Positions 1-64,000 of a DNA stretch of 64,000 nt are shown piece by piece. Under the pieces are notes generated by a model, which saw nothing but the letters and a program-made list of their open reading frames with translations, was not told the DNA's origin and made no database searches. Source of the DNA: Clavelina lepadiformis (taxonomy: Eukaryota > Chordata > Ascidiacea > Aplousobranchia > Clavelinidae); assembly GCF_947623445.1 (NCBI RefSeq), contig NC_135248.1:10726977-10790976 (forward strand), read 5' to 3'. Position 1 is the stretch's first letter; each line of letters begins with the position of its first letter. The position numbers and the translations under genes are program-made.

Positions 1-1168
1 AACAAGATAATTCGTTTCTTCAAGTACACGACTTTCAATACTTTGCTTTCCTATCCCGACCCTTGTTTAAAAAGACAAATAACCATCAAACATTTGCAGA
101 TATTAAGTTCAATAAAGGTTATACTTGGCCTAACACATTTTGGTTAAATTATGTTTAATTTGGAGAATGTCAATACTCTTAAAGTTATTTGTACCGATAT
201 ACGGTTTATACCTATAACTTTATTTACCGTACGTAAAGTAAATAACTGTAGAAGAAAAATATTATCTGTATTGGTAAAGTAATTTTTAATTTAAACCAAC
301 TATATTTTTATTCAGGAGTTATTTTGTAGGATTTTTTATACAGTTTGCATCATACTTAAGTAGGACTGTAGGCCTACTATATGCATTTGTTATACTGAAC
401 ATAGTTCAGTTAAGACTTGATTAATTGTTACTAATTTACCAAACATCGAAGTGTAGAGCTATAATCATTTCAGACTTTTCAAAACACATGGCTTGGGTAA
501 TAACAAAGGTGTATACAGTAGGTCAGTGCAAACGTATTTACTGTTGGCATTTTTTGGTTTATGGTATACGAAAGAACGTGCTTCATCAACTTTTGTAAAG
601 ATAAAAACACTATGTAGTATAACTAACTAATACCCTCGAAGTGCCAAGAGTCCTAATCTCTTTTGGCTCTTGAAGAATTCTCCATAATCAAGAACAGCAA
701 ATCCAGCACCTTTTGCTATATCAGTCATTATTGGGAGAGTGTGTTTCGGCCTACTTGAGAATTTGCTCTGCTGTTTAACGAGTGCCTGCAATATTATAAG
801 CTTTTTAAACCATAAATAAAAAAGTACAATTTGAACGAATTTTTGTCACATACGTACACTAAAATAACAAGCGTCAACGTTGTTAAATCTCTTTATATAA
901 TCTATTAAACCTCGTAGATAGATTCGTAGTCATTCAAAACTACAAAGTCCTTCCTCCCAAAGCGTAAAGAGATCACCGGACCATAACTTTTGCTCCATTT
1001 CGCTATTTTCCTTTCGCTGTATTTCCCCAAAAATGGTAATATTCCCAAAAAGGGAATTCCCCTCGGCCCGGGAGGGAATTTGTACGGTCGCCAAAACCAG
1101 TACAACAAAAGTAAACCGACTACACCAGTCAAGGTGTACACATTAAGTATGTGATTGCAGTCTAACAT
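1..1168 (-). CDS. Cytochrome P450, CYP2-like, 5' exons (partial, cut by window start)
   Basis: Microsomal haem mono-oxygenase, read on the minus strand. Exon 1 starts with ATG at 1168 and encodes a hydrophobic ER anchor (about residues 9-24), then the proline-rich hinge PPGPRG followed by IPFLG, typical of CYP2-clade enzymes. Exon 2 is about 634-785 (VKQQSKFSSRPK, then DYGEFFKSQKRL, the helix B/C region where CYP2 proteins have W/F-K-x-x-R). Exon 3 is about 1-61 (GIGKQSIESRV) and is cut by the window edge. Splice borders are GT-AG and phases agree (exon 2 ends in phase 2). All three exons are open, unlike the paralogue at 3.1-7.9 kb, so this looks like the working copy. The I-helix and haem-binding regions lie outside the window. 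The substrate cannot be inferred; the family assignment is firm, the subfamily is not. Confidence 0.85.
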
Positions 1169-3126
1169 ATTTATTTAATTGAATATGGCTTGCAAGTTGC
1201 TTTAAATAAATATCAGAGATATAGCACACCAAAACGCCAGTAGTAACAAATTGACCAACCAAAGCTCATTAGTTGAGTTTGCTTAAAACGCTTTTCGGGA
1301 TTAATTAACATGTGCAATATAAATGTACATGCATCTATTTACCGCACCATTTATTACATACAGCTAAGCTACGCCGTATTTAAGTAGCCGTTTATGTTAT
1401 TAGTCGAAATAACGATAATTATAACCCAAAAAGTAAGCAAACATATAGGTTTACACACTTATAGTCAACCTTAACCACAATACAAGGGCCTACTAATCCT
1501 TAGACAAACTAACATTTAAAGTTTTGTTGAAAACTATCAATGGGAATCTTTGCTTGGTTATTTTAGTCGATTTCTTTCTAGTCTATTTACATAGCATACT
1601 TCTTCCACGAAAAAATTTCGACATCCTTCTCTTTAAGCTGACTTTGTGGCTCTTTCTTAACATATTGAGTAGCTTAGATATCTGACGTCATTGCATAATT
1701 CTTTGTTGCCTAAGTAGACGTCAGTCTTTAAAATCATTTCTCGTGTAGCAAATTGTTGTCGTAGCCAATTGTTACGTCAAGACAAACGAAGCACTGGGTT
1801 CAAAGAACCGCGACCAACCAAAGAATGAGCCTACAACATTTAACCTGTTTACCAAATACGTCACAGAAAACAAGCCAATCACACAACACACAGTACCTTA
1901 CTATAATTAAGCCAAAATAATAGCACAAGGATTAAAAATCAGAAATTGGCACACATTAGTTGCAATCATAACACTTTAAGAACTTATTAGTCATCATAAG
2001 TACCAAATATTACTTGGTTTCTTATGCCAGCTGTTACGAAATACCAACATATACACTGCTAGACATACGCTCATATAGCTGTACTTTGCAACGGTTGAAA
2101 TATGCATTGCTTGTTGGTTTCACCCGGTTAAGTTAGCTTTGCTGAAGCCCTGAGGCCATAAGCGCGGTTTAGTAAACAGAAGCATCTTTTGTCTGGTTAT
2201 GCTAAATGCTGGTTAATATTTAGGTTTAATGTTTCACTTTTAGGCTTAGCATACCCAAGTCTTCGGTTGTCAACTGGAAAGTGTCGTATCGGCCCGTTTG
2301 TAAAACCTATAGCTGTATGTTTTGGAGTGTAAAAGTCGCAAATTTGGGTGTTTCAAATTGAGAACCAGATTAAAGTAGTCTACAAATGTTCAAGCTGTTC
2401 AACTATTTAGTTGAACAGTTAATTTAGAATATTTAGTTTTTTACGAAAGCTGTACGTTTAAATAATTATTTGTGCTTAAATTAATTATTTGCTTAAACAC
2501 AAACTTCTGTACGGTTGTGTACTAAAAATTTCAATAGGATAAAGGGGCTTATACTAAAAAGTTTTCTTAAATATTCATTGGTATTGTGACAGTTTGCGAT
2601 TGTCAAATATATTCATTTTTAATTCAGAATTTATAAGATATCAAGCATGCTACTCCGGCCGTTAATTCAAACACACTGGTATATGTGAAAGGCATTGAAA
2701 TAGGCGTTTAATATTTACTGGCATGAGTAGTAATCTTACATGAATATTTATACTGTAGATAGTGAGTGCGAGATTGAATTAACGAACTGTGCCCTAATGA
2801 AAGTTCTCAGGGTTCAATTGAGGCTTCTATTTCCGTATGTTAAGCAAACGTACTACAAGAGTTAATGATAATTGTATCCCCTCAAGTTGAATTGTTTTAA
2901 CGTCCAAGAGTAATTGCTTGGTAGAAATAAAACAGGCTTTTACGTTCCGGGGGGATATGGAAATAAATCTGTTTCCGATAAAATGTTTATAGTTTAAAAA
3001 TTGAACTATATTGCACTGAATAAGGGTGTAATTAAACTTGAAGTATTGTTTTTATTTGCACAACAGTTATGTAGCATGTAAAACTGTACACATCAGACTA
3101 AAACATCTATAGCAAGCTAACTTGTA
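1169..3126. other. Intergenic, no gene recognised
   Basis: AT-rich sequence between the two tandem P450 copies. I see no coding exon with family similarity and no clear terminal inverted repeats. It contains the 5' flank of the left P450 and the 3' flank of the P450 pseudogene. Confidence 0.5.
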
Positions 3127-5382
3127 TCAGAAGCGTATCCATTTAATGTATTGCACGTCATGCCTGTACGTCAACAAGCTACTGTATATATTATAAAAAC
3201 AATCAAGCATAAAGTATAATGCTTTGGCTGATAAACAGAAAGGATAAGGTAACATTGCAAGTCCATTGATGCTGTCATCGATTTCTGGAAGCTTGTCACT
3301 GTTGGGATCAGGCAGAAACTCGAACTGCTGAATCATTGAAACTAAATAGATGAAGATTTCCATTTGAGCGAGTTGCTTGCCTAAACAAGTTCTTGGCCCA
3401 AGTGAAAACGGAATCACGTGATTTGACTTAATAAACTCTACATCAGCGTCGATGAACCGTTCGGGTTTAAATTTTTCCGGTTTATCCCAAAATCAGGGTC
3501 ATTATGCACGGCCCAGATATTCGGCCCACCTGCATATATTCAGTGTTTTAACGTTAGCAGAATGAACGTTATTAAATTAATGTTTAGTACAACCTAAAGA
3601 GATTAGTTAAAACCTAAATCAAAGCAGATCATCGTTTGTACTCCTTTCTGTGATAATAACTTATTTATGTAGCCTACTATAGGTACAAGATGCGCAGACT
3701 CAAGTAGAATACCCATAAGTGAAAATGATACTAAAATTTGCATTTGGTGTTACATATTTTAAACATTTTAATTTTGAAAGAGTTGCGTGTATAGCTTACC
3801 GTAGTGCTTTTTGGTATAAAGTACCCGTTGAGCTCGGAGTCTTCATTTGTTTTATGTGGAAGAGCAATCGGAACTACAGCTCGAAATCTCATAAGTTCTT
3901 GCATAAATGCACTTGCTGTATATGGCATCTTAGGTTTCTGCGACAAGGTAGCATTACCATCGGATCCTGGAAAAATGCATTTAAGTTTTGGTTTGAAGAT
4001 GGGATAACATAAAAACATTCACGTGTTACCTAGAACATTCAAAATTTCTTCTCGAAGTTTCTTTTGCGCTTCTGGATAATGCAAACAGCAAAGTAGTGCC
4101 CAGGTTAACGTGCTTGATACAGTTTCAGTACCCGCCAAAAGGTCTCAAATGTAAAAAATTAATTGATGGTCCTGTTAAATGCAAGTTTTACTGTACCTTG
4201 ATAGATTGTAATAGATTTCTAATTTTTTTAATTAGTTATACAGTGCCTTTCGTTGTCGGCAAATACCATATTTAAAAATAGCATCTTAATTAGACCATTT
4301 TGTCCAAAATTTGTAGTCGATGTAACCAGCAAATTTATAAAATGCTGACCATGTAAACCTAAAAAGATACCTTTCAAGCCAGCAAGTGTTGCATTTAACC
4401 CTACCTTGAATAGTAGAAATGCGCACGGTTTTCTTAAAGTGTCGTATAAAACGACCTGAACGAACGATAGTTGAAAACAGGACAGTAGAAATAACTCCAA
4501 AGAATATAAAGTACGTGTGTGGATTGTGTGATTTCTATCTGTGCAGAACCCAGGGTATAATATAATTTAATCTAAAAGGTACAAGCACAAGGTTAAGAAA
4601 TGATTACTACACTGAACCTTTGTACATATTAGCAATAATATAAGACGATGCAGGTGGGTCACATGGTTTACAGATAAATAGGCCTAAAACAGATTTCCCA
4701 GCAACTAATTTAGAACGTTGCATGACAAACAATCAATTAAACAAATTCAAACTGATTATTGCTTTGGACGTATTACAGTAATTTAACCGGGATTAATACG
4801 GATATACAACAATACTACACATCGCACTGGCGTTTTCACTTGTAAATATGCTAGGCTAGCCAACAAAACTTCCGGCGTACGGTTGGCTACTGGTTCCTTG
4901 CTGGTTACTTATTCGCCGTCGAAGTTAGCTACTCGTTGCATTTTTACTTATTCAGTTACTTATTTGCAGTTTGCATGAAGATTACTTATCAAATCATTTG
5001 CCGTCTGTTGTAAAAGTCAAAACTTTGAACATATTAACAATGACAAGAGTAAGGTAAATTTAAATAAATTGATACAAGTTGAAATGAAACATCATAAAGC
5101 TTTAAAAGGGAATAAAACTCAAATAAATTAATACAAATGCAATTAAATTTTAAAGTATTTCTAAAAGTTCAAATAAATGCTTTCAATATCATGTTAATTT
5201 AAAAAATTATGAAAAGCAAACAAGTCTCAATATTTTATATAAAATCAAGTAACTTCTGAAAAAATTGAAAAAAAATAAAAAAGCTCAAATAAGTTTTATT
5301 TCTATAATCTTTAGATAGTCGGTAACTAGCACTATTCTCTCTTGTTCCGAATAATTTTGCCGTTTTTTTGTTTGTTATCGGT

Positions 5383-5404
5383 TTCAATTATTATTATTAT
5401 TATC
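5383..5404. repeat. Short (TTA)n microsatellite
   Basis: A run of about six ATT/TTA units inside the P450 pseudogene interval, in otherwise AT-rich non-coding sequence. Confidence 0.6.
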
Positions 5405-6743
5405 GACAATTGCTTAAATTGTAATAACATAAAAATTTTCAATATCCTTCAAACAAACTGACTTAATAAAATTAATTAATCAGTAGTTTTTTAATGGGTA
5501 TTTGCTAATTTTGCACTTCCGATTAATCGATTCGATGGTTACGCCACGTACTTAATGACACCTCTAGCTCTTTCTTGAACTTTGAGAATATAAAAACAAC
5601 AGGCGGTAAATATTTTAAGAACGGTGCAAGCGTGCAAATGCGCGAAGCTAGTGAATTAGCCGGGTCTTTAAGTCTGAAATGTAAAGCGAGGAATGAACAA
5701 CATACAGTATTTTGATACTAAAAAAAGGTAAGAAACCGACATTTTAAGTTTCACTTTTGAAAGTATTTGGGTTGTATCTGTTGATCTTTAACACCAATAT
5801 AGCATAAATTTATTTCACAGACAAATAATACAAATTTTCTCTTCTTACGCATTTAGCAAACGGTTCATGACGTCCTCCACGCGCTTGTCGTCGTAATCAA
5901 AACGCTTTCCAAATACAACGCTACAAATGTTGTTTGAAATCGCATTTTGCAAAACTTTCTACAAACCAAGATCATTCAAGTTTATTACGTGAAAATGTTA
6001 GCAAACAAGTAAGCACATATGTGCTATATTTATATAAATAAAAGTCACTGATTACTTATATAGGTAGCTTTTAAAAGTTCACCACGAATAGTTACTGATA
6101 GTGATAACCTAGGTGTGTTAACTAACTTTACCGATATATCAAAGGAATCTCCCTTCCTTGATCGTATTGCCTTAACCAGATAAGACGCTTCTTCGATTAC
6201 ACGACTTTCGATACTTTGCTTTCCTATTCCAGCCCTTTTCCAGAAAGACAAATATAAAGCATTAAGTCTTTGCGGATTGTAAATTAATTTAAGGTTATAT
6301 TTGTTCTTGCAGTATTTTGGATAAATTATTTTCTACTGTAAGTGGATTGGCAGTATTCTATGGAAAAACTGTATAACTTTACCATCTGTACGTAACGCAA
6401 ATATAGTTTAAGGTCCAAGCATGCCTGCTACAGTACTTGTTTTACGAGAGTTTGTTTTTAGTGAATTTTAGATTGCTTGAAGTATGGAGCAGTCAGCAAT
6501 ATATAATATACACTATATACATATGTTACTAACCATAATTTAGTTAAATGATTAGTTTTTACTCATTACACCAAACCTATAAATTAATATAGCTAATCAT
6601 TTATAACATTTTAAAATACACGAGGTTCGGCAAAAAAAGAGGTCAGTCCAAATGCTTTTATTGTTAACCCACTTATAAAAAGCCATATTTAATAAAATAT
6701 TTTGCACAGATATTATCATCACTTAGTAATTAAAACACACTTA

Positions 6744-7223
6744 CAGCCAGCCTCGTTAATCCGGACCACTTTGTGTCGTTACAAAATGTCGGTTTAGCGA
6801 AATATCTGGTTAATTAGAATAGAACCAATGAATAATAGGACGAAATTTTTCGTAGTGAATGTCAGGCCGTACTGCTGACGGTGCTACTTGACACTTCAGC
6901 CTATTACAAAAATCCTAGGAGTGAGATTTCTACTTTCATTGTGCCTAGATAATAATTGGCTATTGTTTTCGTCTTTAACGATAAACGCACAAAAACTTGC
7001 CTTCACAGCCTATCTTTTTCGTCGCGCACTTTGCATCTCCTTTTATCGAATTTTGTTTCTATTGATTTAACACATCTGTTCCGAAACTTCTGTGTAGGAG
7101 TCAGACGGCGGGGTTTCCGGATTAAATAGGTAAAGGGCATAGGAAGAAAGCGATTCCCTGCAGTTTTGTGTCGGATAGTGGGGATTCCCGTTATTCGTGG
7201 TTCGGATTAACGAAATTTGACTG
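6744..7223. mobile_element. pogo/Tigger-like MITE with TA target duplication
   Basis: A 480-bp non-coding element with imperfect terminal inverted repeats of about 26 bp. The left end reads CAGCCAGCCTCGTTAATCCG; the right end, reverse-complemented, reads CAGTCAAATTTCGTTAATCC and continues into GAACCAC, against GGACCAC on the left. It is flanked on both sides by TA (6742-6743 and 7224-7225), the target preference of the Tc1/mariner superfamily. A CAGTC...CTCGTTAATCCGGACC terminus is characteristic of pogo/Tigger-type elements. No transposase is present. It lies in an intron of the P450 pseudogene. Confidence 0.8.
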
Positions 7224-8358
7224 TACCTAAGAAGAGTCAAGACTCGGGGTTTGAGTGATGAGAAATCATCGCCGACTTTAAGTCGTGCAATGACTTTACT
7301 CAGACCGAGGGTAAACATTGCGATATCATTTATATCATACATACAAAAACAACACTTAGTAAAACGAACTCACCCACGAAGAGCCAAGAGTCCCAATCTT
7401 TTTTGACACTTGAAGAAGTCTCCATAATCAAGCACAGCAAATCCAGCGCCTTTTGCTATTTCAGTTATAATTGAGATAGTATGTTTCGGCCTACCTGAAA
7501 ATTTGCTCTGCTGTTGTATACGAGCGCCTGATGAAACAACAATTAGTTTTTAAATTAAGTTTTAGTTTAACTTCGGACAAATTTTTGTCTTCAATTAAAG
7601 TATAATACACATCAGTGTTTCTAGATCTTTTCGTGCAATCTGCTAAACCTTGTGGATGGAGTTGTAGTCATTCAAAACAACGAAGTCTTTTCTTTCAAAA
7701 CGCAACGAGATCACCGGGCCATAACTCTTGCTCCATTCCGCAATCTTTTTTTCACTACATTTTCCCAAAAATGGTAGCACACCTAAAAATGGAATTCCTC
7801 TGGGCCCGGGAGGGAATTTGTACGGTCGCCAAAACTAATATAGCAAGAGTAATCCGATTATACCAGTCAAGGTGTACACATTAAGTATGTGATTGCAGCC
7901 TAACAAATTTATTTAATCAACTCTGGCTTGCTACAAGTAATGTCACACTAAGGGCACAGTAAAATACAATTAGCGACGCATTGACCAAGAAAAACGCATA
8001 AGTCGGTTTGATTTATACCGTGTTAACTTGTGCTATGTTTACGTGTCTTACATTTACTGTGTCATTTATTACAAACGTGTATTACGCTATTTTTAAGTAT
8101 AACCTATATATTCTGTCATGCGTAATGACACGTTAAAGGCATTAATATTTGGTAATGACTCATTACGTAAAACATCAAAACGTAAAAAACCGAAAGCTAT
8201 TATTGTTTTTTGACGTTAAGTTAAGCACTAACTTGAGAGATTGTTATCGGATTTGACGTTCATAAGTTAATTTCATAGAAACGTTTATTTTCTTTTAAAC
8301 AGTACAAATAAACTCTTTTACAAGAAATGACATCACACATGTCAACTGTATTTCCAGT

Positions 8359-10515
8359 TTAAAGAGTACAAACTACGCAAACAATTTCACGACCAGCAAT
8401 ATATGGTTCACAAGGCAAAGAATGACATTCGATTTCAATCATAAATAAATATTCTCCGTGTTGTTCGCCTTCTGTGCCTGGCACAACTTGTGGTTTGTTA
8501 TCTACACATATTGGAGATGTCGTATGCTTCGCACTATAAGCATTTCCCATCAAGTAACCTGTATATTCTTCTGTCCATCCGTCTGGGCATACGTCTCGTC
8601 CAGGTATCATGAGCTTTATCAAATATACATAATTACCCTTTACGAACACGTTACCTTAGAACTTTTATGTTAATGGTGGTTGAACGGTGTTAACCTCAGT
8701 AGTATATTAATAACATAGTAAACAAAAACAAGATTATACAGCACGCTTAATGTTAACATTAATTTATCGACACGTGCTTCCGCGAGCTTAAGCTTGCTTC
8801 TTCGAGTTTAACAATGTCTTAAATTGGCAATATTTTACTCTAATGCTGTACTATGGCGTTAGTTTACTATTTTGTCACAGAATTTCTACCTGATTGTTTC
8901 TTCTTTCCGCCAAGCAAACTGCACAAGGAACCGAATGAAGGCTTAATGACTTACCCTCTGTAAGTGACAAGTCCAACAACGGGTTGATCCAAGTTGAATC
9001 ATGAAATTCAACCCCATATAATCTACCAGCACCTGTTTTGCAATGACAGAGTCCTAAACTTCTTGTAAATAATTATGCCACAAATTTCGTCAAACAGCCT
9101 CGTAAATGGAAAAATATTAACTTGTCTGAAACCCATCCAGATATCTACCAGGCTTGTAGGTAACGTTGTGATGAAGGCACAAGTATTGCGACGAACCACC
9201 TGTATGACTGTAATATGCTCCTGCTGCGTAACCTATAAAGAAAACAAGAACCTGATTTAACTGTACACTCAGGTAAATCCGACACTATAAACAAATAAAA
9301 AATATAAAAGCTTAGAAGAATGTTATAATATATACAATTAATAAGCGTTAAATTGTATCTTGAATTTAATTAATAATTAAACAATTAATAAATAGTGAAA
9401 TGTATTTTGATTAACAATATGCTATACAATAACTTTTTTGTAAGTTTAGATCTGGTGAAATACAGAAAGTTTAATCTTGGCAAAGGTTACCATCATAAAC
9501 CAATTTGTTGCTTGGAGAGCATTCCCGGCGACCCCATCTTATGTAAGGCACTCCCGTCTCTGCATAAAGTAGGCTTTGTACAGTAATGTTGATAAGTTAG
9601 CTAAGCAGGATACGAGATAAGCAAATTCGAAGCGTTTGTTCAAATCCTGCTCATAATCTTCAGTTTTCGGGACTTACCTGTTCTGGTCTGCAAGAAATAA
9701 ATTAAAAACAATAGATTACCTTTGACGAAATAAGCAGTCAAAAAATGTAAAAGAAGCTTCCTTAAAACTTAATAGACTTTGGTATATGCAATACAGCCTG
9801 TCTTGGATTTTACCATAAATTACAATATTACAGAAAAAACGGTATAGTCCTTCATATAATTTGCGTTGTACCAAGTAATGCCGTTAGTGACCACGTGTTG
9901 TTATAGTCACATGACATACAACAAACGGGAAAAACCCTTACCAATTGTACATCGTCGTTTGATGATGATCTTCTGCTGAGTAGATGGGGATGTTTTTCTG
10001 CTAATTTATCGGAATTCTTGTAAATTGCTTCCGAATTTCTGCGATAACGATTCTCAAGTCGAGCTGTCCTTTGCGACATTGCAAATATCTTTGTTTTCAT
10101 CCTGTAAAAGTCAAAACAATTTTATTAAAAATCAATGGTCTGTTTTAGTAATTTTAAACAAAGCAGTTTAACTTGATAGTCGATGGATTGAGCTCATAAA
10201 AGATTAAACACATTTGGTCAGTTCTAATCCATTCAAATATCATAGAGTTGTGCGGAAGTATATCACTAACTTATTGTTTTCACCAGGTAGCAAATTGTAA
10301 CACACAACACTCAAAACTTATTCAACTTACAATCGCATTGAGTTGTTGGCGTTGAGTGCGTACATTGCGCATCCAACACATAAAATGGCAACAACCAAGC
10401 AACAGAGTAGATTTGAAACAGATATTTTGCTGTAAGCAGCAAGTCGTGACATTGCTGAAGTTTCTCTGTGTGAGACTTTTGCAAGATAGTTGCTTGAGGT
10501 AACCTTAGGCTTCAT
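8359..10515 (-). CDS. Type II membrane protein with short-chain collagen C4/spongin-like domain, copy 1
   Basis: Seven exons on the minus strand: 10331-10515, 9942-10101, 9678-9687 (10-nt microexon), 9491-9559, 9122-9232, 8890-9032, 8359-8613. They sum to 933 nt, a clean 310-aa frame. Residues 1-34 are cytosolic and basic; 35-54 form one membrane span (LLCCLVVAILCVGCAMYAL); then a charged stem (MSQRTARLENRYRR). The C-terminal ~190 residues match the cysteine-rich domain of short-chain collagen C4/spongin-type proteins: YIRWGRRECS, GYAAGAYYSHTGGSSQYLC, PCAVC, LMIPGRDVCPDGW, SLPCEPYIAGRE and the terminal CVVCTL. No Gly-X-Y collagen repeat is visible. Expected on the cell surface with the C4-like domain outside; its role is unknown. 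Exon 5 seems to use a shifted donor (ACAA|GTTAAT) that preserves phase. Confidence 0.82.
9678..9687 (-). other. 10-nt microexon of copy 1
   Basis: ACCAGAACAG, flanked by TTGCAG upstream and GTAAGTC downstream on the minus strand. Without it the frame breaks between exon 2 (phase 0 end) and exon 4 (needs a phase 1 donor). The same 10-nt exon exists at the equivalent place in both paralogues. Confidence 0.8.
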
Positions 10516-12048
10516 GTTAGAAAGTTTTTAGCATTACACTTCGCCGTTAACATAAAACTGAAACTGCAGCTGCAATATATGTGAAAACTATATATGTTGA
10601 GATATCAATCCAGCTTAATCCAGTACAAACAGGAAATTGTTTTGAACGACAGACCAGACCTTTTACAAAATCTCTTGTTTGTATTTGACATGTATTGGAA
10701 CTTAAACTACCACGACTTGTTGGCGACTCAAACTTCACTTCCGTTTTTTGGTTTGATTCTTAATAGGTTGTTTTTTCGGCGCTTTCGATGATAACACCAT
10801 TAACGATTATAAAAGAAAGTTTGCTGATATTGTTATATAAAGACCTTAGTTTAAGAATGCTCCTTATTTTTGCAACATGTAATTCCCTTGTCAGGCAGGA
10901 TTACATTCCACTTACTTTTCCGAGTTGCCCAGTAGGCTATACACCTTTCTCAAAATAACCTGTAATATGTCGTTCGTGGTAAAGTACTTGTGTTGTGTAT
11001 AAGAAAAAATATCATCAAGTTTTTTTCCTTGATCAAGGTCAACAACTAAAGCTTTTAATTCATCGCTCTAAATATAAGGCGATATAGTACGTTCATTTCC
11101 CCTTGCCTTATATGGTCACGCGTGCGGCCTCAGTAATGAAGTATTTTAACGTCATAACGAGGAGTACTTGGCCAGCCTGCAAATTAATTGCACATATTTT
11201 CCTGAAGTATCCCTAAGGCTAGATATGGAGCACTTAATGCAACGATTAAAAGTTAAGCAAAACATGAAAAACCAGCCACAAACCCGCTCGCAACTGGCCA
11301 CTGAGTATAGCATTTATGATCACAAAGTAAAGTCGATCTATAGACTCTAACTTTTATAAACGAACAGTTCCTTACAAGGTCGACAATTAGAAGAAATAAT
11401 CGTAACCATGTAATTTAGGTTTCGTTCACGTGGTTATATAAATGTTTAATAAATGTTTGTCAGTACCAAAACTTCTTTATATCTACAAGTACAGTATTTT
11501 GATCAGAATCAAGTTTTTGTTGCTGCAATGCTATGCGTAGGCCATGGGTATACCGACTATCGAGGTTCGTCGTTGTCGTCGTCGTTACCGACCCTTTAGG
11601 TAATTAGGTTTGTCAGAAACAATTGGTTGTTATCAGTTATCATTACATTTTCTCGCATGCAACTGCCTTTTACAGTAAATGTAGCGTTTTCTTGAACGGA
11701 TGAACAACTTCGTTTATCTTGACCTGTAACCTATATTGTTGTTCGTTGTCCCAATAAGTGAGGTAACGTTTGGCACTACAAACAAAATGACAGTGAGTCC
11801 ATCTGCACTTCACAAAAGCAGGTTTCAGTTGGCATTTGTAAAAGGATGCGTTGTGCTGTCCGTTTAGATGTGTTTTTCGAAACCAGGACGAGAGTGATGT
11901 AAAAACTATCACATTAGGTTAGTGTTGTGGACTAGCAATCACTGAAAGCTAACATGAGCTTTATTCAACTGAAAGTTAGGATATTCCAACAAACACAGAT
12001 CGTAATATGACAATAAGATCATTATAACCGTGCTTAGTTCTTAACGGT
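10516..12048. other. Intergenic, no gene recognised
   Basis: Upstream flank of collagen-C4-like copy 1. Short open frames exist on both strands but none shows family motifs, codon structure or splice context that I can support. Confidence 0.5.
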
Positions 12049-12240
12049 TTGACCACCAATTGTGAACGTACTACACTGAAATGTCACCCAGGAGTCACTC
12101 AACGGTATCATTTTAGGAGGACCAAGAATCTACCATATCCGCTTGAAGAAGTGCGACAGTTTTTTGCAGGGTGCCACGTACGCGCGGAAGTGAAGCCCAT
12201 TCACGGCAAAATGACAACAAATCTTCAAGGATCTTTGTAA
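12049..12240 (+). mobile_element. Ty3/gypsy-type integrase scrap (fossil)
   Basis: The translated piece resembles the zinc-binding N-terminal part of Ty3/gypsy-lineage integrases (HPGVTQRYHF, then LPYPLEEVRQFF and a Cys/Glu-Lys-Pro stretch). It lies outside, and on the opposite strand from, the LTR pair that starts at 12542, so it is probably a separate, older insertion. It is an isolated fragment and is broken. Confidence 0.6.
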
Positions 12241-12541
12241 GGCAAAACGTTAAGCGTCAAACGTGGAAAGCGATATGGTGAAAACGCTACGTAAACGAAA
12301 TTTTGCAATAAACTATAAAGGCGCATCAGAAAGTTTATTTCTGAACGCTTCATTGTTATGTATGAAGCTGAAACTATTGTTTATTATAGGTTAGCTTGCA
12401 TCCATATTCTGCGCAATTACGAGAAACCCACTAATAAAATTAAAAAACTCATATTTTAGAGAACATATGTAAAAGTGAACAAAATCGGACCAAGGTTGAC
12501 ATCTTTAACCTCCCTTAATCTGAAAGTTTGAAACTTGATAA

Positions 12542-12662
12542 TGTTACCGGCCTTTTTCTAGTGCTGGTTCGAAGAGACCTGCAGTTAACTATACGATTGT
12601 ATTTCATAAACGATAAAAACTAGGCACGTCTACACAGCAGTACCGGTATCGGTAGAATGTCA
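12542..12662 (-). repeat. 3' LTR of the Ty3/gypsy-lineage fossil
   Basis: About 121 bp, TG...CA bounded on either strand (plus strand begins TGTTACCGGCC and ends GAATGTCA). It is about 93% identical to the partner repeat at 15484. Confidence 0.8.
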
Positions 12663-15483
12663 TAAAGCTTGACAAATCAAGCGTAAAACAATGTATCACT
12701 CCTCCCCCTCCAATTAATTTCGCTCTGACATTGTTTGAACATCGATCAGCATGACAGGCTATAGGCTAAGTTTACGGTAAATTCAACGACAAACTACGAT
12801 ATAATCACGAAGCAAACGTCATTACTTTTGTTACCAAGATGAATTTGTGAATTTTGAAGGAAACTTTTTCGACTACGTATGTTATAGTGGGCCACATAAA
12901 AAACAAGGTTTACAAAAACAATTCTTTAAACACAGCAAAATGGTGCAATAGTGACAGAAACTATGGTCATCACACCAATAAAAACAAACGAAAATCAAGG
13001 TACAGCATTTCTATGCAGAAAATGTAAACACAAACATTACATTACAAACCACAGCAAAATTTAAAAAAATTTGTTATAAAAGAAATTTATACATATGATG
13101 ACTATACCAACACAATAGCACAAACACAATAAAGAGCATCGGTGGGCTACAAATCACACTTCATGCCAATAACATTGCAAAAGGTATAAAAACGTGAGAT
13201 TGATAGCTAAAATAGGCTGTATATAAACGGATCCGAAATAAAATACCATCATATACTTGAAACTGTGGTATATAAAACGCAAATCATAGGAAAGTAGTCA
13301 ACAACATAAAATTAAGCATCACACAAACAAACAACTAATACGTTTCGACGTCTGGGTAACGATTAGGGCGACGTGGGCTTCGGCGAAGTCGACCGTTATT
13401 TCGGGAGTTACTAACGTTTTCTTCAACTTCAAACGGATACTTGTCAAGATTCAATTCGACGCGATTACAGTAGAATCACTTCTTTTGCTGCTCTTTGGCC
13501 TTCTACTAAGTGCGTCTTCATTGAAGTGCTTTGATCCAGACCGATTGATCAACTTAAAATCAAAATCAGCCAATATTTCAAATCAGCGCGCACATTGACT
13601 GTATGTTTCTTTTGCTGTCCACAGCCACTGTAACGAAGCGTGGTCATTGCGAAGAAGAAAAGGTGTGCCAAGATAACAACGAAATTTCTGCACCCCATAA
13701 ACAATTTCCATGAGTTACTTCCTCGTCGTGGAATAATTTCCTTCTGCTTTCGTTAAAGACCTACTTGCGTATGAAACTGGGTGCTCTTCACCATCTACAA
13801 TCTGTGACAAAACACAGCCAAGCGAAGAGTTTAAAGCATCTGTATCGAGGATGAACTGTTGCGAAGTCCGGGTATCTCAATACCGGGTTTGTTACGAGTA
13901 TGTCTTTCAACAAGTTGAATGAGTGTAAACATTTACCATTCCAGCAGAACTGTTATTGAGACTTCGTCAAATCGTACAGTGGGCCCGCAATTTTGGCAAA
14001 ATCTCTGACAAATTTGCGATAATATGATGCGAGTCCCAAAAACGGCTTACATCCTTTATCGACGAGGGCGCAGGCCAATTGGAAGCGGCTGAGATTTTCT
14101 CCGGATCGCAGGATACATCAGATTTTGAAACCACATGACCGAAGAATCTAACTTCTTCTTTGAACAAATTGCTTTTAGACGGTTTAAGTTTGAGGCCACC
14201 TGCAATTAATCGGGAAAGTACGTCGTCCAATTTGTGCAGATGATCTTGAAAGGTGCGTGCGAATATGATGATGTCATCCAGGTAAGCTAATGCAACATTG
14301 CATTCAACCCCATCGAGCACTATCCGCATCAAGTGTTGAAACGTGGCAGGTGCGTTGGTTATTCCAAAAGGCATAACATTAAAATTGAATAACCCTCGAT
14401 GGCACGTAAACGTTGTTTTTTCAAGGTCGTCTTCACTTATCGGTATTTGCCAGTAACCAGATTTAAGGTCCAGTGTGGTAAATATTTGCACCCCGAGAGT
14501 TGATCTAAAGTTTAGATTCTAAACTTTCATCGATCCGTGGCAAAGAAAAACTGTGCTTCTTAGTGCAATCATTGACAGCCCTGTAGTCAATGCAAAACCT
14601 TGCTTTGCCGTCCTTCTGCAAAATTAATTAGTAAAATATAATAAAAACAGCAACAGCAGATACGAGAGACCAAAAAAAAGGACAGGTCCTCGCTCTGGAC
14701 ACTCGAACGTAGACTGACTCCAAAGGTGACCTTTTTTCAGGAAGGCAACTACTCACGCCTGAAGCAAATGCGGGACACCAATCGAAAAAGGACACGCAAT
14801 GATTACGCGTTCGACAACATCGAAACACTGACGCGCCAAAAAGAACAAAATCAAATAAGACAGTGGACAAAAGAAATCAGGGTGATACAACACTAACAAA
14901 ATAACAGCGTGGGTAAACACACGAAAAACAAATAAACAACGGTGCGAAATATCATATTGCGACACAAGTGACCATCAGCCTTTCTGCTTCATGTTTGTTA
15001 CGCAGTCCAGCTATCAAAGCGTTATACAAGACGTCATTCTTCGTGCCTTCATCTTCCGGTTTCGGGTATGCAATTGCTCCCAAATTGACAAGAGCGTTGA
15101 CGTAACTTCGATTCGTTTCACCTAAAGCTTGGGTTCTTTGTATAAGCTCTTGTTTGACCTTGTTACATCGAAGTGAGGAACAAGCAACTTCATCAGCTTT
15201 GGACTTTAGTTCTTCGTAATTCATGGTGACTACCTCCGCACCATTGCATTTATTTCCAACTTCACCTCTTCCGGTAAACTCAACATAATAGCATATTTTC
15301 GAGCAGCTGCTGTTGCGTTCACACTGTCGCAGAAACTTTCAAACGTGGATAAAAACGAGCTAAAATTTTCTCCAAGTTCAAACTTCGGAGGAGGGTAAAA
15401 AAATTCATCGTGGATAAAACCTGGTCCAGATCACTTTCTTTATACACGTTTTGAAACTGCAGGTCCGGCCGTGCTCTCCAAAA

Positions 15484-15602
15484 TGTTACCGGCCTCTTTC
15501 TAGTGCTGGTTCGAAGAGACCTGCAGTTAACTATCGGATTGTATTTTAAAAACGATAAAAACTAGGCACGTCTGCCAGTAGTACCGGTATCGGTAGAATG
15601 TC
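15484..15602 (-). repeat. 5' LTR of the Ty3/gypsy-lineage fossil
   Basis: About 119 bp, with the same termini as the repeat at 12542. It is next to a TGGAGAGCAC-like primer-binding region on its inner side. Confidence 0.8.
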
Positions 15603-15926
15603 ATCATCACTGGTAGTAGCAAGAGACAAAGCGCAGCCAAATCGATCGAATTAATTTCTCTCTATGTCGTAGACTCAAAGCAACCATATTTGTTGAAACG
15701 TTACATAAGTATGTTTGTCAAACTTTTTTATGTTATGTTTTCAATTGAAAAGTGCAAATTTTTTATATTTTCATTTCTTCATGAATCCATTTCGGTTTAT
15801 TCCTACCTGTTTACAGCTCGGATTCTACATTGCGGTCAGAGTGCCTTGTTGGTTAGTCCCACAAATAATTAAATCCGCATTAAAAATATTTGCTAAATAA
15901 AGTTTAATTAACGAGAGGGTGCTGAC

Positions 15927-16327
15927 TAGGGATGGGTCGATACGAACCCGAATAGATTCGCCGAATAGCGCCTTTATGGAAGATTCGGGCGAACACGAAT
16001 ACCAACAATGGCGAATCCGAATACAATATTACTTATAAATTAATTGAATTTTGTTAAAAATGATGATCTAATTTCCGGACAAAGCTAAACTAGATTCAAT
16101 AGTACTTACAAAACGATTTTGCTTTTTCAATCGTTTTTAAACACTATTTCTCGAAAGAAAGCGGTTTGTTTATCGATTACGTCATTTTACAAGCAAGGCT
16201 GGACAGATTTTGGATGAAATTTTATTGTTTGGTTTTAAAACGAATAGATTCGGGATTTGTTCGTGTGGACCTTCATGATATTCGGGTTCGCACGAACCCA
16301 AATAATCTTTCTCGCGGCACATCCCTA
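15927..16327. mobile_element. hAT-type MITE, copy A
   Basis: A 401-bp non-coding element with termini TAGGGATG...CATCCCTA and internal ATTCGGG/CCCGAAT motifs repeated towards both ends. It is flanked by GTGCTGAC (15919-15926) and GTGCCGAC (16328-16335), an 8-bp target duplication with one mismatch, as hAT elements make. The same family occurs at 43629-44039 in inverted orientation. Confidence 0.85.
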
Positions 16328-16704
16328 GTGCCGACAGATCAGCTAAGACACTAAACTCTTAATTAAGAGAACGAAACTCGAATATTCACCTTCAGAACTA
16401 TTGGACGTCAGATTATTATATTATATTACATTTAAGCTATTATTAAAATAAAGTGGCGTGACAAATCAGATGAAAAGAAATGCAGAAAAGCATGCAAAAG
16501 CAATAATATACAGCAATTAAATAATGTAACAGAAATGTTAAAATAGTTGACAATTATAATGTAATGGATTCAATTTGATAAAAAAGTAAATTGACCATTT
16601 ACAATATTATATTCACTAAAAAGTTACCAGCAGTATACGTAACATATCACTTCATTCTACTTATGTTCACTCAAACGTTGAAATAAGTTGGACAGCGAAA
16701 TATC

Positions 16705-18508
16705 TTACAGAGTACAGACCACACAGACCAGCTCACGACCAGCAATATATGGTTCACAAGGCAAAGAATTACATTCGATTTCAATTAGAAATAAATATTC
16801 TCCGTGTTGTTCGCCTTGCGTGCCTGGCACAACTTGCGGTTTGTCATCTACACATATTGGAGATGTTGAATGCTTCGCAGTATGAGCACTTCCCATCATG
16901 TAACCTGTATATTCTTTTGTCCATCCGTCTGGGCATATGTCTCGTCCAGGTATCATGAGCTGTAAAAGTTTATTTCTCAAGGAAATTGTCAGGTAAATAA
17001 AGCGAGTTAAGAACCTTTAGTCATATTTTTACTTGATTACTTCGTCTTTGGGCCAAATAAATTGCGCATGGAATTGAATGAAGGTTCAGTGAGTTGCCTT
17101 CTGTAAGTGATAAATCGAACAAAGTGTTGACCCAAGAGGAATCCCGATACTCAACTCCATACAATCTTCCACTACCTGGAAATTTGAAACCATACTGCAT
17201 GTAAACGTAACAACAATTTAATTTCAGATAATTCATGTATAATATACGTGAAGTGGTCATCAGAATATCTATATCTTTGGAAAATTGTTAGATCTGACAG
17301 GTTACATTGCAAGTTGGGTTTTTACCTTGCCATCCATCCAGATAGCGACCTGGTGAATATGTAACATTGTGATGAAGACAGTATTGAGACGAACCACCTG
17401 TATGACTGTAATATGATCCTGCTGCGTAACCTTGAAATATTTGTATTTAGCAGAATGAATGTAGGACTCTTTGGCTAGCTTTGTTTTATAACACTGTTTA
17501 CAATGTTAACAGAGGTTACCATTATACACAAGTTCGTTGCTTGTTCCAGAGCATTCACGTCGACCCCATCGTATGTAAGGCACTCCCGTTCCTGTATAAA
17601 TGGGAATAAATGTTTTCCACTATGCTTGATAAATATTTACAATAGATTGAGTTGTTCTAAGCAATCCTTGTCTCCGCTTCATCAAAACTGCCATCACGCA
17701 AAAAAAATCTGCTAAACCTGGGATAAACTTCAGTTTTCGATTTCTAACCTGTTGTTGTCTGAAACAGATAAATGCAAATCTGTAGGTTGGATATATAATT
17801 AATCGTTAGAGATAGGACTATTTTTCAATTTAAAAGCAATCTTTGCTATAATATTGCACACATCTAACACAACTGATTGAAGCTGCTGCAATAACAAAAG
17901 TTAAACTTACCAATTGCGTATCGTCGCTTGATGGCGATCTTCTGCTGATGCGATGCGGATGGTTGTCTGCTAAATTTTCTTCTTTCTTGGTAAATAGAAA
18001 GGTTTCAGAATTTCTGCGGTAACGATTCTCGAGTTGAGCTGTCCTTTGTGACATTCCAACAAGTTTTGCTTGCATTCTGTGAAATTAATAGTTCTGAAAT
18101 TAACAGTGCTTAATATGCTAGAAAAGTTTTTTTCTTAAAATATGATAATATATAATTTTAAATTCAATATTCTCTTGATTGGGTCAGAAATTATTAAGAA
18201 ATTCTTATATTAACATACAAGCTAATGAATATTTGTTAATGTTACGTATAAAATGTTAACGATACATGCAACATCGTTAATATAAAAAACAGCTCGTTAA
18301 CTTCCAATATCATTTTTACTTACAATCGCAGAGAGTTGTTCGCGTTAAACGCATATATTGCACATCCAGCACATAACAAGGCAACAAATAGGCAACTCAA
18401 AAGATTCAACAGAGAACATTTGCCATAAAGAAAAGAACGTAAAATTGCTGACTTGTCAACGCTGGAGAGTTTATTAGAATTATTCCTCGTCGCGATGATA
18501 CGTTTCAT
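16705..18508 (-). CDS. Type II membrane protein with short-chain collagen C4/spongin-like domain, copy 2
   Basis: Exons 18324-18508, 17911-18076, 17749-17758 (10-nt microexon), 17520-17591, 17326-17430, 17033-17175, 16705-16959. They sum to 936 nt, giving 311 aa. Same plan as its neighbours: basic cytosolic N-terminus, one membrane span (LLSCLFVALLCAGCAIYAF), stem MSQRTAQLENRYRR, then the C4-like domain (YIRWGRRECSG, GYAAGSYYSHTGGSSQYC, LMIPGRDICPDGW, CVVCTL). One difference stands out: where copies 1 and 3 have PCAVC/PCAIC this copy has PCAIY, so one of the paired cysteines is lost. All splice borders I assign are GT-AG and the frame is open throughout. Probable cell-surface protein; function unknown. 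Confidence 0.82.
17749..17758 (-). other. 10-nt microexon of copy 2
   Basis: ACAACAACAG between TTTCAG and GTTAGAAA on the minus strand; same length, position and phase as in the other two copies. Confidence 0.8.
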
Positions 18509-21036
18509 TGCAGAAGTTTACAAACTGACTTAATCTTAGTAAAAAATTTCAGCTTTGTCCTGAAATTGGACGTGTGCACTTTTTTAAACTTAATTAACAA
18601 CCTAAAATATCACATAAAATTCACCCATTACGGTATATAAGGTATATAAGTTATAGGTATTTTAAGTATAAGTCATACAACTACCAACAAGACTTAAATA
18701 TAAGCTTTAGCAAAACATTTTGTGCAAAAAAATTTGACGGATATTTTACAACATATTTTTTCGAAAATTTGAAATACTTTGGTGCTTTGATTATGTAAAT
18801 TATAGCATATATTATATTAAATTATTATCATGTGATTATTGTAAACTTGTTTTAAAGCATAATAAATTGCCCTAATGTTACGTGAAAGTAATGAAAATGC
18901 TTTTTAACCACTGTGAATTTTAGAAAAACAACTATTATTTTTATTTTAATTCTAGAAAAAACAACTATTATTAATTTTATTTTAATTATAATAGGCTTAC
19001 TTCATATATTTTTCATTACACTGATCACTGAGGTGTACACAACATTTTGTAATAATATATGTATCTGTTAAACATAAACTCCGATAATCCGTTAATATAC
19101 ATCCCACTACTTCTAGTGTTTTGTACAATAAGGCAAAGGTTATCTGTCACACAAGGGCTTCCATGAAATGGGTCAAGTGTAACCACCCCTTTCGTCGAAG
19201 GTAACCATCTTTCTTTGTATGTTATTGGTTGTAATGAACAAACTTGGAGAATGATTTACGCTGGTTTTTGTTTTAGAAATCTTTTTGTGACCTTACCCTA
19301 CTGACAACTTGTCCCACTTTGTCCTGCTATATAAACGTTTCAATTCTAGTCTACTTTTTGTTATTACTTTAAGTATAAGCACATCAAAAACCTACTCGCT
19401 TTCGCAAATTTAAAAGCACTGAAGTTAGTTTTCTGATAAAAGCCATTTATATAGATTTTTGATAGCTTATTGAAAGACAAAAAAAAAACAATTTCCCGCA
19501 AGGAAAATTTCGAACCTCTTTACTTTGGATGATATTTGTTGTTTAAAATATTTCAACTAAAACCACCAACATGAATCAGACGTCCGTTTGTTGTGTTATG
19601 AAACATGGAAAATATGTGATAAGATTTTATCAGGATGTGCAAAGTTGGTGGATTCGTTTCAATTTTGGTGATTTTTGTATTAGGCATGCAAACAGCTTGT
19701 CTTCATTTGATGCATTTTTGTGCTGTGTTAATTTTGAAGGTACAACGTTAAATTTGTTTAGATTACCTAATTTTAATCTTAACAATCTACAAACATTTAC
19801 AGCAATTAGTGCCTGCGATATTTTCCAGTCAAAAACACGCTTTTTATCCCAAAACAAAACATTGACACCGTCATTCTCATGACTTACAAATTTACTTTAT
19901 ACCGAAAACTTTTACTAAATGTTTAAAGACAATAAAGACCTTTTTCTTCCTTATTATCGTAATTCTCATCTTTATTATATTCTGTTTCAACAAAATACTG
20001 CACCTCACGGTCTTTGTGTTACAAAAGGTCGAGTTATGCTGCTAGCCAACAATTTTTTCTCCAAAATAGCGTTGCAACAAATTTGAAATAGGCCTACAGT
20101 GAGATTTTACCAAATGTTTAAGACCCTTTTAAAAATTTTGTAAATTTTCTATTGCTATAATTTTTGTTTATGTATTTGTATATATATTACCTACGGTTTC
20201 AATTTCACTGAGCATAGTATTGAAATCCATTGCCACGCAAGAAAATAAAATCAAAAATTGCCTGGGATGGATATTTTTCAGTGTGACTGTTGCGAAAGTT
20301 CACGTTTTGTAATTCTTTGTTTATTAACCATGCTGACAGGCATGTCAATCTAGCACTGCACTTTGATATGTTTTTAGACGTATATTTAGATGTATTCCAA
20401 GAGGTATTTTTAAGTGTGTATGTAGATGTATTCCACGCATATTGTTGCGGCCATTCTTATACACAATGTGTGACTGCGTGTTTGGTATTAATAATTTACC
20501 GATATGCCACTTGTGACGCCTTATATTGTTTTCAGTAAGTTTTCTACACACGTACGCGGTTTACGCTATTACCTACAACTCCTTCTTGAGGCATGTTACG
20601 CTGCCCGCAATTTCTAATCTCACACCTTAATTAAAGTTCATTGCGGTGTGGTTTTGTGGACAAGAGTTTATTTTTATTCTACGTTTTGGGTTTGTGTAAG
20701 AAAGACTGGTGTTTATATTGACGGACAATGAAGAACGTCGTACTAGCCTACACATCCTCGAGTAAATGTTATTAAAACTTAGAAGAACAGAGATTGGTTA
20801 TGTGACTAGCCGTAAGTGCGGGATATACTGAACTTATAAGTGTTGCAACCTCCTGTTGATTCATTTTCAACAAATAGATTTAGATATTATGTTGTGGTAT
20901 CTGTAATCATAAATCAAAACACGTTTCGTTGTTTGGAGAAGATCTTTTCCCTTAGGTGATTGTTTTAAGGCCACTTTATGTTTTACTAATTTTTAAAAAG
21001 TTTCATTTGCATTACGTTCAGTTATATGCTTTAGCT
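18509..21036. other. Intergenic, no gene recognised
   Basis: AT-rich. It contains a tandem duplication near 18919-18990 and a low-complexity stretch near 20370-20440 with repeated GATGTATTCCA. A 103-codon open frame at 19571-19882 has no recognisable motif, and I do not call it a gene. Confidence 0.5.
18919..18990. repeat. Tandem duplication of about 36 bp
   Basis: Two adjacent copies of a TAGAAAAACAACTATTATT unit followed by a TTTATTTTAATT tail, differing by a few bases. Non-coding. Confidence 0.75.
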
Positions 21037-21495
21037 CAGTGGTTCTTAACCCCTGGGTCGCGGAGCCTTCGAAAATGGGTCGCGACCGAGTCCTGGCTAC
21101 GACACTGAAAGTGGATATTTCTTTTATCTGTTCTATTCTATACGATACGCGAGAGACCTCCGAAATAAGTGTAATATGCTCAAAATTCAATGTGTGTAAT
21201 AATGGGGCTGACGCTGAGACCACACGCGCGCCTGAAATTCTCCGAGGTGCGTTCCACGCAGTCGTATCGCATATCAACATGGCTGCCTATATGTATAACC
21301 TCAATTATGTAAGCCAGTTCAATGAGATGCGCCCAAGTTGTTCTGTGTTTGCGTCGGAAGCAAAATAACAGGGTTTCTTAGTTTTAATCGTGGAAGCTTC
21401 CAAGTTTGTTTGTTACTATTACGTCACCACTTGGGTCGCCGTCGCTCCCACAGGTAAGATTTTGGGTCGCGGCAAGAAAAGATAAACAACCACTG
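21037..21495. mobile_element. hAT-type non-autonomous element
   Basis: About 459 bp. The left end is CAGTGGTTCTTAACCCCTGG; the right end, reverse-complemented, begins CAGTGGTTGTTTATC. Near both ends the text GGGTCGCGG/GGGTCGCGACC recurs. CAGTGGTTCTTAACC is a classic hAT terminus. The 8-bp flanks (CTTTAGCT and GCTTAGCC) match at five of eight positions, so the target duplication is worn or chance. Open frames inside it do not resemble a transposase. Confidence 0.7.
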
Positions 21496-22837
21496 GCTTA
21501 GCCATCAGTAAAGCGTATAGATCTCGTCTTTAAAAAAATTCCTTTCAACGGCGACATGTTTAACCGTTCTAAAGAATTTGATTGCAATTGTGTTTGTGCC
21601 TTCGTGTAAACGTGTATGCTTACTTTGCTTTTGGCAATCCTGTGTATTTTTACTATGCGAAATTGTTCACGGTGTTAAAGACAAAATGCCTTCCTTGCTT
21701 TTTCGTTCCAAGTGTAAATTTACCAAAACTTTGACGGTTTGAATGTGCTCCATGTTAATGATAATGTATTTCACAACCGTATAGAAAGTTTATTTAACTA
21801 CTTTTTGCTATCGTATCGTAAAGAAATTTTTACTATACTGCACCTACAGTCTACAGTATATGACATTTGCGTTGAAACGTTAAAGCTATGCGCTCGATTA
21901 AAAAGAACGTAACACGTTGCCGATACACATATAGATATTTTCATGTTGTATTATACCGTCTTGTACTTTTAAAGTAGTTTTAGTATTTCATATTTTAGGT
22001 TAGTTTGTACATGTTTGTATCCTGTTGCTTGTACACGTTTTCAAGCACTTTATTTCGAACCTGTCCTCCGCTAGCATGAAACACCAAGCCCTTTGAGTTG
22101 CTGTAGAAAAAGTAAGTATGCTATGGTAAGTAAGCTTTTAAGCTGGGTTTGGTGCCCGACCGAGAAGCTTATGCTGTTCTTTGCCAGTAAATAAATTTGG
22201 TTTTGACTGATTTGACGTTTTGACTTATATGACGGGCCGTTAGCGATAAAACACCTGAAAGAATTTTAATGTGACAGTATCTTGTAGCGCATCTATTCTA
22301 AGCCATAAATTTACATTTTTGAACTGCTGTAGTGAATTTAAATCGCTTGCTTTGATCCACTTAAAAACCTCAAATATTCTCAAAAACCTTTTCTATTACT
22401 TTCTCATTCCAACAAACAACATGATCTTGGTAAGCTATATCCTTTAACTTTTTAGAATTTATCAATGCTACAACCCAAAAGAATCTCGATTAACGAAAGG
22501 TTTGATTAAAATGTTCACATACCGCATATATTTCGAACTCGTATGTAATATTTAGACCGACAAAGTCCTAAATTTGTAAATTAGTAACAAGTATATACTT
22601 GATTGCAAAACTAAAATTACAAATAGATCAATTTATGATGAAAACAAGGCTAAGCCATTTTCGAACAGTATTATTACATTTATTAGTTCAAGAAATGCAT
22701 TATAGAAAATGCATATTGGAGAAGATAACACAAAAGTTTAACTTTCTTAGAGTAAATTTCTTAGTGTGATAGAAAGTTCGATGATATTTGTAACTACTAT
22801 CATAGCATTAATCGTTAGTTTTGTTTGATTTCATAAT
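21496..22837. other. Intergenic, no gene recognised
   Basis: 3' flank of collagen-C4-like copy 3. I see no supported exons, repeats or RNA genes. Confidence 0.5.
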
Positions 22838-24884
22838 TCAAAGAGTACAGACCACACAGACCAGCTCACGACCTGCAATATATGGTTCACAAGGCAAAGA
22901 GTGACAGTCAGTTTCAACCATGTACAAGTATTCTCCGTGTTGTTCGCCTTCTGTGCCTGGCACAACTTGTGGTTTGTTATCTACACATATTGGAGATGTC
23001 GTATGCTTTGCACCATAAGCATTTCCCATCATGTAACCCGAATATTCTTTTGTCCAACCATCTGGGCATGTGTCTCGTCCAGGTATCATGAGCTTTATAA
23101 AAAGTTTTGAAGCTTTTTTGCTACTATAGTTTAAAAGTTGCGCCAGCTTACAACGATGTATAGCTGCTATATTTATTTTTCTTAGGTGAAGGTTTTGAGC
23201 TATTTATTACCTGGTTGCTTCTTTGTCTTGCTAAGCAAATCGCGCAAGGAACAGAATGAAGACTTAATGAAGCACCTTCCGTAAGTGACAGGTCTAATAT
23301 TGAGCTAACCCACGACGAATCTCGATACTCCACACCATAAAATCTACTTAGACCTAAGTTGAGAATATAAACAAAAATAAACCAAGTAATTATTCAAGCA
23401 TCATTATCAAATACCATGTTAAGTTTAATATCTATTTCGATTTCATATCCCACAAGCAATGAAGGATTTTTTAAATAAATTTCCTTTTTTATAACTTTCC
23501 AAAAGATATCAGAATCAGATGCTGTGATAAGTGGTATTTTTTTAAAAACCAAGATTTTTAAACATTTCTTTCTTCTAAAAATTATAAGAATGTATTTCAC
23601 CGCAACTTGCCTTGAAATCCTTCCTGGTATCTACCAGGACTGTAAGTAACATTGTTATGAAGGCACAGATATTGAGATGGTCCACCCGTGTGGGAGTAAT
23701 ATGCACCAGCTGCGTAACCTTACAAATATGAAAGCAAATCGTTAACATTCTAAAAAAAACTTATTTGATGCGTTGGAAAAATTACATAGTCATAGCTGCT
23801 TATAGGAAGCAAATATTAACTGTTGCATAAACTTAAAACATTAAGAGCTTAATATGCAAAATATGTATCTGGATCTGTACGGACCATTATAAACCAACTC
23901 GTTGCTTGGTCCAGAACAGTCACGCCGACCCCATCTGACGTAAGGCACACCTGTTCCTGTGTACGAAAAATTAGCATTGTCGATAAGCTTACGAAAGGAC
24001 TTTTGGAATATTGCTTGATCAGAAGTTGGCATAAGCTTCATTTCTTTACAACTGACCTGTTGTGCTCTGCAACATAATAAATAATAACAAAATCAACGAC
24101 TCTTTTTAACATTACGTGCTGTTTTAGACTAAAAAAACACATAAAAAAAACATTGAAGTTTATTTTTAACCAAATTTAAATAATCAAGATCGACCTAAAG
24201 TTTCATACAACTTTTTCATAAAAAGGTCTTTAAAATTTCCCAAACTAACTAACGAAGTTTAACAGATACCAATTGCACGTCGTCGCTTGATGGCGATCTT
24301 CTGCTTAAGCGATGTGGGAAGTTGTTTACTAATTCTTCTTCTTTCTTGAGTGGCAGATCATTTGAATGTCGACGATAACGATTCTCAAAACGAGCTGTCC
24401 AATGCGACATTGCAGTCAGCTTGACTTGCATTCTGTGTAATTTGTATATGGAGTGTACACTGATGTTTATATTCAAATATACAAGCAAATTTATTATTTT
24501 ATTGCTTACAAACTTTGTATTTATATAGTAGTTCATTTGGTTACTAGCTACTTCTAAAGCTACTCTAAAATGCATTTATTATACATTTTAACAATAGACA
24601 TGTCTAAAATTGATAATAAAAGTCATTCTAGTCATTATTGTCAACAGATACAATACCGAGTCTATTTGACACAATACTTACAATCGCATTGAGCTATTTG
24701 TGTTTAGTGCGTATAACATTGCACATCCAACACATAATACTGCAGCAGCCAGGCAACTCAGTAAACCGAAAAAAGAAATTTTTCCGTAAGCATCTGGTCG
24801 CACATTAACTGACTTGTAGCCACTTGAAAATTTCGTAGAAGACTTCATTGATAAAATATCCCGGTTCACTGAAGAAGATATCAA
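22838..24884 (-). CDS. Type II membrane protein with short-chain collagen C4/spongin-like domain, copy 3
   Basis: Exons 24682-24884, 24270-24432, 24057-24066 (10-nt microexon), 23885-23956, 23611-23718, 23211-23353, 22838-23092. They sum to 954 nt, giving 317 aa. The N-terminus is longer than in the other copies; then a membrane span (FFGLLSCLAAAVLCVGCAML), a stem with ENRYRR and a Ser/Arg-rich SRRSPSSDD, and the C4-like domain: YVRWGRRDCSG, GYAAGAYYSHTGGPSQYLC, PCAIC, LMIPGRDTCPDGW, SLPCEPYIAGRELVCVVC. Exon 5 appears to end at a GC donor (CAAG|GCAAGT) where copy 2 has GTAAAA; this keeps the frame. All conserved cysteines of the domain are present. Function unknown; likely extracellular adhesion or matrix contact, by domain analogy only. 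Confidence 0.82.
24057..24066 (-). other. 10-nt microexon of copy 3
   Basis: AGCACAACAG between TTGCAG and GTCAGTTG on the minus strand; required for frame, as in copies 1 and 2. Confidence 0.8.
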
Positions 24885-27523
24885 ATTATGCGGTAAACTA
24901 AGCTTAATTATGTTTACGCTTAACTTATAAAACCTTAAATTTGCAACATTTTCTTGTAGTTACAGGCAGGTATACTGTATGTTATTAAATAGTTTCAAAT
25001 AAGATCTCTGTTTGATATTTCTGTTTTCCTGCATTTATGCTTCGTCTTATAAAATCTGCCTCGATGGCCTTTTACTCCATTACGACTTGTGAGTGGCCAT
25101 CTAACCAAAATGACCTTAGTTGATAAGCTGGTTTGCTCACAGAAGATTTTTCGATCCTAAAATACTGTGTACCTCTATACGCCGATGTCTTTCAAACTCA
25201 ATAAAGTCAGAATCCTGTAACTAGACATCATGAGGGTAAATTTTTTAAACTTAAATCAATACTGCTTAAAAACCAAATAACCCGAAAAAATATTCTGAAA
25301 TAAAAAGATTACTAACGGATCTTCATTTTTGCCGTTTTTGTGCGGTGGGATTAGTCCTCTGATGCGTATAAGTTATTATTCCATAATTGCCAACAAATTT
25401 GCTTTAATGTTTGTCTCAGTGAAGTAGAACGTTTAATGGGCATTTCAGTTTTCTGTTGTCTGAGTCCAATTACTTTGAAATAACAGTTGTCCAAATCTAA
25501 ACTAACGACATCCTCAAAGCAATGAGAGTTTCGCTAAATGAGAACTTGATCCGTATACGCAACATAGTTAAATAGCTGTTGACAAAAAACAAGACCAACA
25601 GAATAAGAAAACATTCTTTCATCAAATTAAACAACAAAAAGCTTAAAATTTTTTTTCTTTGAGTCATTCGTTTTGAAGCGCTTGTCTTACCTTACATGGT
25701 TACATGCACAGAGTTTAATTTGTTTTTCAATTTTTAATCAAATGTGCTTATATTAAACCTATAAATTATACTTACACATGCGGATTTCTTCTAATATACC
25801 CCCAGGATAAATATGAGGCGTTTAAAACTTCTCGTAGTAATTTTTGAGCAATTATAAGCTCAAAATTTAAAAACATCCTCATACATCACCAATTAGCGTT
25901 AAAAAGTTAATTTTTATCCAAGCGCTGACTGGCGCTAAAGGCCCCTTGACAATATTCCACACAGAACAGAGTTATTTAAACTTGAAGTCCTCGCCTATAG
26001 CTGCAATCCAATCTCTGAGACCAAATTGTACAGTAAATTGTAAATATTGAATGTCATATTGGTTTTGCATTTATACAATACGGCCCCCGATACAATTAGT
26101 TTCTACATAAGCAGGTTCAATAATAATAATTAATCAAAGTGTTCGGCAACTTGTACTGTATTATGATTTTGTTATCTTTGCCGTCCCAAATTTGAATGAA
26201 ATTAATTGTTACGCCACAATTTAACTTATAGCACCAAAAGATGTTATCCTAAAAGAACTGCTGTTTTGTGATTTTCATTGTGCTGTAATGTGACAATGTA
26301 ATTATTTTCATATGAAAAACATACATAAACCGCGCTAGATTTTAGTAACTTTCAATGATCTTTTTAACGTTCTCACATCTATTGGGACAGGTAGAACATG
26401 TTTTTCACACGATTAATCTTTATACATTTTATCGGCATTTAGCGTTTGTTTCTTTGCGTATTTTTCTCGTGATCACTTTTGTTTTACGGCCCGCAATCCA
26501 ACGGAATTAAAGATCCCTGATTGTACAGAATTGTTGCTCAACCAATGCAAAAAGAAAGCTTATAACCCAACTACAATAGCCTATGTCAGACCAACGAATA
26601 ATTATTTAAATTCTGTCAAATTACAATGTTGTATTTGATTTTTTCTAAAGTAATAAAAGGGTACATAGCAGCTTTTAGGAAACTTTGATTTACGCAAAGG
26701 CTTAACAATTTTGCATGTGCTTTCCGTAGAAACTATATAGCCGACGGTGTATCTAAAACAGAAGTTAGATATAAGTCTGTAAATTATTTCAAACCTCATA
26801 TATCTTTGCATTAAAACGCTTGAATGCGTATATGATATAATTAGTCACCGTGAGTACCCAAGGAAATTATGTTGCAAGGCAGAACGCGGACGACTTTACA
26901 TGCGTCATCAGGCATTATGTCAATAGTGCTATGCAATACGTTGGAAACTGATACGTCCTAATTAGTTTCCTGTTTCTCGTTGGGGCTCATACTGGCAGGA
27001 ATCTTGTAAGAATTATGACTTCGGGACGCCATATAGCAAGCAGATCAAGTCAATACCCGTCTTTCGGTGACCGTGTGCTACACAGACAAAATAGGGATTG
27101 GTAAACGTTAACGTAATTTTTGAAATCCAGTAATTTGACGACCGAAACAAATACATAAGTGATTTGAATAACTTTTTATGCATATTGATATACTTAGTTA
27201 GCATTAATATAAGTAGTTAGCATTAGTATAAAGAAATCAGCATCAGCAATCAGTAAGGTGTGCATATAGCCAAAGCAATATTTCTGATTAAGCAGATTCA
27301 TTGTTTATTTGTTATCGTATATATGTTATATTTTTTATATTAAATAGGTATGAAAAATATTTCAATAAATTTTTCCCTACGTTTAGATATGAAATCTACT
27401 TCAATATAATTACAGTTACATTTAAAGCTTATTATTGTTGATAACGTTGTGCTAATAAATTACATAGAACTTTCGATGTGAATGTAGTAACGTGATTATA
27501 GGATATAGCTTTAGAAATTTACA
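24885..27523. other. Intergenic between divergently oriented genes, no gene recognised
   Basis: Shared upstream region of collagen-C4-like copy 3 (minus) and CALHM-like copy 1 (plus). AT-rich, with no supported exon or mobile element termini. Regulatory sites for both genes would be expected here, but none can be named from sequence alone. Confidence 0.5.
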
Positions 27524-29111
27524 ATGGCAAAACAGCTTGGAGCCGTTGCCAAGAATCTTCAAGAATATTCCGGCGTAGCTCTTAACACTGGAATTGTGGC
27601 AGTGACAGGCGCTGTCGAGCAACTGACAACACTTGCTGTTTATCGTTGCCCGTGCGTCTCAGTATCAGAACTTGGCCCGAACTGCACTGACGTTACCATT
27701 GCTGAGAGTGGCAGATGCAGCAACCTCCTGAATTTGGGATACGGTCTTTCGTTCATCATAGCACCAGCTATTGGTCTTTTTCTTTTTGGAATGGTTTCCA
27801 ATCCCAAAATGTGGAAAATTCTAACCGGTTGTTCAAGGAAGTTTAAGCGGCAGCTTCACGAATTGCAAACAATACTTGCCGTACTAGCTTTGGTTGCTGC
27901 AAAAGCCATCATAGCTCCGATTACGTGGGTTGCCTTTGCTTTACTTGATGGAAGGTTCCTGGCCTGTGCTATTACGCCTTTACCTTATGACGTGGAACTT
28001 CCCACTTCTGAATATGCTACTTGCGAAAAGGTAAGGACGTTATATTGATATAATAAAGCATGCACGTATAATGACGATTGAAGTCGAGTTAAGTCGGCTA
28101 TCGCAGTATTTATAAAAAAATGCAACCTGTAAAACAGGAGCTCTACACTTATGGTGTAACATAAATGAAGTTTTATGCTATTATTCCAATGGAACAAACT
28201 TGAGCGCTTCAAAGACCGAGGCGTCTGCGTAAACACGCGCATTAACAGTTTCCGAAATGTATATTATGCGCACGGAGGCTTGATTGGCGATCACTTTGCT
28301 TGAGCGCTTACGGCATGAGTTACCTTCTTGGATATTTCGGCATATTTAAAATGAATTTTGCGTGTGACGAGACTGAACAAAAGTTTTTGTATTGGTAATC
28401 TTGAAGCCCTGCACTATACGACTTGGTCCGACTTAACACCTATTTCGGTTACTTATAGCAAAATACCTATAACTATATGTTGCAAATGTCAGGTTGCCAT
28501 AGCGAAAACGATCTACAACTCTGACGACTATCACGACAAAAGAAGCTTTTCTCAATTTGTTGGTTGGGTCATTGTGGCTGGACTGGCTGTAATCGGCGTC
28601 ATCGTCTATTCAGTCACCCAGTGCAGATCCCCTTTGACCTATTACCACGCCAAATATTACAAACTCTACAGGTGACATGAAGAAAACGAGGTTACTGATG
28701 AAATGAACAAAAAGGTGGGTTCCTTTCTTTCCTGTTTGTGTTGCTATTTTCCTAGTTACTTGGCATTTGCAAGTAAATCTGTCGTCTTGATTGTCAACCT
28801 GTAATTCCTTTTACTAAATTTGTTTTACTTAAAAAAAGGCTCAAAAAGATGCGGAAGCAAATGTTATAAAATTTATGGAAAAGAGACGATCCAAGGAACT
28901 TTGGGATCGAATATCAATGGTCTATGAGTTTCATCGCGATGAGAAGAGTTTAGCTTTGTATTCCTATCTTCATGAATGGGTCCTGGAGGAAGAGAGGAAA
29001 GCAAATGGGGAAGGCGCTCTTCCGCTTGACATTGAAGAGCATGGACATGGAGAAAATGTAGAAGTTAACGCCGAAACTTTAATACCCAAGTACGCACAAA
29101 ATTCCTTGTAA
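27524..29111 (+). CDS. CALHM4/5/6-like channel gene, copy 1, with in-frame TGA
   Basis: Calcium homeostasis modulator family: large-pore membrane channels with four spans and a cytosolic C-terminal helix. Exons 27524-28030, 28493-28714, 28839-29111. Exon 1 has the extracellular RCPC pair, a span FIIAPAIGLFLFGM and IIAPITWVAFALLDGRFLAC, close to vertebrate CALHM (LAPLTWVAVALL). Exon 2 encodes span 4 (VGWVIVAGLAVIGVIVYSV) and SPLTYYHAKYYKLY. Exon 3 encodes the WDRISMVYEF...LYSYLHEWV helix shared with CALHM4/5/6. The odd point is TGA at 28673-28675, directly after KLYR, where copy 2 reads GCA (Ala). The downstream frame stays open to 29111. Either the copy makes a protein lacking the C-terminal helix, or it is a young pseudogene, or this is an allele. 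The frame otherwise matches copy 2. Confidence 0.85.
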
Positions 29112-32100
29112 CTGGATACTAGATACTATAGTGACCAGTGTTTAATGAAGTTGATGTATTCCAGATTTATATTTTTAACTTGAGATGTACATTTTTCTCC
29201 TTATAAGTTTTTAAGTCCTTATATGATTTTGAATTTTTTGAGAGAAATTTTGAGGTGCTTTTCGGCGATTTAAAATAAAATGAAAGTGCATGTAAAAATG
29301 TGGTTAAATTGTGATAAGCATTGTCGTGCATTCATTTCGCAGTGGAGTCAGAATATCGAATATACATGTGTGTGCTTGGAAAATATAATTATACACCCAG
29401 GTATCAAGGAGAACTAAACCGATTTGACAAACAAAATTCGAAAATTTAGCCGAATTTATTTTAATTGAGGTAATTGTAATAGTTATGTTTACATCGTGTA
29501 TATCACTCCCTGTACCGGAAACCAATTACAGTTGTTACAGAATAAAAACGTATTTCTTAAAATTAAAGGTTTGAAACTTTACGCCATACTGCGCTTGTAT
29601 TTATAAATGGATGAATTGAAAGGAATGACATTGTCCTAACTAAGTGGTTGCAATTTCAACTCGGTGCATGCTAAAGATCGCAAACACGAAAAAGCAAAGA
29701 GATTTGATGACAAAAGATATGACAACAATGATGTTGAATTTTTTGTGAGTTTACTTCTGTCATAACAAACATAAAAGAATATTTTTTCCTATATCAGAAT
29801 ACTACAAATAAAAAAATACAAAATTACGATTTTTCAGATTTTCCTTACGTTCAAGTAAGTTGCAATATAGAAGCATCATAAATCTGCGTTGCAAACGCCG
29901 GTTAAAGTATATTGGGCCGTTACAGCATTCCCTTTGCAATTTCCCAAGCATATCATGTAAAATAGACTACTTACCAAAATAGTGTCTTCACATTTTTTCT
30001 CAACCATACTAACTAAAGATTTTACTTCATTCATTATAAAATGTGCGCAGTACTTTCTGATTAAAGTAGTTTTAACGGTTTCACGTGTGAAAGTACACTG
30101 AACGTCACTGAGCAATTGTCATGCAGGCTTGAATTAAGAAAGTTGCGGAACAAGTTTTAACTACATCATAAAGATAATTTTGAGTGGCATATTTATGACA
30201 TGATATTATGACTTTTGCTCCTATAGTTTTTGACAGTGCTGCATGAGTACTGATCATTGCGAAAATAATTCAGTTTTAAGCTATTCGAAGATACAATAAA
30301 CAATAACACGCCAACGTCAAGGCCACATACTGTTCGAATGTGGTAATAATATGCTATATATTTGCACGTTTGACATCGTATCATCATTGATGGTATATTT
30401 TATTTTTGTGATTACTCTTACAGCTTTCGCCACGCTTGCAAAAAAATAGTTTTGCGAAAATTTTCAGATAAAATTTCCACCGCTTGTAGTTCCTTGGTGG
30501 CAGTTTTGATTTTGTTTGTTGAATCTATTTAGCCTATTCTCTTTACTATTCTCAGATTTATAGGTTTAACATTTAACACTCATACCTATTATGTGGGATC
30601 CAATCATATTCGGCTTTTATATAATCTAATTTTCTCTGCACGAAAAAAGGTCTACGTTCAAGATGTTTTTTGTTATAGTCACCAGAATTAATTTACGCAG
30701 CGTTCCATTTGTTTTACACTTGTGCGTGTACAATATATTGCACATATTTACTTAAAACTTCAATTGGTTTTCACCGCACTGCACTAAATTTAAAGAGAAC
30801 ACTTAAAACGCATTTACACAAACGATGGTGTCTGCTTGTAAAGAATTCATTAGTGTGGCTATTTTTATTCCAGTATGAACCTTAGCTGTTTTGTCACGAA
30901 CGATAAAGAAGTTTGATAACTTCTCAGAAGCTTCAGAATTAGCGTCGGCCCTTCAGCTTAAAACTTTTCAAACTACATTTCAACTCTCAAGTATGTCAGC
31001 ACTCGATTTTCAGATACAAGTACAGGCCTGTCTATACGACCATAGTTTTGTTTGTTCTTATATTAGCGTCCCAATTCGGTCGGCTCGGCAACCGGTGTTC
31101 AACAACATCATTCAATTTAGCCTCAGCAATTTCTTTCTCTTTCACGTGTACTCTGATTGCATGTGGACGATGATTCGCGACACGATTTGTTGTTCGTCGA
31201 AGGCGTTTGTTGTTTTGCTGGCGTTAATTTCTCTGTTTTCAACTATGTTATTGCGTTTGACACTACACTACAGTATTTGAGTGGAATGGTCGGTTCTGGC
31301 TAGACAGTCACTCGTTTGGAAAGAAACGATCGTGAACTAAACGAACCCGTTACAGAAACATTTTAAACACCACACGAAGGCGTCGGTAACAATTTGCAAT
31401 TTTCGAACTATTTATATTTTGCGAATTTTAAAATTGTGTTATTAATATAAAGCGGAGTTAACAACATACAAATAAATATTCAAATTAGCTGCTTGAAGAA
31501 ATAAATTGTTTCCATCTTTTGTTGCGAATTTAATCTCTATGTTTACGCAAAATATGGCAAGGTCAAATTACATTTTGACAATTAAGATAATATTAACTTA
31601 TGCATAAAAATTTCAGAGTATTGCTAACGCCTATGGAGCTTCCATAGTTTTGCACGGTAAGAGGTTTTAAAAATTGAGTACTACTATAAATTTTCATGTT
31701 GCATTGGCGTAATGTGAATAATGTTCCGGGAAATTCTAATAATATTGGACTTTCCACGTCTTATGATCGCATGAGTTTCAACATGCAAGGCAGTTTATTA
31801 ATGCCATTTCCCGTCTTCTTATATATCAGACAACATGTTACATGAGTTATCTTACTTTACTTCCTCATACTGTTGAAATATATTATTAAAACGTCTCTCT
31901 TGTGTAAAGTGTAACTTCCCACTTTGTATACATTTTGTTCAGGTTTGGCGAAGATCTTTTGATGTAAATTAATTAATCTTTTGTTTGACTTCAAGTGGAA
32001 AAATAATTAATCTAGGTGATTTTAACTTTACATCTTAATATTGAAATAATCAAATCATTGATTAAATCATCTTATATTCTGATCATATGTATATTGAACT

Positions 32101-33452
32101 GACAAATACTACTTTATGCTATTTGTCGGTTTACCTTAACACAATTAGACGTTGAGTTGTACTGGAAAATGACTTATCGAAATGACATATGCAATTGCTT
32201 TGAGTTAACAACTTTATCATCAAGAAGAAGGTTAAATACAGTGATATAATATAATACTATACGGTATACTTTGGCCAAATATGGAACAGCGCAGGCAACA
32301 GCAAACAACAGACCTCCAACTTAATCAGTGACAAACTTGCAAGATTAGATCATTAACAACCTCGCCCTAAGAGACAATCTTATACTTATATTGAGACAGA
32401 TCCGTCCAATGTACCCCATGTAGCGAAATACAAAGAAACGCAATTTTCACAGATCGCATATAGCGCGTGTACACAAAACTAAATCAAATGTTAAAAAAAT
32501 GACAGAAGTGACGTTTTTTTCAATCGCATATAAACGGGGTTGACAACTTGACACCAGTCTCTACTCAAAAATAAGGACGAAAGAAGAATACTACCTCAAA
32601 CAGTGCACAACAGAAGGCAATCAATGTTCTTAAAAAAAACAAGACACTTTATGCATGTTCTTAATTTTGGTAGAAAATGGTATACTAAAAGTGCCGAAAT
32701 GCCCAAAATAGGAACCTCTGCCCTAAAAATGAGACAAAAATAAGGACGCAAGTGAAAATAAGGACATTTCCAAGAAATAAGGACAAAAATATTTTCAAAG
32801 ACAAAGACCTTCAAAATAAGGACAAACAAGAAATAAGAACGGTATCGTATGGTAAGGTATGATAACCCTGCATATAGGAGACACTTTTAATTCTTGGAGC
32901 CATTTAATCTCGGCAACGGTAATTGATAAATCGTTACCTTATAAGTAATAAGGTAATTAACAGGGCCAGGGACGTTTTTATAGTATGACGTCAGATAACG
33001 TGATGCGCATAATTTAGTTTATTTCCGGCTGCACAGTAATAAAAACTTTTGGGTAGTAAACATTGCACACAGCTGTACAATGTACATTACAATAGCAATC
33101 GAATCGCATTACGAAGCAATCGTCGTCCTGAATTTTCTGCTTTTTACACTTGTTTAATTATTACAGTTTATTGAAAAGAAAGGTAGGAAAATGTTTCTTA
33201 GATTATAACTATGGGTACGTTGACGGCAGACAACAGCTACAGCTTTGATTGACAGCTGACTTCGAGTTTAAATAATACGATAACTTATTTGCCGTCTCAT
33301 GGCTGTGTCAATGATGTCCTATCATTGCATTTTTATTGTTCTTATATTTTGTAACAGTGTTATGTTTTCTTCAACGGAAAATAAAGTTCTAAAAAACTGA
33401 GGTTGAACTAAATCAAAAAGCAAAAAAAGTATAACAATCATATCACAGTATT
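29112..33452. other. Intergenic between CALHM copies, no gene recognised
   Basis: More than 4 kb with no supported exon. A 129-codon open frame at 30891-31280 has no family motif. A diffuse AATAAGGAC repeat patch lies at about 32560-32850. Confidence 0.5.
32560..32850. repeat. Diffuse repeat of AAATAAGGACA-like units
   Basis: At least six imperfect copies of AA(A)TAAGGAC spaced irregularly over about 290 bp, upstream of CALHM copy 2. Spacing is uneven, so this is not a clean satellite. Confidence 0.6.
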
Positions 33453-34803
33453 ATGGCAAAGCAACTTGGAACTTTGGCAAAGACGCTTAAGGACTACAGC
33501 GGAGTAATTGCAAGCACTGGGATTGTGGCAGTGACCGGCGCCATAGAACAGCTTGTCACTTTAGCCTCATACCGTTGTCCTTGCGTCTCACTGGCTGAAC
33601 TTGGACCAAACTGCACTGACGTTTTGCTAACTGAAAGCGGTAGATGCAGCAACCTTTTGAATATAGGTTACGGATTGTCTTTTATTATTGCGCCAGCTAT
33701 TGGTCTCTTTCTATTTGGAATGGTGTCCAATCCCAAAATGTGGAAAACATGTACTGGCTTCATCAACAAAATCAAGCGTTTCAAACGTGACTGGGTCGAA
33801 ATTTTGAAAACGGTTTCCCAGATTGCAGCAAAAGCTACCATAGCACCGATTACATGGGTGGCCATTGCCTTATTGGATGGAAGATTTCTCGCTTGTGCTA
33901 TTACTCCTTTACCTTACGACATTGGTCGGCCGACATCACAATATGACAACTGTGAAAAGGTCAAACGTTAAGTTAACTATGTGTTTCCTGATCGACTCAA
34001 ATCATTGAGATATTCTTTGTAATTATATAGTCTTTTGGTTTTGGTTACTCGTAACATGTTGAGTAAAGAAAATAGGTTTGTCTTTCTTTTAAAGTTATTG
34101 ATGTATTCAATTCAACGTAGGTGGCGATTGCAAGTAAGGTTTACAACTCTGACGACTACCTGGACAAAAGAAGCTTTTCCCAAGTTGTTGGCTGGATTCT
34201 GGTTTCTGTGCTCGCTATTGCAGGCATGATTGCTTACACCGTTGTGCAATGTGTCTCTCCGCTGACTTACTATCACGCCAAATATTACAAGCTTTACAGA
34301 GCACATGAAGAGAACGAGTTTAACGACGAAATGAACAAAAAGGTGAAAAGTGTCTTTAACAAACCTCCATTCATATCTAAAACCTATACAGAACGCTTAT
34401 ACAAAAGAGGTGCAATACGTTGCTATACAACATCACTAAAGCAAGGATTCAGGAAATAATAAAAGCATTTACTAAAATATGAAGCTGATCTTTATACCTA
34501 GACTTTATTCAAAGTTTTCAACCTCTAAACTTAATGGAAACATCTTTTAACATCATATTCTAGGCTCAAAAAGATTCCGAAGCGAACGTTTTGAAATTTA
34601 TGGAGAAGAGAAGATCAAAAGAAATCTGGGACCGAATATCATCCGTCTACGACTTTCAACGCGACGACAAGAGCTTGGCTTTGTATTCCTATCTTCATGA
34701 TTGGGTTCTGGAAGAAAAAAAGAAAGAAAAGAAGAAGGAAGAAACCTCACTTGCGGCTCACTCTGAAGAAAACGGAGCTAATTTAGCTTCTGAAATCGTT
34801 TAG
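33453..34803 (+). CDS. CALHM4/5/6-like channel, copy 2 (intact)
   Basis: Exons 33453-33959, 34121-34342, 34564-34803 give 322 aa. Spans: about 20-38, 72-92, 127-148, and the span in exon 2 (VVGWILVSVLAIAGMIAYTV). The RCPC motif (Cys42, Cys44) with Cys148 and Cys167 fits the extracellular disulfide pattern known in CALHM channels; APITWVAIALLDG is the span-3 signature. After span 4 the SPLTYYHAKYYKLY segment and the exon 3 helix (WDRISSVYDF, LYSYLHDWV) resemble the C-terminal domain of vertebrate CALHM4/5/6 rather than CALHM1/3. The C-tail ends in a Lys/Glu-rich segment. The donor of exon 1 (AAG|GTCAAA) is weak; the acceptor before VAIASK is good. Plasma-membrane channel by family; gating and permeant unknown. 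Tandem paralogue of the gene at 27.5 kb. Confidence 0.92.
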
Positions 34804-36229
34804 TCACTTCTGGGAACACCATGATTCCTGCTCAGTGGTGGTATCATCTTATTTCTAAGAACGTTTTGACGCTATAAAACATTTATACTATAAATGTTTT
34901 GGAATAAAGTTTTTAAACGTACCTTGGTAAGTACATCTACGTGACATGATGAAGCTAATTGTGCTAAAAGTTGCTTGGGTAAACAAGCAGAACGTCAATG
35001 TTACCGCTTTAGCCAGAGTGCACTTACACCATCTATTTGCAGACATTATTTTTGTATACAAGTATTGTATGCATACGTGTTTCTATTAAACTAGAAAGGT
35101 ACAATAAGTGCCACTGAGTAATCGCTTGTTATATTGACCCGAACAATGGATTTATTTAATGGACTTTGTTGTGTTAAAAATTCCTGTAGTCCTCCGTGTA
35201 GAAACCGTTGTTACTTTAAGAATAAGTGCAACTAAAGATTTGCACATTCACGATTTTTTTCTATGGCCTTCAAAGCATTTCAGGTTATTTTTATTGGTAT
35301 GCTGCAAAAAAAAAACATAAATCAAAGAAATAAAATCTTTTCCTCTTGATTTTAATAAAACAAACTAATTTTATACAAAACAAACTATTTTTTATGGAAT
35401 AATGCAGGTTTTAAAACATGCTTAGACTGATGGTAGTTTTGCACATTTCTATGGCTTTCTTTTTCACATGTATTTTTGATTTCAGTAAACGTTCTTGAAA
35501 AGTTAAATTATTAAAACAGTTTAAACCTAACAAAATATTTACTGCGTACAATTTACTGAATTTATTTAAAATCTTTTTTTATAATAACATTAACACAAAA
35601 TAATTCAAAACTTCGAGAATCTGCAAGTATAATTGGCAAAAATATAAGTCGCATGACCATGCACGGCCAACCTTTTCTTACGGATGAATGAATATCACAA
35701 AACTGACTTAAACGGGTTATGTAAACAACAAAGAAATGTATTTCATAGTTTGTAACAGAACTTCCCGAATCAATGTTGATAAACCTAAACTGTTAAAAAA
35801 CAATTGAAGGACCAAATTGAAAAAAAGGAAAATTAAATAATTTGTTCCAAATTAACATTTAGCCTATAAAATTAAAATTAAATCTTATTAAAATTCGTTT
35901 GAATCTGTATTGCAATAGGTTTACACTAGATCTTGATTTTGATGCTACTGTAACTGTTGGTAACCTAAGAAAACAGAAACAAACGATCAAGGGCATTTAA
36001 AGAAATATTGTGCTGCAAATGTGCATGGTAGCCTAAGAATATTAGCCTATTAAGCTAATAGCGATCTTAACAAAAGTTTTGTAAGGGTCCGCGTTGATTG
36101 CGTAGGACAATCAATTGTGGTAAATTCAAAAATTTCGTAAAAAATTTTAAATGTACGAAAATTATTAGATTTGAAAACCTTTATGCAGGCAAAGTTATAG
36201 GCCTACCTTTCGGTCAAAAAATCGAAGTC
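34804..36229. other. Intergenic, no gene recognised
   Basis: 3' flank of CALHM copy 2 (an AATAAA at about 34902 could be its polyadenylation signal). The rest is AT-rich without supported features. Confidence 0.5.
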
Positions 36230-36420
36230 ATGCTTACCACACCAACCGGTAAAAGATCAACGGGTCGACCAAGCACCAGGTGGTACAATTACAACATGAC
36301 CTGGCCTGGTCACGACTAGGAAGTCCTTTAGCCTGACTGACAGACGTGGCGAAAGATCGCGAACTGTTACGTGAACTCCTGGAGCTGCTACACCCACAAC
36401 CTACCTGAGACGAAAAAGAG
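36230..36420 (+). mobile_element. LINE 3' end scrap (reverse-transcriptase C-terminal tail)
   Basis: The translation gives GKRSTGRPSTRW in one frame. In the next frame it gives LAWSRLGSPLA, a stop, then LTDVAKDRELLRELLELLHP. This pattern (GRPxTRW...LAWxRLGIPxxEL...VAxDRxxW...LLELLPP) is the usual C-terminal tail of many animal LINE polyproteins. The frame change and the in-frame stop show it is a dead 5'-truncated copy. The clade cannot be decided from so little sequence. Confidence 0.6.
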
Positions 36421-39308
36421 ATTTTCGAAAAGAGAAGGAGAGAGTTGAAAAATCTAGCTGTTTCTGCACAATTTTTTGGAAAACAACAGGCTATACATGT
36501 TGGCCACGCACTTTCCGTACTCACTATTTCTGTTGCATCCTTTCAGGTAGAAGATTATAGTCATGTCGTCGGTTGTTAGAATATTTTCAAAACTAAAGTT
36601 GGATATCTCGATCAGTTGACCATTGTTTAGGCCAATTACTATGCTATTAATTGTTACCAATTATATTACACTAATTAATTACCATCTAGCTCTTGACTTA
36701 CCTCTGCTCCTTTTCCAATTTACTTGTCCTTCTATCAAACTTTTATGTATGTTTCCTTTCCTTATCATATGTCCACAGTAGGTATTTTATCCTACTTCAG
36801 TTTCCTGGTCTTTATTGCTTGAACTATAGTTTGCTCTTCAATCAACTTTTTCTTAACTTGTATATTTTTAACTTACTGTGTCCATGAAATTTTCAACGTT
36901 TTTCCCCTATATAATAATCGGTGTCGTATATAGATAATTTGTAGGTTAACTTTATTGGGACATCCTTTTTATTTCCGCAAAATGCTTTCTTTTATGTTAA
37001 TCTACTGCTACAAACGAACTTACAGACATTTTACGTCACCAAGTCGTGTTTGTAAAGATAGTATGTTACAAGTTACACGTATGGTATGGTATAAGATACA
37101 AGCAATTTTTGCGTATAAGTTTACGAAATCTGTTTAATCCGTTGCTTATGATCGTCCCTGCTCCCGTTATTTGAGAAGACCCACGGCTTTGGTTCCGCTT
37201 GGCATGTTTGGTGTCAAGTCAAAGTCACTGGTTGAAGCAAAGGATGAATGCTACCAACGGGTGAATGTAAACTTGCTCGAGATTTCACAGAGAATGCCGA
37301 ACGGGCAGAGTGGAAAATGATTTGAGCACAATAATTCATGAGATTTATCCACGTGCACGTATTTATAATAAATAAACGAAGAATTGAAGTTTCAGTGCAC
37401 GTCACCCTCCCATAGGCCTATTTGCGTCTTTGCACGCAAGTTTTCCCATCAAAAGCTGCCATACTTTGCAATCTAGCCGGTCTGCAGGCATCAACGTAAA
37501 GCCCAACTTCTTTGTTTGTGCCGTGGTGAGATTTCAATAAAAAATCAAAAATAAATTACAAATACATTTTTTGCACACTTGACTTTCTATAGGCTAGCTT
37601 TTAAAACCTTAATTTGCACGCCAAATAAATTGTCACGTCACTTAATAGGCCTAATTCTCCCATAATGGAGATTAAATCAGGTCCAGAGAAATTCATCAGC
37701 CATTCCTGTGGCAGTACTGGCAAGATTCTCTTTATCACAAAACCGAAGTGAGAGCAGAATGGTAACAGTAATAAAGTCATTTAGAATCATTGAATCGTGA
37801 TTAAGGAGCAAGCCTAATTGATTTAGCCATAATTATTGCTTGCCAAATTTCAATGAGAAGCAGTTAAAATTTGTCTAGTCCACAGGACTTTTGATAGGTT
37901 GTTGGTAGCCCTGATAAATCTGTAGGCCTTTAAGTGTTAGACAAAAGCTTGAAAAAGGATTGAGTAGGTTAGGTGTACACTTGGATAGCAGTTGTGTACC
38001 TAAGTTAGTGGGTCTGCACACCTGAAATCTCGGCGAATCTTTCCATGAAATACTGACCAGTCGTCATGTAGCCTGTAACCAAAGAAACCAGTTTATTTTA
38101 GGGGTTCTAGTGCAGAAGTGTGCAACCAAATTACTTCAAAATTTGAGTAGCTGGGCTCTAGTAGCCTATGCAAATGCATCCTGTGGTTGTACACTTGCAC
38201 TATACCCATATTTTAATAATAATGTTTGGTTTAATTTCATGAAATTTTTGCAGCTTTTTAGCTTGATTCAGATCTTTTTTAATTTTGTACTTTATCAAGA
38301 TAGAATGTTGAAAAGATTATTATTATCATAATTCCTTTACTATTACCTCATAAAATCTCTTTCTCATTCAGGCCTGTAAGTCAGAGTGCAAAAGTACAAG
38401 AGACTTCACAATTTTTCTTGTAACCGTATGGCAAATTACAAGCTTCTGCATGCAGTACTTCTGTAGCTCCATAACTTCCAACACATCTAAAGGAAAACTG
38501 ATAGGTTTGAGACTAAACTAAAATTTCAGTGTTCGGTGCAAGAATTCCTACAACTGCTGGAACGTATGGCAGTTTTCATTGAAAAATCATGCATTCTTGC
38601 AGAAGTTTTGTGGTGCACGTGTTTGCACGTAGTGGCCACACTAAAACTTTTTGTCCAGTTTTTATGCGTTTTTGTCCCCTGCTTCCTCATTGCAATTTAA
38701 ATACACCATATGATACTTACTCTTTGGTGGTTTTACGTATTTAAACATAATTGATTCAATGATAGCGTCAATGTTTATGGAAAACTTGTAAAAAATGAAA
38801 ACCTCAGAATCTAGGCTTTGCAGACAAGCAAAGTTATTCTATATTTTGCATTGTTGGTGTTAGTTTGCAAACATAAGTTTTGAGACAATTTTAGGAGCAG
38901 TTACTCGAAAGTTGGTAAAACATTTTTGGTCAATCCCACCTTTAGACAGTTCGCCTGAGTAGAGTAGACAGTCATCACTGGTGTAAAACATCCGTTCAAA
39001 CTTTTTTAGTGTAAATTTGTTAGAAAATACATAGTTTTATGTTAAACTTTTACAATTTGTTAGGGAGTAAAAAAATGTTGCAACGTTTCACCGTTAAGCG
39101 TATCAGAGAGAATCAGTTAGGCATTGTAGTATTGCAGATGGCCTTTTAAAATTTTATTTTCACTTGTCGATTTCCAATATATATAAACTTTCAACAGAGT
39201 AAATCGGTTGAGTTTTGGCATCTTGGTTATATAGCCAAATGGTGAACTTGGAATTATAAACTTGTCTGTTTTTCATTGTAGAACTATTTCAGAATGCGCA
39301 AAATTTGA
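36421..39308. other. Intergenic upstream of TRNT1, no gene recognised
   Basis: Several short open frames without motifs. The last 60 bases contain a pyrimidine tract and AG just before the TRNT1 start. Confidence 0.5.
39265..39282 (+). promoter_or_regulatory. Possible spliced-leader acceptor of TRNT1
   Basis: TCTGTTTTTCATTGTAG followed 26 nt later by the ATG at 39309. The gene has no intron, so a strong 3' splice site here would be served either by an unseen 5' non-coding exon or by trans-splicing, which ascidians use. Inference only. Confidence 0.4.
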
Positions 39309-40781
39309 ATGGGATCTCGTCAATATTCAATTTTTATGCGAAGAATTTTGAACTGGAAAGCATACATATGTGACAGCAGAAGGGGTTTTCTTTTAAGAGA
39401 TATAGATACTCCAACATTGCTACCAATCAGCTTGTATAACAAATGCTTGCACCATCCAAGTATCAGCAAGCAAGACCTAAAATTGACACGAAATATGGCA
39501 ACCAGTCGTAACATTTCTCTTCATTGTGGTGATAGGGATGACCCAAAAATAGTGCAAATAGGCTCCTCAGAGATTCAAGGAATATTTTCTAAAGGGTTAA
39601 AGATATTACACAACTTATTTTCTGAGAACAACTATGAACTACGTCTTTGTGGGGGAGCCGTGCGCGATTTACTACAAAGTAAAACCCCGAAGGATCTAGA
39701 TTTTGCAACAACAGCAACTCCTGACCAAATGATTTCGATGTTTAAAAAGGAAGGAATTAGACTAATTAATGAAACTGGTTGGGGACATGGTACAGTGACG
39801 TGTAGATTAGAAGAAGAAAACTTTGAAATCACAACTCTCAGAATTGACCGTGTAACTGATGGGAGACATGCAACAGTTGAATTCACCACTGACTGGAAAA
39901 CAGATGCTTCACGGCGTGATTTAACCATTAACGCTCTGTTTTTGACTTTGGAGGGGCAAGTTATTGACTACTTTAATGGCATTGAGGATTTGAAACACCA
40001 AACAGTTCGGTTTGTGGGTGATGCTGCAAAAAGAATCCAAGAGGATTATTTGCGAATTTTGAGATTTTTTAGATTTTATGGGCGTATTGCCCAAACCAAT
40101 ACAACTGTTGACCAAGATTTGTTACAAATAATTGCAGATAATGTGTCTGGTCTCAAAAATGTTGCAGGGGAAAGAATACAGACTGAAGTGCGATTAATAT
40201 TTGAAGGAAACCACATTGTCACCATTGTGAATCTCATGCATCGATGCGGCCTGTTTCCTTTCATTGGTTTGCCAGAACATGCTGACCTTAAAAAGTTTGC
40301 AAAAATTTACAACAGTGCTAGGCATTTGAACCCACACTATATGACTTATGTCTCAGCATTGTTGCCTTCTTTGAATGACTTAAACACTTACCATCAACGT
40401 GTAAAATTTTCAAACTTAGAACTTAACATCGCCACGTTTATTCTGAAAAACTCCTTACAAGCTAACATTGATAATAAATTGACCTGGTATACAGATCTTC
40501 TTGTGTACAATTATCGATATGACAGACTGTGTGCGAAATATTTTATGGAATTTTTAAAATATAATGGAGACGTGGAAGCGATTGGATACTTCACAGATTT
40601 TTCAGTACCTTTATTTCCAGTAAAAGGTAATGTTCTAAAAGAAAAAACTGGCTTAAAAGGTAAAGAAATTGGCAAAGCTATAAATATACTATTTAAAAAA
40701 TGGCAAGACAGCAGATATACTTTAACACAAGATCAGTTGCTTGAAAATGTGGATGAAACTACAGACTGGAACAGCATGTGA
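39309..40781 (+). CDS. TRNT1: CCA-adding tRNA nucleotidyltransferase, mitochondrial/cytosolic
   Basis: Adds and repairs the 3' CCA of tRNAs using CTP and ATP, without a template. Single exon, 490 aa. Class II nucleotidyltransferase motifs are all present: GGAVRD (115-120), the metal-binding DLD (129-131) followed by FATTATP, RRDLTINAL (202-210), and EDYLRILRFFRF (245-256) of the nucleotide-recognition region. It matches human TRNT1 over nearly its full length, including ITTLRID, GRHA(T/E)VEFTTDW and the C-terminal GKEIG. The first ~60 residues are basic and hydroxylated with few acidic residues, as expected for a mitochondrial targeting sequence; a second in-frame ATG (Met63, 39495) could start a cytosolic form. 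NDUFA13 follows on the same strand after 279 bp. Intronless structure contrasts with the multi-exon vertebrate gene. Confidence 0.96.
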   Translation: MGSRQYSIFMRRILNWKAYICDSRRGFLLRDIDTPTLLPISLYNKCLHHPSISKQDLKLTRNMATSRNISLHCGDRDDPKIVQIGSSEIQGIFSKGLKILHNLFSENNYELRLCGGAVRDLLQSKTPKDLDFATTATPDQMISMFKKEGIRLINETGWGHGTVTCRLEEENFEITTLRIDRVTDGRHATVEFTTDWKTDASRRDLTINALFLTLEGQVIDYFNGIEDLKHQTVRFVGDAAKRIQEDYLRILRFFRFYGRIAQTNTTVDQDLLQIIADNVSGLKNVAGERIQTEVRLIFEGNHIVTIVNLMHRCGLFPFIGLPEHADLKKFAKIYNSARHLNPHYMTYVSALLPSLNDLNTYHQRVKFSNLELNIATFILKNSLQANIDNKLTWYTDLLVYNYRYDRLCAKYFMEFLKYNGDVEAIGYFTDFSVPLFPVKGNVLKEKTGLKGKEIGKAINILFKKWQDSRYTLTQDQLLENVDETTDWNSM

Positions 40782-41027
40782 AGAGCAAGTTGTTCCACCT
40801 GTTATATTATACAAAGTTTCATCAAATATTGATCTAATGTATAAATATTATGTTTATGATGGAGAACAATTTGTTTAAATTGCTTGATATTACTGAATTT
40901 CATGCATGAAAAGATTGAAATATATCTGTACTGTTTTTTTCACAGCTGTTATATTTAGTGCATAAAATAACGTTTGGAAATTGAATATTGGACATAGCGT
41001 ATTCAAATCATTTTCCTGATAAAATCT

Positions 41028-41048
41028 GTTTTATCTCTTTCTGTTTAG
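41028..41048 (+). promoter_or_regulatory. Possible spliced-leader acceptor of NDUFA13
   Basis: A strong pyrimidine tract (TTTTATCTCTTTCTGTTTAG) ends 12 nt before the NDUFA13 ATG. The short TRNT1-NDUFA13 spacer contains no AATAAA or ATTAAA. A trans-splice acceptor fits better than a cis intron, because NDUFA13 is a single exon. Confidence 0.5.
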
Positions 41049-41060
41049 ATACCTTTAAGG

Positions 41061-41522
41061 ATGTCTTCCACAGGTTGGAAGAATATAAAATATAGGCAGG
41101 ATTTGCCGCCCCCTGGGGGTTATGGTGCAATTCCATATAAGAGAAATCTCCCAGTTAGGGGGCCAAGTGGGTTTGTTATTTTTGGTTTGGGCATCGCCGT
41201 CCATGGTCTGGGCTTGTACTTGATGCAAAAGAAAAAGCGACTCACCGAACATCGAATTGAGGAAAATAGATCAGCAGAGAATTGTTTGATGCCGATCCTG
41301 GAAGCAGAAAAAGATCGTCAGTATCTTCGCTTTTGGAAGGAACAAGTTGAGTCAGAGGCTCTTAATATTGTTGGCTCCGGGTATGATCTGGATTTCAAGC
41401 CTGGCCTTGGTGATTTCATGAATTATCAGAGGTTCGATTACCCGTTACTGACATCTACCAGCTTCTTTGACCATATGTATGCTTGGTACAATCAAACCGG
41501 AATACCTCGATGTGGACCATAA
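41061..41522 (+). CDS. NDUFA13: NADH dehydrogenase 1 alpha subcomplex subunit 13 (GRIM-19)
   Basis: Accessory subunit of mitochondrial complex I, in the inner membrane. 153 aa, single exon. The signature QDLPPPGGYGAIPYKRNLP (residues 13-31) matches QDMPPPGGYGPIDYKRNLP of the human protein; one membrane span follows at about 36-55 (GFVIFGLGIAVHGLGLYLMQ), then the charged helix with RxxEENRSAEN, LMPILEAEKDR and a long C-terminal tail in the intermembrane space. Length is close to the human 144 aa. A canonical AATAAA lies near 41736 in the 3' flank. The upstream AG acceptor and absence of introns suggest trans-splicing. Confidence 0.96.
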   Translation: MSSTGWKNIKYRQDLPPPGGYGAIPYKRNLPVRGPSGFVIFGLGIAVHGLGLYLMQKKKRLTEHRIEENRSAENCLMPILEAEKDRQYLRFWKEQVESEALNIVGSGYDLDFKPGLGDFMNYQRFDYPLLTSTSFFDHMYAWYNQTGIPRCGP

Positions 41523-42459
41523 TGATTTGTATTTGGTTAAAACATTTTTTTCACATTTTTCGTAAATAATGTGGTGAGATATAACAGTTTTGAAAGTGTT
41601 TCACTTTTTGCTTTATGAATAGCACTAACAAGTTCTTTTTGTGTTGATATCTGAAATTGTTTTCGGTATGATACAATTTGGAATGTCACTTCCTGTGATA
41701 ATGATATTTTCTTTATTCAAATTTAAATACTTTAAAATAAAAACAGTGGTGTATTGCTTATTTTTGTGTTTCAAAACTTTAGATTTATTGAAAAAGCTGT
41801 TGCTGGAAACTAGTTAAAGTAAGTTTAGTTATAATATAGTGTGCCAGTTGCTAACTTTTACTGCTGCACCATGAAGTCGCCACTACTGAAAAATAGGCTG
41901 CTTGGATCACTGCAAGCTATCGGAAAAAATTGAAGCAACTTTGATTGATCAAGTTCCTGGTGATAATGCTTTGGTGTGATCTCTGTCAGAAAAGTCACCA
42001 ACTACAACCATAATTTGTTTTAAAAGACCATGTATTGTTGAAACTAAGTTATATGAAGCAAAGCATTCTTTTGTGTATGCCACATATTCTTATTCTTGTA
42101 TTTCTGGTTGTTTTGTTTTTCACATTGGATTTGAATAAGTTAGACATTAATTTATTTTGGTCAAAGGTCAAAAGTCAAAGTTTCAGGTCAGGTCAGGTCA
42201 AAAGTTTGGTCAAAGTTTGTGCAGTTTATACATAAATGCACAAAATGTGTGCGATGCACTGAAGAATACTCATAACTAAGCTATTCAGGAAGCCAGAATT
42301 GTTTTAAAGTCAGCTAACTCGTTTAACTGTATCTACATGTTTTTGCTAAATCTAACAAAATATATGCATATACATGTACTGTATTGACAAATAGAATTTA
42401 AATGACCATTGCTATTATACTTTAGTGAAGTAGAAGTCGCATTGTTTTGCCTGGCAAAA
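41523..42459. other. NDUFA13-FAAH spacer
   Basis: 3' flank of NDUFA13 followed by the upstream region of the FAAH gene. It contains the GGTCA array at about 42159-42215 and an AG acceptor-like site (ATTATACTTTAG, ending about 42424) 35 nt before the FAAH start codon. Confidence 0.55.
42159..42215. repeat. Clustered (A)GGTCA half-sites
   Basis: Six or more GGTCA/AGTCA units: an AGGTCA then AAGTCA with one base between (DR1-like), then three overlapping AGGTCA units (42185-42200), then GGTCAAAG. This could be a simple repeat, or a nuclear-receptor-type element about 250-300 bp upstream of FAAH. The sequence shows the repeat; function is inference. Confidence 0.6.
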
Positions 42460-45400
42460 ATGATTTTAAACATCGCAGCCTTATTGGTTATTGCAGTAAT
42501 CGCTTACTTATTCTGGTTTGTATTTTTGCGCCGTCATGGCTATGGCCCACAACAATATATTGAACGAAAAGAAGGTGACTATGACATGTCCTATAATTCA
42601 AAAATAATCAAGGTGAGTAGAAACATACTCAATTTGCAACAGCTGTAAAAGTATATGTCATCTTGTTTTTTTCTAAAAAGTGATCTTAGATTTGTTGAAA
42701 GGGAACAGAAGGCAAAATCATACAAATGATAATTAAGCACTTTGTTTCAAATAAGTGGTATTAAATATGTGTGGTGTAAATGCCTTCCTAATGTTAGGTA
42801 ACTATGGTAGTCTTACACTGTGTAGGTTCCTTTTACATCAGGATTTGTATTGCGTTTGCTGACAAAACTCCAAAATTCAGTAAGTTTATACATACTCCAG
42901 AATTGAGTTTACTGGTTAAAGCAGCTATGTCCAACTGAAATGCTTTACTGGGCCTAAAAGGAAGAAATTTTTCGAATGCTGGCCACGCAATAAATAACTA
43001 ATTGCTCTTGATTAAGTTTAACCCAAAACATAAGTTAAAAATCATCCCACTTAGATAAAATTGGTCTAAAAAGTAAGGTAAAATCAGGAAATTAACTCTT
43101 GATAAAAAAATTTTAATCGTGCAATTTCTGAAGAGTACCACAAAAGCAAGTTCTCAGCCGTATATATCTAACTTTTGACTGATCTTAATACAGGATTGCC
43201 CAATATGTTGACAGGTATCTACTATCAGCTTTTTATTTTATATAATGTGAAAGGAAAGTTGGTCCACTGCACCTTAAACATTTTATGAACCAAAACATTG
43301 AATAAGTTATGAGTAAAGTGCCCAGATAGCCGACATTTAGCAATTGATAAAAGAGCTTCTACATTAATCAACCATATTTACCTGAACATTGTAAATGTAG
43401 CTTGAGAGCCCCGAATGTTTGGACACCCCTACCTTAACACCTGTAGTGGTGCCAGTTAGCAACTTATTTTTTGTTATTATTAATGTGTTGCAGGCAAACC
43501 CACTCGCCACGTCGTTCTAGATAAAAATAGTTTGGTTTAGTTACTTTGATTAGCCTGGATGTTATCTACAAGCGTTTGTTGCTTATTAAATTCAAAAGGA
43601 GTGTCGATGCTCATTACTGGGTATATATTAGGGATGTGCCGCGAGGAAGGTGCGAACCCGAATATCATGAAGGTCGACACGAACGAATCACGAATCTATT
43701 TGTATTACAACCAAACAATAAAATTTCCTCCAAAAGTTGTCAAGTCTTGCTTCTAAAATGACGTAATCGATATACAAATCGCTTTCTTTCGAAAAATAGT
43801 GTTTAAAAAACAATCGAAAAAGCAAAATCGTTAGGGAAACGACCTTCATTGTAAGTACTGCTGACTCTAGTTTAGCATTGTCGGGAAACTAGATCATCAT
43901 TTTTTACGAAAGTCAGTAAATTTATAAGTAATATTGTATTCGGGTTTGCCATTGTTGGTATTCGTGTTCGCCCTAATCTTCCATAAAGGCGATATTCGGC
44001 GAATCTATTCGGGTTTGGGTTCGTATCGGCCCATCCCTAGTATATATACATTAACCGGGTTGCATGCAGCTCGCTGGTTGGACATAGCTAGGTTAAAGTA
44101 AGACACCCATTGCAGATTTTAAGATTTAAATAGTCATTTTTCACATTTGTGTGTATGGTCACCTACATATATACAAATTGTGGTTGTAATACCGTGTCAA
44201 CTACTGCTCAATATCTTACTGATATATATCTGTCTGAAATATAGCTTTTTGGATCAATCTTTTTGGTCAATTTTACCCTTCGTAATGGTGAATTTACTTA
44301 TTTCCGTGACAAAAAATTCAATGAAAATCCAACATTTTACCCATGCCAATCGTTTAATGAAGAATGTGCTATTCCTGGGCAAAAAGATTACAGTGATGAG
44401 CAAATAGAAAATCTTTCAAAAACAACCAAAGAAAACGGTCAGTATAGGTTAAGCCCCAAACTCAATAGTTGTACTTGTTTAGGCAGCTGGTCTGGTTGTT
44501 TTTCGTGAAACATGGCTGCATTGATTAAATTATTTTCCAAGTCAGCGTCACTGGATCTCTGTTTGATAAAAATTCTAGATTTCGATCAAGATGGCTTCCA
44601 GTTTAACACTATCAGCAACTATGTTTCCAAATATAAAAGCGGATACATGACACCAAGCGACGTGGCTGAGAAAGCCATTCGAGCCTTCCAAGAGATCAAA
44701 CCGTTGAATGCTATTGTTAAATACAATGTTAAATCTATACGTCAGGTAAGCTTCTGTTTTAATATTCTGGTACTATACATATTTTGGTAATTTTTCTAAT
44801 TTACAAATTTCTGTGTTACAGATGGCGGCTGCTTCAACAGAACGTTATAAAAACAACTGCACATTGTCCCCAGTTGATGGAGTTCTGGTTGTAATTAAGG
44901 ATGAATATGCAGTGGTATACATTGTAAAATAGTTTAAATGCTCCACATCTGGCCTGGTGTCACCTGACAGTACAGTAACAGTATTTGGGGACAATAATAA
45001 TAGTATCAAATAGGAGTATTTGATTGCACGTATCATGTATTCTAGAAAGGTTTTCACTACAGCAAAGGTACATGTTTCCTTGGCCAACATGAGGTTGCCA
45101 AATATGACTCCCAAGTTGTGGAAAGGCTGCGAAAACTAGGTGTCATTATTCTTGCTATTGCAAACATGCATGAACTTGGTATGGGTACCTCAGGAAATAA
45201 CGCAAATAAGTAAGTACTATCATAGTTACCGCTTATTCTTATATTTTATTGCGCTTTGCATAAAATGTCACTTTGTAAAGAGAGTTTGGGCCCTGCCGAA
45301 CACCATACAACGTCAACCATTATTCCGGTGGAAGTTCATCAGGGAGTGCTTCGGCTACTGCTTCTGGGTTGTGTGTTGCTGCAGTAGGTCAGTGTATTTC

Positions 45401-48138
45401 TTTGATATTTCACCTTTTTTTTGGAATAACATGCGTATTCATGTGAGCTTGCTTCTTTCCGGTGTTATATCAAGTTTAAACTTCAAAATCATTTACATGT
45501 GGCTATTTGTGTCTGATTTTTAATCCTGCATCTCACCATTGTTCAGGAAGTGATGGTGGGGGCTCAGTTCGAATCCCATCATCATACTGTGGGGTTGTTG
45601 GCTTAAAACCAACATTTGCTCGTATCAATCTTGCTGGAGTCGAGGGTCTTTCCAATACAGTTGGACACTGTGGTATGTTTTTGTTTTTTCTGATTATGCC
45701 ATTTTAGTGGGCGCCAGTTGTTTCTTGTTTTTGAAGTTACAAATCTCAGACATTGTTGAAAAAGCAGTAAGTGTTTACCCAGACTTTTGCAGAAGAGGGT
45801 AACGTTTTTAAATTAGTTGTTGAAAATTTTATTCGCAATAATGTTTGTTCACATTAAAAATCAGAACCAGAAACAACCATGTTAGAACAAATATTTATGT
45901 ACTATAATGAATTATCATCTTTTGCTTGATGTCTTGTTGCTCTTATATTTACTCAAGTTTATAACCCATCAACATTCCATTTGTTAGGACCAATTTGCAC
46001 AAACGTACGTGACACGGCAATATTTTATGCTTTGCTGGGTGGCCCCGATCCTGGTTATGAACTTGGCTTAAAACAACCCAGACTTAAACTTCCTGACTTT
46101 GAAGGCGATTTGAAAGGCTTTAAAATAGGCATAGATCGACGATACTTCAAGGTAAGTTCTGTCTATACCTTGAATGTCTTTACTGATGACTTTTATGGGT
46201 AAATAGATCTATTTTTCAATTAGGATTGTCTAAAAGATGTCAACCAAATCTGTGAGGATTCGTTAATACACCTTGAAGGTTGGGGAGCAAATGTACAAAG
46301 TATAGAAATACCTGAACTACAAGATACTATGATCGCCCATCGTATCTCGATCTTGGCTGAAATGACAACTGGAATGATTCACGGTTTCAACAATAACTTT
46401 GAGAGCCTTGTATGCATGTTGTTCTTAGTTTGATTTTTATGCAAACATACAAGTAGGAATTTAGAGTGTTTTTCTGTTGCAATCATGTCTCGTAAAACTT
46501 TGGGTGAAAGTAATTGGATATTGGTTTCTCAAGTTTAAGTCACTTGTAAAAACGTGTTGAAAGAAATATAAAGAATCTTAAATCGTTAATGATCTTTTGC
46601 GATAAAATTTGCAATAACACTAATCTTTAACTTTTAGTTAGGTAATTAACTTAATGGTCCATGCAGCTTTGTTTGATAATATTGGTAACTGTTTTGTAGA
46701 CTGCTCAGCTACGTATTCTTATGCGTGTCGGACACAGTATTACTGCAACTGATTATCTTCAAGCTAACAAACAACGAACACGATCGATTAAGATTTTCAA
46801 AAAGGTCTTCCAGGAAGTGGATGCGGTGGTAACTCCAACAACAGGACATTGTGCTCCTCCTGTCTTGCCGTCAGAGATTAGTGATGGTGCATTTAACGGC
46901 CAGCAGGATGCTTTGAACATGAGGTAAAGAGATAATGTGGTTGAGTACCCCCTGAAATTTAAATGTGATACCCGTTTAATGGTGAGGCCTTGGGTGTGAT
47001 GCAAAGCAGTGCGCCTGCAACAGAATTATTGCAATACCGTAGAATTTACCTAAGTCGCCATTTCAAGGGAAACAAAAAAGGTGGCAGCTAATGCAAACAG
47101 CTTGTCTGACCATGAAAAAAAGCCAATTTCTTGGTTTGTTTTATTATTGAGTGGAATTATTTAAAACACAATAATTTGAAAAATCCATGGGTTTCCTGAA
47201 ATTTTGTATTTGAATATACTGTAGTGTGCCTTACATTGTTTCATAAAATCTCAAATTCCTGCATTGTCTTGCAAAATTCATCACTTGGAGTTTGGGCCAG
47301 TGAAGTCACATTTCATAAATTTTCAAGCTTTAGGGTTTAGGCTATCGTATGCATGCGACCTGGACGTTTTTAGCTTGCCATAATTTGCGTAATTAGTAAT
47401 TGCTAGACCGATAAACAACACTGGCCTTTAATTGGTGCAATAGTTTTTTAAAGCATGATAGAGAATAGGATGAATGAAAGCTGCACATTGATAAAACTAA
47501 CGGCTAGGATAAGAAAACATTTTTTTGAATTGCTGTACAATAATATTGTGTTCATTTAACTTCTCAAGGTGCAATAATGGCTAAAAAAGGCAATTTTTCT
47601 TTTGCTGTTTTGCATCACTATGGATAGTGACGAAATAATGAGGGCAAAAATTCACGTCTGATAAACAATGAAGTTATCTTATGTCAACAAAGATCGCAGA
47701 AAGCTAGGCATAACAACTGTATTGTAGTCAAAGCAGAACAAAATTTGTAACACTGTGTTTAGGTACGCTGGAATAGCAAATTTTACTGGAATCCCAGCAA
47801 TTACAATTCCAGTTGGATACAATGCCTCTGGTTTACCTGTTGGCTTACAAGTAAGTTAATTACATTGAAAGTTATAAGAACCATTTCTTTCCTATATAAT
47901 AACGATTATGAGTAGTAACGATTTTACATATTAAAATTTACATACTCTAAAAACATTCATCTTAATAAAACATTTACAGAAATCGGGGAAAATGGTGTCA
48001 AGTCATAATATATGTTGTTTTTCACAGTTTATGTCTGCTTGGTGGAAGGAGGATGTCATTCTTAAGATTGCAGAATGTATGGAGAGACGTAGCCGTATTC
48101 GCCAACCTAAAATTTACGTTGATCTTTTGAGACCTTAA
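42460..48138 (+). CDS. Plant-type fatty acid amide hydrolase (amidase-signature serine hydrolase)
   Basis: Hydrolyses N-acylethanolamines and other acyl amides, by family; membrane-anchored. Twelve exons: 42460-42612, 44245-44437, 44579-44745, 44822-44914, 45046-45209, 45281-45387, 45547-45672, 45988-46151, 46224-46409, 46700-46923, 47763-47850, 48028-48138. All phases agree and total 591 aa. An N-terminal membrane anchor spans residues 3-23. The catalytic triad is visible: Lys197 (VVIKDEY), cis-Ser275 (SGGSSSGSA) and nucleophile Ser299 ([16 protein letters not shown]). [22 protein letters not shown] and the C-terminal [15 protein letters not shown] all match Arabidopsis-type FAAH ([19 protein letters not shown]), including the 24-residue Ser-Ser spacing, better than vertebrate FAAH1. 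A hAT MITE lies in intron 1. Confidence 0.93.
43629..44039. mobile_element. hAT-type MITE, copy B, in FAAH intron 1
   Basis: 411 bp, termini TAGGGATG...CATCCCTA, flanked by a perfect 8-bp target duplication GTATATAT (43621-43628 and 44040-44047). Same family as 15927-16327 but inserted in the opposite orientation: the GGGTCGATACGAACCCGAAT end of copy A is at the right end here. Non-autonomous, no coding capacity. Confidence 0.92.
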
Positions 48139-50205
48139 TCTTTGTAACAGTGCACATATTCCGCTTTGTAACAAGCCTGTAATCATGGGTTGTTGGATTA
48201 TGTGAAAAGATTCGATTATTATACAGAGAACTACCGATACATTTAATAGATATTAATATACATTTAAGTACATTTTCAAGAAAATCATTGCTGCATCTTA
48301 AATCTGCTGGAAAGCATTGAATGTTAGTTTCAGCATATCAGATTGCACTTTGGTAATAATTGCATCAGAGTTTTGATTATTTTTTTAAATTTTCTCCTCA
48401 GCAAGTTTTATGCAATTTGACTATTTATGACTTTGATGCAATTGTATAACAGATATATCGGTGTTATGTTATACTATAACTTACCAAATATTAATTAAAA
48501 AGAAATGAAAAAAACAAAGCTTGATTTTATGCAAAGGGTTTAACCTGCTTAGATTCTGATTATTTCAAAAAAAACGGAGGAAGTAATACTCAGAATGATC
48601 ACGATAATAATTAAGTATTTTTGCACATTGTCCTAACTCAGTCTACTTTCTTCAACGTGGTTAGTAGGTAAGTGTATAGGTGGCATGGAGAGTAAAAACA
48701 ACTTTTACATGTTGCATTACATTGCAACACGTAATTTGACGTAATCATGTTTCTTCTAAATTAGACTTGGTTGTCTTTTATTGCGAAAGCTTATTTGGAA
48801 TGGCGCTAATTTTCGTGAATATTGTATGGAGTATTTTTGAGTAAATGCTTCAGATCACTGATATCAACTAGCTAAAGAAAGAGGGCTGATTGTACTTATT
48901 GACAGTATGTTGCAGCTAGAAAAATAAACCGTTATCATAGCATTTATCTTCACAATGACTATAAAGTCTCTGCGCGATCTAAACACAGCAAGAATTCTCA
49001 CCACTCTTACAAAAGCTACTGTAACTCTACCTAGCTTGTGTGGCGGACACATTTTATTTGCGTGTGCAAGCTTAGCTTTTTGGCATCTTGCTGATTTTTA
49101 TGCTGTTTACCATAACTACTGATGAAAAACAAATGTCTTTAACAACAAACACATACATATTTTTTAAGAGCTAACCTAGCTACAGTAGCTAGTATTATAT
49201 CCAGCCATGTTTATTTGCACATGCATTTATAGGTATCTCCATGCTATTACACTTCTCTCTCTGCCAATTATTTTCAGATCTTTTTGAATAGTAATTTTAT
49301 TATTTCTGTTACAGAACTGTACGTGGACAAAGTCTAGCTGTAGCTGTAGAATGAAACAGTTAATGTAACTCCATGGGAGACTGTGGTTTGTGTTCTTTCA
49401 TATCTTTGTTTTCATTTTACGTTTGATAATTAATAATTTAAGCATATTAATTTAAACATAACTTGAGCCTCAAAATCGATGACTGCTTGAGCATGAACCA
49501 GCCTCTAATTTCAAAATACCGTTAACTTATAAAAAAAAAAACATTTTTGAGCATTAAACCCGGGTTGCATGATAGTGAGACTGGAACTCTTTCCAGGAGA
49601 CCATCGAGATGACTGCTTTTGCATGAATAACCGAGAATGTCACTTTTCCTAATGAAGAGACTTAAGTTGTATTCGCGAATATAAAACAAAATATTCTTTG
49701 CATGTCATTACTGTGCAAGGTAATGTCATGCTATGTTGGGCAACTGCAACTCTTTTTCTCTGAAATGAGAACCGACTTGGGTTCCAACTGGAGGCAAGAC
49801 GTGTGATATTGTAAGTTTGAGATCATCTTCAATGTTTGTTTCATTTTGCGTTGAATACGACTGATTAAATATACTTCTTTGAACGAATGGTTGCTTCTGA
49901 AGAAAAAAAACTTTAACTTAAAAATGGTAGGTACATGAGCACATTTTTATACACGTTTAAAATTACTGGTTTTTCAAATTGAACAGTGGAGTGTTTTTGT
50001 CAGAAATCAAAACTTAGCATATTTACTGGAAGTTTCTGTGTCAGTTGCTTTTGTAAGTCGAACATGGTTATGCCTAACCCAGATCCAGATTTCTTGTAGG
50101 GATGTTGCTTTGACGTTGGTCCTGTGCATACAAATCAAACTGTTTTCTTAGGCTATCCCAATAAAAGGCTTTATGTACAATTTTATGCAACAAAACATGA
50201 TTCAT
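48139..50205. other. Intergenic between convergent genes, no gene recognised
   Basis: 3' flanks of FAAH (plus) and the coiled-coil gene (minus). No supported exon, RNA gene or transposon terminus. Confidence 0.5.
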
Positions 50206-53200
50206 TTAAAAAAAACCTGTTTTGTTGAAAAGTGAAACTTTACTGCGGCGTTCACTAGGCTCTTGGTTAGGTTGATATGATGTCACTTGGGGAAGATTTG
50301 TGGTATAGGCAGGTTTAGAGTTAATTTTTTTCATGTTCATGCTATTGCCCACCGCCATTGTTGGAAGGATGTGAAGGAATTCTTTTTGAGATTTGGCTGT
50401 GGTTGATATATGAGTCACTACTATGATTTGGTTGTATATACAACCAACTTTTTAACACCGAACTCGGGACATACAGTTTTTGATAACCATATCAGGATTT
50501 CTTGGTCTTTCCGTTTCTCCATATACTTTTTTTCCTTTCAGCCTCATCAAATGAAAATCTTTTGTTGTCTGCTTGTATGGATCTTTTGAAATATAAAGTA
50601 ATCCATGTCATTTTGCACATTCTTTAAAATTTACGTCTGAGTGTAGGAGCATAACTACATATATTTGCAATTTTAAAATAACTGTAACTTACTACATAAT
50701 TTTAATAAAACATTTATATTTTTCTAATCCTAAAAATCCAATTTTTTAATTGTAACAATTGCAAAACTAACAGTTTTTTACTCACCTGTGTTATTTTCTA
50801 AAATGGGTTTCTTTTTTGTTGCTCCGATCAGTTGCTTCGAAGAAAGGTTAAATGAGAAATCTTCCGAAGCCCCACCATTTGCCATAGAATTAAACGCTCG
50901 TGGTGTGCGTGGCCCGAGTAAAGAAGACCACCCTCCAGCACTCCTGGTACCATCTCCCTCTTTCAATTAAAATATTTTGCAGAAATTAATTTTTTCGTTT
51001 TGAGGAACTTTTATTTTCAGAATATTTTTTAATCAACCTCTACCTGAGTATGGTATTACCTGTTAGTCGTTGGCTCATTCCTTGTCTATGTGTTGTAAAT
51101 CTTGGCCTGTAGTTTCTTCTCTCTGCCTTTGTTACTTTCGCCATGTGACGAACTGATGACTCGACTTTACTTTGAATATCCCGTCGAACCGATGCTGGAT
51201 TTTTAACCAATCTTTCAACTCTTATGTCAGACTTGCTTTTAATTGTTGCGTGGATGTCACTATATTCTGCATGCTAAAAAAATGATCATCATAAAAAATA
51301 TAAATATAAGACTTCAGATAAAATGATTTTGTTTAAATATCTTGCGTAATGTATGTTACAGAGAAGAAAGTAGGAAACTAAACCTGGTTGTATTTATCAA
51401 ATGATCTGAAAATTTACAAACGTGATAGTTGAGATTCCTTTACCTGCTTTGCTACTTCACCAATAAATACATTCATAGTTTCCGACAAAGTTCCCCTTAG
51501 CGTCTCTTCTATTAACTTCAATTTGTAATGTACCTGAATTTTCAGTAGAAAAGGAACTCATTTCTTGGCACGACAATAAAAACAACAATTTTATATACCA
51601 GTACATCTAAAGAGTTTTTCACGCAGCAGAATATAGTCAAGGTCACTGATGTTGAGGCCAACCTGTTCGGTTACATTCATGTCTTTCCACTCAGGATAAA
51701 GCTCAGTGCATAATAAACTCAACTGGGACATGGTGCCACTCTTCAGTTTAATCTGAGCAAGAAGTTTTTATTTTAATTAATTATTTCACTGCAAGCGAAG
51801 GTTTCATTTATTTATTTTGTCTATTCGAGTTTATTCCTGAAGGTCAGGAATGTAGTGAGGAATTAATTAGTTATTTCACTGCAAGCGATTATATTCCTGA
51901 AGGTCAGCTCAAAATTGTAGAATTGCAGGAAACACAACATGACCTCAGCTGTCAGTTTGGATCACAAAAACATACTTTACTGGACTGAAACGACAGATAT
52001 GCAGGACACTTTACCTTGTCCAATTTCCTCACTATACTTGCTGGTAGATTTTTCTTAATGGCTTCATTCACTTCTTTCATCATACCAGTTTGACAACCAA
52101 TGAATCCTTGAACTTTGTTCACAAAACCACTTACATTGTTCAACATGCCATCAAGCTACAATTAAAAAAGTGATACATTGTTTATCTGTTTTCACAGTCA
52201 CAAAAAAGTTGTTTTTTTCGAAGACAATCACTGAGACTACAATCGAAAAATTTCAAACTAAATAGCATGCATTCTGTGTTGTTGTGTTTATTGCTTGTTA
52301 TTTATCTACTTCTTTTGATTAATAATAATAAATCACTTGCCTCATTGTGCATTGCATTGATTCCACCAACGTTTTTCCCTTCAAGAAGTTCAGGATCTTG
52401 TCCACAAAGCATTCCTTCTGCTAGCTGTAGTACACTACTTGAAACCTGTATGAAGAAGGTTTAATTAGTTATGGTAGATATGGTCCAAGATATGGTATAG
52501 ATTTTCTTACAGCCAAGTTTTTTGATTGAAAGTTGCAAATTACTTTTGTGTAAAATTTAACTGTGTAACTGTTAAACACTGTTTGAAACTTTTTATGGAG
52601 AAAAAATGCACTTGCAACATTTGTGAACTTCAGCAAAAAAATCACAGAAATACAATAAGATATATAAGTATTCCAACAGAAATGTTTTATTTGCACACAA
52701 ACATGCATACCTTGATTGACGTTAAATCTTCTCTGCTTTCTTTCCACTCATTTACCTGATAAAAATTAAACTTGAGATACATACAAAATGAAAGTCAAAC
52801 TCATTAAACGAAGTTAAACAAACTTTTTGTTCTTCGTCACTTTCCATAAGTTGATTTTCTTTTTCAGGGCTACTTTGCAAGGATATTGTAGAAGAACCCT
52901 CAAGAAATGTAGAAAACATAAAATAAGATCTACGTACAATTACAGAGTTAACAGAATAAGTCCAGTTAAAACAAAAATACCGTGTTTTCAATTTCATTAT
53001 CTGTAGTCATAAGTTGTTGTTCTTTTTCTGTCTCTGTAAGTCGTTGTTCCTTATCTGTCTGCATTTGTTGTTTTTTATCTGCCTTAATGTGTTGCTTTTT
53101 TTTATCTGCCTTATTTTGTGGTTGTTTTTTTTCATTTATGTTCATATGTTGTTCTTTTTCATATGTCTCGTTTTGTCGTTGTTCTTCATGTGTCATCCTA

Positions 53201-56200
53201 TATTGTTGCTCTTCATCGGGGATATTTAATAATTTTTCTGATGGAAAACCCTGACAAAACAGCCAGTCATCAATTTACCAATTTCTTTACCACAAAAATA
53301 CCGTACTTATTATGACTAAATGGCAGACATAACATATTATCTTGCACAGAATGTGAAATTTAAGTGCAGTATGAAATAAATAAGATTCTTACGGTGGGTG
53401 CTGTAATAAAATCGCTTTCACACAACAGTGTATTGTTAAGTTCATTGATATCTTCTCTTTGGAGATGGGTTATTGCCATAGCCACTTCAGTCCATTCTTG
53501 TCCAAATTGCTGGGCCATTTGCTGAGCGATGGCATTAAGGTTTTTCTGTTCTTCACCTAAAGAGAAACTCTGAAGCAAACTCAAACTTATTCAAAAAGAT
53601 TGCAAGATTTTGTTTACTATAGCAGCGCATCTAAAGTTTCAAAAATTGTGAAAAGATTAAAGCTCACAAAAACTTTTAAGAAATTAAAAAATGATATTCA
53701 AAATTTCTACTCAATTTTTTTTATCACAATTACGTGTCTGTTTACTTGTGTTAGAAAGCTAGTGTCTAACTTTGAAGTAGTGGTAATGCTTATGCGATCA
53801 TTTGCCTAGGCAACCACAATATTGTAACTTAGTTAAATGCCGGTAAACTAACCAGGAGTGAATGTGAATCCTTCAGAGACCTGGTACACCTGAATTGATT
53901 CATCCATCATTTCTGGGGATGGATTGGGAGTGGGTGCTGCAAGAACTTTGAATGGGTTTGTCTGCACACCCTTTATTTTTGCAGAACAACTTGTAGTTAG
54001 ATAAAAACATTTAAGTACAATAAAAAAAACACATTTAATTTGTAATAAATGGAATGTGTGTTTATATTTGCAACTACTGCAACCAGTAATAATCTGAAAT
54101 AATTTACAATCTTTTATGTGAAATTTCTTACTTTATTGTTGGTCTTCACAGCTTTGTTTGAAAACGTTTTTGATTTCTTCCCATCCTGCTTAAGGCTCAT
54201 CTATTGAAACAATTTGCTATCACAGTGATGAGCAAAACCAGTCAATAAAATGCTAAAAGCAAGCAATAGCAAGTACCCAAACGCGTAAAGAAAGCATGAC
54301 AAACAAAAACTAATCAAGTCAACTCAACCTTGGAGCTCGATCTAAGTTTTCTATTTTCTTCTTGCAGAGCTACCACTTGCAGCCTCAGAGATTCTGTTTC
54401 TTCATCGACGGAAAAGGAATTGAGACTTCGGATAGAATCACTTCTGCTCATATTTGTAGCCGACAGAACTCTGTTTGATGATAAACTTTGTGATAGTAAT
54501 TGGATATTTACTATTTAGATAAGCTTATAAGCATACTGAAACAAGTTTTCTTTGATCTTGCTTCCAACAGAAGAAGCTTTTTGTCATGTTTTTTGCAATG
54601 TCTTAGGTGTAACTCACGAGTCAATCGTGCTCAGTCATAGTGATACGTTTATTCATGAATCTGTTAAAGAGATTGATGACAGATATCTTTTTCACCTTTT
54701 CGCGTCTTTTTTTACTCAAGCACTTGTGGAATCTCGAAAATTTAAACATAGCGCTTGACGAAAAATTGTTCGATTGATACAGCAGACACAAGGATTTCAA
54801 AAGTTTGAAATTCAACTGAACCATATTATCAGCTAGCAGGGCTTCACAACCTTTTTGGTTCTGCGACCCCATTTTAGAAAAGAAATTTGTAATCTCGTAA
54901 TGGAAACATAAAAACAAATATAAAATTAACAAAAAAGGAAGTCAATTGATGAAAACTAAATTTGTTTCACAACCCCAAAATTACATTTTACACCCACAGT
55001 TTGAGAAGCCCAAAGCTAGATACCCATAGCCACCACTTGCTTATTTCTTAATCTTTAAAACTAGTTGTATTCAGCTATACTGATAGTATTATATATACTG
55101 TTTTCTACCCTGCAAACTATCACAGAAAGTGAAGAAATACATTGACAGACGTATTCAACTAAATGGAATGTTAGCTTCAGTTTTTTGGTTTCAAAAAAAA
55201 ACTTTTTGGTAGTCTGAAATTTCAACGAACTTACACATCCCGTTTAGAGCTCACTGCTTGTAGGCTGTCCGAGACTGGCTTGTACAGAGACTCCAAAGAT
55301 TGCTGTGCTGAGCTTCCTTTTCTCAAAGCAGACTTGAGCTGTGTGATTTGTCGATGCTGATCTTCCAAGATTCCATCTTTCTCTTTCAGAGTATATGATA
55401 ATACTTCAAATTTTTGCTTCATGCTTTGCATATGCTGTAGAGAACCACAGGAGTTGTCGTTTTATCCAAGTCAAAATTAGGCAGAAAGTCTATTTTTGGT
55501 GCATCTTACTTCTTCATGTTCCTTTGTAGCTTTTTCCTGTTCAATTTTTGCCAGAGTTCCAAACTTATGCTCTTCCATTTCTTCCAGATTTTTTTTCAGA
55601 CCATCAACTTTCTAAGTGACCGCACAAATGTATTTGCATATACAGACAGAAGACAATGACATAATGAAAGCATATCAAGAAATAAATTTAAAGCACATAA
55701 GAAATGGAAGTTACAGGTCTGTGTTGAGACATTTTTGTAATCTTTGTAATTTGGAAATGAAGAATTTATATAGAGAACCACAAATGCAATACTCAAAAAA
55801 TTACCGACTGCAACTTTCTGTTATCTTTTCTTTCTCGTGTGACTTCATCCTTAGTTAGTTCATGGTCGTTTTGTAGTTTCTCATAGTCTTTGTACCATTG
55901 CCTAACCAACTAACAAGTGACTGTTAATCACAAACTTAATACAACGTAATTTTTGCATAACTATGAATGGCAAATACAAGCAATGTTTGCTCACAATGTT
56001 AAATATTTATATTGAAATTTGGAATGCATGTATCTTTATTGGTCTGTGGTTGCACTTTTACACATAAACATCAAATATATCATAATTCAAGCAAATTCAA
56101 ATAGTTACTCGTTTTTGTTGTTCGAGTCTGCTTTCAAGATATTCTACATCTTTCTCTTTATCTTCCATTTGTTGTAAAATCTTCTTAAGCTCTTCCTCAA

Positions 56201-59200
56201 ATTGGTGGGAGTGGGCCATGCCCTCGACTCTCGTCCGATTCAACAAATTATAAATCTCACTTGCTGCATTTTTCAAGTAATTAAACTCTTGCTTATTGGA
56301 CGAGTCTGCTTCACCACCTAAACCACAGATACAATGTTACTGGGCCATCATTACTACAGTAGAAAAAATTTAACACTATCGATACATATCTGTATTATTA
56401 GTAACAACTTTGACTTTTCATAAATGGAATTTATAGTTGGCTTAGGAATTTAGTAAAGTATCAGCACTCAACTCTTTTAAAAATGAATGAAAGTTATTAT
56501 CATTAATTCATGTAAATTGTAGAATGTAGAATTTATATTTGCCATGTCTTCTTTTGTAGTCATTGTCCAAAACGTCTTGTTTAACTTGCCATTGCAGATT
56601 TTTTCTCTGTCTCTCGAGATGAGCAGTGTCAGTACCGTATTGTTTGAGTTGTTTTATTTTCTCATTTAAGCTTTCAACCTTTTGTATATTTGCCTGAATG
56701 TGGTCCAAGTGGTCACTAGAAATTTAAACAAAGTAAGCAAGAAACTTTTTATCTTCTGGATAATACTTAACTTCATCTTCATACATTTCTGTACGCAGTA
56801 TTTCAAAAATCATCACTTGTACTAAAAGTTATGGTTATTCGTGTTTGCATGTCACAAACTTGTCGCATCTATGAAATGGTTCATTGTGAAATATACTAGT
56901 TTTAAATTTTTAGAACATCAGTAAATTGGATTAACTTACTTTATGGCATTTGAGTTTGTGATGGAATGATTACTTCCAGGTTCCAAATCATCCTAAAAAC
57001 ATGTACTAACCATAACAATATTTATTAAATATGGAATAGATGAGTATTGAAATGTAGGAACTCACGAAGTCATCAAAATGGTCCTCATCCATCCAGTTCT
57101 GCAGAGATTCTAGTAAATCTTTATTTTGATTCGTGTCGTTTTGTCTGTTCCACGATTGGTCCTCTTTTAACTGCTGGTTGGCTTTTCGAAATTTATCCAT
57201 AAGCAGGACAACATTAATTCGCAACTAAATACAAATTCATTGCAGTTAGTGATACTTTCATATCCTTTCCCTATCCTTAAAACTTTTTGTCATGAATTAA
57301 ACTTTGCCAATTCAATTTAAGTCATTATGTAAAACAAGTTATTTTATGGTTAAACATAGGCAACGTTTTATATTTGCTAAAAACTCTGTTTTAAACTTTG
57401 ACCATTCTATGAAATTACGGCTTATTTTTATTTAATATTGTCTTTGTCTGTGTAGTGTTCACAGTTTACCATGTCATCTTCAATGACGTGAAGATTTTGT
57501 TCAATATCCTGCATCAGGTCAATTTCATCTGTAACGTCATCATCCGACACATTTTCAAAGTCAGTGACAGCCTAAAAATATCAAGAAATGGTGTTGCTTA
57601 GTCAAACGCTGAGTGTTTCGTAAGGTAGGCCTAGTAGGTAGAAGTGTAGATCTGTGTTTTGTGATGTAGCATTTTTGTGTATTCCAGGTTTTCAAAAATT
57701 ATTGTTTTAAACAACAAAATGCACAATTTGATGAAAAATTAATCCTGTTTTTAATTGGTCTGCTAATCAACCTGAGTTGCAGAGTGTAGACTACAACTAC
57801 AAATACATCCTATTTGAAATGAAAAAGTTGAATGTTTTCGAAGTAGGGGATTTAACCATACCCAATACTCTTGGGTCGTTTTAATTATAAATAGGGCGAT
57901 TATTTTTTGACTTGTCAAAAAAAGTCAAAAATTTGTCAAATTTACAGCATTAGGTCAAAATTGTTTACAAACTGCATTTTCGTGGTGTCTTAGAGGTTGT
58001 ACTGTAGGCGAACTTGTCATTTTACATTGTACACCTTGTAGCCTACTTTATCCTGTTGTAAATGGCCCATTGTCTACTTATTGTGAATCAGCTCTTGCTT
58101 CGGTTTTGTTTTAGATAGTTCAATAACTTCATGTATCTTTAGTTTAGACAAATGTATCGAAAAGTTTTTGTTGTGTCTTAGTTGCAATTTTTTGGCAGTG
58201 ATTTGTAGCCTACTTAGCTCATTTCCTTTTTCAGAATAGGCTAGGTCTGTGTTCACATTTTTGCCCTTATTTACTACAATAAATTTTAACTTTTGGTACA
58301 AAAATGCGTAATTTAACTACGTGAGTTCTTCATATGTCAAAATTTGTCAAAAAAAAGTTTTTTAATGTCAAAATTTTCAATTTTTAGGTCAAAAAATAAT
58401 CGCCCTAATTATAATTAATATATTTAATTCATAATTATGAATACTGGTTTCTAAACTGAACGATTACGTACAGTATGAGTTACAGTGGTTGTAGTAATGT
58501 AGTGAGTATAATACAGTGTATTGCGTTGGGATGGATCCACATAGAAGTTCGCGGATCTACGTTTTAACTAGACTAAACGAGCTGGCAAAAACTTTGTGGC
58601 CATCTGCTGGTAAGAACAAGGCAACCTTAGCAAGCGCGGGGTCCAATGCAAGAAATGGTGGCGAGGCCATTAGTCGATTTTAAATAACTTACTGTAATTG
58701 AGGTAATTAATAATAAATTATAATATAACGTAAGCCAAAAATGACCTCTTTGCAAATCAGTTCCCAATAAAGCTTTGTTTCATATATTATATTCACCAAA
58801 ACATTTCGTTTCGCAAACAAAGTGAAAAATAACATTGTGATTTGCGCAAAATAAAAGTTAAATTGTTATTTTTGTTGCTAAGCAGTACGAGAACCAACAC
58901 AATCGCATCGGCGTAAGTTCGGCCCAGGGTACGAGATCGAAGCATTCCCCCAATATCTCGTGTTCCTGATTAGCGCGGGAATCTTTCTGAGAGGCGTCTT
59001 TGAAAACACCTCATAGACATTGCTTAATGTCAAGAGATGGTAGGAATCTCGTGATGTCTCGGAAAACCTCATGTGAATATGTGAGTCCAATTAAAAAATG
59101 GAAATGCTCCCCAAAGAGTAGTGGACATGTGGAACCGTCATCCCAAACAACTTTAAAAACTTAAATTAATGACAAAACACTCAAAGCGAAATTGAAAATA

Positions 59201-60877
59201 TGTAATGATACCCTGACTGTAAACTATAAACTGATCAACCCAAAGCGCGTTCTGTTTATAAATAAAGATAACCAACGTAGAAATGTAAATTTACAATCAA
59301 CACGAGAAATGTTAAAAAATTTCGAACTGATGTGGCGTTAACCGCCACAAATTCAAAAACTTAACCCTATCCTAACCAGGCTCGCGACTTTACTATTTTA
59401 AGTAGGTGTGGCGGACTCCGCACACACATTTTCAATCGTTAATTACTAGAAAACTATACGTCGTAAACTGATCGGATTTTTACAGGTTAGTAGAAAAATC
59501 ATCTGGCTTCCTGTATACATCATAATTGTAAAACTAAAGAAAGTGAATTTAGTGTAAATTAAGTGTTTCTAAAAGTGACACATTTCTAGAAATTTTTCTT
59601 GTTACGCCGCGCCCCCGCTGTGCGGAAAGCCAGCTGACCGCGAGAAGAGAACGCAAGAGAATAGTTAGTCGAGTTATTGGTGCGTAAAGGAGTAATGCGC
59701 TTCAATGCGGAGAAAGAGCAAAATTATGAAAATATCACAATATCTCAAAAATTACAAAATCCAAGTTTATCAAACAAACATGGACAGATAGCTGAACATT
59801 TTTTAGAAAAAGTCACCATATTTCAAGTTTCTACAGCAAACAATGCAACTGTACGCCACGTTTTGCTGTGACTGTGTACGGGGGAGGCCAAGTCTAGTTA
59901 AAATAGGGTTAAAATTAGCTTCGAAAAATCTTTATTTGGATCCGACTTATAAAACATAAACTTAAAAAAATATTTATCAAATTTAATTTTGACTTATACC
60001 TCATTTAAAAGCTATACTAACATAAACAGTCTTTAGCGCACTTACCACTTCTCCAACTCCTAGGTTACAGCATTATAGTTAAAATATTTTGACTGTGAGA
60101 ATTTATTTCCTCAGTCGTATGGTTGTAACCAAATCATATTCTTTTTCGGAATCGAGCCAATTAAAGCGAGCCGATTTAAAATATGACTTGACTTGAGTCA
60201 GTTTAAACCAATGTACTTAGTTTAAACATAAAAAAGTGTTGAAGTCACCCTATGTGTTGTTTTCAATTGGTTAAACAGTCATTGCTCTCTCCAAACTGGT
60301 CTAATTGGTAGTCTACTTTTTACAGAGAAATGTAGTCTAATTATTTGGGTAAAAAACGTTTTTGTTATCTTTTATAAGTTATACTTTTTGCTGTGAAAAC
60401 TGTCATAAAGTGACTCTAGTCAAGTCAAGTTACAACACTGACCATAATTAACGAACTTATTCCTAGCCAAAATATTTTGTTGCAAACCTGGTTTACTCGG
60501 TTTTGGATTTCTTGGACCTTGGAAATCTTGCTGGTTATACTCAGCCGCGGCGTATTCTTTGACCCTGGTCTTGAATGTTCCAGAGGCATAGTTCCGGCTG
60601 GAAAACTGTCTCTATTTTGAAAGGTTGTGAATTGTGATTGATTAAATAGTCTACTTCCTCGCAATGATCTTCTAATCATAAGATGCTCGGCGGCTAAGAT
60701 GGATCCCTTTCTATCCCGGCCATTTGTAACCTGACTGTCTCGGTCGAATACCGGAGCAATCATTTTTGGATGTTCATGTGTTTCCACATTTCGTTTTGCT
60801 GGTTTGGCTTTATTGTTTTCCGATTTTTTACTTGTGTTTTGGCGAGTTTTATCATCACTCAAACCCATACGCCACAT
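50206..60877 (-). CDS. Long coiled-coil protein, unidentified (about 22 exons)
   Basis: Minus-strand gene whose first coding exon is 60488-60877 (starts MWRMGLSDDKTRQ, basic, low-complexity). Further exons include 57470-57571 (acidic: DDDVTDEIDLMQDIEQ), 57066-57224, 56940-56992, about 56530-56713, 56108-56320, 55800-55912, 55510-55613, 55237-55434, 54331-54490, 53852-53972, 53393-53581, 52984-53250 (Lys/Gln/Glu repeats), 52013-52155, 51605-51750, 51050-51272, 50778-50966 and a last exon near 50206-50420. Exons from 57 to 55 kb are strongly heptad-like (for example HIQANIQKVESLNEKIKQL), giving a long coiled coil; the middle is Ser-rich; the C-terminal third has a globular-looking segment (TELYPEWKDMNVTEQVGL). 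Likely cytoskeletal, ciliary or centrosomal by architecture only. Exon borders are approximate, and the possibility of two genes cannot be excluded. I do not recognise the family. Confidence 0.65.
51774..51907. repeat. Direct repeat, two unequal units
   Basis: Unit 1 (51774-51847) and unit 2 (51861-51907) share TTATTTCACTGCAAGCGA and TATTCCTGAAGGTCAG; unit 2 lacks about 26 bp in the middle. Intronic in the coiled-coil gene. Confidence 0.8.
52984..53250 (-). repeat. Coding tandem-like repeat, Lys/Gln/Glu-rich exon
   Basis: The exon translates to repeated units of roughly 11-12 residues of the type ADKKQQMQTDKEQR and TETEKEQQLM, encoded by degenerate 33-36-nt units. It probably extends a charged helix, and length polymorphism would be expected. 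Confidence 0.7.
54837..55015. mobile_element. Possible short hAT-type MITE
   Basis: The left end CAGGGCTTCACAACCTTTTT and the right end, reverse-complemented CTTTGGGCTTCTCAAACTGT, form an imperfect inverted repeat around GGGCTTC(A/T)CAA. GCGACCCC and ACAACCCC lie inside, as in many hAT-type termini. No target duplication was found. Intronic in the coiled-coil gene. Confidence 0.45.
57893..58406. mobile_element. MITE with perfect 20-bp terminal inverted repeats, superfamily uncertain
   Basis: TAGGGCGATTATTTTTTGAC at the left is matched exactly by its reverse complement at the right (58388-58407 including the terminal A). Both subterminal regions carry repeated TTTGAC/GTCAAA. Flanks show AATTATAA on both sides (57883-57890 and 58407-58414), so the target duplication is either about 8-10 bp or simply TA. 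No coding capacity. It lies in the large intron 1 of the coiled-coil gene. Confidence 0.85.
59365..59908. mobile_element. piggyBac-type MITE with TTAA target duplication
   Basis: 544 bp. The left terminus CCCTATCCTAACCAGGCT and the right terminus (reverse complement) CCCTATTTTAACTAGACT match at 14 of 18 positions and are flanked on both sides by TTAA (59361-59364, 59909-59912). TTAA plus CCC-starting ends is diagnostic of the piggyBac superfamily. Only short open frames, no transposase. Within intron 1 of the coiled-coil gene. Confidence 0.8.
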
Positions 60878-61910
60878 TATAAGAGCAACATTTTAACAGT
60901 TAACACATATAAAAGGAATAGTTATGGCAAGGGTTTTCTATGGCATTCTTTAAGATGTGCTGTATTTGACCTTTAATTCTGTCTATTTTAAAAATTATTA
61001 CGGCACAAGTATATCTCTTTGTTACGCCATTGTGATTAATTCAAAGTTAAACAATGAAAAGTGTTAATTTAATTAAATCAACAAGACATATTTTTAGCAT
61101 CAATTTAGGATAGTGATTTACTGTACCAGTGGATTGCAAAGCAACATGAAATTTAACCTACGCCAGCAAAAATTAGAAATTGTGAGGATTTTTAAAGTAG
61201 GCCTACTTATAGGCTTATTAGGCTTTCTGCTATTTATCCACATAAAAGTTGCTTCCCCGTTACTTAAATTTTTGTTTCGTAAACATCAGTTTAAAGTGAC
61301 TATAGTTGATGGGTGAAGTGGAACCATTTCAGTGTAACTAATGTAGCTACTAAACACCAAATTATAACAAATATAGCTACTAAGTACCATACTGTAGCTT
61401 ATCCGTGCCTAATGTAGGCAATAAATCAGTTATATTAGCTACATTTTGATATGTAGATTGGTCAGGCGAAGTGCATTAATAACTAAATATAAGTAGCATT
61501 TGGTACAGAAACTTCTTTCATTTTGACACGGTCATTTCAAAAGTAACTCTCGAGCCGATAACTTTTGTACACCTCTGGCCAATTTCATCTGTTTAGTTGT
61601 GAAGTTTTCTTCAATTTAATACATTAACCAATACCGGATAATTTTAAGTAGGAGTGAGTTGAGCAAATTTTCAAAGTTGTGTAAAACGAATGCATATAGT
61701 TGCCTAGAGGCGAAGTAGATAAATCCTTTTTAATCTCGAAAACACTTGCAGTATTTGCCAAACCGGTCCTACGCTGCTGATGAATCATTAACTGTGGTTA
61801 GAAATTCCGGCCAGGTGTTCTTCAAAGTTAACTTTTATTTATTAATCAACTTGAGCATCTCAATAACTTGCTCAACCTGTAGAAGATGTTTCTTACTTTA
61901 GATCACCATC
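60878..61910. other. Intergenic, no gene recognised
   Basis: Lies between the 5' end of the coiled-coil gene and the 3' end of the BPI-like gene, both on the minus strand. A few near-repeats of ATAGCTACTAA(A/G)(C/T)ACCA occur at about 61340-61400. A 67-codon open frame at 61113 has one hydrophobic stretch but no motif. Confidence 0.5.
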
Positions 61911-64000
61911 TCAGTTAGCCAGTTTTAGATCTGTACCAATCTCCAAAACACCCTGCAAGTAATTACATCGGATTAAATCAAAACTTGAATGTAGCTTCAT
62001 GAATGGTTTTTAAAAACGGTTTTTCACTTATGTGCTTAACCCTCTGTGGCACAATTATTTTGCAACCTACCTCCTTCAGCTCAAACGATGGCATCTCAAA
62101 AGCGATTACTGAAATTGCATTGGGCAGCTCGTATCCATTCTCAAGTATACCTCAATAGAAAGTCAAAACAGTTAAGCTACTGTAACATAAACATAAAGTA
62201 GGCTAAATGCTTGTGCTTTTACAGACTCTTAAAAGTTATACTGCATAAGTTATAGGATGCCCAATGGTGAAAATAATTACGGTTTAGAGCTGGAACAACT
62301 GCATTTTGCAATAATGTATTCAAAATTGGTTTCAATACAGTAGCTGGAAGTCCTTCAGCTGTTACACTGTCCACAGCCGGTTGAGTAATCTTTCCGGTCA
62401 CGATAGTGTTGTTTAGTTCGACCAAAGCAATGCCCGTTGCGTACTGCACAAAAAGGCAGTTTAAAGTCGGTGTCCATGATTACTACCTGAAGTACAATTT
62501 GCTCTGTAGACCTATAGCTTACAGCAGTTGCAGTAGCAACAGGTTCAACGCTACCATCGTCGAGTATCACTTCAACATCTATGCTGTAATAACCTGCCAT
62601 TCGTATTTCACCAGGAGCAAAATTCGCAGATGGAGGGCTTGGTGGATACGTTGAAAGCTGAATTGGTCTGAAATAAAAGCTATACATACACTCACGCCAT
62701 TCAGCAAAAAAACAACAGTTAGACCACAGCCTCACGGTAGCGGCATAACAGATTCGAGTAAAAAAGCAAAGAAGCTATAAAATAGAACAATAAGAATATC
62801 TTTCAATGACCTTCCGTTATACTTTGGCTCCTTCAAGGCTGGTATCAAGAACGTTAGCAAAGAGTCAAACAAATCACTTCCCAGGAGGTCTGAGATCTGT
62901 AATCACTAATCAGTAAATGTTTGTGCGCAATTCAAGTTCTGAAGTATGACACAATATATATATATGGTTAGGCTATAGATAGCCTTTATTACTCACTTAG
63001 CATTTAAATAATCTACTAACATTTTGAGGCAACTTAACGAACTAGAAAAAACTTAGGGGTTTAATTGTATTTACAGTTACCTGGTCAGGGTCTACTTGGT
63101 AGTGGAAGAATTCGTTCACCGAAAGTGAATGAAGTAAAGTTTTGACGACGTAATCACTAATAGAAACTCGGGCCATCTCATCAGTCAAAGACAGGGGCGG
63201 AGTTTCGGTGGGGCTGATGTCATACCTAAAGTTTTTGTATTATTTAGAGAAAAATTGGAAGTGATTTGCTCTAAAACATTGATATTTCTATCAAAATTGG
63301 CAACAGAAAAAGTTAGTATTTTTCTATTACATAATGTCCGGATTGTCGTTGGGAAAACATCTTCCATGAGTGAAAAACTGAAAGTAGTCTTCCGTTGTAG
63401 CAGGTTCACAAACAAATCCAAGAAAGATGCTTGTGTCGAAAAACAGAGGAACTATGACTGCATGAAAGCATACATAGTCGCGTTCTTAGTACTACGGTAA
63501 ATGATTTTCGAGCCTGAGGTGGTGATTAATACAGCTTAGTTTTGATACTAGAGAATTACAAAAGTGGTTTTTCTTAGAAAAATACTTGTTGAGGTTTAAA
63601 ATTTGTCGTCTCCAAGAGATTACTTCGTAACGATCACTTTAATAAGTTTTTGCAAATAGTTCTGGCTGCAATTGTAGCCAACTGTAAGTTGTAAATGACG
63701 TTCTAAAAAAGTTGTTCATACATGGTGTGCTGTTGATATATTCAGTTGCTTGACCTTCTACAATGTTTTTAAGTCCTGGACATATCTGAAAAAATTAAGC
63801 TTATAGAAAAGTACACCAACGAAGTTGCAAACAAAAATGTTTAAAAGTTATTATAGTGGGTCTTACTTGGTCCTCAAGAAAACCTTTTATTGTATTGGAT
63901 GCTATATTGGCCAAGAAATTAACGATTCCACCAAGTTTGGAGTCCACATCCAAAGACAATTCACCAATACTTACTGAGCAATCTGAGGGTATCATCTGCA
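61911..64000 (-). CDS. BPI/LBP/PLUNC-family lipid-binding protein (partial, 5' end outside window)
   Basis: Secreted lipid/LPS-binding family with two BPI folds. Minus-strand exons: 63867-64000 (partial), about 63690-63788, 63081-63225, 62811-62896, 62523-62667, 62281-62443, 62071-62150, 61911-61952. The first visible exon has DCSVSIGELSLDVDSKLGG, and the next begins with ICPG; the two cysteines are 39 residues apart, as the single conserved disulfide of BPI/LBP proteins (spacing 40). TDEMARVSISDYVVKTLLHS is the start of the C-terminal barrel, and the end NGYELPNAISVIAFEMPSFEL...GVLEIGTDLKLAN matches the family's G-[FY]-x-L-P...L-x-I-x-T-D-L tail. The phases of the six last exons agree. One donor (AC|GTCATT after NNFFRT) is weak, and an extra exon between 63.2 and 63.7 kb may be missing. 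Likely an innate-immune or lipid-transfer role; no subfamily call. Confidence 0.88.

Follow-up and report, generated by a model that had tools for sequence, protein, structure and literature searches.

Can an exon of ten nucleotides, found at the same place in three neighbouring genes, be a genuine part of their transcripts, and what would it contribute to the proteins that they encode? The question is raised by a tandem trio of paralogues on the minus strand of a 64,000-nucleotide stretch of the Clavelina genome (C9:10726977-10790976, hereafter the window), for which a preliminary description had proposed a conserved 10-nt exon. The reading favoured here, at a probability of roughly 0.83, is that of a constitutive microexon in a tunicate family of probable single-pass membrane proteins carrying a spongin-like C4 domain at the C-terminus. 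The ten-base exon is probably real, and also probably of a kind that gene finders easily miss.

The tandem trio and its predicted ten-base exons

Re-reading of the sequence located the three 10-mers on the minus strand at the places claimed for them, each preceded by AG and followed by GT (Table 1). In all three gene models the end of exon 2 is in phase 0 and exon 4 has to be supplied with one leading base, and because the microexon joins the one to the other, it keeps the frame; its place directly before the C4-like domain likewise agrees with the preliminary description. The complete models with the microexon measure 933, 936 and 918 nt in genes 1, 2 and 3, each divisible by three, which bears out the lengths given earlier for genes 1 and 2 but not the 954 nt given for gene 3. 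The gene 3 model starts from the ATG at 24848 and takes a GC donor after exon 5 (23611-23718), where the apparent site reads CAAG/GCAAGT and a nearby GT alternative leads, by eye, to a stop.

Table 1. Predicted genes and exons of the trio, in positions of the window
Feature	Position	Strand	Basis or remark
Gene 1, 7 exons, 310 aa	8359..10515	-	Model predicted from sequence
Gene 1 exons	10331-10515, 9942-10101, 9678-9687, 9491-9559, 9122-9232, 8890-9032, 8359-8613	-	Predicted model
Gene 1 exon 2	9942..10101	-	Phase-0 end about ten residues past dibasic site (RR)
Gene 1 microexon (exon 3) ACCAGAACAG	9678..9687	-	TRT + first base of E
Gene 1 exon 4, start of C4-like domain (TGVPYIRWGRREC)	9491..9559	-	Gene model
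Gene 2, 7 exons, 311 aa	16705..18508	-	Model predicted from sequence
Gene 2 exons	18324-18508, 17911-18076, 17749-17758, 17520-17591, 17326-17430, 17033-17175, 16705-16959	-	Predicted model
Gene 2 microexon (exon 3) ACAACAACAG	17749..17758	-	TTT + first base of G
Gene 3, 7 exons, 305 aa	22838..24848	-	Model predicted from sequence
Gene 3 exons	24682-24848, 24270-24432, 24057-24066, 23885-23956, 23611-23718, 23211-23353, 22838-23092	-	Predicted model
Gene 3 microexon (exon 3) AGCACAACAG	24057..24066	-	STT + first base of G

Together with its splice dinucleotides, the pattern A(C/G)(C/A)A(C/G)AACAG (AGASMASAACAGGT) matches the window three times, in every case at one of the 10-mers and between exon 2 and the C4-like exon of one tandem paralogue, and its mean count in 100 dinucleotide shuffles of the window is 0.00. 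The bare 10-mer matches four times against 1.35 expected, and four or more matches occur in 7 of the 100 shuffles; alone it is weak evidence, the strength coming from splice sites and place combined. When the pattern is extended with GTAAG, there are two matches in the 209-Mb genome against one for a backwards control pattern, so that genome-wide the extended pattern alone is near chance. One of these two matches is gene 1, and the other (C1:28283439) was rejected as a family member, the 8 kb inspected showing no convincing homology to the genes.

The window also holds other features. Between genes 1 and 2 there is a 92-nt direct repeat, 95% alike (12540-12631 and 15482-15573), and within this repeat pair (12540-15573) lies a reverse-transcriptase match (13970-14518), the whole resembling a broken retrotransposon. 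A cytochrome P450 C-terminal exon (PF00067) is found at 3127-3492 on the minus strand, with P450-like N-terminal sequence, by eye, near 7800. On the plus strand, 27515-28048 and 33435-33971 are parts of two tandem calcium homeostasis modulator (CALHM) genes (PF14798). Further on, an open frame of 490 aa resembling CCA-adding/poly(A) polymerases (PF01743; 39309-40781) is followed by a GRIM-19 match (PF06212; 41049-41522).

Eight copies with the same predicted exon

The genome searched comprises 209.06 Mb in 95 contigs. A protein search of it with the C4-like part of gene 2 (E up to 0.01) and a second with the C5 copy (E up to 1) each found at least 29 matches, all of them falling at one set of eight loci or in a detached tail of copy C1a. 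Five members thus join the C9 trio, on three further contigs: two on C7, two on C1 and one on C5. Exon 7 of C1a is interrupted, and the matching C-terminal tail lies about 3 kb away (C1:9959824-9959952). A 158-nt probe found no processed retrocopy preserving the spliced form, and no relative was confirmed in viral or prokaryote contigs.

Intron phases of 2,0,1,1,1,0 are common to all eight models, C5 being without one phase-1 intron (exons 5/6). In every predicted model the microexon stands at the same place, entered in phase 0 and left in phase 1, preceded by AG and followed by GT, so that canonical sites, position and phase are all conserved. Its length is 10 nt in the three C9 genes, 22 nt in both C7 and both C1 copies and 19 nt in C5, each 1 mod 3 and each inside the microexon limit of 27-30 nt or less. 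The claim of a conserved microexon can accordingly be widened to the same predicted exon in eight of eight copies, but the length of 10 nt is not family-wide, the other five having 19 or 22 nt. The encoded residues are TRT, TTT and STT in the trio, and IDETMLT, IAETTFT, KEPLTPS (twice) and GEFTRT elsewhere. The five models outside C9 were drawn with the microexon already expected, the splice-score ranking being independent of that expectation, and members of one cluster are not mutually independent.

For this ranking, site models were trained on the ordinary exons of other clusters (24 to 35 sites) and applied to every AG...GT pair of 3-40 nt in any frame, 22 to 109 candidates per intron. The microexon is the top-scoring candidate in all eight introns. 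Out of 500 shuffles, the true score is reached by 4, 4 and 27 for genes 1 to 3, by 5 and 9 for C7a and C7b, by 0 and 3 for C1a and C1b, and by 0 for C5. Gene 3 has the lowest splice-site score of the eight and stands only moderately above chance. Among 31 control introns of the same genes, one reaches the weakest true score (10.4) and none the second weakest (14.7); the same two scores are reached in 16 and 3 of the 204 tiles, each of 350 nt, taken from the rest of the window, and the C1b span read antisense yields a best candidate of 15.0 against the true 15.9. Because tiles and antisense strand reach comparable scores, a single gene is unconvincing; each gene taken singly is suggestive, and the four clusters jointly are strong evidence. 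In gene 2, moreover, a 31-nt version of the exon scores 13.5 against 14.7 for the 10-nt form.

The conservation of the surrounding sequence was also compared with MAFFT. Within the trio, the microexons are in register, with 8 of 10 identities per pair, and the introns have pairwise identities of 15-38% upstream and 25-42% far downstream. The 25 bases directly before the microexon share 13-18 identities, and the 30 columns after the donor 17/30 between genes 1 and 2 and 6/22 and 6/30 in the other pairs. Genes 1 and 2 share the stretch CGAAAACTGAAG just past the microexon (9650-9677 and 17719-17748), and there is also a match between genes 2 and 3; the shared stretch is a possible splicing element or a possible leftover of duplication. 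Since gene 3 shows it less clearly and inspection by eye revealed no counterpart in the other clusters, it is not put forward as a splicing enhancer. In the C7 pair, the microexon has 19/22 identities against 563/802 in the upstream intron and 85/88 in the far downstream intron, and all three microexon differences alter the residue; in the C1 pair, the figures are 21/22 for the microexon and 28/30 just downstream. In these recent pairs, microexon conservation is no higher than that of the surroundings.

The reading frame and alternative splicing models

In all eight models, skipping of the microexon causes a frameshift and a premature stop 4-88 codons past exon 2, and on account of this need of the frame in every copy the microexon is likely always included. 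The same behaviour, with a length indivisible by three in every copy, would also be expected of a regulated cassette microexon, whose inclusion would give the full protein and whose skipping a truncated or decayed product. The microexon acceptors of genes 1 and 3, which at 2.1 and 3.2 bits are weak beside the training mean of 9.8, would suit such regulation, but the exon 4 acceptors of these two genes are equally weak or weaker (1.8 and 0.2), and a microexon that is not a multiple of three can be constitutive, as has been reported for MPC1 exon 2 (4 bp). An on/off switch of this kind is thought unlikely.

Less probable still is that the microexon does not exist, exons 2 and 4 being joined in frame by other donors or acceptors or by a retained intron. 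Each of the eight genes admits between 2 and 27 in-frame models of this kind. The frame of gene 1 can be restored with a CAGAG tandem acceptor lying two bases downstream, a weak site (-7.1). In gene 3, the best microexon-free model ties with the canonical pair (0.6); in C1a, the best one outscores that pair (5.3 against 3.2); and in C1b, the 90-nt intron 2 has an open frame, its retention scoring 17.0-19.8 against 4.6. However, no single model is common to more than three of the eight genes, and in the five genes other than gene 3, C1a and C1b the best one falls below the canonical donor-acceptor pair, whereas the microexon is found and ranks first in all eight. A longer exon made by reading past the GT of the microexon was also rejected: gene 2 stops at once (TTTG-stop) and gene 3 two codons on (STTGQL-stop), so that extension downstream is closed in two of the three C9 genes, gene 1 remaining open for fifteen residues in all.

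That the three 10-mers are chance occurrences, or a noncoding recursive-splicing point (AG/GT) inside the intron, is scarcely credible, for although the window tiles hold gene-3-grade candidates and the C9 and C7 exons end in CAG/GT, the form of a ratchet site, a direct join of exons 2 and 4 breaks the frame in eight of eight and the C1 and C5 microexons end in CTG/GT and CCG/GT.

Protein context, splicing and evolution of the probable microexon

With the microexon included, the protein models predict one order of parts. First comes a hydrophobic segment, which begins at residue 26-36, then a dibasic site placed 4-10 residues ahead of the point where exon 2 ends, and after it the microexon residues and the C4-like domain. 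The hydrophobic N-terminal segment suggests a membrane anchor. The microexon would add a Thr/Ser-containing linker of 3 to 7 residues, leading from a dibasic stalk that may be cleaved to the C4-like domain; both this cleavage at the dibasic site and any glycosylation of the linker's Thr/Ser residues are speculation.

The presumed likeness of the C-terminal domain to C4 and to spongins is one of sequence motifs, of an internal repeat and, for the spongins, of cysteine number. The Pfam C4 family (PF01413) does not figure among the matches of the eight proteins up to E 1; the Pfam matches listed belong to unrelated families (E 0.025-0.21), none of them convincing, and the one match among solved structures in the PDB, a 50 kDa outer membrane protein (E 0.47), is not a convincing relative either. 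The domain has a weak internal repeat (best E 0.013), and the label 'C4-like' would stand for this repeat and the presumed resemblance in motifs. Cysteines number ten in six of the eight copies, nine in gene 2 and six in the incomplete C1a model. A collagenous Gly-X-Y tail is absent from all eight models, the longest run being 2-3 triplets.

Spongin short-chain collagens, reported from Ciona, have seven shared and three spongin-only NC1 cysteines and, like the present family, a C-terminal domain with a weak internal repeat, and the ten cysteines of six copies equal theirs in number (PMC5395295). Unlike the spongins, the family has a hydrophobic N-terminal segment and is without a Gly-X-Y tail, and on the latter ground it should not be filed as spongin collagen (PMC5395295).

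As to splicing, the predicted microexon would be present in the mRNA and constitutively included. The introns of the family are short, with a median of 139 nt over 47 introns and a range of 100-254 nt in the C9 trio, and because of this shortness recognition across introns is favoured: each flanking intron would be recognised as a unit (intron definition), possibly aided by a general U1/PRPF40 route, and the pairing of splice sites across introns may be enough for the microexon to be spliced without the dedicated help that the preliminary description names. In C. elegans, PRP-40 is reported to be required for alternative, not constitutive, exons, and two microexons independent of it have introns down to 49 nt, a 58-nt intron having relieved the need (PMC8378409). 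The Clavelina exon may therefore still depend on some general microexon factor. The microexons dependent on PRP-40/PRPF40A resemble the present one in size (27 nt or less) and in a dependence set by exon and intron size, but are described as alternative and mostly neuronal, whereas the Clavelina exon is predicted to be constitutive (PMC8378409). A genome search for SRRM_C (eMIC), which was blind to introns, gave a single match, scoring 22.7 bits against a cut-off of 27 (positions 30-56 of 67), and such sub-cut-off matches also occur in 2 of 14 control genomes, both of prokaryotes.

Several known systems offer comparison. Human MPC1 exon 2 is a 4-bp microexon reported as constitutively included, and shares with the Clavelina exon a length that is not a multiple of three and, as predicted here, constitutive use; it differs in belonging to an unrelated gene with long introns, against 100-254 nt in the trio, and its splicing has been attributed to exon definition that works through 67 nt on the upstream and 6 nt on the downstream side (PMC9929638). 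Plant microexons of 15 nt or less are similarly very short, conserved with gene structure and often unannotated, but are backed by 990 RNA-seq sets, the Clavelina exon being predicted from sequence (PMC8831610). In a tunicate, the Agrin Z microexons of Ciona were likewise missing from the annotated gene model, but are described as Nova-promoted, neuron-specific and alternative (PMC12445529). In the passages covered, one tunicate splicing paper has the word 'microexon' in its reference list alone and does not name Clavelina (PMC13326754), and among the matches listed in a search lying mostly outside subscription journals, no paper concerned a microexon in Clavelina or in any C4-domain gene.

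The lengths themselves point to an order of change. In a midpoint-rooted tree of the C4-like part, built from the eight copies alone without an outgroup, the C9 trio (10 nt) groups next to the C7 pair (22 nt), and C5 (19 nt) together with the C1 pair (22 nt) stands on the other side. The fewest changes suggest an ancestral length of about 22 nt, with a loss of 3 nt in C5 and of 12 nt in C9, the frame being kept each time. As the other five copies have 19 or 22 nt, the trio probably carries a shortened form, and its microexon would have shrunk to 10 nt within the C9 cluster. A bolder proposal, in which a frame-essential microexon shrank by threes (22 to 19 to 10 nt) to near the animal exon size minimum and gives a membrane-anchored C4-domain family its one on/off switch, is unlikely.

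Microexons of this size and behaviour are already known, and the size series among paralogues adds modest interest. If the exon is real, any annotation leaving it out would put all eight proteins out of frame at one common point, and the gene models of relatives in other ascidian genomes may be wrong in the same way. The paralogues with 22, 19 and 10 nt in one genome would then be natural variants for the effects of exon length on splicing.
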